Source: Eutreptiella sp. 'Long Island Sound 2002' (Eukaryota; Euglenozoa; Euglenophyceae; Eutreptiales; Eutreptiaceae). Taken from it: 64,000 bases of DNA. The notes below the pieces were generated by a model. It was not told the DNA's origin. It ran no database searches and saw only the letters and a program-made list of their open reading frames with translations. Below, in pieces: positions 1-64,000 of the stretch. The translations under genes were made by a program, and so were the position numbers. The stretch lies in assembly GCA_964036045.1 (NCBI GenBank), contig OZ038379.1, positions 20,670,476 through 20,734,475 on the forward strand. Reading direction: 5' to 3'. Numbering within the stretch: position 1 is the stretch's first letter; every line of letters begins with the position of its first letter.

Positions 1-236
1 GGAGGATTTCCATTTTTTGTCCCGTGCTTTCATTTCTTAATTCCTTTATTTTTTGTCGGGGCAGTATCGGGCAGGCGCAAGCAGGGCTGTGGAGGTCAGG
101 ACCTGGGGCATGGCACATGGTTGCAGAAGCAGAAGCAACATTCAGTCACAGATGCAGGTGCAGGAAGTTTCCGAGACGTGTGGCAGACCGGTATTTTGCT
201 GTTTTTGTGGCCAAGTGGGCGGTGGCCTGTGCACAG

Positions 237-320
237 GGAACGGAATATATGATGACGGTATTAGTGGATTTGCCCGGGCTCTTGAAGTCAATAAGACGCT
301 GACGTCCCTGAATCTTCAAG
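237..320 (+). CDS. LRR exon 1 of those visible
   Basis: 84-nt exon between GCACAG and GTATGCGCTG. It reads as one LRR beginning (G)NGIYDDGISGFARALEVN and ending TSLNLQ. Phase 1 at both ends. It is the leftmost module seen; earlier ones probably lie outside the window. Confidence 0.85.
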
Positions 321-3300
321 GTATGCGCTGTCCTGACTGAGCCGAGTGGTGTATGGAGGTGAGGCTCAGTGCAAGTTGTCGGGATTTGTGGTGCCTCTCA
401 GGGACTGGTGGGTCGCACGCCTTGCAGTGTCCCTGTTCCTTGGCAGTCTTCCCATTTTTTTTATATTGGGCGCCCAATCGGTTACCCATTGCAGGTTCCA
501 CTTGGTTCTTTTGGTCTCCGACCCTGTCCCAGGGCTGGGAGAACGCTTTCTGCACGCCGCAGGGTAACAGAAACATGGTTCATTGCAAACTGTTGAGCAA
601 ACAAACCTGATATCCAAGAAACGATGCATATTGATCTTTTGACACCATCGCTCCATCAATGTGAAGACTACGGCTCCGGCTCAATAAGCAACAACAATTT
701 CAATGCAAGTCACATGGGCTTCAGTTTTTAGGTCAACGACGTAGAAACAGCAATATTCCACAATTAGGCAGGGTCACCAAACTGTGTGCCGCAGGCGCCA
801 CAGGCGTTCTCTGGGGCAATCTGCGCTGAACCTCTTCATTGTCTGCAATTTCTTGTGTGACAAGTCATGCCGTTGGTTTATCAAAGGGCCTGGAACAGTT
901 ACCCTTTGCTCACCTTCGCCGTCCTGCTCCAGATTTAAACCAGCAATCTTGTTACATGACTTGTAGGAGAGGAAAGCGAGCCATTGGACACGGGTTCACA
1001 AATTCAGTGCCCTCGGCCCCACCCCAAGCGCAGAGGGCGAGCAGCTCTAATGCACATGTTTTTGCCCAAACTCCTCTGTGACATGCTGCTCCAGGAGCAG
1101 CACATGGATACCTCTGCACTTGTGCAACAGGCGCTACAAGGGCGGCTACATGTGATGGATGACGAGCGTTTCGTCCCTGTTGGTTGGTGGACCTCCTCCC
1201 ATTCTTTCGGGGTGGAGGCGAGGAAACTCACCTCGCGACCTGGTGACCTCTCTGCCAGGGGGCACGGGATCAATAGGGCGGCCTCTAACGGTCGTGCCAC
1301 CTGCTGTTTATATGCTGGTGGCTTTAGAGTGCAGGCATTACCTGCATCCTCCAATTACATCTGCAGATAATTTTATTGGTCCAGACGGTGCACATGCGAT
1401 AGGCCGGGCCCTTGAAGTCAACGGGACACTGGCAACGCTTTACCTCAATGGTGCGTGGTGTACATGTTCAGAGGGCTTGGGGCTGGGGCTATTGTGGGGA
1501 ATGTAGCGCAGTGGTCAGGGTAGGGTTCCACCGGCTGGGTGGGGAGCAGTGCATGCCTGAGCAGCAAGCGTGGATTTGGGGCTATTGCCCTGGGGCATGT
1601 CACTAGTTCTGGCACCTGATGTCTGGGAATGGCAGAAGATTGGTATGGCATTCACAGTCACCCAACGTGAATTGCTCCGGATCGGTCACACCAGCGAAAT
1701 GCTCCCGGCATACAGTTTTGCCCATACGTGCCGGAGTGGGGCGAATCCTGGCGTCCCGGCTCCTGAATACAGGTCGCAGTGCTGCTTTCCCGCATGGTCA
1801 GAACTGCGGTTTACGGAAAGGGGCGTTGTTGTGTAGTATAAATGGCATGCTCGCCCCAAATGCCACATTCGCAGGGAACGAAATCGGTGACCACGGTGCC
1901 GGTTCAATTTGCCGGGCCCTGGAGGTCAACGGGGCGCTGAGAACGCTTCACCTGGAAAGTATGTGGGATGCATGCACCATCCTCCAGAATGCTCCTCGTG
2001 GTTCAGTTCAGCTCTTACGGGGTATTTGGTTTTGTGCAGGGCTGTCTCCTGAACCAGCATGTTTTGCGTCATCACCAGTGGTGCGTCTTCCTAAGGCGAA
2101 TGCAACAGTCCTCTTTTTGTTGTACGCAAGAAGCAGCTCTCAAAAAGGGTGAATTTTCAATGCTCTTGGGCATCCTGTTTTAATTTGTGCATATGGCAAG
2201 TCATTATCTGTATTTTTGGGTGCAGAGCCCCAACTTGCCAACTTTTTGGGTATTTCTTTTCATCTTCAATGCTTTGCATGGTTCATCAATCTAACAAAAA
2301 TTAATGCCCAAAAGGAGGAACAAGCAAGGCCCAGGAGCCCCTTTGCAGGGAGTTATGGTTGCCCTTGCCTAGGGTGCCAGTCGAATCCCAGGGTCAAAGT
2401 TTGAGCACAAGGCAGAGCCTGAGACCAATTTGACCCTCATCATTGGCAGAGGGTGGCAGATGGATCATCTCCCCTGCACTGTGCGTGGAACCACTGGCTA
2501 AGCTCCACTACAGCCCTACACACCAGAACATTTCCGCAATTGCCCGCGAAATTTCCTATGCTTTTTTTTGGCAGCTTCTGCGAAATTTCCCACAGCGCAA
2601 GTTACCACGCGAGATCGACTGGGCACCAAATCCCTCCTGTTGAGGTGACACTGCGGTCACAAGTCCCGTGGGGTGGGGTTCATGTCCAGCGGCCAACAAC
2701 GGGAAGTACCGCCAGCACTCCAAGGGGTTTGCTCCGAGGGGGGACCACTGGCACTGCCCCTAGGACCACGATGAGGGCACAACCGTGCTACCCCTGAGCA
2801 CAAAAGGTGCCTGCCCTCCTCGGTGGCCCCTTGGCGAGTCTGGGGTGCATTCAGATTTTGTGCAGGAGCAACGGCCTGTTGTCTAAGAAGTTCTCACCCT
2901 ATGTTTGGGTGTTGTGACTCGCCGGAGGATCACGAGGGCGGAGGGTCTGCTCGAATGAGGGGTCCCCCCCCCCCCCTCCCCGCCCCCCTCCTGGCCTCAG
3001 CTACACTTAATTACCGAAGGTCCTCTTCCAACTCTCTGAACCACCCCCGACCTACGTACCTGCCCTCCCATTTATTGGGATAGCTCACATACACCCCTTC
3101 CGGCCAGCGCCCCCCCCCCCCCTTTGGGCCATTTTTGGTCTTCTGTGTGGGTTCATGATGCAAATCGAAAGGGCTGAGGCGTGATCATAAGAAGTAATAC
3201 CAGTACCATCTGTGCCCTGAAGCCTCAGATCTGAAATCGTTGAAGTTTCCCTCATTGAATTTTGTTCAAATTCTTGAGACAGAATGTGTGCGACGGCGCT

Positions 3301-6300
3301 GCGCGCAAGGGCTGCATTGCACCCATTTACAGGGACCGCAATTGGTGCTGCTGGTGCAAGTGGGATTGGCAGGGCGCTTGAAATCAATCAGGCACTCACG
3401 ACGCTGAAAGTTGGAGGTATGCGGTGTACATACTGGAGCACAATGCCAGCTATCCCCATTGCAAGCGGCACGCAACCCCCCCCCCCCCCCCAATGGATGG
3501 TGCAAACAGGGCAAGGCGGACCACGCTCACCACAAATGGCGCAGAGCGCAGAAGGGAATCGCGTACCACAGGCGTAGCTCCCAGGTAGGCCTCGGCGAAG
3601 GAAGGCCTGGTAGAGCGTGAGGGCCTGCCACAGCTCCGTCGCACTGCATTGCCGGGGTGGCCTGCAGTGGACAGTTGAGCTTGGGCCGGTAGTGTGGGGG
3701 TTGGTCCCTAAAGATGGACTGGGCACTGCCGTGCACTCTTGTGGGGCGTGTTGGTGGACGGGGCTGCTCACTACCGCCAGCAAGGAAGATACTCCGCCGT
3801 GGACAGAGTGCGGATACTCTGAGCGAAGATATTTCTGCAACGCGCTCACCATGAATGGTGCAGAGCGCAGAAGATATTACTGCAACGCACTACCAGCAAG
3901 TCACACATTGGTGAGCTACAACCCATTGCCTTGTGTGACATTCACGTTGCTGGTTGTGGTGAGTACCTCCCAGCCTGGGGTCTTCGTGATGACCGAATAC
4001 CGGGCACTGATCAGGCCGTCAGGGGAGGACGCCATGGGCAGAAGTTGCATTCTGGATTCCCACCCAGGAAGGTGGATGCCCGCGGCAGTGCGGATGCCCG
4101 CAGTAGTACGGGTGCCTGCTTGTCATAGCAGAAGGTTCAAAGGCGAGAGGCCAATAGGCGCCGCCACAGGCTAACAGAGCCAACCACCAAAGCCTTGTGC
4201 CAACCCCCCCCGCCCCAAGAGATCCATGCCACCCAGTGACTTACGCCCCCCCCCCCCCGTTTGCAGCACACAGGCATAGAACAGGAAATGCCACCGGATC
4301 ATGGATTGCCAATAAGCGTGAACCAGTTACTTCTTCCTGAGCTGCATCCGTTAGATTAGCACATCAATATTGTGATTCCTTCAGCTGGCCATGCACTACA
4401 CACCTGTGGAGTCAGACATTACCGCAGGCCTTGTCACGGGGGGCGCTTACCTGTGAGGCCTGACACCAACCCCCCCCCACCCCCTCTGGACCCCCCAAGA
4501 CTAGGGTTGGGGGTGGGCGTTAGGGTCAGGGTTGGGTTTAAGGATGTTGGGGGGCAAAATGGACAAAATTTTCCTTCGGGCGCCTTTGTTGCCTATGGAG
4601 CGCCGGGCACCTTCGGTGCCCATGGACTCCAAAGGTCGGCTACTAACTGTTGGCTGGGGGCCCCTAAGGGGGGGGGGGGGCAGTTGGCGTACTAGGACCC
4701 GTGGAGTCGCACCCCTCGTGGCCCCACGCAGCGATGAATTACTCAGCAACATCTCTCCACTGAACATGCCCATGGTTAAACGCCAGGACTATGTTGCGTG
4801 TCTTGGTTGTCAACACCACAAAAGGAGTCCAAACATAAACGGCTCTATGCTCCGCCGCGCTTACAATACATGCCTATGCAACAGCCATTTTCAAGGGGGC
4901 GGTCGGAACTGGCTTGTGTTAAATGGTCAATTTGATGATTGACCGGGAAGCAGCGTGCTGCATCAAATTTTCCATTGCGCTTGGGGTGCGCTTTTCACTT
5001 GCATGTACACAAACCACAAAAATCATCGGGGAGAAACGAACAGAAATGGGGGGACGGGCTCTTGGGGTCCAAGATCTGCATCTAAACAAGACATTTCCAC
5101 AAAGTACAAATGTGAGAACTGCACAAAAAAAATGCAATTCAACTCAGACACCACCTTTTCCTTGCAAAGTCTTTTACAGGCACGCCGCAGGGTGTGCAGG
5201 CACCATAGGAAAAAATTTCTCGTTGGGTTAGCGAGCTCAGGTTCCCAGAATTGGCCCACGCAGTCTTGCAGGCTCAAAGGGGATGATTGGATCGTTAACA
5301 ATTGATGCTCCTTTGTATCAATGTCAACCTCCAACTTCAAAATTTGAGACAACCCCAAGATGGCGTAAGAATCGGTCAATGGGTGCTGCCAATACTGGCC
5401 CCATTTTTTGGAAAAACGACCCGAAATCACGAAAGAGGTTAAAGCAAGCAGCATTTGTTGGAGGTGAATGCAACGCAGCGTATACCCTTTCGGAACCGCC
5501 GGCTCAAATGGTGGTGGCACTTGGGTTTAAGGGCACAAGGAACATGGGGGGTCTGCAGTTCAGTTCCAGACACCAACCCCCGCGGCGTGGGCGGGGGAGG
5601 GGTCGGGGAGGGGGGGGGGGGCGTCGAAAAATTTTCTCCGTTTTGTGGGCATTTTTGAATTCCCCATTTCATTCTAAGCATTTTGAATATACTCAATTGG
5701 GGTGAAATTTGGTTTTACCACTCACAACAAATGAAAACAGTACCATATTCCAACAGATATACCTGTGAATCAGCAAAGGCTTCCCGGCCAGCAGAAGAAG
5801 ACACGTAGCAGGGCATTCCCTAACTCATTGTGAGCATTTAGAATGTAAACAATGAGGGGGAAATCAAGTGTTTTGCAAATTTGCTAGGCTCAAAAAAAAA
5901 ATCCAGGCGCCGCTAGCGCCCAAGTTGCCAGTTCAAACCAAGTGCTGACTAGTATGGGTAACCAGGATTGAATATTGGGACCGAGCTGGTGGGGGAAGGA
6001 ACATCGTCTAGGAGACTTCAACGACAAATGAGGTACGCACTCGAAAGTGGATGAAAACGGCTCGGAAGGGGCTCAGAATGAGCTGTATTCATCCGTTTGT
6101 GCAACACAACTAGACTAGGATCAGTTTTGGAAAACCATGGTTTTGACCCGTTTTTGAGCCCTTTGTCGCCCCAAATTTCCCAAATTTTCAAGGCCCTTTC
6201 GGCCTTGAGAGGGGCCAAAATTGCTCAACATGGGCTCAAAATGGGCTCATTCCACTTGTTTGTGCACCCCGAATGATCCAAAAGCATCTTTGGGAAAACA

Positions 6301-9300
6301 CATTTTCGACCCATTTTTGACCCATTTTTGGTCGCAAAACAGGCCATTTTCACGGCATTTTGGGATTTTAGGGGGGCCAAAACGGGCCACAACGAGCTCA
6401 AAAAATGTGCCAAAAATCTTTGTTTTGGCATTCCGTGTGGTCTAGGATCATTTTTGAAAGAAGACATTTTTTTGCACCTGGTGGACCTTGTTGACCCATT
6501 TTGGCACCCATCTCTTTGGGCTACCTCTTGCGGCTTACCGCGGTGCACTGGGCCTAGGTACGGCGGTCTAGGCGTCGGTTAGGGCAATTTTGAGGGGTGG
6601 AAACCACCAAAATTGGATGGTTGCGGGTGGATTAGGTGCGCTCGAAATCGCGGTTTGAGCCACGTAGCCCAAGATATGGTTTGTTCATGGTTTGGGGTTG
6701 CCGGCGGCCAATGTGCACAAATTCTAGGGCTTTTGGGGGCCTTTTGGGGGCAGTTTGCGGACATATTGTGGAGTTAGAGGGCCCTAGAGGGCCCTTCGGC
6801 ACAGGGAAGTCTAGCTGCATGTGTAGAGTAGCCACTATTTTCCTTCATTTAGCTGTTTTCAGCAGGTTCTAGGGCATTTTTGGGCAAAAAAAGGCCGCTT
6901 TTAGCCCTAAATTGCAGAGTTTGAAATGGAGGTCCGGCACTTGCAACGCCCGTTTCCGGCCACCACCGTTTACTTTTTGGCTCATACTTTGTGTGGTGGT
7001 CCCTCACACCCATAGGTAGCATCCACCAAAAAATGTTTTTGCCGAATCCGAAGCACCACCACGGAGATGTGATTTCCCCCCATTTTCGCGCGTGCTTGCT
7101 GCTTGCTGCTTGCTGCTTGCTGCTTGCTGCTTGCTTGCTGCTTGCTTGCTTGCCAAACCTGTTAGGTCCACCCTGGACACTAAAGAGGGTTATAAAACCA
7201 AGATTGGTTCCACCAGCACGGTGACCCCAGCCCTAGCCTTAACCAGGTCTGAATATTGGGACCGAGCGGGTGGAGGAAGGAACATCGTATAGGAGACTTC
7301 AATGACAAATGAGGTACGCACTGGACAGTGGATGGCGGCTCAAAAGGGGCTCAAAATGAGCCGTGTTCATCCGTTTGGACACCACAACTGGACTAGGATC
7401 AGTTGTGGAAAGCCATGGTTTTGACCCGTTTTGGAGCCATTTGGGGACCCAAAGTGGCCCATTTTCAAGGCCCTTTCGGCCTTGAGAGGGGCCAAAATTG
7501 CCCACATGGGCTCAAAATGGGCCCATTCCACTTGTGCGTGGACCCCAAATAGTCCAAAAGTATGTTTGAAAAAACACATATTTTTGATCCATGTTTGACT
7601 GATTTTTCGTCGCAAAACAACCTATTTTCAAGGCATTCTATTTGTGACTTTGGAGTGGCCAAAATGGCTTGCAATGGGCTCAAAAAGGGCTCATTTCTCA
7701 TGTTTAGGCAGCCCAAATGGTCTAAGATAATTTTTGGAATAACACATTTTTGACCCATTTTGAACCCATTTTTGGTCCCAAAACAACCCATTTTCGAAGC
7801 ATTTTGTGTATGGAGGGGCCAAAATGGCTTGCAATGTGCTCAAAAGGGGCCCATTTCACGTGTTTAGGCACCCCAAATGGTACAGGATCATTTTTGGGGA
7901 GAACACATTTTTAACCCAAAACAGCCCATTTTCAAGGCATTTTGTGATTTTAGGAGGGCCAAAATAGGCCACCACGGGCTCAAAACGCACCTAAACCACT
8001 TGTTTTGGCATTCCAAGTGGTCCACAATGATTTTTCAAAAACGTCACTTTTTGCGGCCGATGGACCTTATTGACCAGTTTTGGCACCCACCTCCTTGGGC
8101 TACCTCTTGCAGCTTGCCGCAGCCCACTGGGCCTAGGTATGGGGATCTAGGCGTCGGTTATGGCAATTTTGAGGGGTGGAAACCACCAAAAGTGGGTGGT
8201 TGCGGGTGGATTAGGTGCGCTCGAAACCGCTTTTCTTTTTTTGAGCCACGTAGCCCAAGGTATGGTCTGTTCTTGGTTTGGGGCTGTCGGCGGCCAATGT
8301 GCACAAATTCTAGGGCTTTTGGGGGCCTTTTGGGGGCAGTTCGTGGACATACTGTGGAGTTGGACTAGAGGGCCCTTTGGCACGGGGAAGTCTAGCTGCA
8401 TGTGTAGAGTAGCCACTATTTCCCTTCATTTTGCCGTTTTCAACAGGTTCGAGGGCGGTTTTGGGCAAAAAGAGGCTGATTTTGGCCCTAAATTGCAGAG
8501 TTTGAAAAGGAGGTCCGGCACTTGCGACGCCTGTTTCCGGCCGCCACTGTTGAGTTTATTGCTCACTTTGTGTGGTCGTCTCACACACCCATAGGTAGCA
8601 TCCACCAAAATTTTGGCCAAATCTGAAGCACCACAACGGAGATCTGATTTCCCCCATTTCGCACGTGCTTGCCGCTTGTTGCTTGCTTGCTGCTTGCTTG
8701 CTTGCTAAACCTGTTAGGTCCACCCTAGACACTAAAGAGAGTTATAAAACCAATACTGGTTCCACCAACTCGGTAACCCTAGCCCTAGCCCTAACCAAGA
8801 TTGAAAATTGGGACCGAGCGGGTGGGGGAAGGAACATCGTATAGGAGACTTCAAAGACAAATGAGTTACGCACTCGAAAGTGGACGAGACCGGCTCAAAA
8901 GAAATGAGATGTATTCATCCCTTTGGGCACCACAACTGGACTAGGATCATGTTTGGAAAACCATGGTTTTGGCCCGTTTTTGCGTCATTTGTGGTCCCGA
9001 ATTGGTCCATTTTCAAGGCCCTTTCGGCCTTGAGAGGGGCCAAAATTGCTCAACATGGGCTCAAAATGGGCTCAGTCCACTTGTGCGTGGACCCCAAATA
9101 GTCCAAAAATATCTTTGGAAAACCACATTTTTGATCCATTTTCTACTGATTTTTGGTCCCCCAACAGCCCATTTTCAAGGCATTTTGTGACTTTGGAGTG
9201 GCCAAAATGGGTTGCAATGGGCTCAAAAAGGGCTCATTTCACTTGTTTGTGCACCCCAAATGGTCTAGGATCATTTTGGAAAAACACATTTTTGACCCAT

Positions 9301-12300
9301 TTTTGACCCATTTTTGGGAGCAAAACAACCCGTTTTCAGGGCATTTTGGGATTTTAGGAGAGCCAAAACGGGCCACAACGGGCTCAAAATGCGCCAAAAA
9401 TACTTGTTTTGGCATTCCGTGTGGTCTATCTAGGATCATTTTTGAAAAAAGATTTTTTTTGCACATGGTGGACCTTGTTGACCCATTTTGGCACCCACCT
9501 CTTTGGGCTACCTCTTGCAGCTTGCCGCAGCCCACTGGGCCTAGGTACAGGAGTCTAGGCGTCGGTTGGGGCAATCTTGAGAGGTGGAAATCACCAAAAT
9601 TGGGTGGTTGCGGGTGAATTAGGTGCGCTTGAAATTGTGTTTTGAGCCATGTAGCTCAAGATATGGTCTGTTCACCAAGCTAGTAGAACCAGTCTTGCTT
9701 TTATAACCCTCTTTAGTGTCTAGGGTGGACCTATCAGGTTTAGCAAGCAAGCAGCAAGCAGCAAGCAAGCAGCAAGCAGCAAGCACGCGCGAAATGGGGG
9801 GAAATCACAGCTCCGTCGTGGTGCTCCAGATTCGGCCAAAATTTTGGTGGATGCTACCTATGGGTGTGAGGGACGACCACACAAAGTATGAGCCAAAAAG
9901 TAAGTAAACGGTGGCGGCCGGGAACGGGTGTCGCAAGTGCCGGACCTCCATTTCAAACTCCGCAATTTAGGGCCAAAATCAGCCTTTTTTTTGCCCAAAA
10001 CCGCCCTCGAACCTGTTGAAAACGGCAAAATGAAGGGAAATAGTGGCTACTCTACACATGCAGCTAGACTTCCCTGTGCCGAAGGGCTCTCTAGGGCCCT
10101 CTAACTCCACAATATGTCTGCGAACCGCCCCCAAAAGGCCCAGAATTTGTGCACCTTGGCCGCCGACAGCCCCAAACCAAGAACAGACCGTACCTTGGGC
10201 TACGTGGCTCAAGAAAAAACGCGGTTTCGAGCGCACCTAATCCACCTGCAACCACCCAATATTGGTGGTTTCCGCCCCTCAAAATTGCGCTAACCGACGC
10301 CTAGATCCCCGTACCTAAGCCCACTAAGCTGCGAGACGTAGCCCAAAGAGGTGGGTGCCAAAATGGGTCAATAAGGTCCATCGGCCGCAAAAAAAAATGA
10401 CGTTTTTCAAAAATGATCGTGGACCACATGGAATGCCAAAACAAGTGGTTTTGGCGCGTTTTGAGCTCGCGGTGGCCTGTTTTGGCCCGCCTAAAAGCCC
10501 AAAATGCCTTGAAAATGGGCTGTTTTGGGACAAAAAAATGCGTCAAAAATGGGTCAAAAATGTGTTTTTCCAAAAATGATCCTGGACCATTTGGGGTGCC
10601 TACACAAGTGAAATGAGCCCTTTTTGAGCCCATTGCAAGCCATTTTGGCCCCTCCAAAGTCACAAAATGCCTTGAAAATGAGCTGTTTCAGGACCAGAAA
10701 TGGGTCAAAAATCTGCTTTTCCAAAAATATTTTTGGACTATTTGGGGTGCACAAACAAGTCGAATGAGCCCAATTCGAGGACATTGCAAGCCATTTTGGC
10801 CCCTCTCAAGGGCGAAAGGGCCTTGAAAATGGGCCAATTCGGGACCACAAATGGCTCAAAAACGGGTCAAAACCATGGTTTTCCAAAAATGATCCTTGTC
10901 CAGTTGTGGTGCCCGAACAGATGAATACAGCTCAATTTGAGCCCCTTTTGAGCCGCTCTCATCCACTTTCGAGTGCGTACCTCATTTGTCGTTGAAGTCT
11001 CCTATACGATGTTCCTTCCCCCACCCGCTCGGTCATATATATATCCTCCTTCATTCAATCCTGGTTAGGGTGCTGGTGTGGTTAGAGGGTGGGCAAGGGG
11101 AAGTAAGGGGAGCCTGTTATTGACCAACGCTTGGCTTTGGGGGCACATACCCCCCAAATCGCCCCACCTGGAGCCCCCCCCCCCCCCCAACCATCCCTCC
11201 CTGACCCCCCAGCAACCGACCCTCCCGGGACCCCCCCCCCCTCCCCCAGGGGGCCTCCGGCCAATGGTTAGTGTGTGCACCCCCCATGCGTGGGGCTTGG
11301 CTGAGGGGGATGTTGACAGCCAATCTCCTTTATTTTCATTGCTTTGATGTTGGGAAACAGTGTGGTACTCTAGTGAAAAATAGAGAGGCCCGAATCATGT
11401 GGTGCGCCTGCAGCGCGCTTCGAAACGTTCTCCAAGTGTTCACTGGAGCGAACTCACAGGGTACCTGAATCCGTCCGTTCAAGCATGTCTAGGAGAAGCC
11501 CTGCGGCCCAGTCCAGTGCAAATACAAATTTATAAGGCCACTGAAAAGCAAGTGGGTAAGGGAGTTTACTGTGCACACACCAAGATCCGGACATTCTCTG
11601 CGCGCGCTCCATCAGTTGGGCCCGCCGTGCGCACACACCCGGTATTTGCAGGGAACGGCATCTGTGCCGATGGCGCGGGCAAGATTGGCCGGGCCCTTGA
11701 AGTGAATGGGGTGTTGAAAACGCTTGACCTTGCAGGTATGCAGTGTATCAGTATCAAAATCAGGTGTGCGTGTGTGCGCATATAAATTGCTAAACCCTAG
11801 TTGCAGCTGGCCCTGAGCACCAGTCACCTGCTGTCTGTGGCTTACCGCTGGCTGCTTCCCGCAGGTTAGACCTGCTGGCAGCTGGAATAACCCTTCGGGA
11901 CAGGGTTTACACTTGTTTCTTAACCACTTTTCTTGCTCCATTATTGTTTTGTGGTTCCCAAGTGTGTGTCTGCGCATGCGTGCGTGTGCGTGTGTTCGTA
12001 CCATGTGTGTTTGTGTGCGTGTGTGTGTTTGGGGAGGCGATTACTGGGCATTGGCAATGTTGGAGCACCAGGCGCTGCACGGGGGCAGGCTTTGTTCCCG
12101 TGCCTCCAGTTGGAGTGTGGGTACCCTACACAACACAGATAGAGGCATAGTCGCACTGGATCCTGCAACAAACACCAGCCCAGGTGCCCACACTGACAAA
12201 GGCGATGGACAGGGGATATAGCCCTGACAACACCTTCATCCACCATGGCAGTTTCATTTGATTGCGCTCTGATGAGGGATATGTGACACTGCAACATAAT

Positions 12301-15300
12301 ACGTGCAACAAAATAGAATAAGTTGCGGATCTAACCAATCAGCTAATTCTTGGCTCGTTGAAAGGCATTCACTAATATTTGGAATTAAATGGCATTCAGA
12401 AACTGCATCACCAGATCGCTCTTCAAGAGCAAGAAGCTGCAGCGGTCTACTACAGCAGCTTCAAGGGGTTCCACAACGCCGCTGAATCCATCGAAGTGGC
12501 CAAACAATGCACATTTCCAAAACGCAGAGATTGCTAAGGGTCGCTGCTGAAAGAGTCAGATTGTTATTCCAAGGACGATGCTTGTGATTCCATTCTGTCA
12601 CACGTCATCGTTCTGGAAGTTTGTTGGGTCTGGCAGGTCTAGAATGTATGTAGTAACCAGTTTTACCTCAAACAGGTAATCGAGTTGGTAATGATGGTGC
12701 AAGTGCGATCGGCCAGGCCCTTGAAGTCAACAAGGCACTGACTATACTTCACCTCAATGGTATGCGCTGTGCATGTTTTGATTGCAGTAAGGGATATTTG
12801 GTGGAAGGTGCCCTAGTGGTAGTTGGGGGGATTGGGCGCTGCAGAGAAAAGGCGCTTGGCAGGTGGACAGATTGAAAGTTAACTGAGTTGGTGGCCGAGG
12901 CACAGTCCGATGTACTGCCTACTTTAGCACACCTATTACAGGGCCGTGGATGTTACCACACTTTGTCTATTTTGGTGCATGTCCCGGGGGGGGGGGGTGT
13001 CTGTGTGAATCGCGTCCCCAGCATAGACCCCCTCCCTAAGGTAGGCAAACTGTGATCGGCTGTGCGTTGCTGTGCTACCCTGTCGACCCTCTCCCCCTCT
13101 CCCCATCTATGTTCTCTGCCCCCCATTGCAACCCGTCCCTCCCTTGTTGACTGACCTGTGCTCAGGCCTGAATTAGAATATTTTTTTAGCCAAAGGTGTT
13201 GCCCAGCCCCCCCCCCCAACCCCACACACACACACCCTTCAAGCTCCCAGAACATCTTAGCTAAACAAGACAGTTTTTATTTTTCGGGGTTTTGTAGGTT
13301 CGTCCCATTCATTGAGGGTTAACACTGATTGCATTTGGGTTCCCGGGGACTGGGGGACTCGAACTTTCGCTTTAAGGGGGGGGGGGGGGTCACGGGTCCC
13401 CCTGGCTGGACCCCTCCGCCCCAAAAAAAAAGGCTCCCGTGATGGGACCCCGCAAAACCCACCTAGGGAGAACCGTGGTTACAATGGCGGTGGTATTTGA
13501 TTTTAAGGCACTTGGCCCCGGGTCATTTCCGGCCACACGGGTGCAGCTCCCCACCATGACCTTCCACAATCACCACACAGGCTTTCTGAGCTATGATCAG
13601 CCAGAGTCAAAGTCAAAAGTACAATCAGAGGCAGAGTCATAGTCGGAGTCAGAGTCGCAGTCAGAGTTAGAGTGAGAAGTGGCTATTTCACCTCTGCCTC
13701 CTCGTGGGTTGGGGTGAATGTGGCTACATAACTTCTGCCTTCTTGGGGTTCCCAACAAGGGGATTAATCAGAAGTGGTGACTTAGCCCCTACCTTCCCAG
13801 GGGCCCATATGTGGGTGGAATGGCTCCATAACTCCTGCTCAGGGGTCCCCAATGCTTAGCGCAGGGACGAAATCAGAAGTGGCTACTTACCCACTGCCTT
13901 CTCGGGGGCCCACATGCGGGTGGAATGGCTAAAAAGATGAATTGCATATTGTCCATGGACATAGTGCTGCATGCTGATGCATGCTGACAATACTAGGTTT
14001 GGGAAAGGATCATAATCATCTTGCCAGAGAGGCGATCCTCATATCTGAAGAACTATATGGCTCCTATCAACACACTAGTATCAACGGGCGCTGGCAATTT
14101 GACATTTGAACTTAAAAAACCTTTCGATGGGTACTGAAAGGAATGGGAAAATAAAGTAACTAGGGAAGTCAGTCTTTCGCTTTTGGGCGAGTGGGGATCA
14201 CGGGAGCCCCCCAAAACTGGGGTGGGGGTCTTGGAAAAGGCTCCCATGACAAGGACCATTATTGGGGATGCTTGAGAAAGCAGGGATTATGTAGCTATTC
14301 CGCCCACATGTGGGCCCCTGAGAAGGGGGTAAGTAGCCATTTCTGATTTTGTCTCCTTGTTGGGGACCACCTATAAGGCACGCGTTAAGTAGCCACTTTT
14401 GATTTTGTCCCTGCGCTGGAGCGTTGGGGACCCCTGAGAAGGCTTGGGCTGCTTTGTCCATGTGTTTTGCTTACCAAGACTTTGGGTGTTTGCTGTTACA
14501 CCGTCACTGGTGCCCTCGCCCCCCCCCCAGTCCAGACTCTCCACCCACCCCCAACCTCCCAAGCACAGCGTTGCTGGTACTCCATGCAGTCACCCTTGGA
14601 CGGGGTACCTGTACGCCCACAGCCGGACGGCCACCACCTTCCTTCCCCACCATTTCGCCGCTTCCATAGTTTGTCGTTACAAGCCGGGTGGGGGGGGGGG
14701 GAGACAGGCTGTGCACGCAGCAGGTTCCCCTAACTGTTTCGGTCACCCCTGAAATGAAGGAATATTGAGTGTGTCATCAGGAAAATGGAAAAGGGATCGG
14801 CTCCCCCTGTCCGATGCGATACGTTGGACTAGGTATGATAGTTACTTAGACCGCTTAAACTGCACCCCCCCCCTTTTTTGCACCCCAAAGAAGGCACAGG
14901 AGATGAATCTAATGGAATGCAGAATCCCCACATTTTCACATCAAAAACAACCATTCTGAATTGCCGTCATTTCAAAAATATTTCTTTGAGCCATCGTAGG
15001 TGCAGGCACCTTGGTTTACCAAAACAAGTTTTTTTTTCGGGTTTAGTGCGCTAGGCTTCATGCACTCAACTCTTTCAATGGGTGGTTTTTGTCCATGTGT
15101 TGTGCAAAGAAAATATGATGGCAACTGGTGTCCTCATATCTCGCTGAGTGCTCCAAACCTGAAGGTAGTGGTTGCTTTCACAGCATGAGTGCTCAAACGA
15201 TCAGTGTTTTTTGAAGGATGTTCCATTATGTAAGCGCTGATGCTGATATCTAACATGTGTCTTTTAGCCCCTCCTAAAGGATGGTTTTCAGGATTGTTTT

Positions 15301-15979
15301 TCATAGGAATGGGGTGCCCTTGCTCTTTCACACAACCTCCAGGGACGTGCTATGTCCAAAATGCTGTTCTACAGCCATACAAAGGGAAGAATACTATGCT
15401 TACGGTGTCACACAATGGGGATATGCCCCAGACGCATCAAACAAATGTTACTAGATGCAAGGCAGCATCAACATAGGCTACAAAAAGTGGAAAATATCCC
15501 TTTGAGTGCACAAGCCCTTGGGTGTCGAGGATTGCACATTTCTCAGGCAGTATCAAAACCAAGCAGTATCAAAACCATTGGTTCACAGCTTGTTCCCCCT
15601 TGACTGCATGCCCTTGCTGTGTCAAAAAAGCATCTCAAAGGGCACACTCGTACCAGTGGGCACTTTGTTGCCCGCAGCTCCCCTCCCACCCACCTCAAGA
15701 GGGTGAAAATGTTCATGTGGGAGTTATATTTGTATGGATTGCAGCTGAGCCTCCCTGATGAATGGGGTAATCTAGGGCAAGGTGTTCAGTTCCCCACTAC
15801 CTTCTGTCTTCTTGTGGGAGAGGATGCCATGCTCCATCAACTTGAACATGAACAGGCAACAGAGTTGGAAATGATGGTGCAAGTGCAATCGGCCGAGCCC
15901 TTGAGGTCAATGGGACGCTCACCGCCCTTTACCTAAATAGTATGTGCTGCAGATGTTTCGAAAGCTAGGCGATGTCTCA

Positions 15980-16028
<49 letters not shown>

Positions 16029-16888
16029 TGTGTGTGTGCTGGCGCATGCAAGTGTGAGAGCAGGTGTATGCCCTATGGTCGCATGCACCACTCGTACCGT
16101 GGCCAAAGGGGCTGTATCCTTCTGATTGAAAGGGGGCAATGGCTCTCACAGCCCAAGGGGGGAGCGATGCAAATGTTCCAACCGAGGGAGAACCACTCAA
16201 CTGGAATGCGAGTCTAGGGGGCAATCTTGGAGGAGTCAAATTGGTTGTAACACAGTCCACGATGGCAACCTGTGGTCTCAGCAAAGAATTGCACAGAGGT
16301 GGCTTTGATAGAGCCGCCTGTGACAGTCTTCTGCGCGCCATTTAGGATGAGGGTTGTGGTGGCAATGCCCCATCTGCATCATTGAACCTTTGTCCTTGCA
16401 GGCAACCAGGTTGGTGATGCCGCTGGTTCTGCTTTTTGCAAAGCTCTAGAAGTCAATAATACTATGAGGACCCTTCGCCTTGGTATGATTCTGCTTGCTG
16501 AGCAGTGCAGGGACTGTGGGAGTAAGGCAGCCATGGCAAGGGAAGTGGTCTGCGAAATGTGTTACCGTTGCTATCGGAGTGATTGTCCAAGGAGGGCAGG
16601 CCTGTTGGTCTACAGCAGGTCTACAAGCAATTGTGTTGGGGAGGGTGTTTTGTGTGTGGGCAGGGTATGGTTCAGGGAGTCCCTGGGCTGCTGAGCACGG
16701 CCCACGTGGTGTTCCGTGGGGCAAGCCACCACCACAGAAAAACAAGGAGCAGCACAAAAGGATTTGCCGCCTGTGCTACTGTGTGAACAGGGAACATTGG
16801 CCAGTCAATGCAGAAGGACATTGACACAGCTTTGGAAAGCAACGGAGTGGGCGTCAGAGGGCACAGAGAAGGAGAAGAATGGAAGTAA
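237..16888 (+). CDS. Leucine-rich repeat protein gene, 3' part (nine exons; 5' end lies outside the window)
   Basis: Eight small exons plus a terminal exon can be read: 237-320, 1367-1450, 1875-1958, 3333-3416, 11652-11735, 12676-12759, 15856-15939, 16402-16482 and 16791-16888. The first seven are exactly 84 nt, the eighth is 81 nt. Each starts after AG, ends before GT, and is bounded by phase-1 introns, so every exon is a symmetrical module coding for one LRR of 28 (27) residues. The repeat consensus is GNxIGxDGAxxIGRALEVN followed by xxLxxLxLxG, the ribonuclease-inhibitor / NLR type. Such LRRs build a curved protein-binding surface; no partner or enzymatic domain is visible. The last exon continues in the same phase and ends in TAA after a charged tail. 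The gene must extend to the left of base 1. Introns range from about 0.3 to 8.2 kb. The cellular role is unknown. Exon identity is strong; that all exons form one transcript is inferred from phase and strand. Confidence 0.85.
1367..1450 (+). CDS. LRR exon 2
   Basis: 84-nt exon after CTGCAG and before GTGCGTGG. It encodes (D)NFIGPDGAHAIGRALEVN and then TLATLYLN. Phase 1-1, same frame as its neighbours. Confidence 0.85.
1875..1958 (+). CDS. LRR exon 3
   Basis: 84-nt exon after TCGCAG and before GTATGTGG. It encodes (G)NEIGDHGAGSICRALEVN and then ALRTLHLE. The last base is A rather than the usual G, so the junction codon differs from the Gly seen at most other joints. Confidence 0.82.
3333..3416 (+). 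CDS. LRR exon 4
   Basis: 84-nt exon after TTTACAG and before GTATGCGG. It encodes (G)TAIGAAGASGIGRALEIN and then ALTTLKVG. It is separated from the next LRR exon by 8.2 kb of intron that contains the satellite block. Confidence 0.83.
4480..4740 (+). repeat. Dispersed repeat with telomere-like start, copy 1
   Basis: A TTAGGG-like stretch (about 4500-4545: AGGGTTGGGGG, GTTAGGGTCAGGG) is followed by a segment with TGGACAAAATTTTCC, CTATGGAG, CCCATGGACTCC, CTAACTGTTGGC and CTAGGACC. The same landmarks occur in the same order on the opposite strand at 17265-17540, again next to telomere-like repeats. It is therefore a dispersed element linked to telomere-like DNA. It sits in the long LRR intron. 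Confidence 0.6.
7098..7155 (+). repeat. TTGCTGC / TTGCTTGC microsatellite at the end of satellite unit 1
   Basis: A run of TGCTTGC / TGCTGCT units just before GCCAAACCTGTTAGGTCC. The same run closes unit 2 (about 8668-8706) and, reversed, opens the inverted unit (about 9740-9786). Its copy number differs between units, as expected for slippage. Confidence 0.8.
7245..8770 (+). repeat. Longest satellite unit with four ~142-166-bp internal steps
   Basis: This unit holds repeated copies of a sub-unit whose anchor is a CATTTCACTTGTTTGTGCACC-like phrase shortly before GGTCTAGGATCATTTTTG, GACCCATTTTTGG and CAAGGCATTTTG. Anchors lie near 7525, 7691, 7851 and 7993 (steps of about 166, 160 and 142). 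In the next unit they lie near 9074, 9235 and 9396 (161, 161). The sub-repeat of about 162 bp within a larger unit is a higher-order arrangement. Confidence 0.75.
11063..11651 (+). other. Intron rest with a dispersed C-rich repeat
   Basis: Around 11080-11250 the stretch GTGGTTAGAGGGTGGGCAAGG, GAGCCTGTTATTGACC, CGCCCCACCTGGAGCCCC and two long C tracts resembles 17690-17740 and 17980-18110, where the same phrases recur in slightly changed form. The rest holds nothing recognisable. Confidence 0.5.
11652..11735 (+). CDS. LRR exon 5
   Basis: 84-nt exon after TTTGCAG and before GTATGCAG. It encodes (G)NGICADGAGKIGRALEVN and then VLKTLDLA. It keeps phase 1 despite the very large preceding intron. 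Confidence 0.85.
12676..12759 (+). CDS. LRR exon 6
   Basis: 84-nt exon after CAAACAG and before GTATGCGCTG. It encodes (G)NRVGNDGASAIGQALEVN and then ALTILHLN. Very close to exon 7, which suggests these two arose by a recent exon duplication. Confidence 0.85.
13678..14460. repeat. Imperfect inverted repeat, arms about 190-250 bp, spacer about 340 bp
   Basis: Left arm 13678-13935 and right arm about 14270-14460 are reverse complements in large part. Shared phrases are GGGCCCACATGTGGG, TGGAATGGCT, GGGGTCCCCAA, GCGCAGGGAC and AATCAGAAGTGGCTACTTA. Each arm is itself built of ~85-bp internal repeats. The same repeat family occurs near 18890, 48890-49025 and 49985-50060. No transposase frame lies between the arms, so it could be a foldback / MITE-like element or two opposed copies. 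Confidence 0.65.
15856..15939 (+). CDS. LRR exon 7
   Basis: 84-nt exon after GAACAG and before GTATGTGC. It encodes (G)NRVGNDGASAIGRALEVN and then TLTALYLN. The first half is almost identical to exon 6 at protein level. A (GA)n microsatellite begins 44 bases into the following intron. Confidence 0.85.
15983..16024 (+). repeat. (GA)n microsatellite
   Basis: About 21 uninterrupted GA dinucleotides in the intron following LRR exon 7. Confidence 0.95.
16402..16482 (+). CDS. LRR exon 8 (one codon shorter)
   Basis: 81-nt exon after CTTGCAG and before GTATGATT. It encodes (G)NQVGDAAGSAFCKALEVN and then TMRTLRL. It lacks one residue at the end of the repeat, as expected for a module next to a capping region; the phase is unchanged. 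Confidence 0.78.
16791..16888 (+). CDS. Terminal exon of the LRR gene
   Basis: After the acceptor GTGTGAACAG, the phase-1 frame gives (G)NIGQSMQKDIDTALESNG and a charged tail (VGVRGHREGEEWK), then TAA at 16886-16888. The start still resembles the GNxIG of the LRR modules, and frame and phase agree with exon 8. No AATAAA is seen just downstream. This exon is inferred from phase and resemblance only, so it is less certain than the LRR exons. Confidence 0.65.
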
Positions 16889-17264
16889 TTGCCAAGGAAT
16901 GAGACTCATTTAATGGTCGGACCTCTCCAGGGATGCATATTCGTAAGCCCCAATTAGCTCCAGATGTGGGCTGGGTACTTTTCCCAATACCTTCCCAGTA
17001 TCTGGAATGTATTTCGTTATGCACCAGACATCAGACAGAGGAGGAAGGGGATGTGACCATTTGCAGCGCGCCAGCGCAGCAAAATGTTGATGGGGAATGA
17101 ACACTATGTGCTCTTTTGTTCCTGATCTCCCAGACTCATCCATCGAGAACCCAAAGCCCTGTTTGGGTCACATCTGAGTAAATGTATATGCATCTGCTGG
17201 ACCAATGCATTCCAGTGTAACTGAGTTAAAAGCCCACAATCAGGGGTCCAGGAAGCATTGCATT

Positions 17265-17540
17265 GTCATTGTACAGACATGGAAAGGCGGGGGGCGCTCC
17301 GCAGGTCCTAGGACACCCCGGCCAACAGTTAGTTGCTAAAGGTACTTGCCTATGGAGTCCATGGGCGCCAAATGCGCCTCCAGGAAAGTTTTGTCCACTT
17401 TACACTCCAGCAGTAACCTTAACCCCAACCCTGACCCTAACACCAACCCCAAGCCTAGTCCCAGCCTTCACCTTAACCCCACCCTAGCCCTAACCTTAAC
17501 CCTAAGGTAGGGTTAGGGCTAGGGTTAGAGTTAGTGTTGG
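17265..17540 (-). repeat. Telomere-like palindrome joined to dispersed repeat copy 2
   Basis: From about 17413 the strand carries degenerate CCCTAA units, which turn into TTAGGG units after a centre near 17507 (CCTAAGGTAGGGTTAGGG). The outer part 17265-17400 is the reverse complement of the segment at 4545-4740. The order CCCTAA then TTAGGG is opposite to that of a simple end-to-end chromosome fusion. Confidence 0.75.
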
Positions 17541-18715
17541 GGTCCAAAGTGGAGAGCAATGATGTGGCAACAGGCAGCCAAGAACAATATTTTGAAGGTC
17601 TTGTTCAGCCTAACCAGCATGGCTGGTGTGGCCGAACCAACTACCTGTAAAGGTTAGGGTTGCTTTAGGGTGATGGTTTGGGTTGGGGTGCACAGATCAT
17701 GGTTAGAGGGAGGGCAAGGAGAGGTTAGGGGCAGCGTAGAATTAATTGCTGGCCAGGCCGCTGGCAGGATGGTAAATTTACATCTCATAGCGTAATTTTT
17801 ACCAAAATGCCAGTTTGGGGGCCATGGCCGTGTTTTTAGGTGTAAATTCGGTGTAAATTGGTGTAGATTGCTATTTGTGTACTGCTTGATGATGGATTTG
17901 GGCCTCTTTGTCTTCCAACGTGCGTGCTTTTTGTCATTTTGTTCACATTCCGGTTACTCTTTGGTCTTTATTTCAAGGCTGGTTTGGGGAGCCCCTTATT
18001 CACCGACATTTGGCCTTCAAGGCATGTAACCCCCCTCCCCCAATTGCCCCTCCTGGACCCCACAAAAATTTGTCAAGGGCATAAACCCCCCCCAATTGGG
18101 GGGGGGGGGGGCACCCTTAAAACCACCCTTTTGGAGGTATACAACCACCCTGGGGTGGTTTTTTGGCACCAGGACCACAAGTGATGCAACAAAGCAATGA
18201 AAAGCAGTTTGCACAATGCACTCTACGCAAGGTGAAACAATGAGGGGGTGACCCATGACCCTGCCTGAGTTCACAGGTGAAGCCATTGATGTGCACAATG
18301 TTCAATTGTTCCCCCTCCTGTGGCTGTGGTGAGCACCACAGCTTTTTTGTGCCTGGGGGGCACAACTGACAGATAACAAGTAGTCTGCTGCTGATTTCAA
18401 TTCTTCTGAAATTTTTGGTCGGTTGTTGAACTGGTTGTTCAATAGAAGTTTGGGGAAGGTTTCAAGAGCAGGGATGTGGGGTGTTAACGAGTATGTTGGC
18501 CTGTGGCTGACTGATGAAATACACAAGTTGGGTTTTTTCAACACACGACAATTCCATGATGCCCACCACCGTGGCGAACCGCACCCACACCCCGTTGCCA
18601 AAGCAGGTTTTGTCTCAAGCCCTGTCGCAATCCTCTGACCCTGGAACCCAAACGATGTCTGAAACTCCATTGTAGAGCCCATGTGTAAATTTGTCCCCAG
18701 CCACATCAGACATCC
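17541..18715. other. No gene recognised
   Basis: This stretch has a C-rich dispersed repeat (17690-17740 and 17980-18110, related to 11080-11250), a G tract at about 18100, and open frames on both strands without recognisable domains. One of them, on the + strand near 18423-18638, follows no supported splice signal. Confidence 0.4.
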
Positions 18716-18719
18716 TGCA

Positions 18720-18860
18720 AGAGATTGGCCAGGAAAAAAAATTTGGATGCGAAAATATTTTTGCCGCACTAAAAAAGATAGCGCCTCTAAAAAAAAAACA
18801 ATAGAAATCGTCTAAAAGTTCCAAATCCAATCTAAATTTTTCTCAATAGCACCGGAAGGT
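18720..18860. repeat. A-tract array, left type (copy 1)
   Basis: Short units of CTAAAAAAA / TATTTTT with GATGCG, GCACTAAAAAAGATAGCGCC and CCTCTAAAAAAAAA. The same types of unit are at 34150-34430. It lies 0.4 kb before the right-type array at 19239-19420, an order repeated at 34.15 and 35.83 kb. Confidence 0.6.
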
Positions 18861-18879
18861 CTACGGCCCACAATTGGGC

Positions 18880-19110
18880 CAATTGGCTACATCAACCCTG
18901 CCTTCTCGGGTTCCCCATGGTGGGGAGGAATCGGCCGAGAAAAAGAGTGCATGTTCCGAAAAATGTGGGCAAAAAGGTAGACACCAGTGAAACACGGAGA
19001 ATCCCAAAATGCCATAGCCCCAATGCATCCAAACCTGCTACGAAACAAGCATGATGCCCAAGGTACCACAAAGTAAGAATTTCTACTACGACACCAACTC
19101 AAGGGGCCTG
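18880..19110 (+). repeat. Dispersed repeat, related to 48880-49250 and 28690-28790
   Basis: Shares TGCCTTCTCGGGTTCCCC, CCATGGTGGGGAG, CCTAAAATGCCATA-like, CCCCAATG and GATGCCC...GTACC phrases with 48975-49200. The GATGCCCC/GTATCCCA part also occurs near 28713 just before the LTR element. No coding frame. Confidence 0.55.
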
Positions 19111-19420
19111 GGGGGGGGGGGGGGTCACAATAAAAGTGGCCGCATAATCTTTGCCATCATGTGGTCCCGGCACGCAACCCATGCACCCCAGGCACTACTT
19201 TCCCGCACAAGTACCCGGGATTTGTCCATGACTAGTTTTTGACCACTTCTAAAATTTGCGGCATCCGCTTTAAAAAAAAAGAAAATCTGCGCAGAAAAAA
19301 CAATGCGCGGGTATTTCTTATGGGCGCATAAACCTCTTTTAGGGCGGAATGTTTTTTATTGCAGATCTTTTTTTTGGCGCACAACATTAAACCTGCAAAA
19401 AAATAAACCACTTGTAAAAA
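19110..19420 (+). repeat. A-tract array, right type (copy 1)
   Basis: After a G tract the phrases CATGTGGTCCC, CACAAGT, TTTTTGACCACTTC and TAAAATTTGCGGCAT lead into A/T-tract units with GCGCAGAAAAAA. The segment 35718-36040 has the same order (GGTCCCC, CACAAGTGCC, TTTTTACCACTTC, TAAAATTTGCGGCAT, GCGCAGAAAAAAA) in the same orientation, so both are copies of one element. Confidence 0.65.
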
Positions 19421-19779
19421 AATACACGACTGTCATGGCCAGATGGGATTTGGACAGCTTGGTTACCGTGGTTAGCAACGAAATTGTTTCAAGTAAGCAC
19501 GAAGCAAAGCGCAACACCAAAATAATGTGTCGAAAGTTGCAGGACACAAAGAGATTTTCTTATGTTTGCACCCTTTTTGTGTTCTTGATCACATCCCATT
19601 TACAGCAATTCTTCATGACACATTTAAGATGTTGTACGTATGTCTTCGTTGTTGTCTCTTTTTGTGCAAGGAAGATGGTTCCCCGATCATCCGGGAAATT
19701 TTCGCACCCCTAAGCTTGCTGAAATGTCTGTCACGAGTCACCTTGCTTTAAAATTACCGGCCAGGGTGCATTGCTTTTG

Positions 19780-21420
19780 CGCAATTAGAAATCCACCAAC
19801 TTTTGCGTAGTCTCAGCTGCGCCATTTGTTTGGTGCAATGGGACATGCGCACCCTTTGCGCAATTGGGGCTATACCAATTTGGCAGAGCCCCAAGTGGGC
19901 CACTTTTGAGCAATTCAAATGCACCTACAAAAAAGTGGTGCTTCAACAACGCCACTTTTGCACCGTTGTAACTACACCTTTTTTGAGCAGTTCCAAGTGC
20001 GCTGTTTTGGAACAAATCAATGTGCGCCACTTTTTTGCACCTGCAAGGGCGCAAATTTTGTGCCACTACAAATGTTCCATATTAGCGTTCCTATAACCTT
20101 CAAACTTTTGTGCAATTGGTACGGCACCATTCTTCATCAATTCCAACCCAGAGACTTTTGCGCAGCTGCAACTAGGGTTTGGAACCGATTTTGCCAAGTA
20201 ATCGGAGAAACCGGTTATGGGCAATGGTCGAGGGTTCTTTTGGAAATAAGGGGCACAATCGGTTTTGTTGAAAACCAGCTTTAGTGCATTAATCGTTGCG
20301 GGTGCAATCTGTCAGGATTACTTTCACCAATACGTTGTGTCCAGTTTTTGCATCATGAATAGGCTTCGGTAGCCACAACCGAAAGTTGATGGTAAAACAT
20401 ACCTTTATACATACTATTGACCCTTGCTCCGTAACTCGTATGGTGTCCTCTGTCATAGATTGCAAGAAATTGAGTGATGGAGGGCAATGAATCGGAAAAA
20501 CCGTTTAGTTTGAAACACATTTATTAGAAAAACCTGTTGTGTTGGTAAAATTGGGCGTCAAAAACCGATCATATTCCAAAGTACCAGGTTCCAAACCCGA
20601 ACTGCAACTACGCAACTTTTGCGCAAATGGATTTGCACCACTTCTCAGAAATTAGAAGCCGTGTTTTCCAACTATACCACCTTTGGGTAGCTTCAATTCT
20701 GCTACTTTGGCACAATGGGAAACTTTTGCGCAACTCAAACTGTCCAATTTTGGTGTACTTCTCACTGTGTCACTTCCGCATTCTTGGGACTTTGCAACTT
20801 GGGGGCAATTCAAACGTGGCGACTTTTATGGAGATCTAGCAGTGCCACTTTTGCGCAATCCGAACCGCGGTATTTTAGTAACTTCGAACTACGCTACTTT
20901 TGCACATTTCAAGCTTAGCATTGCGCGGTTGGGACCGTGAATATGATGCGCAATTCTAACCACGGAATTATTAAGAAATTGCGCATCTTTAGGGCAATTT
21001 CAAGTGCGCCACATTCTTGCAGCTGACGCTACGCCAATTTTACGCACATGGAAGAAAGCACCCTGGACGCGGTTCCGGCTACCAAATTTTTTGCACCATT
21101 CCGGCTGCCCAAGTATTGCACCGCTTAAACGGCGCAACTTTGACGCGGCCGCAAATGCACCACTTTTGCACCACCAGAAACATGCTTCTTTTTGCGTAGT
21201 TGCCACTTCACAAGTTTTGTACATAGTCCATTGCACCGCATTTGCGTAGTTCTAACTGCGCCACCGTTTTGCAATTCGAACTGCGCAACTTTTCGGCATT
21301 CAAAAATGTGCAGCTTTTGCGAACTACCCAATGCGCCACAATTGCGTTGCTGCCACTATGCTACTTTTGCGCAATTGTACTTGGGCCACTTTTGCGCAAC
21401 TGGAACTTCGTAGCTCCGAA
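19780..21420 (+). repeat. Degenerate short tandem array built on TTTTGCGCAATTNNAACTGCGCCAC
   Basis: Dozens of variants of CACTTTTGCGCAATT and AACTGCGCCAC alternate over about 1.3 kb (19780-20170, 20600-20940, 20975-21420). Local period is about 25 bp (for example 21363 to 21388), otherwise roughly 25-35 bp. The interval 20290-20590 is not part of it. Open frames here follow the repeat and are not taken as genes. Confidence 0.75.
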
Positions 21421-21675
21421 TGGGCCGGCCAAATCTTGGAAAGACACCGTAAACCGGATTGGGACATGATGGTTGATACCTACACTAAAGCTCGCGCTCT
21501 CCTCGGGATCACACTTTTGCAGTGGATACAAACCCTCTTGCAGCATGGCGGGTTGATAGCGATGGCCTGCAGCATTATGGACGAAACCCCATGTGTCTAC
21601 CTTACCTTTTGTGCTAAACTTAACGCTATCCTGTATGCTCACGCAGATTGTCCCACTAGTAGACCAAGAAATGGG

Positions 21676-21860
21676 GTCAAAAAATCTGCATCCAACGTGG
21701 TCGCTACCTTATGCATAGATTTGAGGAATACATTGGGAAAATCCGGTGGCTGCGACACGCCACAGGCCTACCGCGCGACGCACGTTGGTCATCAGCACAT
21801 TTGTACCACAAACGAGATATTGGTTGTTCCATATGTACTCCGACAGAGTCCCTGTTGCTC
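21676..21860 (+). pseudogene. Possible relic of a non-LTR retrotransposon reverse transcriptase (C-terminal end)
   Basis: One frame reads RYLMHRFEEYIGKIRWLRHA followed by TGLPRDARW. This resembles the short GxxRWxGHxxRxPxxRW region after the reverse-transcriptase thumb of LINE-like ORF2 proteins. The catalytic YxDD block is not visible upstream, so at most a remnant is present. The assignment rests on this single motif. Confidence 0.3.
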
Positions 21861-22194
21861 TCAGAACAGGGTACGAACATGACCTCAGAGCTACTCCATA
21901 CACGATGGTATGGCACATGTTTCTGCAACTACTACCCGGCACTCCTACGCCCTTTCCCCGTAGGTCATCAGGTGGTCCAATCACACAACATGTACATGAA
22001 CACACCTACAGACCGTGCTGTTTTGTCCAAATGTATGAAGAATGCTAGCTTTCCCCGACCTTAAGTCTTGTATGCTGCACTCACGAAGTCAACCACCAGT
22101 GTTAGTGAAACGTTACCTAGACTTTCTACCTCTTTTTTAAACCATGTCAACACCTTCAGAGTTCGCTGCGGTTCATCGTGGCTGCATATTTACA

Positions 22195-22345
22195 TGAGGG
22201 GGGCTCATATATACCCACTTGTGGCTTTCGGTGGCTCCGTGTGGCGCACTGTGGCTACTGCAGCCCACCTGTAGACTACTGTGGCTTTTTGTGGCTCACT
22301 GTGGTTTCACCCCGCACACTTGTGGCTACCTATCACCCAGCACTC
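22195..22345 (+). repeat. CTGTGGCTAC-type short repeats
   Basis: About ten variants of (C/T)TGTGGCT(A/T/C) within 150 bases, for example CACTTGTGGCTTTCGGTGGCTCC and ACTGTGGCTTTTTGTGGCTC. Low-complexity sequence between the 25-bp array and the first zinc-cluster gene. Confidence 0.6.
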
Positions 22346-22499
22346 TCACTGTGCCCCTTAACTACAATGCAGTGAGCTGGGACCTGAAGCATGTACAGAA
22401 AAATTTCTGTCACTCTTCTCTGGGTTGTTTGCCCTCAGAGCTGCTGGGTAGAGTGTGAAGACCTTTCACAGTTTCTTGTGAAACACAAAATCCTGCGCC

Positions 22500-23271
22500 A
22501 GCCTTGTTGTGCATTGCTGCACGAAACTACAGGGTAAAAAATTACGGTTGATTGTCAGTGTTGGCGAAGAAGAAAGTCATCTGGTTCGAGTGTCCATGGT
22601 TTATATGCCTGAATCCTGCTGACAGTTTGTAATAGCAAGAACAAAGTGAGGAAGGTCTGTGCAAATGTGTATGTGCGTGTGTGTGTGCAAACCAGCCATA
22701 AAGAGAATAGCACTTGTTGGAAGAGCAGTTCTCAGACAAGGTTCTCAGACAAAGTAATGTACTGTAAACAGTGAAGTAGGGGCTGTGTCTGTACAGAAAT
22801 GTGTCAACTGTTTGTGTAACATGAAACACAGAAGTAAACATGAGGCATATATAAACCAAAAATGGAGCTGGCCAAAGGAAAGGACAGCAGAAATTCTGAG
22901 GTATAACAAAGGCAGAGCGGAAGAAACCGCCGCCCCGGCGTGCAAACGGTTGTTGCAAGCTATAGAAAAAAAATATAGAGAACTCAATCCAGAGATGGCA
23001 TGAGTGGTGTTGTCGCGTGTCAGTGTATAGTATAGTGTAACGTGTGTGATGACAGTGCAGGGTCTGTGTATGTGTGTGTGTGTGTGTGTTTGTGTCAACG
23101 GGTTGGCTGTCTGATGTGTGCTGTGTTGTGTGTGCTGGTGTGACGCCCCTCTGATTTGTTGCATGCGCTGACCAAACGAAGTCAAAGGTGTGTATGTCCA
23201 TGACGGCCTTTTGTCAAAAACAGCGAGCGGAGGGGGCTCTAGGGCGTTAGCGACAAAGTCAAATTTCACAT
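22500..23271 (-). other. Downstream region of paralogue 1 with CA repeat
   Basis: Holds a (CA)n run on the minus strand (about 23065-23093). Phrases similar to those behind paralogue 2 include TGTGCATTGCTGCACGAAAC here (22509) versus GTGCACTGCTGCACAACG at about 25974, and CACTTGTTGGAAGAGCAG versus ATACTTGTTGAAACAACGAG. A 219-codon open frame across the CA repeat is treated as non-coding. Confidence 0.5.
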
Positions 23272-24969
23272 TCACGATGGAATCATTTGAATGAAGCCAC
23301 GTGAGTGACAGTGCGAGAGAACAGAGAAGGCTGCATGAGCCGGCACTTTGCAATGTGAGCACCAACCTGGCTGGCCGAGCGTGTCTAGCCAGTCCGACCA
23401 GTCTTTGCAGGGCCCCGTGCAGACATACCCAAGGGTGGTTACTTTGAACTCAGTGTCCACAACTGGCATGAAAACTGCCGAGGAGAAGAATTGTTCGTTC
23501 ACCAGAGAGACGGGGTGGTCCTCCAGTTGCTCCAACCAATCGAGGTCCTCGGCAACTGTCGTTGGGGGAGCTGAACACCCATAGTCCACGGGTACCACGT
23601 CACTTGTTTCGCTCCTCAGGGTGCAGCAAGAGCTCGCATCATCCCAGAACTTACCTCGAACTTCGGATGTACTCAACGAAGTGGTTGAAGCACTCTCGAG
23701 AGTAGGTAGGTTGCTGTCTGCAGTGGTACTTGCGGGAGTCGACTCAGTATCTTCGGAGCAGGCGGATGAAGTCTCAGATTTGGTTGCGCTAAGCCGACGC
23801 CGACGTTGTGGACCAGGCGAGCTTTGATTCGCGGATGAGCTACGGCTGCGAGTAGTGAGTCCTCCAGGATCGGTTTCTTTGGCGTCCGCTTGAGGTTGGT
23901 CTTGGAGCTTCGCCGCTGACGTTGCAGTTGGCGGACGGAGAGCTTGTGTAAGCGATGACCGTGTTCTCTTTGTATCTCGTTGCGCTTGCGCTGGAGTTGG
24001 TGGCTTGGGCCACACCGCGGCGGGCTTTGGAGCCAGCTGCCATTGACGAATGTTCGGAGGCTTCGCTGGTTTTGAGCGGCAGTAAGCCGTGCCCTTCGGT
24101 CGCTTGCGTACATGTTTTTGGGTGCTGAGTCTCAGCTTTCTGATTGGATGTGTGGTTGCCTGTGCGGTGCGCAGGGGTACTTCAGGAGTGAGCACAGAAA
24201 ACATGGTCTTCATGGCAAACCGGCTTCTTTCTATCGGTAGCTTTGGTGTCCGCGGGCGAACAACTTGGAACTTTTGGTCCTCTTCTTCTTTCCTTTTTTG
24301 ATTGACATTTCTCGCTGTGTAAGGAATGGGTTCATTCTCCAATTGCGATATTAGACCGGTGTTACATCTCATTCTGCGTGGTTTCTGGCGCTGATGCGAA
24401 GCGCAGGAACTGCAAGGAGCATCACATTTTGTCGGGGACAGGCCACAAGAAGAGTGTGGCGAGTGGCAGTGCGAGACCGTCTTCTGTGGACTGTTTTGAA
24501 CTGACGTCAACGTTGGCGTAAGACGGAAAACACCTCCTTGTGAGTTGGGTTGCAGCGGCAACGTAGTCATCTTGTCGCTTTGACGGAACGTAGGCTCTGG
24601 TTTCTTGAAGCTCGTGTCCATTTGAACCGGTGGCAGCATTTCTGATCCTGCGGACAGTTCAAAACATGGCAGAGGCACTGCCCGGAGTTGCACTGCTCTG
24701 TGTTGCGGTAGCTGGACATAGTCTGTACAAGGTGCAGGACAGTGGGCAGAAGGTTTTCTCGGAAAGTGGCTTATCTGCATCAGAAGAGACTGTAACCGTG
24801 TGCTTTGCTGTTGAACTTGAAGCAGAACGGAGTAGACTTGCAGGGCGTTTGTCACGAGCTGGAAGGCTGTGTGCAACAGCAACTCATTGCACAGATCAGG
24901 GCGACCAAATGCGCTTTGCGCTGCTTCAGCGAGATCGGCTGCTGCTGTTGGCGATCTTCTGCTGGACAT
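23272..24969 (-). CDS. Basic, disordered protein with C-terminal Cys cluster (paralogue 1), 565 aa, no intron
   Basis: A single open frame of 565 codons from ATG 24967-24969 to TGA 23272-23274. The N-terminus (residues about 25-70) is helical and Leu/Gln-rich and ends in ISHFPRKP and a Cys. The middle is basic and rich in Pro, Ser, Thr and Gln (nuclear-localisation-like RKLRLSTQKHVRKRPKG). Then comes an acidic Ser/Thr part, and last a short Cys/Trp module with CTGPCKDWSDW, GWCSHC and SHCH, which may bind zinc. I do not recognise the family. The layout matches the gene at 26919-28196 (helical start with HLFPRLP, basic middle, C-terminal Cys finger). Both genes lack introns, lie on the same strand and have CA-repeat-rich downstream regions. 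A nuclear or RNA-related role is only a guess. The coding status is supported by length and by the paralogue. Confidence 0.65.
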   Translation of the reverse strand: MSSRRSPTAAADLAEAAQSAFGRPDLCNELLLHTAFQLVTNALQVYSVLLQVQQQSTRLQSLLMQISHFPRKPSAHCPAPCTDYVQLPQHRAVQLRAVPLPCFELSAGSEMLPPVQMDTSFKKPEPTFRQSDKMTTLPLQPNSQGGVFRLTPTLTSVQNSPQKTVSHCHSPHSSCGLSPTKCDAPCSSCASHQRQKPRRMRCNTGLISQLENEPIPYTARNVNQKRKEEEDQKFQVVRPRTPKLPIERSRFAMKTMFSVLTPEVPLRTAQATTHPIRKLRLSTQKHVRKRPKGTAYCRSKPAKPPNIRQWQLAPKPAAVWPKPPTPAQAQRDTKRTRSSLTQALRPPTATSAAKLQDQPQADAKETDPGGLTTRSRSSSANQSSPGPQRRRRLSATKSETSSACSEDTESTPASTTADSNLPTLESASTTSLSTSEVRGKFWDDASSCCTLRSETSDVVPVDYGCSAPPTTVAEDLDWLEQLEDHPVSLVNEQFFSSAVFMPVVDTEFKVTTLGYVCTGPCKDWSDWLDTLGQPGWCSHCKVPAHAAFSVLSHCHSRGFIQMIPS

Positions 24970-25595
24970 CGCTGGGCGCAGTTTTTTGCATGGGACGTCC
25001 GGGTTGCATCAAGCTTGCCCGGGTCCCCTACATCAGAAAAAACCTGATGGCATCGAAAAAAAATGGAAACTCAGAAAGTGAGACTTTCTACCTCTTAGCA
25101 GTAACGTTTGCGGCGATCCGGAATCCGGATAGGGAACATTCTGTGACACTCTATTTGTTGCTGTGGACCATGCAATCGACCCTAGCACCATTAAGTCCAT
25201 GGCTCGTCCCCATTGGGTTTTTTTTTCATCGCTGTCAACTTCTTCACATTCTTTTTCACCTTTACTAGCGCCGCAATCTCGAATCGCTTCAGTCTGACTT
25301 TGGATCTAGGATAACCGTGCTCCGTGGTCCTCCACTAGTGCCTCTTCGCCTAGCGTTGTCGATCTCGGGGTTGGATCTTCTTCGGGACTGCACCTTGTCA
25401 AACTAGGTCGCATGTGTACATCCAATGCCCCTTGCTGCACATGAAATTGGTCATCCTTGAAGTCCCCTAAGCAAAAACACCCCGCTTTGGCTTTTTCCTG
25501 GGACCCCCTCCCCAGTTGTCTAGCATCCGGTACACGGACATGTTAAACTTCTCCGTGTCCTTTGATCCCTGTCATCGTGATGCTCAGGCCCCCCA

Positions 25596-25618
25596 TTATA
25601 TTTTTCGTTATGCTTTTT
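25596..25618 (-). promoter_or_regulatory. Shared upstream motif of the two zinc-cluster genes, copy 1
   Basis: Same motif as at 28204-28226. Its distance from ATG 24969 would require a long 5' leader or a leader intron; the acceptor region TTTTTTCTGATGTAG lies at about 25031-25045 on the minus strand. Confidence 0.35.
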
Positions 25619-25859
25619 GCACTGAACGGCGCCTTTTGTGGCTGGCCAGGCCGGGGGGAAAGGCTCTTGCGCGCCAAGCTTTTTTTCGGGGAGGGGCGGG
25701 AGCCCGAAACCAAGTTCAATCGCGGGCTGAGTACCGCTGCGCGTTGCTGTTCTCCTCTGCCCTATCTCAATGAGACTTGGCAGCCCCGTTATAGACAACC
25801 GCAGAGCCGGGGCCTCTGCCTGATTTCTGAAGGCGGTACGGTTGCGGCTTGGGGGTCAG

Positions 25860-26918
25860 AGCATGACGGCTTGAGCTCTACATCAGGTTGAAAAGTTGAG
25901 GAGAAAAGATGAATATTTGGAGTGTGAGGGTGACCTGTACTCAGCAAAGGGCACTGAGCACGTCAGCTGGTTGCTGTGCACTGCTGCACAACGGACAAGA
26001 GTTTCCAAAAGAAAACAATTGAAGGAAAAGCCGGGTAGATGAAATGGTTGAACTCAGGTATTTAGGCCATAAGTAACCGGATGATTGGTGAAGAGGGACA
26101 GTGATCAGTGTGGTTGCAGGCTTAGGGGCGATGCTGTCAGTTTGCTGCCACAAAACTGACGTGTCAGTACCAGTGACATAGAATTGAGTGTGCTAGTGTA
26201 TTTGGTGTTTGTTGCCAGGACTGCGGCAATAGTGTGTGTGTGTGTGTGTGCGTGTGTGAGTGTGTGTGAGTATGTAGCGGTACGTCTGTAGTGCGGTTGC
26301 TGAGGGGAGTGGTGCCTGTTGGACGGTGGTGTGGGCAGGTGAAAATATTTTTGTTCTTCGTGCCATCTTAACTGAACCAAAGTAGGCAGGCAGCAAAGAC
26401 TGAACGGAACAAAAAGATGGTAATACTTGTTGAAACAACGAGTCCGGAGACACGTGTTCTCTGAAAGCACGTTCACTGCAGAATGCAGTAGACAGTAGTT
26501 TACTTACTGTCACGTCTCACTGCTAGACCAAGTCGTTGCAGCGAGATTGGGCGCTCAAAGCAGGTGGCACCTGCGAACGCACAGCAACACAGATGTTGAA
26601 AACACAGCGTATGGGCGTGGCCCTTAGACAGACACAGTCGCTGTCGTGTTGGGCTAAAGACAATAGTGTCCCGGAACACACGATGTTCGTTGCTGCTAAA
26701 GGGAGCGAATGTACTGTGGGGCCGCTCTACGGAGTAAGAGGAAAAAGAAGCTAAGATACAATAAAACAGAGCAAGAGCAGATATCAGTGAGTTGGCTTAA
26801 GCCCGAAGGGTAGCTCATATACCAGAGAAGGCTCGCTGACGAACTCTTCAAAATTTAGATTCATCAGATTTAAGAGTCAAGATGAACTCATTGAAATCCA
26901 GTGCGCCTGCTGCATGAA
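25860..26918 (-). other. Downstream region of paralogue 2 with CA repeat
   Basis: (GT)n on the plus strand at about 26231-26275, with several phrases in common with 22500-22830 (see that entry). The similarity of non-coding flanks supports duplication of the two genes together with their 3' parts. Confidence 0.5.
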
Positions 26919-28196
26919 CTACTGCACAAGGCAATCAGATTTTCGGGGCTCGACATCTTCGTTCGGTGTCACTTGGCAGTGTAGCCGTGGTTGGGAGCAG
27001 GAGCAACACACATCTCTAGCTTGAAAGTTGCTGTAACCACAAGGACAGCGCCAGTCCTTGCGTCTTCGGCCCAATGTGTCAATGTCGTGGCTTTCGACCA
27101 CTCCCGGACTAAGGCCGTAGGTCAATGACAGCTCTGCTGTGAAGGAGGTGTTGATATTGGCAGATGAAACATGGCAAGACACAGAATGCAGTTGTGAAGT
27201 ACTGGTCACGTCTGGAATCTCTTGTGGGCTGATCGTGAAGAGTTCTCTGGCGGGAGTATTCGCGCTGCGTGTTCTGAGCCTTTTTTGTGAGGCGGGCGCT
27301 CTATGTTCGCCGTGGGAGTTTGTGGGCAGCGGAGGGAAGTGTTGTAGAACCGTGGTGTCGACATGATCACCGCTTGAGTAGTATTCAGGTGGCGTCGTGC
27401 ATTTAGGTCCAGTGGGACTCGCCCCGATCTTTCGGCGAAACTCAGCTAGTGGTACTCGTTTGATTTTGCGTCTTGGACAGTGGCATTTGCGTTTGCGCGG
27501 AGGCCTTGACCTTTGACCCGACGCTTTGGGGCGTGGGAGACGTAGCCGGCACAGAATTTGGCATATCAAAGTGCTGAAAAAAACGAGCATGTTGAGCAAA
27601 GTCACTGGGGAGGTCGGCAGAGTGATACGGCGCCGCTCGGGTTCTGCAACAGGTGAGGCGGTGCTCTCCAAGGGCACGCTACTGGCGATATTTTCGACTT
27701 CGCTGAACGATTTGTCGTACTCGTACCCCAGGTTTGTAGGTTGCTGGTCATCAGGTTGAATAATTGAGTAGTGAGAGTTTGAGTTGCTCTTGACAGACTC
27801 TTTGAGAGTTTCTTGATCTCCGTGTGTTGTACATTCGAGACCAGGCCGACGAGCCTCACGCGGCAGGCGAGGGAAAAGATGCAGTTGCTGAAGCAATATG
27901 TTGGTGGCGTGGTATTCTCGCAGTTGCTGTTTGAGAGTCGTGGCAAACTGGTTTATCGAAGCGTCCAGGTCATAAAATTCATCATCGTGAAGAGGAGACG
28001 TTCTTTTGTGGGCATACGGGACTGCAGGTTTGCGAAATCCTGCAGCGAGATGGCATGGAGCCGCGCCTTTCAGCGGGCATGGATCAGCTTCCGAGAAATC
28101 AGCTTCTGTCGATGTTTGCGTTGATACCCGTGATTTTTGTTTGAAATCATGCTGGCCTTCAATTTTCAGCTCTTCGCTATGCGCGCGTGCGGCCAT
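26919..28196 (-). CDS. Basic protein with variant RanBP2-type zinc finger (paralogue 2), 425 aa, no intron
   Basis: One open frame from ATG 28194-28196 to the stop at 26919. Residues about 75-115 are helical and end with LHLFPRLP, like ISHFPRKP in the neighbour gene. A hydrophobic stretch (TLLNMLVFFSTLICQIL) is followed by a very basic Cys-containing segment (RKRKCHCPRRKIKR). The C-terminus has DWRCPCGYSNFQARDVCCSC, close to the RanBP2 zinc finger W-x-C-x(2,4)-C-x3-N-x6-C-x2-C but with only one residue between the first two Cys. RanBP2 fingers bind ubiquitin, Ran or single-stranded RNA, so such a role is possible but unproven. The ATG lies just after a motif (CAAAAGCATAACGAAAAA on the minus strand) that also occurs upstream of paralogue 1. 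Confidence 0.65.
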   Translation of the reverse strand: MAARAHSEELKIEGQHDFKQKSRVSTQTSTEADFSEADPCPLKGAAPCHLAAGFRKPAVPYAHKRTSPLHDDEFYDLDASINQFATTLKQQLREYHATNILLQQLHLFPRLPREARRPGLECTTHGDQETLKESVKSNSNSHYSIIQPDDQQPTNLGYEYDKSFSEVENIASSVPLESTASPVAEPERRRITLPTSPVTLLNMLVFFSTLICQILCRLRLPRPKASGQRSRPPRKRKCHCPRRKIKRVPLAEFRRKIGASPTGPKCTTPPEYYSSGDHVDTTVLQHFPPLPTNSHGEHRAPASQKRLRTRSANTPARELFTISPQEIPDVTSTSQLHSVSCHVSSANINTSFTAELSLTYGLSPGVVESHDIDTLGRRRKDWRCPCGYSNFQARDVCCSCSQPRLHCQVTPNEDVEPRKSDCLVQ

Positions 28197-28203
28197 TTGA
28201 TTA

Positions 28204-28226
28204 TTTTTTTTTCGTTATGCTTTTGG
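28204..28226 (-). promoter_or_regulatory. Shared upstream motif of the two zinc-cluster genes, copy 2
   Basis: On the minus strand CAAAAGCATAACGAAAAA precedes ATG 28196 by about ten bases. Nearly the same string (CAAAAAGCATAACGAAAAA) is at about 25596-25618 on the same strand, about 630 bases before the ATG of paralogue 1. It could be a promoter or 5' leader element, or just duplicated sequence. Confidence 0.4.
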
Positions 28227-28232
28227 ACACAC

Positions 28233-28312
28233 AAGGTGCCCTTGCACTGCGCGCATAGTGCATGCTGCTTGTAGATTACGCCCCCCCCGAAGAGCCTCCA
28301 AGTACATCCTTT
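28233..28312 (+). repeat. Short dispersed repeat, also at 48529-48606
   Basis: CCCTTGCACTG, GAAGAGCCTCCAAG and CATCCTTTCCAAAC here correspond to CCCTTGCACTG, GAAAGAGCCCCCAAG and ACCCCTTCCAAAC at 48536-48604. The purpose is unknown. Confidence 0.5.
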
Positions 28313-28799
28313 CCAAACACACCTCAATTTAGGTCACTTGAACATGGTCATCCATCATGTACATGGTGATGATGATGCATAATGATGATGATGATCACGA
28401 TCGAAAAGTCTTATTTTGAGAGACTTTGGGCAATGTTGCATGATTTTTGACATGATTTGACCAATGAGGTCTTCCTTAAGAACGCTTATGTCAAAAGAAA
28501 GTAGCTTGCGACTATGCAAGGATCTTCCCGTATGTCTTTGGGACGAGGTCTGTAAGCTTCAACACTCCGTTTCGTCGTATTCCTTCTTTCGGTGCCCCTT
28601 TGTGTGTCCGTCACGTCAACTCAAGCGCTGAGGGTGCTGTTTTTGGTGCCTGTGGACAATGGGGAGCCCTCGGCACCCATCGCCTCCCTAGGCCGGTACC
28701 TTTTACAACTCATGATGCCCCAAGTATCCCAAAATATGACTCTCTAGCACAGCCGGATGCCCAACTAGTTGCACTGCACACGCACTGCGCTAAGTGCGC

Positions 28800-29237
28800 T
28801 GTAATAGAAACTACTTGGCTCAATAGAGTGACAGCCATTTGTAATTGGGGACTCATATGACGAGGGTTAGAGTGTCAGCTTTGTAATGTTGCGCCGAATT
28901 CGCGCATTTAAAATGCCACATCAGCAGCGCGTGCACTTCTGTGCTTTAAAAGTTTTGATTGAGAAACATAGGCCTTCTATGAATGAGTTCATTAGATTCA
29001 ATCATGAGAACTTTCATTGCACCTGTTTTGCAGGATGCAATGTTTTTAACATGATATGATCTGAGTTACGGAATCAAGGACACTGGAGACCTGAGTACTG
29101 ACAGAGATTTGGGCTGATCATTGAATTGTATTGGTGCTTGCGTGCTTACAGTGAACTTTGTTGACAGGGTACTGTGTCAGGGAAAGAAAATGGACATGAA
29201 ATAAACAGCCAACCAGAGAAAACTCAGAAAGGTTACA
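28800..29237 (+). repeat. Left LTR
   Basis: 438 bp, starts TGTAATAGAAAC and ends CAGAAAGGTTACA. Preceded by the target-site copy TGCGC. It differs from the right LTR at about 11 positions, among them GTTGCGCCG/GTCGCGGCG and GAAATAAACAG/GAAAAAAGCAG. Confidence 0.93.
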
Positions 29238-29381
29238 AAGCATTGCATCCGTGCCTGACGGATAGTATGCTGTTCGACGCGCCTGCCCAGTTCATTCGAG
29301 CCTGTGGACGCGCTAGGTCTTTGGACCAGTGCACATATTGCAGCGCACACCAAAGCACCCCACATCCGTTCCTCGTGACGA

Positions 29382-29855
29382 TTGTGCTGCTGCCCCCGTT
29401 CTCCAATTCCACGTGCAAGGGAGGTATTCTACGCCACCAAGATTGCACTGGGGCGCCTACACGCCAAATTACGATGCATTTGCTGCTATGGCATGCACGT
29501 CGCGACGTTCTCCAACGCTCGTGCCACCATCGCCGATAACTTCGGAAACAACGTGGGAGATGTTGCTTGCAGGAGCTCCGACCTTGTCGGTTTTTTCGTA
29601 GAAGCCTCTTGTGCTGCGCTGGTTATCTCCTCTCAGAGCGAAGGACAGGTGACGGCTGCGTGGACAACCGTTATGTTCCTCTTGTGCATCAGTGGTTGCG
29701 GCATTTTGGTGTGCACGGTATGCAGCTTCATTGCCGCGGACTTGAAGTCTGTCTCTGATGTTGAGAAGATGTTGAACGTTCAGCTCTTCACGACTCCGCT
29801 GGAGATAAGTATCGCACGCTGGTGCATCCCACTGGTACGTTGCGCCCTTGCTTGA
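29382..29855 (+). pseudogene. Captured fragment of membrane H+-translocating pyrophosphatase (V-PPase type)
   Basis: The frame from about 29523 reads ATIADNFGNNVGDVA, SSDLVGFFVEASCAALVIS, then a hydrophobic part with ISGCGILVCTVCSFIAAD and a VQLF segment. Membrane pyrophosphatases have the block ATIADNVGDNVGDVAGMGSD followed by LFGSxAEAxCAALV and a membrane helix with GIxVC. The order, spacing and helix match over about 95 codons of a protein that is normally about 650-800 residues. V-PPases use pyrophosphate to pump protons into vacuoles or other acidic compartments. Here the conserved Asp-rich site is changed (DNVGDNVGD to DNFGNNVGD; AGMGSD to ACRSSD), so a working pump site is not expected even though the frame has no stop. 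Upstream codons in this frame do not match the family. The fragment lies just inside the left LTR. Confidence 0.75.
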
Positions 29856-30884
29856 CTTCGTGCCACTTCACTGGCGCACTGCCTCTTTGCTTGACTTGGT
29901 GGTCAGCGTGAGCAGCACAGAGTAAGAAGGCGAGCGTGACCATCAGCCGCAGCGCTTTCGACCTGCGGCCGGGCAAGTAAGCAGCGCTTCCGCGCTTTCA
30001 TTCTTTTGTAGCGCTCGCTTATGTTGAGCGCTGTCGTGCTGGAGTCTTTGTACACGTTGTGCACCTGCAGATTTACTGCTAGTGGCGTGTCTTCCTGGCC
30101 CTTTGGGCTATGCATCTACAAATTTACTTGCATGTATAATTGAGTCTGTCTTCTGGGCCACTCTCAGTGGTCTGGAAGGTCTTTCTGTGTGAAGATAGAT
30201 CCGAAGTATGCAGTTGTTTGTTTGCCTGTTGCATCTCAGTGATTTGATTTGAATCTAAAATTTGGGTTTTACACAGAGGCTTCAAGTGACGCCAGGATCC
30301 TGTTATGTGTGCTGCCCCAACTGTATGGATACATGCCTTTGCTTTCTTTTTCGCTGGTTGTTCACTTTTTGCTTACAAATTACAGTGGCCATGTGCTGGT
30401 CAGACCGGGGACCAGTGCCCTTGTGTGACTGGATTTTCTGGGGCCTTGAGTTTCTCGACGCCCCTTGGTTGGACACAACTGCTTTAGCGAAAACAGTGCT
30501 TTCACACTGCTTTTTTTTTGTGCAACATACTTTGAGTTTTGAGGTTGCACACACCATTTGGCACCTCACTCACTCACTTTTTTTTTGTCTGCACCTCAAC
30601 ACCACCACACACATGCACTGTGTCCACTACATGTGTGCACCACACTGCAGGTTTTGAAAAACCACTGCAGGATTCCCCCCTAAATTGGGATACCTTTTGC
30701 AGGTTTTTCAAACTTGTCGCAGGGGATTTCTAAAATTGCTTTGCAGTTTTGGGAACACCAGCCTGAGACATGTTTATGATGTATTATAGAGGAATGGGGT
30801 TTTTCTAGCAAGGACAAGTCATGCTTTTCCCCAACCCTTGTTGAAATTTTTTGACTGTCTTGAAAAGGATACTCAGTACGTAGT

Positions 30885-31115
30885 GTGTGACTAGGCCGTC
30901 AAGAAGGGCTTTGCCATGCACGCGGCCACATTTGTTTCCATTTGCTATGGCTAGGCCCACAAGTAGGGCTTTGCCGCTTGCGATTAATTTTGTACACAGA
31001 ACGGTTTGTGTTCACTCACTATGGCTAGGCCCACAAGTAGGGCTCTGCCATGTGTGGTTTGCAGCGTGTGTAGGTGTTGCCTCCGTGTGACTAGGCCCAC
31101 AATGAGGGCCTCCGC
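30885..31115 (+). repeat. Four-copy degenerate repeat inside the LTR element
   Basis: GGCTAGGCCCACAAGTAGGG followed by CTTTGCC recurs in variant form near 30888, 30948, 31021 and 31088, at steps of about 60-73 bases. Confidence 0.75.
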
Positions 31116-31988
31116 ACATTGAGGGTGAATCATGGCCTGGGCCATTATGGGGCCTTGACCAATGAGTTAGAGGTGGTAACCATTACTCATTTAGTTTCCA
31201 AAGATTGCTTTAACACAACCCCCCACCCTTCTCCTCCTCCCAATTTTATTGTTTATCATTTTCAACAAAAACCGAGACTAGATATGTTTATTCCCATACA
31301 CATAACAGAACTAGAATAGGTGGACATAGAGGCCCCCGGTTGCACGGCCTCAGCGCATGATTTCCATTTTTGAACGGCAAAAACTCATCCCCAAATTAGT
31401 AATCCGAAGCGCCGACATATTCCAATTTTTTACGTATACCCACGTACATAAAAACTTCGCCTCTGGCTCAGAAATACCCCCGGAGGAGTGTAAGCCAGCT
31501 TCGGGCCGCTGATCTACCAACCCCTAGGAACGTTTCTATTAACACATGCAATAGGCTGGGATCCGCCCCAGGGAACAGAAGCGCCATTTTATTCCGACAT
31601 GTAGCAGGATAATGAGGGGACCCGCCCCCTGGTGAACATTTGGAGGGTTGCCTTCGCCCAAGTGTGCCAAAGGAACTCTGTTTCTTCTTTTCCTGAAGGC
31701 AATGACATGGCTAAATTGTTTTCGGGATGGAGTGAATGCAGCATTGAGGGCCGGAAGATTGTTGAGATGTGGTGAGGGAGTGTAGGCCCCAAAATAATTG
31801 GGTAGATGCCCAGTTGTTGAGTTGTGTGGTCAGGTGACCAAATGGTCTGCTCTTTGTTTATACCCATGCCTATGATTTCCAGCATGTCATTTGTGACTAG
31901 CCCCTGTACCCCAAGCATTTGTGTTAACATTCAGGCACAAATGATGGAACACCCACCCGTCAAGTTTTGGTTGAATTTGATGTACGGA

Positions 31989-32142
31989 GTCAGATCGAAA
32001 TAAGGGGAAACCCGGAGGGATGTCATGCCACGAGGGTAGGCCCCCGTACCCGATGCAAATAGCTGTCGGATCAAGATAAGGGGACACCCGGAGGAATGGC
32101 CATTGCCCATGAGGGTAGGCCCCCGTGCCTGACATAAAGACA
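31989..32142 (+). repeat. Two tandem ~76-bp repeats inside the LTR element
   Basis: GATCGAAATAAGGGGAAACC, then ACGAGGGTAGGCCCCCGT (31989-32061), is repeated as GATCAAGATAAGGGGACACC, then ATGAGGGTAGGCCCCCGT (32066-32140). Confidence 0.75.
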
Positions 32143-32942
32143 CCATCCTAGCATGTGAATGGATATCAAAGTTTGGCCCCCACCCCCACAACCATGTATT
32201 GGTTTTGGCAGGGGAGTAGTCCAACCTGGACTACTCTCCGATTTTGTGTTACTATGCAATCTGTGGAGCATATGCCCAAGTACACTTCTACATTTTCACT
32301 CCTATTGCTTTTCGTAACATTTGTATTGAATCTTGTAACCTTGGGAAATGATTTTACAGACTTCTTGTGGTCACGTGAAAACACAGCGAAGACACACGCT
32401 ACTATAATTCAACCGGAGATCATGGACAGCATTTATGTTTGCATAAACCCCCCCCCCGACGACTAGTGTCCAGACAGCATAGCATTTAGCATTTCCTGGG
32501 GATTTGTGATGTGTGTTTTTGAAATGGCCCACACCGTGACGGCATAGCTACACACTGCTGCTGTAAAGGCGTATTGGACAACTTGGCCTGGCTGGCCCCC
32601 ATGCTTTCCTCTCTACGGTTGACATTTATTAAGACCCCCATGATGGGCACATTTTTCTCAGCCTGAGACCCCCCACCTAAACTAATCTGGCTATGTGTCC
32701 TAACTTGGTTTCACATTGGAATGAGCAAGTTTGTGATTCTTCGCTTAAGAGTGGCATTGTTCAATAGAATCTTCGCTTACCTTTTGCGCCACTTAACAAC
32801 ATAACTTTGAGCTCAAGACTAGTACCAGGGATGGCTCCACACTTTCTGAGTGTCTATTTGTGTTGGAGTGGCCAAGCAGTTCTATCTATTTCCTAATCAG
32901 CATGTGCTAAGGGTCCATGTGGTTAGCCCTAGCACATAGCTT

Positions 32943-32952
32943 GGCAGGGGAG
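32943..32952 (+). promoter_or_regulatory. Polypurine tract of the LTR element
   Basis: GGCAGGGGAG directly abuts the TG of the right LTR, the normal place of the plus-strand primer in LTR retroelements. It is short and has one pyrimidine. Confidence 0.7.
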
Positions 32953-33390
32953 TGTAATAGAAACTACTTGGCTCAATAGAGTGACAGCCATTTGTAATTG
33001 GGGACTCATATGACGAGGGTTAGAGTGTCAGCTTTGTAATGTCGCGGCGAATTCGCGCATTTAAAGTGCCACATCAGCAGCGCGTGCACTTTTGAGCTTT
33101 AAAAGTTTTGATTGAGAAACATAGGCCTTCTATGAATGAGTTCATTAGATTCAATCATGAGAACTTTCATTGCACCTGTTTTGCAGGATGCAATGTTTTT
33201 AACATGATATGATCTGAGTTACGGAATCAAGGACACTGGAGACCTGAGTACTGACGGAGATTTGGGCTGATCATTGAATTGTATTGCTGCTTGCATGCTT
33301 ACAGTGAACTTTGTTGACAGGGTACTGTGTCAGGGAAAGAAAATGGACATGAAAAAAGCAGCCAACGAGAGAAAACTCAGAAAGGTTACA
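32953..33390 (+). repeat. Right LTR
   Basis: 438 bp with the same ends as the left LTR. Preceded by GGCAGGGGAG (polypurine tract, 32943-32952) and followed by the target-site copy TGCGC. Confidence 0.93.
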
Positions 33391-34150
33391 TGCGCCCCCA
33401 CATTTCGATGTGTATGGCTTCTTCGTATCCCACATGGTGCCCCACACCTCTGTTCATCCCCAGACATCTGCATTTGAACCCTTGCTTTGGACACTATCTC
33501 CCAATAAACACCATCTGCAGGCCAAAAAGTGCAAAAGTCAATTATGGTTCCCAAAACATCACAAATCGCCTTGAAATGCCCTTCTCTTCTTGGTGGTCAC
33601 CAATGATCCAAGTGGAGCAGCAGAAGGCAATACATTCCCGGGGGGGGCGGGGGACTACAGCGGGTTCTGATGTGACACCCCCCCAAATATCACCCAAAAC
33701 TTGCGGGGGGGGGGGGGTCGGCGGGAGGGGGGGTATTGGCAGGTCGGCCGGGGAGGGGGGGGCTGCACGCGACCCACTACTACCACATGCGTACCGCAAT
33801 GGGGTGAGTGTGTCTGGGGGGCATGGGGGTATAGAGGTATGTATGCGATAATAGCAATTTCTCATCTTTGCCGGGAGGAAACTCTTAAAGATCTTCAGGA
33901 CCAAAGGCATATTACCCCCTTCAACTAAGCATGGCTTGAAAAATTTTGCGCCGTTGGCGCCACGTCCCCTGCACCACTATCTTTCAAAACTCAGGGGAGG
34001 GTGTCGCATACAAGGACCGGGGCTTCCCCCCCCCCCCGGGACTACATTGTAGAGAACAGCCCCGTAAATTGTTGACGATGAAGCATTTCCATGGGCACTG
34101 AGAGCATTCTGGGGCTGAAGGGCTTTTGTTGCCTCAGAACACCCCAGATC
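33391..34150. other. No gene recognised
   Basis: Contains G tracts (33642, 33706) and a C tract (34029), plus C/G-driven open frames on both strands without domain signals. Confidence 0.4.
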
Positions 34151-34430
34151 GCCGAGATAATATTTTTTTTGAGATGCGAAAATATTTTTTTTAGATGCGC
34201 TAAAAAATAATAGAACCTCTAAAAAAAAATACAAAACATCTAAAATTTAATACAAAACATCTAAAAAGAAGGTCGAAAGTGATGAAAATTTTAGATGGCT
34301 CTCTAAAAAATAATCCGCTGCAAATCTAAAGAAAAATACAACAACGTTTCAGGAAGAGACTTTGAGATCTAAGAAAAAATACAACCTCTAAAAAAAATAT
34401 TCCGCATCTAAAAAAAAAAAATAAAGGATA
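34150..34430. repeat. A-tract array, left type (copy 2)
   Basis: Repeated CATCTAAAAAAAAATAC, CCTCTAAAAAAAA and AATAATCCGC units with GATGCGAAAATATTTT at the start. Related to 18720-18860. Partly self-complementary to the array at 35826-36040. Confidence 0.7.
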
Positions 34431-34596
34431 ACGCTACCCCCACGTCCCTGCCCTGCCCTTACAGGCAACATGCAATAGAAACCACTGATTCACACTGCGT
34501 TGCATCTAGGAACAACATGACGCCCGGTATGACACCACTGCCAACAAGATTGCCTGAAGCCAGATGCACTTTCCGAACGTGCTGTTGCAGTACACT

Positions 34597-35457
34597 TTAG
34601 GTTACGTGAGGATGATGGATAATGCAACCCACTTGATGGCATGGGAACCTGTCACTGTGTAACTGATGCACAAGACACCTTCGTTGTGGACAAGGGCTGG
34701 AGTGCCATGGATTCTTGGACATGACCCAAACAAATACAGAACCAGCATCCCTCCCTGTGTGCACCCTGGTCGGCCTATGTTGACCCATCATCTGAAGACA
34801 TTTGGAAAGAGCAACACTTGAGCATGCAATTATGGGCAAACTTGTGCACCGACTGAGTAGTGCTTGAATACCACCTCTCAGAGTCTGAGCAAGGAATCCG
34901 GAACTTGGGACTGACTGGGCAGACTGTGAAAGCCGCAGAAAATGCACAAAATTTTGTGCTGGGATGCAGGGTTGTAAGGATTTGATAACTATGGCTGTCA
35001 GACACTGCAGCACAGCCACGTGAGTGGCACGTGGTACTTCAGAAGAAACGAGCAGAGAAAGCTTGGCTGGATCACCCTGTGTCTGGGTATTGTGCTGGGC
35101 AGCTGAGCGTAGGGACGTTTTTGGGTCAGTGGCTTCGTGCTCAGACTCCAGATACAAAGGGGCCTCTGATGCACTATCCGAACTCGGAATGCTATGAAGA
35201 GGAGTAAGAAACACGTCTGTAATAGAATGGGAACTGGCTTTCTTTTCTGTCTGCCACTTGATCGTGCACTCAGAGCCCTCCACTGCGAGCACCTTATCCC
35301 CACCCTTGAAATTTTGCCCCTGGGCTCTGGCCAAGGTGGCTGAGTACCCTGCTTCACAAAATTCAGACATTATGTATGATCCGTTCAAATGACCTCTCTG
35401 CATAGGTCCCCAGTAAAGGAAGACCCCTGTTCTCTGAGCAGATGAATCTGTGCACAT
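34597..35457 (-). CDS. Unrecognised 286-aa open frame with a Tudor-like stretch
   Basis: ATG 35455-35457 to the stop at 34597. Residues about 50-90 (NFKGGDKVLAVEGSECTIKW and on to TDVFLTPL) have the shape of a Tudor/chromo-like beta-barrel start (GDKVLA...). The second half is Leu- and Ser-rich and could form helices; the last 40 residues are His/Pro/Cys-rich. A segment of about 105 bases at 35322-35425, covering the first part of this frame, is repeated at 35458-35567, where the frame ends early (REFIAEDHGYYLSFVK). The ORF lies between two A-tract arrays whose counterparts at 18.7-19.4 kb have no ORF between them, so it may be the cargo of a repeat element. It may also be an exon of a longer gene or non-coding. 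Confidence 0.35.
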   Translation of the reverse strand: MCTDSSAQRTGVFLYWGPMQRGHLNGSYIMSEFCEAGYSATLARAQGQNFKGGDKVLAVEGSECTIKWQTEKKASSHSITDVFLTPLHSIPSSDSASEAPLYLESEHEATDPKTSLRSAAQHNTQTQGDPAKLSLLVSSEVPRATHVAVLQCLTAIVIKSLQPCIPAQNFVHFLRLSQSAQSVPSSGFLAQTLRGGIQALLSRCTSLPIIACSSVALSKCLQMMGQHRPTRVHTGRDAGSVFVWVMSKNPWHSSPCPQRRCLVHQLHSDRFPCHQVGCIIHHPHVT

Positions 35458-35567
35458 GGGCTCTGGCCAAGGTGGCTGAGTACCCTACTTTACAAAACTC
35501 AGATAGTACCCGTGATCCTCTGCGATGAACTCTCTGCATACGTCCCCCAGCGAAGGAAGACTACTAT
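35322..35567 (+). repeat. Diverged tandem duplication, ~105-bp copies 136 bp apart
   Basis: GGGCTCTGGCCAAGGTGGCT, GAGTACCCT, CTCTCTGCATA, GTCCCC and AAGGAAGAC occur in the same order from 35322 and from 35458. Confidence 0.75.
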
Positions 35568-35717
35568 TCGCGCCAGGGGCCCCTTGTCCGCGGGCTGACG
35601 ATTGCATTGAACATGTCTGAGCAACAAACAACATTTGTATAGCGCCTCGTCTTGCTAATCTGGCGCTCCAGAGGGCGTCTAGAGGGGCGGGCGGGGGGTT
35701 GTTGGTCCAAGCTGAGG

Positions 35718-36040
35718 GGGGAGGGGGGGGGGGGGTCAAAATCAAACTTGCTTCATCACCCGTGCTGTCATGGGTCCCCGCACACACCACGTCCCCCACA
35801 AGTGCCTAGGGAATCACCCATAACACTTTTTTTTACCACTTCTAAAATTTGCGGCATTTGCGCTAAAAAAAAATACTGCGCGCAGAAAAAAATGTCTGAG
35901 TATTTTTTTTTAGCGCGGAGTATTTTTTTTTAGCACGGAATATTTTTTTTTAGTGCGGGATATTTTTTTAGCTAAGAAAAAATATTTCCTCTAAAAAAAA
36001 TAATCCGCATCTAAAAAAAAATACAGAACCCAGATCACCT
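35718..36040 (+). repeat. A-tract array, right type (copy 2)
   Basis: Starts with a long G tract and ACCACTTCTAAAATTTGCGG, then has three steps of TATTTTTTTTTAGCGCGGAG type (~20 bp) and ends with CTAAAAAAAATAATCCGC units. Same order as 19110-19420. Confidence 0.7.
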
Positions 36041-36871
36041 ACATGTGAACCCTGCATCCAGCTACCGCCGTTGACCACTGCCTTTAACCCCATGCCAGCA
36101 AAGGACCCTAGTATTGCACCACTGGGGGGCCTTCTGCATTGTACTCTAGCGCTGGACCTAATCAGGGCCCTTTGTACGGGCACAAGGAACGCGAAAATCC
36201 AGTTTACGACATCCGTATGCAACACAAATCACCTCGCAGAGGTTGTTAGATCAAAGCCAGGCAGGCGTATATATGGCGAAAACGCCACATACCCCCCCAC
36301 TTTGGCTTTTTTGGGCCTATTCGCGTACCCTACCCCAAGGGCGTGAATTGTTAGTTTAACCCCTTGTAAAATCATTATTTTGTCCAATAAACGCATCCCC
36401 CAATGAGTTTTTGGTCCGGACCCCCCTAGACCCCCCCCACTTGAAACCCACTTTTTTGAGGTTTTCATGGAGGAGGGGGGGGGTGGGGGGGTGGGGGGGT
36501 GGGGGTGGGGGTCAAAAAATGACCCCCCCTTTTTTTGGGGTCGAAAATCATGAATCTTTTGGTTTTTTTCGATTTTGAGCCGAAAAAGTGTTTCCGGGTC
36601 CCGACTCCATAGGGTTTGTATGGGGCGGAGTGGGACGAGCGCTTATGCAGTTTATGCATTTTTTGGCCATTTTTGCTATGTTGGCGATTTTGGCGACCTC
36701 GGTGACCCCGTGGTACCCACTCCGAGGGGTGCGAGTGGGGATGTTGTGACAGTATATGCCTCCTAGGATATGGAGGAACGTTTTTTGCACTCTGTAGCCT
36801 TGCCCAGGGCTGCTGAAATGCCTTGCCAAAGACGCGAAATGGCTGTTTCCACCAACAATGGGCTAGTGAAT

Positions 36872-37640
36872 GCGCCGGTCCACAACCTGCTTATGCGGTT
36901 TTTCACCCTCGGCAGCTCAAAAATCGAAGTTTTCAAAAGTTGTTTTTTTGCTATTGTGACCACCTAAAATGACCATCTAAGCTATGTAAAGCATGTTTTA
37001 GGCCGTATTTATGTGTTTTTCACCTGATTTGGGTATTAGGTCCGGGGGGGGGGGGGGGCAGGGGGGTCTCCCAAGGGATTGGTACACAACCTGCTCATGC
37101 AGTTTTGCACCCTAGGCAGCTCAAGCACCCTAGGCAGCTCAAAAATCAAAATTTTCGAAAGTTGTTTTTATGATATTGTGCCGACATGATATGACCATCC
37201 AAGGTATGTAAAGCATGTTTTAGACCGTATTTACGTGTTTTTCACCCGATTTGGGTATTAGGTCCCGGGGGGGGGGGGTCTCCCAAAGGATTGGTACACA
37301 ACCTGCTTATGTAGTTTTGCACCCTAGGCAGCTCAAAAATCGAAGTTTTCGAAACTTGTTTTTATGATATTGTGACGACATGATATGACCCTCCAAGGTA
37401 TGTAAAGCATGTTTTAGGTTGTATTTAGGTATTTTTCAGCCTATTTGGGTATTAGGTCCGGGGGGGGGGGGGGCTCCCAAGGGATTGGTACACAACCTGT
37501 TTGTGCAGTTTTTCACTCTGGGCAGCTCAAAAATCGAAGTTTTCGAAACTTGTTTTTTTGATATCGTCACCACTTAAAATGACCATCCAAGGTATGTAAA
37601 GCATTTTTTAGGCCGTATTTATGTAGTTTTCACCCTATTT
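36872..37640 (+). repeat. Four tandem units of about 200 bp with a poly(G) tract at most joints
   Basis: CACAACCTG anchors at 36881, 37085, 37297 and 37491 (steps 204, 212, 194). Each unit continues GCAGTTTTTCACCC, GGCAGCTCAAAAATCGAAG, TTTTCGAAA, GACCATCCAAGGTATGTAAA and GTATTAGGTCCGGGGGGG. The length of the G tract varies between units. No coding frame persists. Confidence 0.85.
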
Positions 37641-39086
37641 AGGGTGTGTTTGGCTTGGGGTAGATTCTCTGCGAGGTGGACTTGCCGAAGGCAATAGAAT
37701 TGCCATTTTTCATCCAAAAATGGCCATTTTTGGGTCAAAAATGGTGCTGTTGGCCCTTGGATCCACAGTCCAGGACCCCCCTCACATACGGCTGATTTTA
37801 GACGGTATCAAGCCTGCATTCATGATGTGGGGGCCAGAATTTTTCCACTTTTGTAGGTCCGGGGAGGGGGGGGGGGAAACAGCAGAAAATGAACTCTTTA
37901 TAGTATGATTTACCAAAAAAAGTGGTAGTTTCATCTGTCGCTGGTTTGGGGATTTTTGGACCCGTATGGACCAAAATGTGCCAGCAGTGTTACTGCTGCG
38001 TTGGACCCCTGCATTGGACCTTCAAATTAGATTCCTACATTGGACCACTGCGTCACAACCCGGGTATGTTTCACCCGTGCATTAAACTCCTGTGTTGCCC
38101 TCCTGCCCAGCCCCCCCCCCCCCCTTCTGCCCTGCCCCTGGAACCCCTGCAGCACTATTGGACCAACTACATGGCCAGCGCTCAGAACTTATCCAACGCA
38201 AAATTGCTGCCATGAGCTCCCCCTGACATGCAAATGGGTTTGTACTGTTGGGCGACCCTACTTTTGCACCAGGCAGAATACAACGTACGCTAGCACAGGG
38301 CTGAAAATCTTTCCCATTCCAATAATTTTCCGCGATTCGGTGCTGGACATAGGTCGATGCATGCCATGCAGAGAGAGCATACACTGCTCAGCGTTGTATC
38401 CATATAGTGGTGCAATACCGCTTCAAAGATCACCTGACATCTGTATCAGGACTGCACATTACGTTGCATCTCGCGAGAATTGACGAAGCACTTAAGATAT
38501 GCCGGCAGCCTTAAAGCCGCAGGAAAGCCTGGCGTGCCAGCCTTTTTCTCTTCCCTGTCTTGCGCGTCTGGTCTCCTTTTTTCCCCTATTTTTTCGGCGA
38601 TTTCTTTCAGTGCTCCGTTGGTCTACCGCACATTCACTTATGCTTCACTATGGAACCCATATTTACAGCCCAAATTCAGCCTGAGCCTCTGGTTTCCACG
38701 GGAAGTGCAACAGCACCTCAAGCAGAAAATTGGTCTTCCTTTTGTAAATATGCATTGATGAACCTCACATGTGGAATATTGTTTCGTATGGATTTGGGCG
38801 GGAAACCGCCATGCATAAAAAAAGGAACCTGGCCTACCACGGCCCACACAAAAACTGGCCATCCAACCAATTGGACCTCTGAAGCCTGTCAGGGCGAAGG
38901 TGGGGGCACTGCCACAGATGTTGTGGCATCCTTTGCACATCGCAACAGATGTTGTGTGGACCAGGACAAGATGCCAACGTGCTGCAGCACTACTCTGTTT
39001 CTTTTGGAGGGCTTTGTGAGAGGCCCTGGAGATTGGACACAGTACAAATGAGACAAAACAGAACTGCCCAATGAAAATGGCGATAC
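37641..39086. other. Intergenic, no gene recognised
   Basis: Short open frames on both strands without recognisable motifs; a C tract near 38110. Includes the region just downstream of the alpha-2-macroglobulin gene; no AATAAA found close to its stop. Confidence 0.4.
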
Positions 39087-42000
39087 TCATTCCGCATGCA
39101 CCGTCAGAGTGGCAGACCTCCCGAACACCTCTGGGCTGAGCACCTCCTCAGCAGTCGCAGGGGGTGCTATGAATTCTCCAAGGCCTGTGACCTGCGCCAC
39201 ATACGAATATGTGTGTGCGCCCTCCCAGACTCGCCCTGCAAACGCCTCAACCCGCTCGTCTCGGAGGTTGTCATGATCGTACCACCGCCAATAACAGCAG
39301 CGGCCGGCAGCAGGCGGCGTGCCCCCCAACTCCGGAGTTCCAGCCAAGGCCGGATTCAGAGGCTCCAGACAGGCCGGCAGCTTGTCCACAAGAGCCACCC
39401 TGTGCCGCACCATGCGGGTCTCAAGGGTCAGCGTGACCTCTATCAGGCGCCCAGACTTCAGCTTGTAGCCCTGGGCCGTGGTCTGCACGTCCTCGGGGTC
39501 CTGAAGGGCTTTGTACGTGCGCTGCACGATGAAGCCTGCATCATGGGCGGGCAGAATGTTGCTCTTGGGCGCGTACTTCAACCCCAAGCGGTAGTACAGC
39601 CGCCCCGGCCCCACTTTGTGGATGTGCAGCGGTTGCGGCGCAGCGCCTGCAGTGTCCACAAGGTATTTCATGGGCACATCCGTGACCTTTGTGACGGTGC
39701 TGCGGCCCTTGTGCTCGTGGTCCGCGACGAGGGACGTGCTCAGCCAACTGTGGGCCGTGAACGCGGGGGTGGCGGCCTCATACGTGTTGAAGTAGCGGTC
39801 CACCGCCAGCAACGCAAAGACGTTCTCCTGCGTGTTGCCCCAGCGGCCCCTTTGGCGCACCCCCAACAGCCCCTTCATCAGCTTTGGGATGATGGCATTG
39901 GACGGGTCCATCACCTGCAGCGCCTCCAGCACAATCGCATCGGTACGCGGGCTTGAACGCAGGAGCACCAGGGTGTCCGCCCCCGCATCCTCGTACCCGG
40001 TGCAGCAATGCGCAGCCCCTGCGGTCTCCACCGTCTGATTGGCAAAATACTTCAGCACGCTCTGCACGATGGAGTGGGTTGCCTTGAGGGGACTGGTGCC
40101 GTGCACCGCCAGCGCCAGCCAGGCTGCAGCGTCGAGCCCCAACTTGTGCACGCCACCTGCCGCATTGTACAGCTCCGCCGCCTCCGACGCCATCTCCGCC
40201 TTCTCGAACAAAGACAACACGTAACATCGGAGGCACTGCAGCGTGCGGCGCGTAGACTCCGAGTACTTGTCCCAATGCGGAAAAGCACTGAGGTCCCGCA
40301 GCGCCTCAATCAGCCTCCCGACCGCATGCGCGCTCACCTTGTGGCCCTTGCGCTGCACCTGGGCGAAGCAGTGGGCCACATGCAGAGTGACAAAGACGTC
40401 AGCTTCGGTGTCCTGGGCCCAGAAGCCGAAACCTCCGCACGGCAACTGTGCCTTCAACAACTTCTGTACCAGGATACTGCCCAGCGTCGTCAGCTCCGGA
40501 TCTTTGGGGATGGTCGGCGATGCGAACGCGGTCTGGATGTCCTTCAGTAACGCAAAAGCCAAGACCCTGGACGCCATGCTCTCGACGTACTCGAACGGGT
40601 ACTCCACAAGATACTCAAAGGCGTCGGTGACGGTCTGCAAAATGGTGGAGGAGGACCCGATCTGCAGCCCCCCGTACGCGGGGTACACGTCTGCGGGCGG
40701 CTGCAGAGCATGCGTGGCCACAGCGCCGTCGGGGTCCAGTTCACCGTAGGCGGCAAAGGCCTCCGCTGTGGCCGGCGTCCAAACGGGGACCTCTGCATCG
40801 GCCGCGTCCGCCACGCCTCCGGCGGCGGCACCCACCATCTCCGCGCCGACCTGGACCTTGGCCTTGCCGGGCAGCACGGTCTTTGCCTCGAAACGCACTT
40901 CCAGGCGCTGCTGAGGCTCCAAATGGATCCGGAAGCCACCGACGCCGGGCCCCACCAGCTCCAAATTGGAGGTCCGGGCGACCACCGCCACATCGGCGGC
41001 ACGGGACGTCTGGTTCTGGACCACGACCGTCAACTTGGCGTGGTCCCCGACGTTCAGGAACCGCGGCAGCGATGGCCGGACCATGAGCGGCAGCGCGACC
41101 TCGACCGCGCTCTCCCCCATTCCGAACGCAGACTGCGCAGTGCACGCGACGGCGATCACGCGGTACTTCGTGAGGCTGTCCGGCAGCGGGACCGGGACGG
41201 TACACGCGCCGGCGGCGTCGGTGCGGACGTTCCCGTGGAAGCACGCGAGGGCGTCGAAGTTGGTGCGCACGGCGATGGGCATGTCTGCGCCGCCGGGGCC
41301 ACCCATTCCGTTCGCGGCCATGCCCATGCAGCGGGCCATACCCATACCATACGCACGATAGCCACACTCGTCATAGATCTCATCTCCGATGGCCTCGAAC
41401 AAGAGCTCGCGCCAATTCCGCGAAAGCAGACTCACCCTCGTGTCACAGCGGAATGAATGCCGCGCGTAGCCCTCTATGCGCGTTCCATCGCCGTAGAAGT
41501 AGCCTTGAGGGGTCGGCGAAATGAAGTACTCCGCGGCCTCAGGCTCGTCTTCGGGCATCGGATTCCGGGGGCACATGCCGCGGGCGAGCGCGAGCACAGC
41601 CTCGTCCACGACCCAAATCGCGACGTCGGCTGCAGCAGCCGGCGCCTTCGTGGCGGCGTTGTGCACCGAGACGGACACGTCGGTCTTCGACCCCGGCGTC
41701 AGATGTGTGGCCCCTGGTCGCACATCCACCGTCAAACACTTGATCTTGTAGCTGATCTCCAAATCCATTCCCGCCTGGGCCCCCACGAGGCCTTCGCCCG
41801 TGCCTGAAGCGCTTCGATCCACCACGACGTCCACATTCAATCTCTTTTTGGCACCCGGAATCCACTCCTCTTTGACGTCGAAGCGCAGGTCATGACTCCC
41901 GCCCGGCGGGATAGCAAAGCACTCGGTGTACAGCAGCCCGCGGCCCTGCAGCTGCGCCACGGCCTGGCACGGGTCACTCAGCAGCGACTGCACCGTCACC

Positions 42001-45000
42001 ACTGCGCAGTCCCCGGCCTCGTAGCGCTCTTTGTTTGGGATCAGCTTCAGAGGCTCTGCGTTCTGGTCCTTCGCAGACGCACGCGGCAGCCGTCCCACGA
42101 CCAAAAGGGACGCACTGCAGGTGTTGACGAGCCCTGTGGGGTCCGCCACTCGGGCCTCCAGCGTGTACTCGCCGCCCTCGTCGAACAGCAAATCGAGGCA
42201 CATTGTACCCGGGGCAGAGGTGTACTCCTTGACCCACCGCTCGATCACCTCCACATCGTTTCCAAATCGCTTCCTTTGAGTCGACGTGCACCGCACAGTG
42301 AGCGGGACGTCCGCGATGGCCTTGCCTGCGACGTCGCACACCACGAGCTCCACCTCCACTGACGTATTCGCCCGGGCCCACGGAAGGGTCTTTATCCCCA
42401 CGTAGTACTTCGAGGGATGCACCGTGAAACTGGCGCTGGAGGACATGGTCTGGCGGTTGATGTCGGTGACGGTGCCGTTGGCCTTGACTTGAACGGGGTA
42501 TTTGCGCTTTTGCGACGCGTTTGCCTTGAAGTCAATGCACAGGCGGTGCTGCCCTTTGGAGTTCGTGTTGCTCTTGTGCCGCAGCACTGGGCCCGAGTCA
42601 TCGTCTTGAAAGCCCCGGAACCCGAAACAGCCCCAGACCGGGGCGTCCTGGAAGTGGAAGGCCGGCCAGCCCGCAGGGCTGAAGGTGGTTTTCTGGGAGT
42701 CCACGGTCCACTCGACGTTGGCCTGCGTCAGAGGGCCCCCGGCGAAGTAGCTGGCGTGCACGGCCACGATGGCACTGCCCCCCGTCACCAGCGGCGGGCC
42801 TGAGGGCGCTGTACAGGACACGTTGAACTCAGGGCGCCGGAATTCTTGCACCTGAAATTCATGGTAGTGATGGCCGCCCTCCCCCATTTCGCAGGACACG
42901 CCGTACCACCCCAAACCGCACTCCGTGGGCAACGGAATCTCTGCGTAGAACGTGCCGTACTCGCTCGTGGTGACCACCTGCTTCCAAATCGGCTGACCAC
43001 TGCCGGGGTCGAAGCACTGAAGCGTTACCGGTACGCCGCCGGGGCTCCACAGTTCCACCAGCTTGTTGTCAGTGGTGGGGCGGCAGCCGCGGGCGATGCC
43101 TTTCAAATGCACGGTCTCGCCCGGGCGGTACAATTTGCGGTCGTCGAAGGTGTACAATGACATACCCTTGGCATACTTTTTTTCTCGCATTTCGCTGATG
43201 AGTGCAAAGCAGCAGTCATCCCCCACCTTCACTACAATCAGGCAGTCACGTTGCGAAAGGCCATCGGCGCCGCGAGTGATCATGCCGTTGGCGCCGGTGG
43301 TGCCACTCCAGTTCGCGGACCATTGTTCCCCGTCACCATCACAATCGTACGGGGAGCCCACGACACCGTACGCCACTTCAGCACCGGGGATGGGCTTCCC
43401 AGTCTCCAGGGACGTCACCCAGACCATATCCTCAGTCCTCGTCCGCAATGCATTTGCCGCCAGAGCCGTGGCCTGGACCCATACGGTGCTTGCCCTCAGG
43501 TCAGGCACGTAGCGGCTGGGGTAGTGCTCTGTGGCCTCTATGACGGGCGGCAAACTCTGTGGGGCAGGCGCGGGCTCCGTCACGTTCGGGTCGACAAACA
43601 CGATGATGTTCCCCGCCGGGGCACCATCCGGGCCGTGGTTCCGGAACGCACTCTTCAGGTCCACATGGACGATGGTGGGCACATCCGGCTCGCAATTCGT
43701 CGGAATGGTCCCACTGGCAACGGCCTGCCCCAAGCGCTTCAGTTCGTCGACGTAACTCTGGAGCGCCTCGTCCATGCCATGCAGGCCCTTCATGTACAAG
43801 TTCAGGTACACAGGCCACATCGACGGCTCAATGGACACAATGCACACGTCCACCCGTGGAACGTTGACGACCACCACCGAGTGGTCGTAGGGTGCGGGGG
43901 GGCCCCCTGTGGCATGGCTGATGCCATTCGTGTTGGACTTGGGCACAACATCGGGAGGGGTCTTGCTCATGGGGTCCAGAACCCACATGCTCTGCAGGGG
44001 GCTGCACTCAGAACCGTTCACGGCCTTCTGTCCAGCGGCGTTCCCCAGCACACTGAACATCTTCGCAGCAGCCCCAATTTCACACTCCACCGTGTGGGAC
44101 TGGCCCAGCCTCTGGCCGTAGACGTCCTTCACTGCGGCATCCACAGTCACCGTGTACTTGGTGCGGGCACGGGTGCGACCGCTGATGTTGACCTCGCACT
44201 CGGAAACGCTCAGTTCCATGTCTTCAATGGGGGGCTGCACGCTGATGAACGACTCCAGGAACTCGTCGACATCCAAAGAATTGTTGAAGGTCAGGCGCAA
44301 CGGCGTCTGAGGGGGGGACCGCGATGCCGCCTGCGGCCCGTGGGCACTAAGCGCCAGCCGATTGTACGTGCAGAACTCGCGGACGCTCGGCTCTGCACTG
44401 CACAACGGCCCCTCGGCGGAGGGCACGTTTGGGCCGACCGTCAGAGTCCAGTTGGTCCCCTTGGCAAGGGCCTCGCACGGCTTCAGCAGCACGACACGCT
44501 CTGGGGGGGTCCGGGAGGTGCAGGCGCGAATACTCCGGGCCTCAGACACGCCGGCCTTGAGGTAGTAGGGGTCTGAGTCCAGGTGCTGGTGCACTTCCGC
44601 GGCGCTCTGGCACTTGAGGGGCACGGAGCGGTCTGGGCCAGACAACCGCAGCGCGGGGAACACTTTGGCGCCATCCATCGCTTGATCAAACACGAGGGCC
44701 ATGATGGGCTGCGTGCCAGTGATACCGCAGGGCAGAGACCGAATCAGCCTTGGCGTGGCCGTGGACCACTTGTTCTCAAACGTGGCCGCGAGCGGAGTCA
44801 CCGCAGCGCCCAGCGCTTTTGTGCCTTGCTTCACGACCGCCGCATATTCCGTCGCTTGTGCGAAGCGGTACTTGGGCTCGAACATCAGCGTGCGGTCCCC
44901 GATCCATCGCCAGCGTCCGTCGGTTTTGGGGCTGAGCTCCACCGGCACCAGGAGCTCATCCACAGCAGCGACACTGGAAATTGGCACCATCGGGTGCGAA

Positions 45001-45386
45001 AACGTGATGGAGAAATGCGGCGCCAAGGAGACCTCCCCTTCCGGTGAGCATCGCACAACTGTCAACTGTCCACCCTCCGCTGTGGGGGCTACAGCAGCAG
45101 GTGCTTCATCAGTGGTCTCTGGAGGGAAAGGCATCTGCTCTTGTGCTGACGGCGGGGGCGCCGTCGTCGTTGGCCGGGGGGCAAAGTCTACTCCCAGGTC
45201 ATGCGGCTCCCAAGTTGGAAGCCGCTGCTCCAAGTGCGCCTTTTCATCAGAGGTCAGGGTTGCAAAGCTCTGCACAGAGGTGGCTGTGACATCCACGTAT
45301 TGGCCCACCATATCGTCGGAGGCAGGCTCTCGCACCGAAAGGAAGATGGCCGGGTTGGCCTCCTCAGTGGGATCACCATCATACAT
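39087..45386 (-). CDS. Bacterial-type alpha-2-macroglobulin family protein without thioester, about 2100 aa, intronless
   Basis: One uninterrupted frame of about 2100 codons; the first ATG in frame is at 45384-45386, 12 codons inside the open frame, whose upstream edge is a TGA. Numbering from the frame edge: Ig-like/N-terminal domains (about 115-450), macroglobulin domains with DDRKLYRPGETVHLKG (about 760) and FQVQEFRRPEFNV (about 856), the WVVDEAVLAL segment (about 1270), the conserved A2M block RTNFDALACFHGNVRTDAAG, LPDSLTKYRV (about 1385-1420), then the helical thioester-domain region (YGGLQIGSS...) and a C-terminal domain ending ATAEEVLSPEVFGRSATL. This order is that of the bacterial A2M family (COG2373 type), which traps proteases. 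At the thioester site, bacterial proteins have YPYGCVEQ; here it is YPFEYVES (near 40579-40606), so Cys and Gln are both missing and covalent trapping is not possible. No clear signal peptide; the pyrimidine-rich CTGTTTTCCTCTGCAAG just upstream could be an acceptor for an upstream exon. The G+C-rich, intron-free form suggests transfer from bacteria or retroposition. Confidence 0.93.
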   Translation of the reverse strand: MYDGDPTEEANPAIFLSVREPASDDMVGQYVDVTATSVQSFATLTSDEKAHLEQRLPTWEPHDLGVDFAPRPTTTAPPPSAQEQMPFPPETTDEAPAAVAPTAEGGQLTVVRCSPEGEVSLAPHFSITFSHPMVPISSVAAVDELLVPVELSPKTDGRWRWIGDRTLMFEPKYRFAQATEYAAVVKQGTKALGAAVTPLAATFENKWSTATPRLIRSLPCGITGTQPIMALVFDQAMDGAKVFPALRLSGPDRSVPLKCQSAAEVHQHLDSDPYYLKAGVSEARSIRACTSRTPPERVVLLKPCEALAKGTNWTLTVGPNVPSAEGPLCSAEPSVREFCTYNRLALSAHGPQAASRSPPQTPLRLTFNNSLDVDEFLESFISVQPPIEDMELSVSECEVNISGRTRARTKYTVTVDAAVKDVYGQRLGQSHTVECEIGAAAKMFSVLGNAAGQKAVNGSECSPLQSMWVLDPMSKTPPDVVPKSNTNGISHATGGPPAPYDHSVVVVNVPRVDVCIVSIEPSMWPVYLNLYMKGLHGMDEALQSYVDELKRLGQAVASGTIPTNCEPDVPTIVHVDLKSAFRNHGPDGAPAGNIIVFVDPNVTEPAPAPQSLPPVIEATEHYPSRYVPDLRASTVWVQATALAANALRTRTEDMVWVTSLETGKPIPGAEVAYGVVGSPYDCDGDGEQWSANWSGTTGANGMITRGADGLSQRDCLIVVKVGDDCCFALISEMREKKYAKGMSLYTFDDRKLYRPGETVHLKGIARGCRPTTDNKLVELWSPGGVPVTLQCFDPGSGQPIWKQVVTTSEYGTFYAEIPLPTECGLGWYGVSCEMGEGGHHYHEFQVQEFRRPEFNVSCTAPSGPPLVTGGSAIVAVHASYFAGGPLTQANVEWTVDSQKTTFSPAGWPAFHFQDAPVWGCFGFRGFQDDDSGPVLRHKSNTNSKGQHRLCIDFKANASQKRKYPVQVKANGTVTDINRQTMSSSASFTVHPSKYYVGIKTLPWARANTSVEVELVVCDVAGKAIADVPLTVRCTSTQRKRFGNDVEVIERWVKEYTSAPGTMCLDLLFDEGGEYTLEARVADPTGLVNTCSASLLVVGRLPRASAKDQNAEPLKLIPNKERYEAGDCAVVTVQSLLSDPCQAVAQLQGRGLLYTECFAIPPGGSHDLRFDVKEEWIPGAKKRLNVDVVVDRSASGTGEGLVGAQAGMDLEISYKIKCLTVDVRPGATHLTPGSKTDVSVSVHNAATKAPAAAADVAIWVVDEAVLALARGMCPRNPMPEDEPEAAEYFISPTPQGYFYGDGTRIEGYARHSFRCDTRVSLLSRNWRELLFEAIGDEIYDECGYRAYGMGMARCMGMAANGMGGPGGADMPIAVRTNFDALACFHGNVRTDAAGACTVPVPLPDSLTKYRVIAVACTAQSAFGMGESAVEVALPLMVRPSLPRFLNVGDHAKLTVVVQNQTSRAADVAVVARTSNLELVGPGVGGFRIHLEPQQRLEVRFEAKTVLPGKAKVQVGAEMVGAAAGGVADAADAEVPVWTPATAEAFAAYGELDPDGAVATHALQPPADVYPAYGGLQIGSSSTILQTVTDAFEYLVEYPFEYVESMASRVLAFALLKDIQTAFASPTIPKDPELTTLGSILVQKLLKAQLPCGGFGFWAQDTEADVFVTLHVAHCFAQVQRKGHKVSAHAVGRLIEALRDLSAFPHWDKYSESTRRTLQCLRCYVLSLFEKAEMASEAAELYNAAGGVHKLGLDAAAWLALAVHGTSPLKATHSIVQSVLKYFANQTVETAGAAHCCTGYEDAGADTLVLLRSSPRTDAIVLEALQVMDPSNAIIPKLMKGLLGVRQRGRWGNTQENVFALLAVDRYFNTYEAATPAFTAHSWLSTSLVADHEHKGRSTVTKVTDVPMKYLVDTAGAAPQPLHIHKVGPGRLYYRLGLKYAPKSNILPAHDAGFIVQRTYKALQDPEDVQTTAQGYKLKSGRLIEVTLTLETRMVRHRVALVDKLPACLEPLNPALAGTPELGGTPPAAGRCCYWRWYDHDNLRDERVEAFAGRVWEGAHTYSYVAQVTGLGEFIAPPATAEEVLSPEVFGRSATLTVHAE

Positions 45387-45445
45387 TATGGACAAGAGGT
45401 ACTTGCAGAGGAAAACAGACACTCAGAAAGTGAATGCAAGGTGTT

Positions 45446-45780
45446 GATGTTGTGGTGACTTTCTAATGGGCTGGCCACAAAGACTAAACCCAGCCCACCT
45501 TGTGGGCTGTGGTGTTGTGAAATTGATGATTGACGCAGCACCAAAATTCATTCAAGACACGACCTAGACCACTGCAAGGTTTCCAGGTTGTGAATTTTCT
45601 TGTGGGCGGACCACCAAAGGCTCCACCACTGTGTGAGATTATGGTGTTGTGGACTTTCTGAAAAGCGGACCACCAATGTGTTCCCAATGAATGCCAGTCT
45701 GTGACGCTTGTTGTTAATTTTCTTCTGCGTGAACCACCAAATTGTCCCACATCATGGCAAGGTTGTACAGTCCCCAAGTG
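45446..45780 (+). repeat. Degenerate ~61-bp tandem repeat upstream of the macroglobulin gene
   Basis: GATGTTGTGGTGACTTTCTA, GGTGTTGTGAAATTGATG, AGGTTGTGAATTTTCTTGTG, GGTGTTGTGGACTTTCTGAA and CTTGTTGTTAATTTTCTTCT follow each other near 45446, 45510, 45585, 45646 and 45707; most units continue with GCGGACCACCAA or a variant. It lies in the presumed promoter side of the (-) gene, 24 bases or more from its open frame. Confidence 0.7.
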
Positions 45781-46186
45781 TTTGGCCCGAGCCTCCGCTG
45801 CCAGTTTCATGGGAGCACATGTTTGCAACTCTTGTACTTTTGCACACACACACACACACATCCCTGTCAGGCATCTCCAAACTGTTGGGGATGCAGCCTA
45901 GGTGCACTGATCCGACATTCACATCATCCCTGCGCCACCTCCTTGGGTTCCTCCGGTGGCATGGGGTGAGCAACACAGTATGGTGTTAAAGTTGTGGCAG
46001 ATAGAAATTCTGGTCATGCTCATTGGGGTTGCCCCATTCCCAGGCTCATTGACCAAGCGGGACCAAAATTGCTCCAAGGGGTGGGAGTGGCACGGAGGCA
46101 TCTCCGCTCCTAGCTTTATTGTACCTCGACGTTTCAAGGAACCACCCTCCACCAGACTTTCAAGCATTTCAGGAAGACCACATCTT

Positions 46187-47950
46187 TTATTTTCCACTAT
46201 TCCTCCGGTGTCGGCTAGCCACCACACTGACCTCTCCCACATCGTCTTGCACAAACCCACACTCACTCAAACCTTTGGATGCTAGTGTCACATCCACTTC
46301 ATCCTCGCATTCTTCATCCGAGTAATACGAGTCACCCTCCCCATCCACCCACTTACTGTCCGCGACATCTGCCAAACTTTGCAAGACACTCGACACCTAG
46401 GCCTCCGCACCGCTCCGTGCCAGATTCGCAACTGCCAACAATAGCACCCACGCTACAGCCTGCAATCTCTATGTATCCTCTCCCGTCTGCTGAATGAACT
46501 TACGCACCACCGCATCCACATCCACATCATAAATTGCCTTCATCTTGCGCAACCTCTCCTTCATTTGGTGAATCACCTGCTTCTTCCGGATTCCAAACCC
46601 TCTCCACATCTCCTACTCCGTGTCGCCTTCTCCTCTTCTTCCTCTCATTAGGGGGCCGAAGTACTTTACTATCCTCGGCTTCTCCGATCTTGAGCTCCCT
46701 GATGTTGCATCGGATCCAGAGTGTCCACCACTGCGTCGCTCCCCACATCCTATACGCGACCGAGAATATGCCGTCCTTTCTCTTGGGAATCGGCGCCTCC
46801 TTCTGGCCTAGAATATCAATGAATGTGTTGGGTGTGCATACGCCAGTGCTACGCTGGGCATCTGCCATCCTCCCATGAGCTATAGCGGCGGCCCTCTTGC
46901 GCCTGCCGCCCACGCTTGTGCAGCCCCACACCCGCAGTGTCCTAGAATATCAATGAATGTGTTGGGTGTGCATACGCCAGTGCTACGCTGGGCATCTGCC
47001 ATCCTCCCATGAGCTATAGCGGCGGCCCTCTTGCGCCTGCCGCCCACGCTTGTGCAGCCCCACACCTGCAGTGTGCGCATGCCATCGGAGGGCATGCTTC
47101 TTTTCTCGTGCCACCAACTCAACCAACTAGGCCTCAAACTCGCTAGGGGACTAGAAATTATGTGGGACATTCGGGTTTCCCGCCTTGCTCCTCCACTCTA
47201 CGCCCACGGGTATGAGCCACCTTTGGGCCATGCACCGACATTTTGCACTTGCACAGCTAGGCTATTGTTTTCGCTCATGAAGATCAACTTCCCCAGACCA
47301 TTTCTGTATGCACTCCAAGCTTCACCGATGGCGCAACAGGTCGGACCCGGATAACACTGCTAACAGTAAGTATTCCATTTCTAGCCACGTGAAGTGCCGT
47401 TTTTGCACCGTGATGTCATAGATGACGTCAGATGGCGCATATTGTATCCATCGGCCACCTCTCCTCTTTTTCAGCTTCTCCAAACTTCTCGCGAATACCC
47501 AATCTCACTCCTGGACCACCAGTTCGATGACCTTCGATTTCTCTGCCAATCGAAGTGCCAACAACAACTTCTTGACTAGCCCTTCATAAGAACTTTCTCT
47601 TGTGATTTGCAGCAGCCTGCTCTCAACTGCTTCTCTCAGCGCAAGCCATCCCTCGATCTTCGTGTAGCCCACGAAAGTGTGCATTGCTCCCACATATCCA
47701 TCCCTCTTCTCCTTTTCCAATCACGCCCACATCACTGACGCGTAACTGCGTCGAAACCCCGCATTGTCTTCGGCTGTACAATCCTCCAATCTTTTCTGCA
47801 TCCTCCTCGCTTCCTCAATACCCCACCCACGTAGTCACCTGCTTCCAAACTCCTTGGCCTGAAAAGCCCAGTGCTTTCGGTTGTAGTACCTACATGGTTC
47901 ATTCACGGGCACTTAGGAGTCTTGCCACGTTTGTGCTCTTGTTTTAAAAT
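46187..47950 (-). pseudogene. Decayed coding segment with several premature stops
   Basis: Protein-like sequence runs along the minus strand in linked frames. Examples are FQAKEFG, RRMQKRLEDCTAEDNAGF, EKEKRDGYVGAMHTFVGYTK, WLALREAVESRLLQITRESS, AWSAYRNGLGKLIFMSENN, IFSVAYRMWGATQWWTLW and the acidic SKWVDGEGDSYYSDEECEDE near the end. The frame is cut by TGA at three sites within 47460-47860 (before LRGWG, LEKEKR and DWVF), later by TAG codons, and by at least two shifts. Each of the three TGA could derive from CGA by one C-to-T change. Most open frames here are therefore fragments of one dead gene. I do not recognise the family. A 134-bp tandem duplication lies inside it. Confidence 0.55.
46807..47074 (+). 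repeat. Perfect-looking tandem duplication of 134 bp
   Basis: CCTAGAATATCAATGAATGT begins at 46807 and again at 46941. The two 134-bp copies differ by a single base that I can see (CACACCCGCAG versus CACACCTGCAG). It is a recent duplication inside the decayed coding segment. Confidence 0.95.
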
Positions 47951-48286
47951 GCCTACGCCCATTTAGCTTGGACAGGTCTTGAGTGTCTCCCATCCCCTCC
48001 CTTAGCGTTAGCGGTACCTCTGCCCATTCGCGGGCAGTCAGAACTCACTGAGCTAGAAGATTCCAATCTTGATGTCACACTACTTACAAACAACGACACG
48101 GTGGACGTGCTAGATGCGCTGGACGTGCAGTTAGTGAAAACAAACAGATATATCAGTCAGTATTACCTTTGTCAAGGTTTCCATTCAAATTCAAAACCTC
48201 TATTCCCATGCGGAACATCAAAACACCTACACGCATGGTATAGCGCCAAAATGCTCAAACAACGACACCTCGCCCTCCACGGGTGA
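47949..48286 (+). other. Open frame without start, unrecognised
   Basis: From the stop TAA at 47945 a frame stays open to TGA at 48286, with SELTELEDSNLDVTLLTNND, VDVLDALDVQLVKTNRYISQ and YYLCQGFHSNSK. Composition looks protein-like, but no ATG lies in the first part and no domain is recognised. It may be an exon or a remnant. Confidence 0.25.
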
Positions 48287-48879
48287 ACGGCGTGTTTATT
48301 CAACAAACCTTCGTACCCATTACTTGTGTGGGTGGGACAAGAAAGATTAGGTGACGGACCTAAACGAAGTAGTGTGAGTGCCGACAATTGTACTAATAGT
48401 ATATGGTGCAGCTAAAGAGGAAAAGGTCCCAGTAAAATTCGAACCACCCCACACGGCGCAAAGCAATGTGTTAAACATGTGTGATCTGCCTATTGGGACA
48501 TGGGCAAACGTTTAGGCAACAATCTATGGGGGCGCCCTTGCACTGTGCGCTACTTGTTAGACCAAGTTCTCCCGAAAGAGCCCCCAAGCATACCCCTTCC
48601 AAACGCCCTTGCATCATTGCCGCCTCACGGCCATGTCCGGCTGTAGACCATGGGAGACCTCCTTCGGTGGGGGCGAGAGGTGGTCCATCTTCCACGAATG
48701 GGGCTGGGAGGATGGACCCGGGGGTGCTGGGTATGGCCGTCCATCATAGCCTGGCTGCCGACTGTATCGGGATGACGGCATGGTACGTCTTGGCTAGCAC
48801 GAAGGATCCTTGGCGTTCATCAAGCCCATGAGGTCACCTTCGATTATAGTACTTGGACGTAATACAACACTCGGAGAGG

Positions 48880-49250
48880 ATGCTAAATTGTCCCTCGGCC
48901 TAGATTATGATCCTGGAGTCCAACATCAGCCATGCCTGCTCGGGGTCCCCATGATGGGGAGAAAACAACATGGATACACCACCTCTGCCTTCTCGAGGTC
49001 CCATGGTGGGGAGAAATCAACTTAGAAAAGAGCGGATGTGGTAGAAATGAGCAAAAAACAAAGTGTGGAAACGGGTGGAAATGAGTGAAACTAGGTGAAA
49101 ATCCTAAAATGCCATATCCCCAATGTGTAAGAAGCATAAAAACCTACTCTCAAACAACAATGATGCCCCTAGTATCGCAAAGTACGGGTCTCTAGGACGG
49201 CCACAGGACCAAATAGTGCTGCGCTTGCACTGCGCTAAGTGTGCCCCCTA
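48880..49250 (+). repeat. Dispersed repeat related to 18880-19110 and to the inverted repeat at 13.7-14.5 kb
   Basis: Contains TGCCTTCTCGAGGTCCCATG, GGTGGGGAGAAATCAAC, CCTAAAATGCCATATCCCC, GATGCCCCTAGTATCGCAAA and TGCACTGCGCTAAGTG. The last phrase also stands directly before the LTR element (28780-28798). Confidence 0.6.
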
Positions 49251-49623
49251 TACGCACATCCCAATCCCATGCAGCCAACTTTAATAAGCGGACCCATGTG
49301 CAGGGTCACACATCAGATGCTAGGTGGTTTTCTCCCTTCGTCCCCGCCTAGGTGGCATTGCATGCACACGCACATAGTGCGCACGCAGTACATAGACATT
49401 CCCCCATTTTCAACGTCGAAGTGGAGTTGTGCTACGCCTTGTCTCATTGAAGTGTCTCCGTTATCTATCTCCATGCATCCGCCAGAGGCCCCCTTTGGAG
49501 GGAAGGGGGGCTGCGGCCCCTCCTTTGCAATTCACAAAGAGTCGATTGCCTTGTTTGCACCCATTCCAACCCGTAGGATCTCTAGAATCATGCATCATCA
49601 TGACATATCTTTTTCTTTCTAAG

Positions 49624-49960
49624 CTGCGAAATTGTCATTTGATACAAGAATATATTCCAATGATGATGACCAAGATGGATCCATCGCAATACAGCAAGAC
49701 AGAAGGTGCGTTACCATCCCTTGATATTGATGGCGATGGAGTGCTAGGTGGGAGTAATTTTATGACCAAGTGTTCTTGCAGAATGCGTCAGAGGCTTGGC
49801 AACATAGTGTTTCATGCCCTTGAGGCAAAGGACTGTGGGAATGTCTTGCTATATGATTTCATCAAAGGCGCTTCAGTGCTCTCCGACGGGACTCTGCAAG
49901 AGAGGTTGGCCTTCTGTTTCAAGCTATTTCACACCAAAAGGAACCGCACCATTCCTATGC
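49624..49960 (+). pseudogene. EF-hand protein gene fragment (calcineurin-B / calcium-sensor-like), two exons
   Basis: After a pyrimidine tract (CTTTTTCTTTCTAAG) exon a runs 49624-49705 and ends before GTGCG. Exon b begins after GTTCTTGCAG at 49782. Joined, they stay in frame: FDTRIYSNDDDQDGSIAIQQ, then MRQRLGNIVFHALEAKDCGN, VLLYDFIKGASVLSDG, TLQERLAFCFKLF. The first has a canonical EF loop (D-D-D-Q-D-G-S-I) with Gln at position 12. The second loop (EAKDCGNVLLYD) lacks most acidic ligands. The DFIKGASVLSDGTLQERLxFxFKLF part matches the region between EF-hands 2 and 3 of calcineurin-B and related sensors. The third loop (HTKRNRTI) is degenerate, and the sequence then runs into a dispersed repeat at about 49980. 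Probably a broken or partial gene; upstream exons were not found. Confidence 0.45.
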
Positions 49961-49979
49961 ACCCTGTTGTCTTGGGCAA

Positions 49980-50060
49980 AACTGAAATGGCTATATCACC
50001 CCTGCCTTTTTGGGGTCCCCAAAGCGAAGAGCAATCGCAGTGGTTGCTTAGTGTAATATT
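49980..50060 (+). repeat. Dispersed repeat copy truncating the EF-hand fragment
   Basis: TGAAATGGCTATATCACCCC, TGCCTTTTTGGGGTCCCCAA and AGCGAAGAGCAATCGCAGTG follow the pattern of the 85-bp unit at 13.68-14.46 kb (TGGCTCCATAACTCCTGC, GGGGTCCCCAA, GCGCAGGGACGAAATCAGAA). Confidence 0.5.
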
Positions 50061-50164
50061 GGTCGCGGGCATCGTTGGCCGAAAACAATGGCCCACGTGC
50101 GCCCGGCGCACTAACTTTCCCTCTAATGGTATCTCTGCTTTACTGATGTTGCCGCTGTCATGAA

Positions 50165-52040
50165 CCACACGTTCCAACCATCAATCACGTTGTGTCATGG
50201 GGGTTGTCACCCTCATTTGTCACACTAGAATCGTGTTGTGCACACACAGAATCTTCAGGTGCCCAAATTGGATTTTTGACTGAAGACCCACATGGTCTTA
50301 TCTGTGGTGCAGCAGCCAGGGTCACATGGGTGCAGATCGGCCCCGGCTCAGCAAGAGGAGTTGTACAGAATTCAAGTGTTCAAGCGAATGCAGCAATGCT
50401 GCTGCCCCTCAAAACAATGGGGACCATCACTGTGCGCACCCCTTGAGTTCAAAGCAGGGCCTGTACAAATTATATATCAGGCTGCAAATCTTTCGATTAG
50501 GAGAAAACCGCCGAACAGTCTCAGGAACTATATACAAGGGGCATGGCTGCACGCATGCAACACAACTTGTGGTCACAGTTCTCACTCAGTGTGTAAGCCC
50601 CCTGTCCCAATGAATTTCTGGCTCATCGTATGGGGACCGGACACGGTGGTCACTCGTTGCAGAGAGGCACACCCCGAAAAAGGCACCAGCACAAGGCTGC
50701 ACATGACCCGCCGCTCGTGTGTTTGTTACAAGGCTGAGTAGCCATAGGTGCAAAAAAAAAAAAAGCAGTGAGGAACTGAAATGCTGTCGCTGCCAGTGAA
50801 CTAGCATGGGTGAGACTGGAGTGGAAATGTCCGCGCAAATGCTTACTGATTGCGCAAGCGCGTCTGTGCCCTGCTTCATCCTACGTGTGAGACAACGCGA
50901 CATAAACTGTCTCCATATCCCACACGCTGTGCAACACGTAGTGTGCGGGCTGCAGGGAAACCACCGGTAGCCGTGAAGCAGGAAGTGCCCACCACACCAA
51001 GGGCCAGGCACAGTGTACGTTTCGCTGCAACAGCGTGGTTGTGGAGGCAATTGACTGGCTGAGTGAACGAGTGGCCAAATGGCTGATTGATTTGGTGGTC
51101 AAATGGGTAAATTACTGTGTCACAACAATTGCTGTGGCGGTGGTGTTCCCCACACGCCAAAGTATTGCTGTATGCACACATACGAAGTGCAGGTTTAGGG
51201 GTGGGTTTTAAAAAAGGTTTTGCACCAGCGTTGCCACAGCTTTGATAGTGCAATGAAGGGCATGAGAATCAAAGTGCGTGTTTCAACTAGTGAACCAGGC
51301 ATTGGCCTTGGGAGCGCCGGGCTGGGGGCGGCTGGGGGGCAATGCCGGTCTTCCTCTGCTTCAAAGGGACCAAGCAGGGTGCATCGCTGAAGCCATAGTG
51401 CTGCTCCAGCTTGCACAGTGATGTGCCTACCCACGGTGGGGGGGGCAGAGACCCACGCCACCCGGACTTTGGGGGAAACCCAGGGACCCAAAAACCGCCG
51501 TTCCCGGTCATTGGCATCAGCTCTGAGCTTTTTTGGCTTCAAGGTCAAAAGTCGGCTTGCTTGGCACCGCTACAGTGCTGTCGGTTGATGCTGCATTCTT
51601 GGCCCCCTCAAACTGTCAGTCAAGTGTAAATTGGGTCTCGGAAATTGGCAAAAACCTGGTGTCCCCCCCCGTCTGCACAGACTTGACTGGCCGTCATCCA
51701 GCATCTTAGACGTCACCTTCAAACCACCATCAGCCCATGCCCTCAACATTTGGTGGCACAGGCATACTGTACAATGCGACCGCACAGTCGTGTGTACTCG
51801 TCGGACAGATGCTGATGCCCAAGCGACGTAATACCCCTTCCGTCATGAAGCAGACCCCACGCTCCAAAGCCTAACATGGTCAAAACCATAATCGAGGGCT
51901 GGGTGGTGCATGGTACAGGGATAGCATCAGCGCCTGCATTTTTTCAAGGTCATGCATGACGCAGGATAGAATCGACGCCGTGTTGGATCATACCGCATGC
52001 GGTGCGACGCAGCATGAGTAGAACACAGGGTTAGTGTGTG
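50165..52040. other. No gene recognised
   Basis: Open frames on both strands are short and carry no recognisable motif. There is an A run near 50752 and a C tract near 51666. Confidence 0.4.
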
Positions 52041-52043
52041 CCC

Positions 52044-52330
52044 TCAGTTGGGCGCGGACTGGTTCGTCGTCGGCTGGGAGTTAGCCACAGTACCCGCTTC
52101 CCTTGGCTGCATGGAATGCGTGCGGGTACACGAGAGGTCTGATGGGTTACCAGGCAGCCAGCCCGCTGGACTCGGGTTAAGGCCCGTGTGTGGGGACAGA
52201 AAGGGACGATAAGGTTCGTCGGTCATGAAGCTCAGTGCAGGAGTCCAAAGGCGTTGTTGTTCTGCAGAGAAAATTTTGGTCACGTCTTCAAGATACTTTG
52301 GTCCGATAACTTTCTCTTGCTTGGCCCCAC
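52044..52330 (-). CDS. Possible terminal exon of an unrecognised minus-strand gene
   Basis: After a potential acceptor (GGGGCCAAGCAAG) a frame reads KVIGPKYLEDVTKIFSAEQQ and continues through YRPFLSPHTGLNP to a stop at 52044, with a Ser/Thr/Pro-rich tail. Composition is protein-like. No domain is recognised and no upstream exon was identified. Confidence 0.25.
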
Positions 52331-53039
52331 GGCGGCAGTGCGTCCTAATGTACGCCACCCCATTGCAGCCCATTGCAGGCGCACGGTGCCGTGGGATGCA
52401 CGTACTCTCCACTGGCCTTGCACCCCCTCCCACATCTTTCCACAGGCGTGACGTCGGAATATAGGGCGGAGGACACAGGGTGTGGGTGATTGAAATGGTG
52501 GACTTGTACAAACTGGCACACATGTTGTCCGTGTGAGTTTGTTCCTTGCCCAATGCACCAACACACAACACACGCAATGAGGAAACGCAAGGTGTGAGTC
52601 AAGACGACGTAGATTCATAGCGATGTGGTAATTGTCGAGAGAAACTTACAAAATTGGGATGGCCGCATGGAATGTTGCGGGTAACATCCGAACACTGACT
52701 TCTCGATGACCGTCCTGCGTCACAACTACTGGTGACCTCTCCAGCAGGAAGCGGGGGGGGGGGGGGCGAAAACCGGGGGATTCCGGGCTCAATTGACTGG
52801 ACCATCAACCAATCACCATGAAAACCGGCGCCGACGGAAGGGCCGAATCGTCGAAAAACGTGTGCCCTGGCCAGCGATGCTTTTCTGGACCCCCGCGTCC
52901 CATTTTCATTTGTGCGGAATCCGGGTCAACTCCGGGGCCGTCCCAGTGGCTTCAGGGGTCCAGTCGATTGAGCCCCCTTCGAAGGAAGGGGGCAGCGCCG
53001 GCGAGGGAGCTCTACCGACACCCCAACCCCACTTCCCGC

Positions 53040-54013
53040 GATGGTAAATCCGCCTCCCCCCGGGTGTACGAAAGGCCCTACTACCCCCGGTGTGCCCGCC
53101 GAGGGGTGGATGGGGCAAGAAGCATCCACCTCCCCACCCCCCACCGCAATTTCAGACGGAAAAAAAAAAGAACAATGGGTCCATCCACTGCACTTCGGGA
53201 AAGCAGAGGGATGCTGATGACCGGCGGGCCCGTGCGCATGTCCGGGATGATGTCCGCCATTACTGGGCGCCCACCTACACCGGGCCACATTCGGCCCATT
53301 CCGTCGCCTCACGGGAAGCAACGACTGCATCACAGGAACCTCGCTTTTACACCACCGGGGGGGGGGGGGGGTGCCCAAAATGAGCAGAACCGAATTCCAT
53401 AGGGAAGGGGTGTGTGATACATATGTGTGAAGAAGGACGGCATCGGTCAGACTTAGGCCCGATCGGAGAGCGTCTGAATCCCAATGCTGGTGCTCTTCGC
53501 AAGCTGATCCCTCGAAATGATATAATACACGCACGACGAAAGATGCATTCCAAGGCTTTCCTGCCATGAACAAATGTCGCAACCTTTCTTGTCACAAGGA
53601 TCACCTCATGGTCCACAAAATAAATGGCAACAATCCTTCCATACCACCCGAACAATGACATGACAAACTCGTGACTAGGCCGCCACTCCAAAAAGGGAGG
53701 CTTGTACAACATGTGTGCAGACCATAAATTGTAAAGACCGAGGCTGAATGATTATAATTACGGTTTGTTCTTGTTGGAAAACAAAAGGGTATTTATTCAA
53801 TTGTTTGAGAAATTGGTATCAAGATGTGGATCGCGCGTTTGGGGGTAAAAAGATGTGCTCTGAAATCTCGCACTCTACAGGTATGCACACAGCCAATCAC
53901 CGAACGCACTGCCAAAATGACCTGCAGACACTTGCTGTGCTGTGGGCACAATGCCCGGCATGACAATGCCATCGCTGACAAGCAAAGGGCGTGGCAGGCA
54001 GGGGTGCCCTTCA
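53040..54013. other. Downstream of IDH, no gene proven
   Basis: Contains a G tract near 53357. A minus-strand open frame (53403-53712) with HEFVMSLFGWYGRIVAIYF and a basic tail looks protein-like but matches no family known to me. Confidence 0.3.
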
Positions 54014-54136
54014 TCATCGAGGCATCTCCATATGTTGGCAGACGAGGCGGCCAAACTCAGAGCAGGGGACCTCCTTAACGCTGGTTTTGCTCTGCAACTT
54101 CAGATCGAATGTGTAACACCCGTTGTCAATGGTCCT
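54014..54136 (-). CDS. IDH: IDH terminal exon
   Basis: 123 nt starting after CCGTGTGCAG. Encodes [40 protein letters not shown] and TGA. The CSEFG block near the C-terminus is typical of bacterial-type Icd. Confidence 0.75.
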   Translation of the reverse strand, partial: RTIDNGCYTFDLKLQSKTSVKEVPCSEFGRLVCQHMEMPR

Positions 54137-56677
54137 CTGCACACGGAGAAGTGCCCTTGTGTGGGAATTTCAGGGAAAGAGAGTCGGCGCCAGGCCCTTC
54201 CATAAGGGAGAGGCCAGGGAATGGGGACCGCACATTGGCACGTATGCCTGGCGCCTACCATACCGTTCCCCCATGCAGTGCGCATCACCACCACATTGCA
54301 CACCTCCCAACCCTCTCCCTGCCTGCCCTTTGTGAGTCCTGTCTGCACATGCCTGAACCTCTCTCTTGGTCGGAGCACACCTGCACAGCCTGTGCCACCA
54401 TTGCAGCCGCCTCACTCCAACCGATCTGCTGCAGCATCATGGAACCCGCCAGTATAAGACCACTCGGGTTCACTTTGTCGAGTCCTGCATATCTGAACAT
54501 TGACAAAAGATACTTCAAAACGTAACTTGAAGGCGCCATTCCTCACGCGACAGCATGGGGTGGGCCACTCAGCATACTGCATACCCTCTGAAAACGGCGT
54601 CAGCGTCTTAAACCGGAGAAAAGGTGAAGCATATTTCCGGAAAGCCCTTTGGCATCTCCTGTCAACACTGGACTTGATGACTTCTTGCGCGCGGAGATGT
54701 TCGGAGGAAGTCCCTTGGGGGCAGGTTTTCCGTAAAGCACGTGGAACACCGTCGAAAGATGTTCGCCGGGATGCATTTTCACTGCAATGTTCACAGATGA
54801 AGGCCAAACAGCGGTCATTTGGTGTCTCCCAGCGCTAATGCAATTCTGACCCTTTATGTGCTGAGAACTGCAAAATGCACTCGTTCTCATGGATACTCTT
54901 TCTTTGTGTTGGTCACCACTTTGCAATGCCCAATGTGTCCCGTTTGAATGCTCGCCTGGGGGTCTCGCGGATGAAGATGGCTTGGCAACGGTGCTCGTAG
55001 CTACGGGGGGTTCAGACGTGAGGTTGCGCCTGCATTTCCAGGATTCAGTACTGGTGAACAGGGCGAACCTACTTTTTTGGAGGCAGGGATTCATGTGAGG
55101 GTACATCACAAGGCAGGCATGTGGGCAGCCTCCGCCCATTGGGAGGTTGTGTGGTGCTTGACATGAACCCCTGCTCGTGAATCCGCCCGTGTTGCAGGCC
55201 GCCGGAGCACGTTTAAATCTACCTGTAGTCTGGGTTAGCACTCAGTATCAACGGGTAAATGCGACGTCTAAGAGGCTGTGGAGGACCCATCCAGTGCGAA
55301 GGGGGGCTTAGCCAGGGGCCAATATCGCGAGGGGGAATTTTCGCCATTTGGAAACCCACAAATTTGTCCACAGCACACGCTTGAAAAAAGGCAGCGTATG
55401 CAAATGGCACAAGGCAAAACCATGGGCGGAGTTGGATCAGCAGATGCGGATGCGGAGTTACTTCATCTACGGAGACCTATGAACCATTGCACAAGTGCGT
55501 TTCAAGATCCAGCAGCATTCCTTTGGGCATCAGGCTGAAAGGAGCAGCAAACGACGGCACTGCAGGCAAAGGGATTGCCGCTCCTGCAGCACTGCATCAG
55601 CCCCACCGGGGACCACTGGGATCCGCTCTCAGTAGGTTTATACCTAATCGCATCCGCACCATCTTGGGGCCCGGAGGGCCCGGTGGGTGGAGGGCCGTTG
55701 GCCCGGTAGAGGAGGGCTGCGGGGAGAGGAGGGGATTGGCCGTTGGACTGGAGGAAAGGGGGGGGGGGGTTGGCAAGTGGCGTCACTCCACAGCCACTGC
55801 GCCACCCAGCGGTGACAGCGGTTGCCCCGTGGGTGGCAATTGTTGTGTTGTACGTTGCAGTTCTGGTTCAACCGGAAACCACAACTCAGTTCAACAGCTG
55901 CATCCAAAAGTGTCCCAGTTCAAACCAACTGCCAATATCACTGTTGAGCAACCATGGACCATGGGCCATCGACCATGGGCCATGGGCCAACCCATCAGCA
56001 GGCGGACCTAAAGCGAGAAATGGCAGTCTATGCACACTCATGAACAACAAAGGGCGTGCGCTACAAACACTGGAAAGATATTTCTCGTGGTGCCTCGCCG
56101 AAACACTCAATGCAGATCAATGGGTTCAGGGAGGGGGGGGGGGGGGGGGGAGGGGTTGGCGGATGGCGGATCGCCGTGACCTGAGATCTCTCAAAAACGG
56201 AAGCGCATGTGACGGCCTTGACGAAGGGCAGCACCAGAGGGCCCAACACACATGCTCTTGCAGGACAAATGTCCGCCAGTTTTCTAAGCAGCGAGAGCCT
56301 CCCCTGGCAATCCCCTCCCCTGCAGTGCCACAATGAAGCCTGTTGCAGGCGCAATGAAAATGTGCCGAAAATGCCGTCTGTTACGCCGCTGTGCGGCTCA
56401 GCAGCACAGGCCAAAGGATGAGGGCACCGGGGCCTTGGCCCTCCATGTGAAGAATCGGAAGGGCTGGGGCTAGAACAATGGCGTTGTGCCGGGACAATGC
56501 ACACCTTGGAGCGGTGCCATGGATGGCCTCAAATACGGCATGTCCAGTTTGGAAATTGTAGTTGCCGCACGGAGACATGCCAAGGCCGCCCACTTGTGCC
56601 GCCAGGGCGTGGGTGATGTACGCGCCGTTCAAATTCATAGTAACAATGACATCAAAATCGCTCGGACGCAACATGCT
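54014..56677 (-). CDS. IDH: NADP-type isocitrate dehydrogenase (bacterial Icd-like), last three exons, catalytic site altered
   Basis: Three minus-strand exons join in frame with GT-AG introns: 56677-56505, 54492-54381 and 54136-54014 (stop TGA 54014-54016). They encode [43 protein letters not shown], then [24 protein letters not shown], and finally [11 protein letters not shown] and PCSEFGRLV. The corresponding E. coli Icd blocks are [66 protein letters not shown] and KCSEFGDAI. The enzyme normally oxidises isocitrate to 2-oxoglutarate with NADP and Mg2+. Here NLNGDYISD reads NLNGAYITH, so both metal-binding Asp (307 and 311 in E. coli) are gone. The NADP-contact Lys344 is Arg, Tyr345 is kept, and the TYDFER Arg is not kept. 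Splice sites are intact, so this could be a pseudoenzyme or a young pseudogene. Upstream exons should lie above 56677; I could not find them. Confidence 0.8.
54381..54492 (-). CDS. IDH: IDH exon (NADP-binding region)
   Basis: 112 nt between TCAATGTTCAG and GTGTGCTCCG. Encodes [20 protein letters not shown] and [14 protein letters not shown]. Ends in phase 0. Confidence 0.85.
54493..56504 (-). other. Intron of the IDH gene
   Basis: Two-kilobase intron with G tracts near 55757 and 56140, an ACCATGGGCC palindromic cluster near 55955-55995, and open frames that follow no splice logic. A 213-codon minus-strand frame (54600-55241) here has no recognised domain. Confidence 0.6.
56505..56677 (-). 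CDS. IDH: IDH exon (metal-site region)
   Basis: 173 nt between CCTTGGTCCCAG and GTGTGCATTG (minus strand). Ends within a codon (two bases of CCA AG|A), which the next exon completes as Arg. Contains NLNGAYITH in place of NLNGDYISD. Confidence 0.8.
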
Positions 56678-56779
56678 CTGGGACCAAGGGGCCAACAGGA
56701 AAGCAGAGGCTGTACGAAGCCAGAACAGGTTCACGGTTCAGAGGAGGAATGGGAACAACGACCCAATCCTTCAGGGGCA

Positions 56780-57002
56780 GGTGCGCTGCACAGCACTGTA
56801 CTGTCCGCAGCAATACTGTGTTGCACTGTACTGGAGTGTACCGCACTGCACTGCACTCACTGTACCGTCCCATCCCCTACCATACAGGATTGAATTGTAC
56901 TGGACTGCTGCAATGTACGGCACTTTACCGCACTGCACTGTACTATCCTGTACTGTACTGTACTGTACTGTGCTGTGCTGTACTGTACTGTACTGTACTG
57001 TC
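56780..57002 (+). repeat. (TACTG)n pentanucleotide repeat
   Basis: Near-perfect TACTG units at about 56938-57001 (with TGCTG variants), preceded by a degenerate CACTGTACTG-rich stretch from about 56790. It creates YCTVLY-type frames that are not genes. Confidence 0.9.
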
Positions 57003-57059
57003 TTCTGGTGGTGGTGCTGGTACTGGCCCCTCTGGCACCACTTGCACCTCTTCCGGTGC

Positions 57060-60000
57060 CGTTGTACTGTGAAATTTGCGTACGTTTCAGTAATCAATAT
57101 ACTGGGAGGTATGGTAGGCCAGTGCATTCTTGGAGACAAGCGGGCTGTTAAAAAAGCAAAGCATGATACATCAAGGTACAATTGCCCCCTGTTCCATGAT
57201 AATTATCCAAATTGCGCGCCGCAGGTGCCGAAACCAAATATGCATAAAAAAAGGGTTTACCTGGCAACATTTATCTGCAAAATCTGCCAAAAGCTAACAC
57301 AGCAAGTTTCTGGTTCAGGGCAGTTTTCAACTACATTGTTCCAATCGCCGAGTGGATAACATCCCAAATGTTATCCTCCCACATTTCAACCCAATATGCA
57401 CTGTTTCTGAAGTTGCACATTGTCCAAAAAGAGCTCAAAGATTATGGAACGCATGAACGTTGTTCAAATCGGTGGACAACTGCATGTGTGGCAACGAAAC
57501 ATACACGGGCTGATTGGCCAAACATGTCACTGCACTACGTGACGTGCTCTGATTGGGCTGAGATGGGTGGTTTAGGGTCTACTTGCAAAAGGACCGCAAG
57601 CCCAGTCTCTCTTTCGGCCAAGGACCAGAGGTGGTGCTAATCCTGAAACCCATGATTGGAACCAAAGAGACAAATACTACATACTGGCGGGCTTTACGCA
57701 CCAACAAAGCTAAAATGCATGGTGTAGTCACCCGCATAGCTAAAATGCATGGCAAGCAGCAAAGCCCTTAAGGGGCATCCGCTAAAACTGGAACAACACA
57801 AAGAAGATTCCCACGGTCTCTGTACAATATGACATACATCAAATGAGCCAGATCTCAGGTGCCGGATCGAATTTCGCCGATTGCCCCACCACATACTCGC
57901 AGGCGCACCGTAGGGAAAGGGTTATTAGCTTTAGGGTCATTGGCACCGCATTAACTTTTCTGAATTCATGCATGACGATGGTCATCACCCTCCAGCTTCC
58001 GCTGGACTTCAACAACAGTTGGGACCAAGGAGTTCGGTTGAAAGAATGTACACGTGTCCATCCAACGTGGTCAAGAAAGTGGCACCTTTTTATGCAGTCT
58101 AAGACATCAAAGGTGTCCCCGTCTCTCCTTGCATAAGCAGCCACTCATCTGCCCCTATTTCTAGAGGGACAATTGGTAACACCTACCGATCCCTCAACCT
58201 AACCCAAGATGAACAGATCGTCAAATCTGTGATCCTTTGTACTCATTTTTCCTTCATATTGATATGAAGGAGAGATGAAGGAGAGCACTTATTGCGCGCC
58301 GCAGGTGCCGCAGGGTAAGGGTAATTAGCAAGTATGAACTTTGAGTCGTCCCCGCTTTGGGCACTCCTGAGATGGCAAGGGTTAGGGTGGTTGCGAGCGA
58401 GGACCTGACCCCAAGGGGGGAGGGGGGGGCCTCTACGGACCCCATAATGGTTCTACGGGCTAATGGCTTTTGTGGGCTTTGGAGGTAATCTGATGAACTC
58501 AGCTAAAGGAAACCTATGGCGGTGTGTAAGAGTGCTTTGAGCCCCACATCGGGCAAGACGAGGTGCCATACAAATGTCGTTTGTTGCTCATTGAAGATCC
58601 CACCCTCGAGCTCAGCCCCGGCTCGATGTGGTGGTGCTGCAGTCTCTCCTCTATAGAGAGCGATGGTGTGAATAGATCAGCGTGCGCGGAACTTTTTTGT
58701 TCCGGTGTATATTTCGTGGACGGCCCAGTACATATTGAGGACGGGCAACAATTGCACCATTTGTGGGGGGAAGAGGCCCAGAAAGGTATAAATAGCAACA
58801 TGAACGGGAGTACGCAATTTGGGTGGTTGATTTTCTTTGGAGGTGCTTGTCTAGTGGCGTGCCCTGGGGCGCACCCTGCGGTGCAAAATTTGGTTAATTA
58901 TCCTAGAACAGAGGCAATATAGTGGTGCATACACACATACTCCTATACATTCTTTCCCCCCTATTTTTGCAATGCGATCATCGGCACAGTGCGGCCAAAA
59001 GAACACAAAGCCTCACACCCTGGGAAGTGAGTTTCAACTCATCTTGGTAGTTGTATATTGGTACTGTTGGAGTGAGAGACAGTTCTCAGGTACCTCCTCA
59101 AGAAATGATCCTTGTGCAGCAAAATCCTCCCGAACATCTAGTGGTTGCAAATTGGTTTCTCAACCTTTTCACTAGCAAATTGTTGTGTGCTGAATGCCGT
59201 GTTTTTGGAGTTGTAGGAGGGCGCAAACAGCATAATATGGTTTCCATAGATTATAATACCATCATGTTGGAGTCTGCAATAATTGTGGCTTATGAGAACT
59301 CTAGCCCCCTGCCCCTCTCAGAGCCCCGCCCCCCCCCCCTCAAGGGCCTGAAACCCATATCATCGCTTTTGGCACCTCACACAGTGGCGGCGCTTCGCAC
59401 CTTACAAGTGATTATTTGTGCATGGGTAAACGTTGTTAGCAGCCCGTTTTTTTTGGCGAAGATGGCCTTCCCAATGTTGGCACTATGCATCTACAACATG
59501 CATATAGCGTCCACAGGTAAACGGGGATGGTACACAGGTAAACAGAGTGGCATTTGGTGTAAAATGTGCCACATGGGGCGCTTAGTGCCCACCCCCCCCC
59601 AAAGGGGGGGGGGATCTAATGCGTTGGGAGGGGGTTAGAGTTCTCATATACCGTATTTATTTATCTCTGTTACACCTACCCTTTATGTTGGGGGGCCATA
59701 AACCCATCTTTTTCTCCTCCTATTCCTTGCTTTTTTGCTCCTTGCCGCCTGATGAAAGTATGTTTGCTCCGGAACTGCGGAGAGAATCTTGGAAAGCATT
59801 ACTATACCTTCACCCAGAGCTACATGTGTACATGTCGTTAGCAACTGTGCCATTCAACGATGGAACTGTCCACAGGTGCTGGCTGGAGCAGAACCCGACC
59901 AAGACAAAGGAGAATGGTTGCTCCAAGAAATCATCACGCAGGCGTCTGCGGTCCTCATTTGCAGAACTCGGCTGTCGTCCCTCAAATGCTCCGAAGGCCA

Positions 60001-60189
60001 AAAGTGTCCAAGCCGAATCAGGGCTACCCAACCCGTAGAGTATGAGGACGTAGCCCCCATTGCCCCATCCCGATACGGAAGCTTCTAGGGTACATTATGG
60101 GGCCTGAACAGTCCCCTAGCTTCTTCCCCAACGCCCACCCACCTTCACTGGGCCCTTTTCCTTTCTGACCCAGGTTCCCCTCAGACCGT
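57060..60189. other. No gene proven
   Basis: Several protein-like but unidentified frames: minus 57839-58144 (AAYARRDGDTFDVLDCIKRC), plus 59755-59880 (FAPELRRESWKALLYLHPEL and LATVPFNDGT). The phrase GCGCGCCGCAGGTGCCG occurs at 57215 and 58294. No IDH upstream exon could be located here. Confidence 0.3.
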
Positions 60190-60384
60190 TCAGGCCTCGT
60201 CTACCAAGACAAACTGCCGCCGCCCTTGATCACGCAAGAGCAATCCTTGGGAGACCTGTTGTAGCAAAGTCGGCACCAGCATGTCCTTCACCAACAGTTT
60301 TGACTTCCACTTGTCGTCCCCGTGGGTGTCCCACAAAGAATCAACCACAGACTCTATTTCCTCGACCACCTCCGCCTGCTCGTC
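60190..60384 (-). CDS. Terminal exon of an unrecognised minus-strand gene, 64 codons
   Basis: After the acceptor CGTCTGCATTCTCAG the phase-0 frame reads DEQAEVVEEIESVVDSLWDT, HGDDKWKSKLLVKDMLVPTL, LQQVSQGLLLRDQGRRQFVL and VDEA, then TGA at 60190-60192. The amphipathic, charged composition and the clean acceptor support a real exon. It contains no early ATG and is too short for size-limited ORF lists. No family recognised. Confidence 0.5.
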   Translation of the reverse strand, partial: DEQAEVVEEIESVVDSLWDTHGDDKWKSKLLVKDMLVPTLLQQVSQGLLLRDQGRRQFVLVDEA

Positions 60385-60840
60385 CTGAGAATGCAGACGA
60401 CAAAATGGCTCAGTGGGGTAAAGAGATCAGACCAGAACCAGAGAGCAGCCCACCCCAAACACACTGCAAGAGGAGCCCAGGGCGTTGCTTGAGCGGAGGG
60501 GGGAGGAGGGGAGGGGGTCCAGGGGAGGGGCGGAGGGGGGCCAAGGGGGGGGGGGGGTGACCTAATTAAAAAACAGACAAATGCAAACCAGAGGTAATGC
60601 ACTCCACAGTCCGGGGGGGGGGGAGGCCCCCCCCTCTGCCGGAATAAACTATATCGACCAGGAATTGCAAAAATGCACCACATTGACCCATTCAGTATAT
60701 ACATTTGACCTAATGTCTGAACACAGGTAATCAAATCATCTTTTTGGGTCCATACATTGTGCCCTCACCTAACCACCACCAGGCAACACAAACAGGAAAC
60801 ACAGTGGAATGCTCATTGTTATCAAGTTGTTTGCCGAAGA

Positions 60841-61156
60841 TCAATCAGAGTTGGACTCACCTGAGCTGGACTCACCAATGTCATCCTCCTCTGAACTGGA
60901 AGAGGAACCAGGACTTGGCGTGCTATTACGGCTGCTTGTGTTATAAACTCACGCAGAGTTGCCATTGGAGTGTTCAGAAACAGTGTGGAACATGCTTTCT
61001 GTGCCACATTATACGCTTCTTGCCTTTTCTTCCCGGTCCATCTATCTTGGAAACGAAAATAGAGGATCGCATGTACAACGTCGTCGCATTTTACGCAGGG
61101 ACACAGTTGGACCGGGGTGCCGAAGAACGCACTTATGGGACGCTGGGACATGGTGT
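60841..61156 (-). CDS. Unrecognised minus-strand coding segment
   Basis: After CTTTGTTGCAG a frame with ATG at 61151 reads MSQRPISAFFGTPVQLCPCV, KCDDVVHAILYFRFQDRWTG and NVAQKACSTLF, up to a possible donor GTGAGT at 60952. Another frame at 60930-60841 gives STPSPGSSSSSEEDDIGESS and a stop, a typical acidic Ser-rich tail. The frames do not join with the splice sites that I can see, so the exon structure is unresolved. Confidence 0.3.
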
Positions 61157-61462
61157 CTGCAACAAAGGGAAGAAAGGATACAGTGAAGTGACCAAAGAAC
61201 CCTGCTATAAGTGCGCCCAAGGCGCGGGAGGGCAAAATTGGCCCAAACAAAAAAAGTTCCCAAAACCCTGATTCTCAGGTGAATTAGAGTGGAGGGGGGA
61301 GGGGGGGAGGGGGTCCAGGGGAGGGAGGGAGGTGGTCCAAGGGGGAAGCCCCCCCCTGCCGGAATGAAAATTAAAGCAACGCCCTGGGGCGGGGGGAGGA
61401 TGGTGTGTGGGCCATAAAGGCTGCGTGAGTCTGCCGGTTGGTACCTCTGGGTGTACGTACTC

Positions 61463-61482
61463 ACCCTAACCCTAACCCTAAC
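61463..61482 (+). repeat. Interstitial telomere-like repeat (CCCTAA)3
   Basis: ACCCTAACCCTAACCCTAAC stands directly before a satellite copy. This is the purest telomere-like string in the window and points to a TTAGGG-type telomere. Confidence 0.85.
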
Positions 61483-62426
61483 AAGGATTGAATATTGGGA
61501 CCGAGCTGGTGGAGGAAGGAACATCGTCTAGGAGACTTCAACGCCAAATGAGGTACGCGCTGGAAAGTGCATGAGAGTGTCCAAAAAGGGGGTCAAAATG
61601 AGCTGTATTCATCCGTTTGGGCACCACAACTGGACTAGGATCATGTTTGGAAAACCATGATTTTGACCCGTTTTTGAGCCATTTGTGGTCCCAAATTGGC
61701 CCGATTTCAAGGCCCTTTCGGCTTTGAGAGGGGCCAAAATTGCTCAAATTGGGCTCAAAAATAGGCTCATTCCACTTGTCTGTGCACCCCAAATAGTCCA
61801 AAAGTATCTTTGCAAAAACACATTTTTGATCCATTTTTACAGATTTTTGGTCCCAAAACAGCCCACTTTCAATACATTTCGTGACTTTGGAGTGCAAACT
61901 GGCTTGCTATGGGCTCCAAAAGGGCTCATTGCACTTTTTTAGGCACCCCAAATGGTCTAGGATCATTTTGGAAAAACACTTTTTTGACCCATTTTTGACC
62001 CATTTTTGGTTGCAAAACAACCCATTTTCAAGGCATTTTGGGATTTTAGGAGGGCCAAAACGGGCCACAACAAGCTCAAAACGCGCCAAAAAAACTTGTA
62101 TTGGCATTCCATGTGGTGCATGATCATTTTTGGAAAAAAGGTTTTTGCTCCCGGTGGACCTTGTTGACCCATTTTGGCACCCACCTCTTTGGGCAACCTC
62201 TTGCAGCTTGCTACTGCCCACTGGGCCTAGGTACAGGGGTCTAGGCGTCGGTAAGGGCAATTTTGAGGGGTGGAAATCACCAAAAGTGGGTGGTTGCGGG
62301 TGGATTAGGTGCGCTCGAAATCGCGTTTTGAGCCACGTAGCCCAAGATATGGTCTGTTTTTGGTTTGGGGCTGTCGGCGCCAAATGTGCACAAATTCTGG
62401 GGCTTTTGGGGGCCTTTTGGTAGACG
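61483..62426 (+). repeat. Further copy of the 1.2-1.5-kb satellite unit, 3' truncated
   Basis: Starts AAGGATTGAATATTGGGACC right after (CCCTAA)3, contains the same ordered landmarks and ~162-bp sub-repeats as the block at 5.96-11.06 kb, and stops at GGGGGCCTTTTGG, well before the usual end. Confidence 0.9.
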
Positions 62427-62577
62427 GTGTTCACCAGGCACAGTATTTCCATACCATGTTGGCTGCATGGTGGGAGTGGAACAATCAACAGTCCTTGATA
62501 TGAATGTGTTGGTGGAGTTGCCCTGCATGCGCATCAGAACTCCCCAATTCGTATGGGTGGTGTCATCCCAAGGGAAG

Positions 62578-62721
62578 TCACTTGTCACACCAGCGGAAGA
62601 ACCCGCAGCGATGTCTTGTACTGTGGCTGGACACAAAGCTTCGAGGTACACACTGTACAGGTGCACTGCTTGTGGCAAAGTTGAGTGTGGCTTGTTGTTG
62701 AGGGGAACGGGGGGTTTCCAT
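62578..62721 (-). pseudogene. Possible GRF-type zinc-finger remnant
   Basis: A 47-codon frame from ATG 62719-62721 ends SSHSTRHRCGFFRWCDK. The last part resembles the CxFFxW end of GRF zinc fingers, which are found in DNA-processing proteins. The N-terminal CxC part of that finger is not visible, so only a remnant or a chance match remains. Confidence 0.2.
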
Positions 62722-62789
62722 TGTTAATTTCCAATGGAGAGTTCAGAGAAGAAACAAACCTCTCACACTGAATTTACTCACTGGCGAAC

Positions 62790-63380
62790 CCTGGGTGGGT
62801 GTGCATTCATGAAATGAGACATAACACCCGAGAGCCTGGAAATGGACACAACCATACTGGACAATCTCCCTGATTAATATCCTGGCCCATGGGAGATTTC
62901 GGAGAAGCTGGAGAGGGGGGGGGGGGGGGTAGGGGCCCTTGAGGCGATTGGGGCCAACCCTTTGCTGGAAAACAACGCAGTGCAGTCGCCCACGTCGTGC
63001 TGGAAATGAAATTTGTCAGACAAGGAAAAAAAGCGCCCTTCGCACTAACAAAATGTTGCGGTTGCTGGGGGAAAACGCGTTCTTTCGGAGGTGCAACTTT
63101 CATGCACAGATTCAGAGGACCAATGCAAGTAGGGAAGCCATTATAAAGCAAATAGGAAAGTCAATAGCTTCGGATACCATGTCCATTGCACTGGGTTAAG
63201 GTCGGGACGCAGGGACAGGGGCCAGAACTGCCAGAAGCAGGCAAAAGGGCAGACGCAGACTGCTCCATGGCCTGAGAAAGCCTGGCTGAATCTGTCGAAG
63301 GCGCCAAAAAACAAGCAGCGGCAAAGGTTCCGAGCACACAAGCCACCTGAAGTCGCACAAATCGGCACCAGGCTGCATAC
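62790..63380. other. No gene recognised
   Basis: A G tract at about 62916-62930 and a plus-strand frame with NKMLRLLGENAFFRRCNF and TNASREAIIKQIGKSIAS (62939-63199), which looks protein-like but cannot be placed in a gene. Confidence 0.3.
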
Positions 63381-63593
63381 CTCAGGCTTCAGATCAAAGG
63401 TAGGCTCCACCTCCTGCGCAATTTCCTGAAACGTCTGTCCAACCGCCCGTTTGCCCAGGATTACGCTTTCCCTCTCTGTGACACATTCCTCCCTGAAATT
63501 TTCAGTGGCTACCTGGCAGACAGTCGTGGCACACGTCAACTGAAGCATCTCCGGAGCCCTTCTTCCCTTAGACGGAAATTCAGTGTGGACCAA
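63381..63593 (-). CDS. Possible exon of an unrecognised minus-strand gene
   Basis: A frame reading TVCQVATENFREECVTERES, VILGKRAVGQTFQEIAQEVE and PTFDLKPE ends at a good donor (CTGAG|GTATGC at 63381/63380). The 5' limit is unclear. Alpha-helical, charged composition; no family recognised. Confidence 0.35.
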
Positions 63594-64000
63594 CTACCGA
63601 TTCCGTAAAAATTAGGGCGTACCATTTCACATCGCGGAAATCCCTATGCCAGCCAAGGGACAACGATTGGAAGCCATAGCAAACCCAAGCCAACCAGTGC
63701 TTGATACATCAAGTTTGGAAACGGGAACTCAGGATGCCTGCTGACAGTATTCATCCCAGGGTTTCCCATCGCGCCCACAGAGGCAGATCAATGCAGGACG
63801 GAAGGGAAAATGCTTTGGATCAACGTGTGGGAATTTTTCTGGCATTCCCAGCCTGCGGATGGCAACGTCAAAGCGTACCCATCAAATGGTGGGTTACTGG
63901 GTATTGTATGTTTTGACGGTTGGTGCAAGATTCGCCTCAGATGCCACCGATTGAGTACGTGCTGCACGGATTTCCCAGAGGAACGGGCCTTTGAGTCAGC

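Follow-up and report, generated by a model that had tools for sequence, protein, structure and literature searches.

The retroelement in this 64,000-nucleotide stretch of the Eutreptiella sp. 'Long Island Sound 2002' genome (contig OZ038379.1; the whole stretch is called the window below) is very probably a decayed copy of a self-primed, non-autonomous LTR family that combines a LARD-like non-coding body with transduced exons of a host proton-pyrophosphatase (V-PPase) gene. Such a family represents a traceable case of gene capture, where the donor gene, exon junctions, breakpoints, and spread are all readable in one genome. It also adds a non-autonomous family to the self-primed LTR elements, with natural primer/site covariation as the evidence, and allows us to ask how an enzyme-less element finds its enzymes, and whether captured exons help or merely ride. 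The complementarity between LTR and interior and its covariation in the sister subfamily C, both read from sequence, are new in this analysis.

The window element is 4.6 kb long and possesses the direct LTRs with TG...CA ends and the polypurine tract expected of an LTR retrotransposon (Table 1). An earlier note on this DNA had described 438-bp LTRs with TGTAA...TTACA termini and about 11 differences, a TGCGC duplication, and a polypurine tract; LTR alignment and sequence reading reproduced all of these, the two LTRs differing by 11 mismatches and 0 gaps (97.49% identity).

Table 1. Features of the window element, in window coordinates
Feature	Position	Strand	Remarks
Left target-site duplication TGCGC	28795..28799	.	
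Left LTR, subfamily A, 438 bp	28800..29237	+	LTR alignment; genome copies
Predicted self-primer GGATGCAATGTTT in left LTR	29033..29045	+	Predicted 5′ end of element RNA; complementarity and covariation; same place in other copies
Leader, 30 bp	29238..29267	+	Common to family members regardless of the 5′ module after it
Predicted primer-binding site AAGCATTGCATCC	29238..29250	+	First 13 interior bases; complementary to self-primer
5′ segment, no source found	29268..29489	+	Matched only by the element family and two short pieces elsewhere
V-PPase exon A piece	29490..29531	+	Starts at the exon's first base; 1-nt chance overlap
V-PPase exon B piece	29523..29768	+	29523-29531 overlaps exon A via 8-nt repeat CCACCATC
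V-PPase exon C piece	29769..29814	+	Joined to exon B; 1069-bp host intron removed
Non-coding body of subfamily A	29835..32952	+	
Polypurine tract GGCAGGGGAG	32943..32952	+	Directly before right LTR
Right LTR	32953..33390	+	Self-primer copy at 33186-33198
Right target-site duplication TGCGC	33391..33395	.	

The element belongs to a repeated family whose LTRs, target-site duplications, and shared breakpoints can be read directly from the DNA. Across the 2.28 Gb host assembly, the LTR has at least 40 matches at 92-100% identity (40 scored among 115 candidates), and three LTR subfamilies (A, B, and C), absent from the earlier note, are recognised. Family LTRs measure 377-554 bp, and copies without large insertions span 2.2-4.6 kb with interiors of 1.2-3.7 kb. 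The conserved interior start has 32 genome matches, 20 with the V-PPase segment, 8 with another 5′ module, and 4 with neither; the reversed-pattern control returned 0 matches. Among the 20 elements with both ends, the five flanking bases match at 5/5 positions in 14, 4/5 in 4, and 1/5 in 2, the right ends of L012 and L057 having been placed by hand, and the LTR pairs measured are 94-100% identical. The genome search that the earlier note had proposed thus finds a multi-copy LTR, with paired copies mostly between duplicated target sites. Given these scored matches and the duplications on many pairs, we reject the idea that the LTR pair is a chance or assembly artefact, whose probability is negligible. 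Neither phage records searched with the LTR nor viral contigs searched with its first 20 bases gave a match. The stretch at 49154-49248, a candidate empty-site paralogue, was rejected as weak because its match to the left flank runs to the junction and stops just 4 bases past the duplication.

A six-frame Pfam scan of the window element's interior yields a sole match, PF03030 H_PPase (E 3.5e-11), in line with the earlier description of an interior without a retroviral-type gene. No gag-pol of the family's own appears in the copies scanned in this manner (the interiors of the window element and L012, and parts of L009, L010, and L021), and in this the interiors scanned are LARD-like; the remaining copies were judged gag-pol-free just by their shared DNA modules. 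Gag-pol-like frames are present in L024/L025, where they belong to an inserted sequence that has its own repeats. L010, L018, L021, L022, and L026-L028 likewise hold insertions. The earlier note had named interior copies with full gag-pol and no V-PPase match as telling against its reading; among the loci read, of which some were Pfam-scanned, no copy with its own gag-pol appeared, nor did the autonomous partner with these LTRs that the note had suggested looking for. The interiors of the window element and L012 contain no pol and hence no chromovirus-type pol characteristic of the Tf1/sushi clade; membership of that clade is therefore not claimable for this element.

Profile searching recovered the pyrophosphatase similarity, whose absence the earlier note would have counted against itself: the 158-aa window frame alone matches PF03030 H_PPase (E 5.8e-12), and also a solved plant V-PPase (best E 2.9e-18). 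The similarity reported at 29523-29810 is thus real, and its extent needed correction: the V-PPase DNA occupies 29490-29814, wider than stated because 41-42 nt of an earlier exon (GMHVATFSNAR) stand before it. The motif read previously as ATIADNVGDNVGD is actually ATIADNFGNNVGD. By genome comparison, the segment derives from one host V-PPase gene, its best host match, and the comparison with that gene suggested earlier places the fragment there with an intron removed. Exons A and B join across the 8-nt repeat in frame, with 345 nt missing. Exons B and C join without the intron in all 17 copies spanning the join, or 17 of 20 V-PPase copies, the join not being found in the stretch read of L013, L018, and L039. 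Where the V-PPase segment is complete, its start lies 267-268 bp from the end of the LTR; in the window the distance is 252 bp, owing to a 16-bp loss at about 29485, within the 5′ segment. Of the V-PPase segment's 33 genome matches, 21 belong to family copies and the other 12 to V-PPase loci of the host. Several copies hold an intron-less host gene fragment inside their LTRs, the mark of a Bs1-like gene-transducing element. What had been described as V-PPase in place of gag-pol is a host fragment, as claimed, and not a replacement of the whole interior; it constitutes a 5′ module adjoining the LTR. The non-coding 3′ body is present with or without this module, its part at 30328-32952 recurring in copies without V-PPase (L009, L021, L028/L029).

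Because the intron is removed at the B/C join, capture proceeded via spliced RNA. It looks single; in the tree, 19 element rows separate from the host gene (99/98), and a 9-base loss is common to 16 of 17 copies. The exception, L046, is without exon A and the 9-base loss, yet it enters exon B and leaves exon C at the same points as the others, a state that complicates the apparent order of capture events. The 20 family copies share 81-90% identity with host exon B, and the capture is, by this measure, older than the insertions dated. Of the earlier proposal that a recently active element transduced V-PPase, recent family activity is thus retained on the strength of the LTR pairs, and recent capture is not, given the exon B divergence. 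Two observations count against the overall reading: the 3.5 kb examined at the host gene (L047) contain nothing that matches family LTRs, bodies, or the 5′ segment at E <= 0.01, and no splice donor is evident in the element. Since all 25 matches of the 5′ segment, each of them scored, fall in 23 family loci and two short pieces (51 and 65 bases) elsewhere, no source for it was found.

The missing B/C intron would suit an ordinary processed pseudogene that landed beside or inside an LTR element and was then carried along. However, the alignment, judged by eye, shows neither a poly(A) tract nor a target-site duplication around the segment, which starts at an exon edge, ends inside exon C, and lies at a constant distance behind the LTR in whole copies. 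A free copy with these breakpoints occurs in 0 of the 33 genome matches, and we reject this origin as quite improbable. That the segment was kept since its frame makes a useful protein is more improbable still: the frame spans 184-242 aa in open copies, and 9 of the 13 other V-PPase copies examined can be read through to its usual end, but its dN/dS is 0.75, the two shifted frames giving 0.86 and 0.87, and private changes number 35:41:38 by codon position. Moreover, the V and the first D after V of the host motif ADNVGDNVGD are altered in 14/14 alignment rows (L046 retains both), and no ATG is shared before the one at the exon A piece, which L022 has lost. The captured frame therefore appears to be under no clear selection, and protein-level selection is unsupported by dN/dS and codon-position counts. 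The earlier note's reading, in which a non-autonomous LTR element has transduced a V-PPase fragment of its host, gains support from the repeated LTR and the host-gene origin with intron removed.

As in Tf1-type elements, the interior opens with a site complementary to an LTR segment, a signal absent from the earlier note. Bases 1-13 of the interior are matched to bases 234-246 of the LTR by 12 Watson-Crick pairs and one G-U in the window, and by 13/13 Watson-Crick pairs in 11 of 18 other copies; just 5 of 18,547 random 30-mers equal the anchored 13-bp match in score. Subfamily C has its own predicted primer and its own predicted binding site, again complementary to one another. The primer/site pairs of the family include GGATGCAATGTTT/AAACATTGCATCC, with the primer seen in the window element, and GTACGGACAGTTT/AAACTGTCCGTAC. 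Between A/B and C, site and LTR segment differ together at 5/13 positions, at the same place in both. At least 12 positions pair, counting G-U, in 7/9 subfamily C copies (perfectly in 2/9). Uninterrupted pairing extends to 11 in L054 and 8 in L055, lengths reached by 17 and 403 of 20,000 random 30-mers, respectively, and the two least similar C copies pair poorly. L019 has lost most pairing (6/13 in the minimum-energy fold). RNA folding adds little to the case, as the primer/site helix persists in 98/100 controls with the middle shuffled. Covarying primer and site between subfamilies are what Tf1-type self-priming predicts, and self-priming as a biochemical event is what we infer. A full-length tRNA 3′ end requires a primer-binding site beginning with TGG, and the predicted site does not begin so. 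Together with the joint change of site and LTR segment, this leaves only a slim chance that the same element is primed by a tRNA or tRNA fragment, its complementarity being a coincidence or serving packaging or dimerisation, even though LTR elements are usually primed by a tRNA and half-tRNAs, too, are known as primers (PMC6317226).

For the self-primed, V-PPase-carrying family we infer an outside enzyme and the following order of steps. Enzymes from another element would mobilise it; the first 13 nt of its RNA would fold back onto the site that opens the interior and, as in Tf1, be cleaved off as the primer for reverse transcription. In a single ancestral event, element RNA would have been joined to spliced V-PPase message and copied into a new element, most likely when transcription continued from the element into the host gene and the product was spliced to exon A. 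Recombination in reverse transcription would then have deleted 345 nt at the 8-nt repeat and, 46 nt into exon C, switched back to element sequence, and the chimeric element would have multiplied with the V-PPase segment as passenger. More tentatively, and with somewhat less than even confidence, we envisage a network of self-primed, enzyme-less LTR elements exchanging 5′ ends (LTR, primer, and site) as modules, where one ancestor trapped V-PPase exons by retrovirus-like, LTR-driven spliced transcription and the exon-carrying form became the family majority.

In retroviral oncogene transduction, read-through or splicing joins host exons to element RNA, followed by recombination in reverse transcription; a route of this kind is proposed for the V-PPase capture. 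LARDs are longer than about 4 kb, and TRIMs are under about 1 kb with LTRs under about 250 bp. By these limits the Eutreptiella family, with its shortest element of about 2.2 kb and LTRs of at least 377 bp, exceeds TRIMs and is mostly shorter than typical LARDs. It shares with both the LTRs, polypurine tract, target-site duplications, and non-coding body without gag-pol (TRIM: PMC6934838), and differs in its predicted self-primer instead of a tRNA site and in the host exons of its 5′ module. The Tf1/sushi elements (PMC7175516) and the Tcn1 and TAR lineages of plants (PMC6317226) are self-primed LTR elements classed by their own polyproteins, unlike this family, which is without pol in the interiors scanned. 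Likewise in all of them, a short LTR segment is complementary to the site that immediately follows the left LTR, 11 nt in Tf1 and 13 nt here. A close parallel in cargo is maize Bs1 (PMC13317346), an LTR element that carries parts of three host genes, one of them for a plasma-membrane H+-ATPase: both bear a fragment of a host proton-pump gene. Compared with Bs1, the Eutreptiella family differs in having interiors, where scanned, without a Pfam-detectable retroviral gene, in carrying V-PPase (20 of the 32 matches), and in its predicted self-priming signal.

On sequence grounds, we file the family to which the window element belongs as non-autonomous long terminal repeat (LTR) elements that carry transduced exons of a host proton-pyrophosphatase (V-PPase) gene and are predicted to be self-primed. 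The window LTRs differ by 11 mismatches and no gaps in the LTR–LTR alignment, possess TGTAA...TTACA termini, and are flanked on either side by TGCGC, with GGCAGGGGAG immediately 5′ of the right LTR. H_PPase is the sole Pfam family detected in the six-frame interior (E = 3.5e-11, listing to E = 5), and a 158-aa frame matches a solved plant V-PPase at E = 2.9e-18; both the LTR element with a V-PPase match that the earlier note described and the pyrophosphatase similarity on which it staked its reading are thus borne out. The captured frame of this copy is disrupted by a 16-bp loss.

Features of the window element and other features of the window
Feature	Position	Strand	Remarks
Left LTR	28800-29237		438 bp
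Predicted primer segment	29033-29045		LTR bases 234-246
5′ segment	29268-29489		matches confined to the family and two short pieces elsewhere in the genome
V-PPase segment	29490-29814		host exon pieces A, B and C
Right LTR	32953-33390		438 bp
Alpha-2-macroglobulin-like frame	39087-45422	-	intronless, 2111 aa; bacterial-type domains bMG10, A2M, MG2, A2M_BRD in eukaryotic DNA; may derive from bacteria
U3 snoRNA	58939-59128	-	Rfam RF00012, 43.9 bits; points to eukaryotic nuclear DNA
Repeat family of ~160-bp units	5959-11034; 61463-62420	both	around TTTTTGACCCATTTTT
Tandem pair of 134-bp units	46807-47074		98.5-99% identity; apparently a recent duplication
Host repeat	28712-28799; 49160-49244		76% identical; first copy stops exactly at the element insertion point

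The genome-wide search that the note proposed shows the LTR to be repeated: across 2.28 Gb in 2205 contigs it has at least 40 matches (40 scored of 115 candidates) at 92–100% identity. Copies were read in sets of 20, 7, 11 short, 4 and 7 stretches, alongside 7 host V-PPase loci, and display three LTR types: A (438 bp; window, L009, L013, L019, L020, L021 and others), B (549–554 bp, with ~115 extra bases at the left end; L010–L012, L014–L018, L022, L024/L025, L026/L027), and C (377 bp, resembling A in the first 167 bp only; L054, L055, L058–L062). Among 20 elements with both ends in the stretch read, the target-site flanks match at 5/5 bases in 14, 4/5 in four (L012, L019, L021, L057; right ends of L012 and L057 placed by hand), and 1/5 in two (L013, L017). 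LTR pairs of 16 A and B elements are 94.9–100% identical, that of L012 differing by a single gap and that of L010 by one base, and some copies therefore inserted recently. Outside this set, the pairs of L057, L054 and L059 are 95.0% (415/437), 94.0% (362/385) and 98.9% identical.

The captured segment is traceable to a specific host gene. The V-PPase relative P0010 finds 33 genome matches (all 43 candidates scored), 21 at 20 LTR-family loci and the other 12 at host V-PPase loci on contigs C26, C3, C12, C8, C9, C4 and C18. By far the best match among the seven host loci read is the C26 gene (L047), which encodes P0008, a protein from a public search, at 100%; L048 (C8) and L051 (C18) are near-alike stretches of a second V-PPase gene, the C18 piece apparently partial. 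The exon A piece spans L047 1043–1083, where 1043 is the first exon base behind the splice acceptor; the exon B piece starts at 1868, the A/B junction lying at a common 8-mer, CCACCATC, where an in-frame 345 nt (115 codons) of the message is missing. Exon B extends to 2121 and exon C starts at 3191, without the intervening 1069-bp intron (GTGCGT...TTGCAG), and homology ends at 3236 in exon C. The three pieces of L012 are 95, 83 and 90% identical to the gene. The intron loss that the note proposed to look for is evident in the B/C join of 17 out of 20 copies with V-PPase; no such join was detected within the stretch read for L013, L018 and L039. Considering that the segment starts at an exon edge and is joined exactly across an intron, the donor was RNA. 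The last base of the 5′ segment abuts exon A precisely where a splice would, which suggests that read-through transcription may have been followed by splicing from an element-borne donor onto exon A. No family remnant lies beside the host gene in the 3.5 kb read at L047.

Family copies are 81–90% identical to host exon B (n = 20), the lowest being L018, which runs into an insertion. In a tree whose bootstrap did not converge and in which 15 of 18 inner branches have weak support, 19 element rows separate from the host gene (support 99/98) on a stem of 0.083; end branches are mostly 0.004–0.06, and 0.13–0.14 in L018 and L046. The identical 9 bases of exon B are missing from 16 of 17 copies. L046 (C3:117349536-117350596) retains them together with NVGDN of the host motif, has a 52-bp tandem repeat, also in L037, in place of the exon A piece, and shares the exon B start, B/C join and exon C exit with the other copies. 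We read L046 as a likely early branch of a single capture. The capture predates the dated insertions. Nine of the 13 other copies examined have an open captured frame; its dN/dS of 0.75 compares with 0.86 and 0.87 for the two alternative, shifted frames, private changes by codon position number 35:41:38, and no clear function is apparent.

Interior modules occur in mixed combinations. A leader pattern that joins TTACA to the first 30 interior bases (at most 3 mismatches, genome-wide) yields 32 matches versus 0 for the reversed control. The V-PPase segment, whole or partial, accompanies 20 (window, L011–L014, L016–L020, L022–L024, L027, L032, L034, L036, L039, L043, L046), a different 5′ module eight (L009, L021, L028, L038, L040–L042, L044; type C being L040, L041 and L044), and neither module four (L010, L015, L037, L045). 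In the two type C copies read further, L054 (= L041) and L055 (= L044), the A/B leader, including its primer site, begins at interior base 163, suggesting that subfamilies may have exchanged 5′ ends. Some copies with the 3′ body of A carry V-PPase and others lack it, and C contains this body at 85–91% identity. Six-frame Pfam analysis of the whole L012 interior returns H_PPase only, and the scanned parts of L009, L021 (plus strand) and L010 (plus strand) gave solely matches under curated cut-offs. Copies of 14–17 kb harbor nested insertions; that in L024/L025 has its own 2.4-kb repeat pair (99.6% identical), relatives in L023 and L028, and frames that by eye resemble gag-pol. Subfamily B interiors (L010–L012, L014, L016–L018, L024, L025, L027) contain an array of ~41-bp repeats, of differing length and 3′ of the V-PPase module where present.

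The interior starts with bases other than TGG, and its first 13 are complementary to the predicted primer segment of the LTR, through 12 Watson–Crick pairs and one G-U in the window. This score is matched by 5 of 18,547 random window 30-mers anchored at base 1 against the window LTR, and none of 18,365 random 438-bp stretches reaches 9 against the window interior start. Pairing is 13/13 Watson–Crick in 11 of 18 other copies examined, the remainder carrying one or more changes. Minimum-energy structures of 19 RNAs contain 13 pairs in 13, 12 in four (L015, L018, L021, L028), 9 in L020 and 6 in L019; as the helix still forms in 98 of 100 RNAs with a shuffled middle, the fold is not independent proof.

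The strongest evidence for the predicted self-priming comes from subfamily C, whose LTR carries GTACGGACAGTTT at the position equivalent to the A/B primer segment and whose interior begins AAACTGTCCGTAC immediately behind its own LTR end. Compared with A/B, 5 of 13 positions have changed on both primer and site sides, every change matched. Among nine C copies, two pair at 13/13 (L058, L060), four at 12/13 (L055, L059, L061, L062), L054 through 11 pairs plus two G-U, and the least similar, L063 and L064, through 9 pairs plus one or two G-U. By chance, a score of 11 is reached by 17 of 20,000 random 30-mers, and a score of 8, that of the uninterrupted pairing in L055, by 403 of 20,000. Such covariation is what self-priming predicts, because the primer would rewrite the site in each new copy.

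Among the matches listed for pyrophosphatase, LTR elements and capture in open-licence papers, no account of such a case appears, which leaves absence unproven. Non-autonomous LARD and TRIM elements have been described (TRIM: PMC6934838). Gene capture by an LTR element likewise has a precedent in maize Bs1, which carries pieces of a plasma-membrane H+-ATPase gene (PMC13317346), as opposed to V-PPase here. The model for the self-priming proposed here is Tf1, in which the RNA anneals to the site through its first 11 bases, which are cleaved off (PMC7175516), compared to 13 nt in this family.
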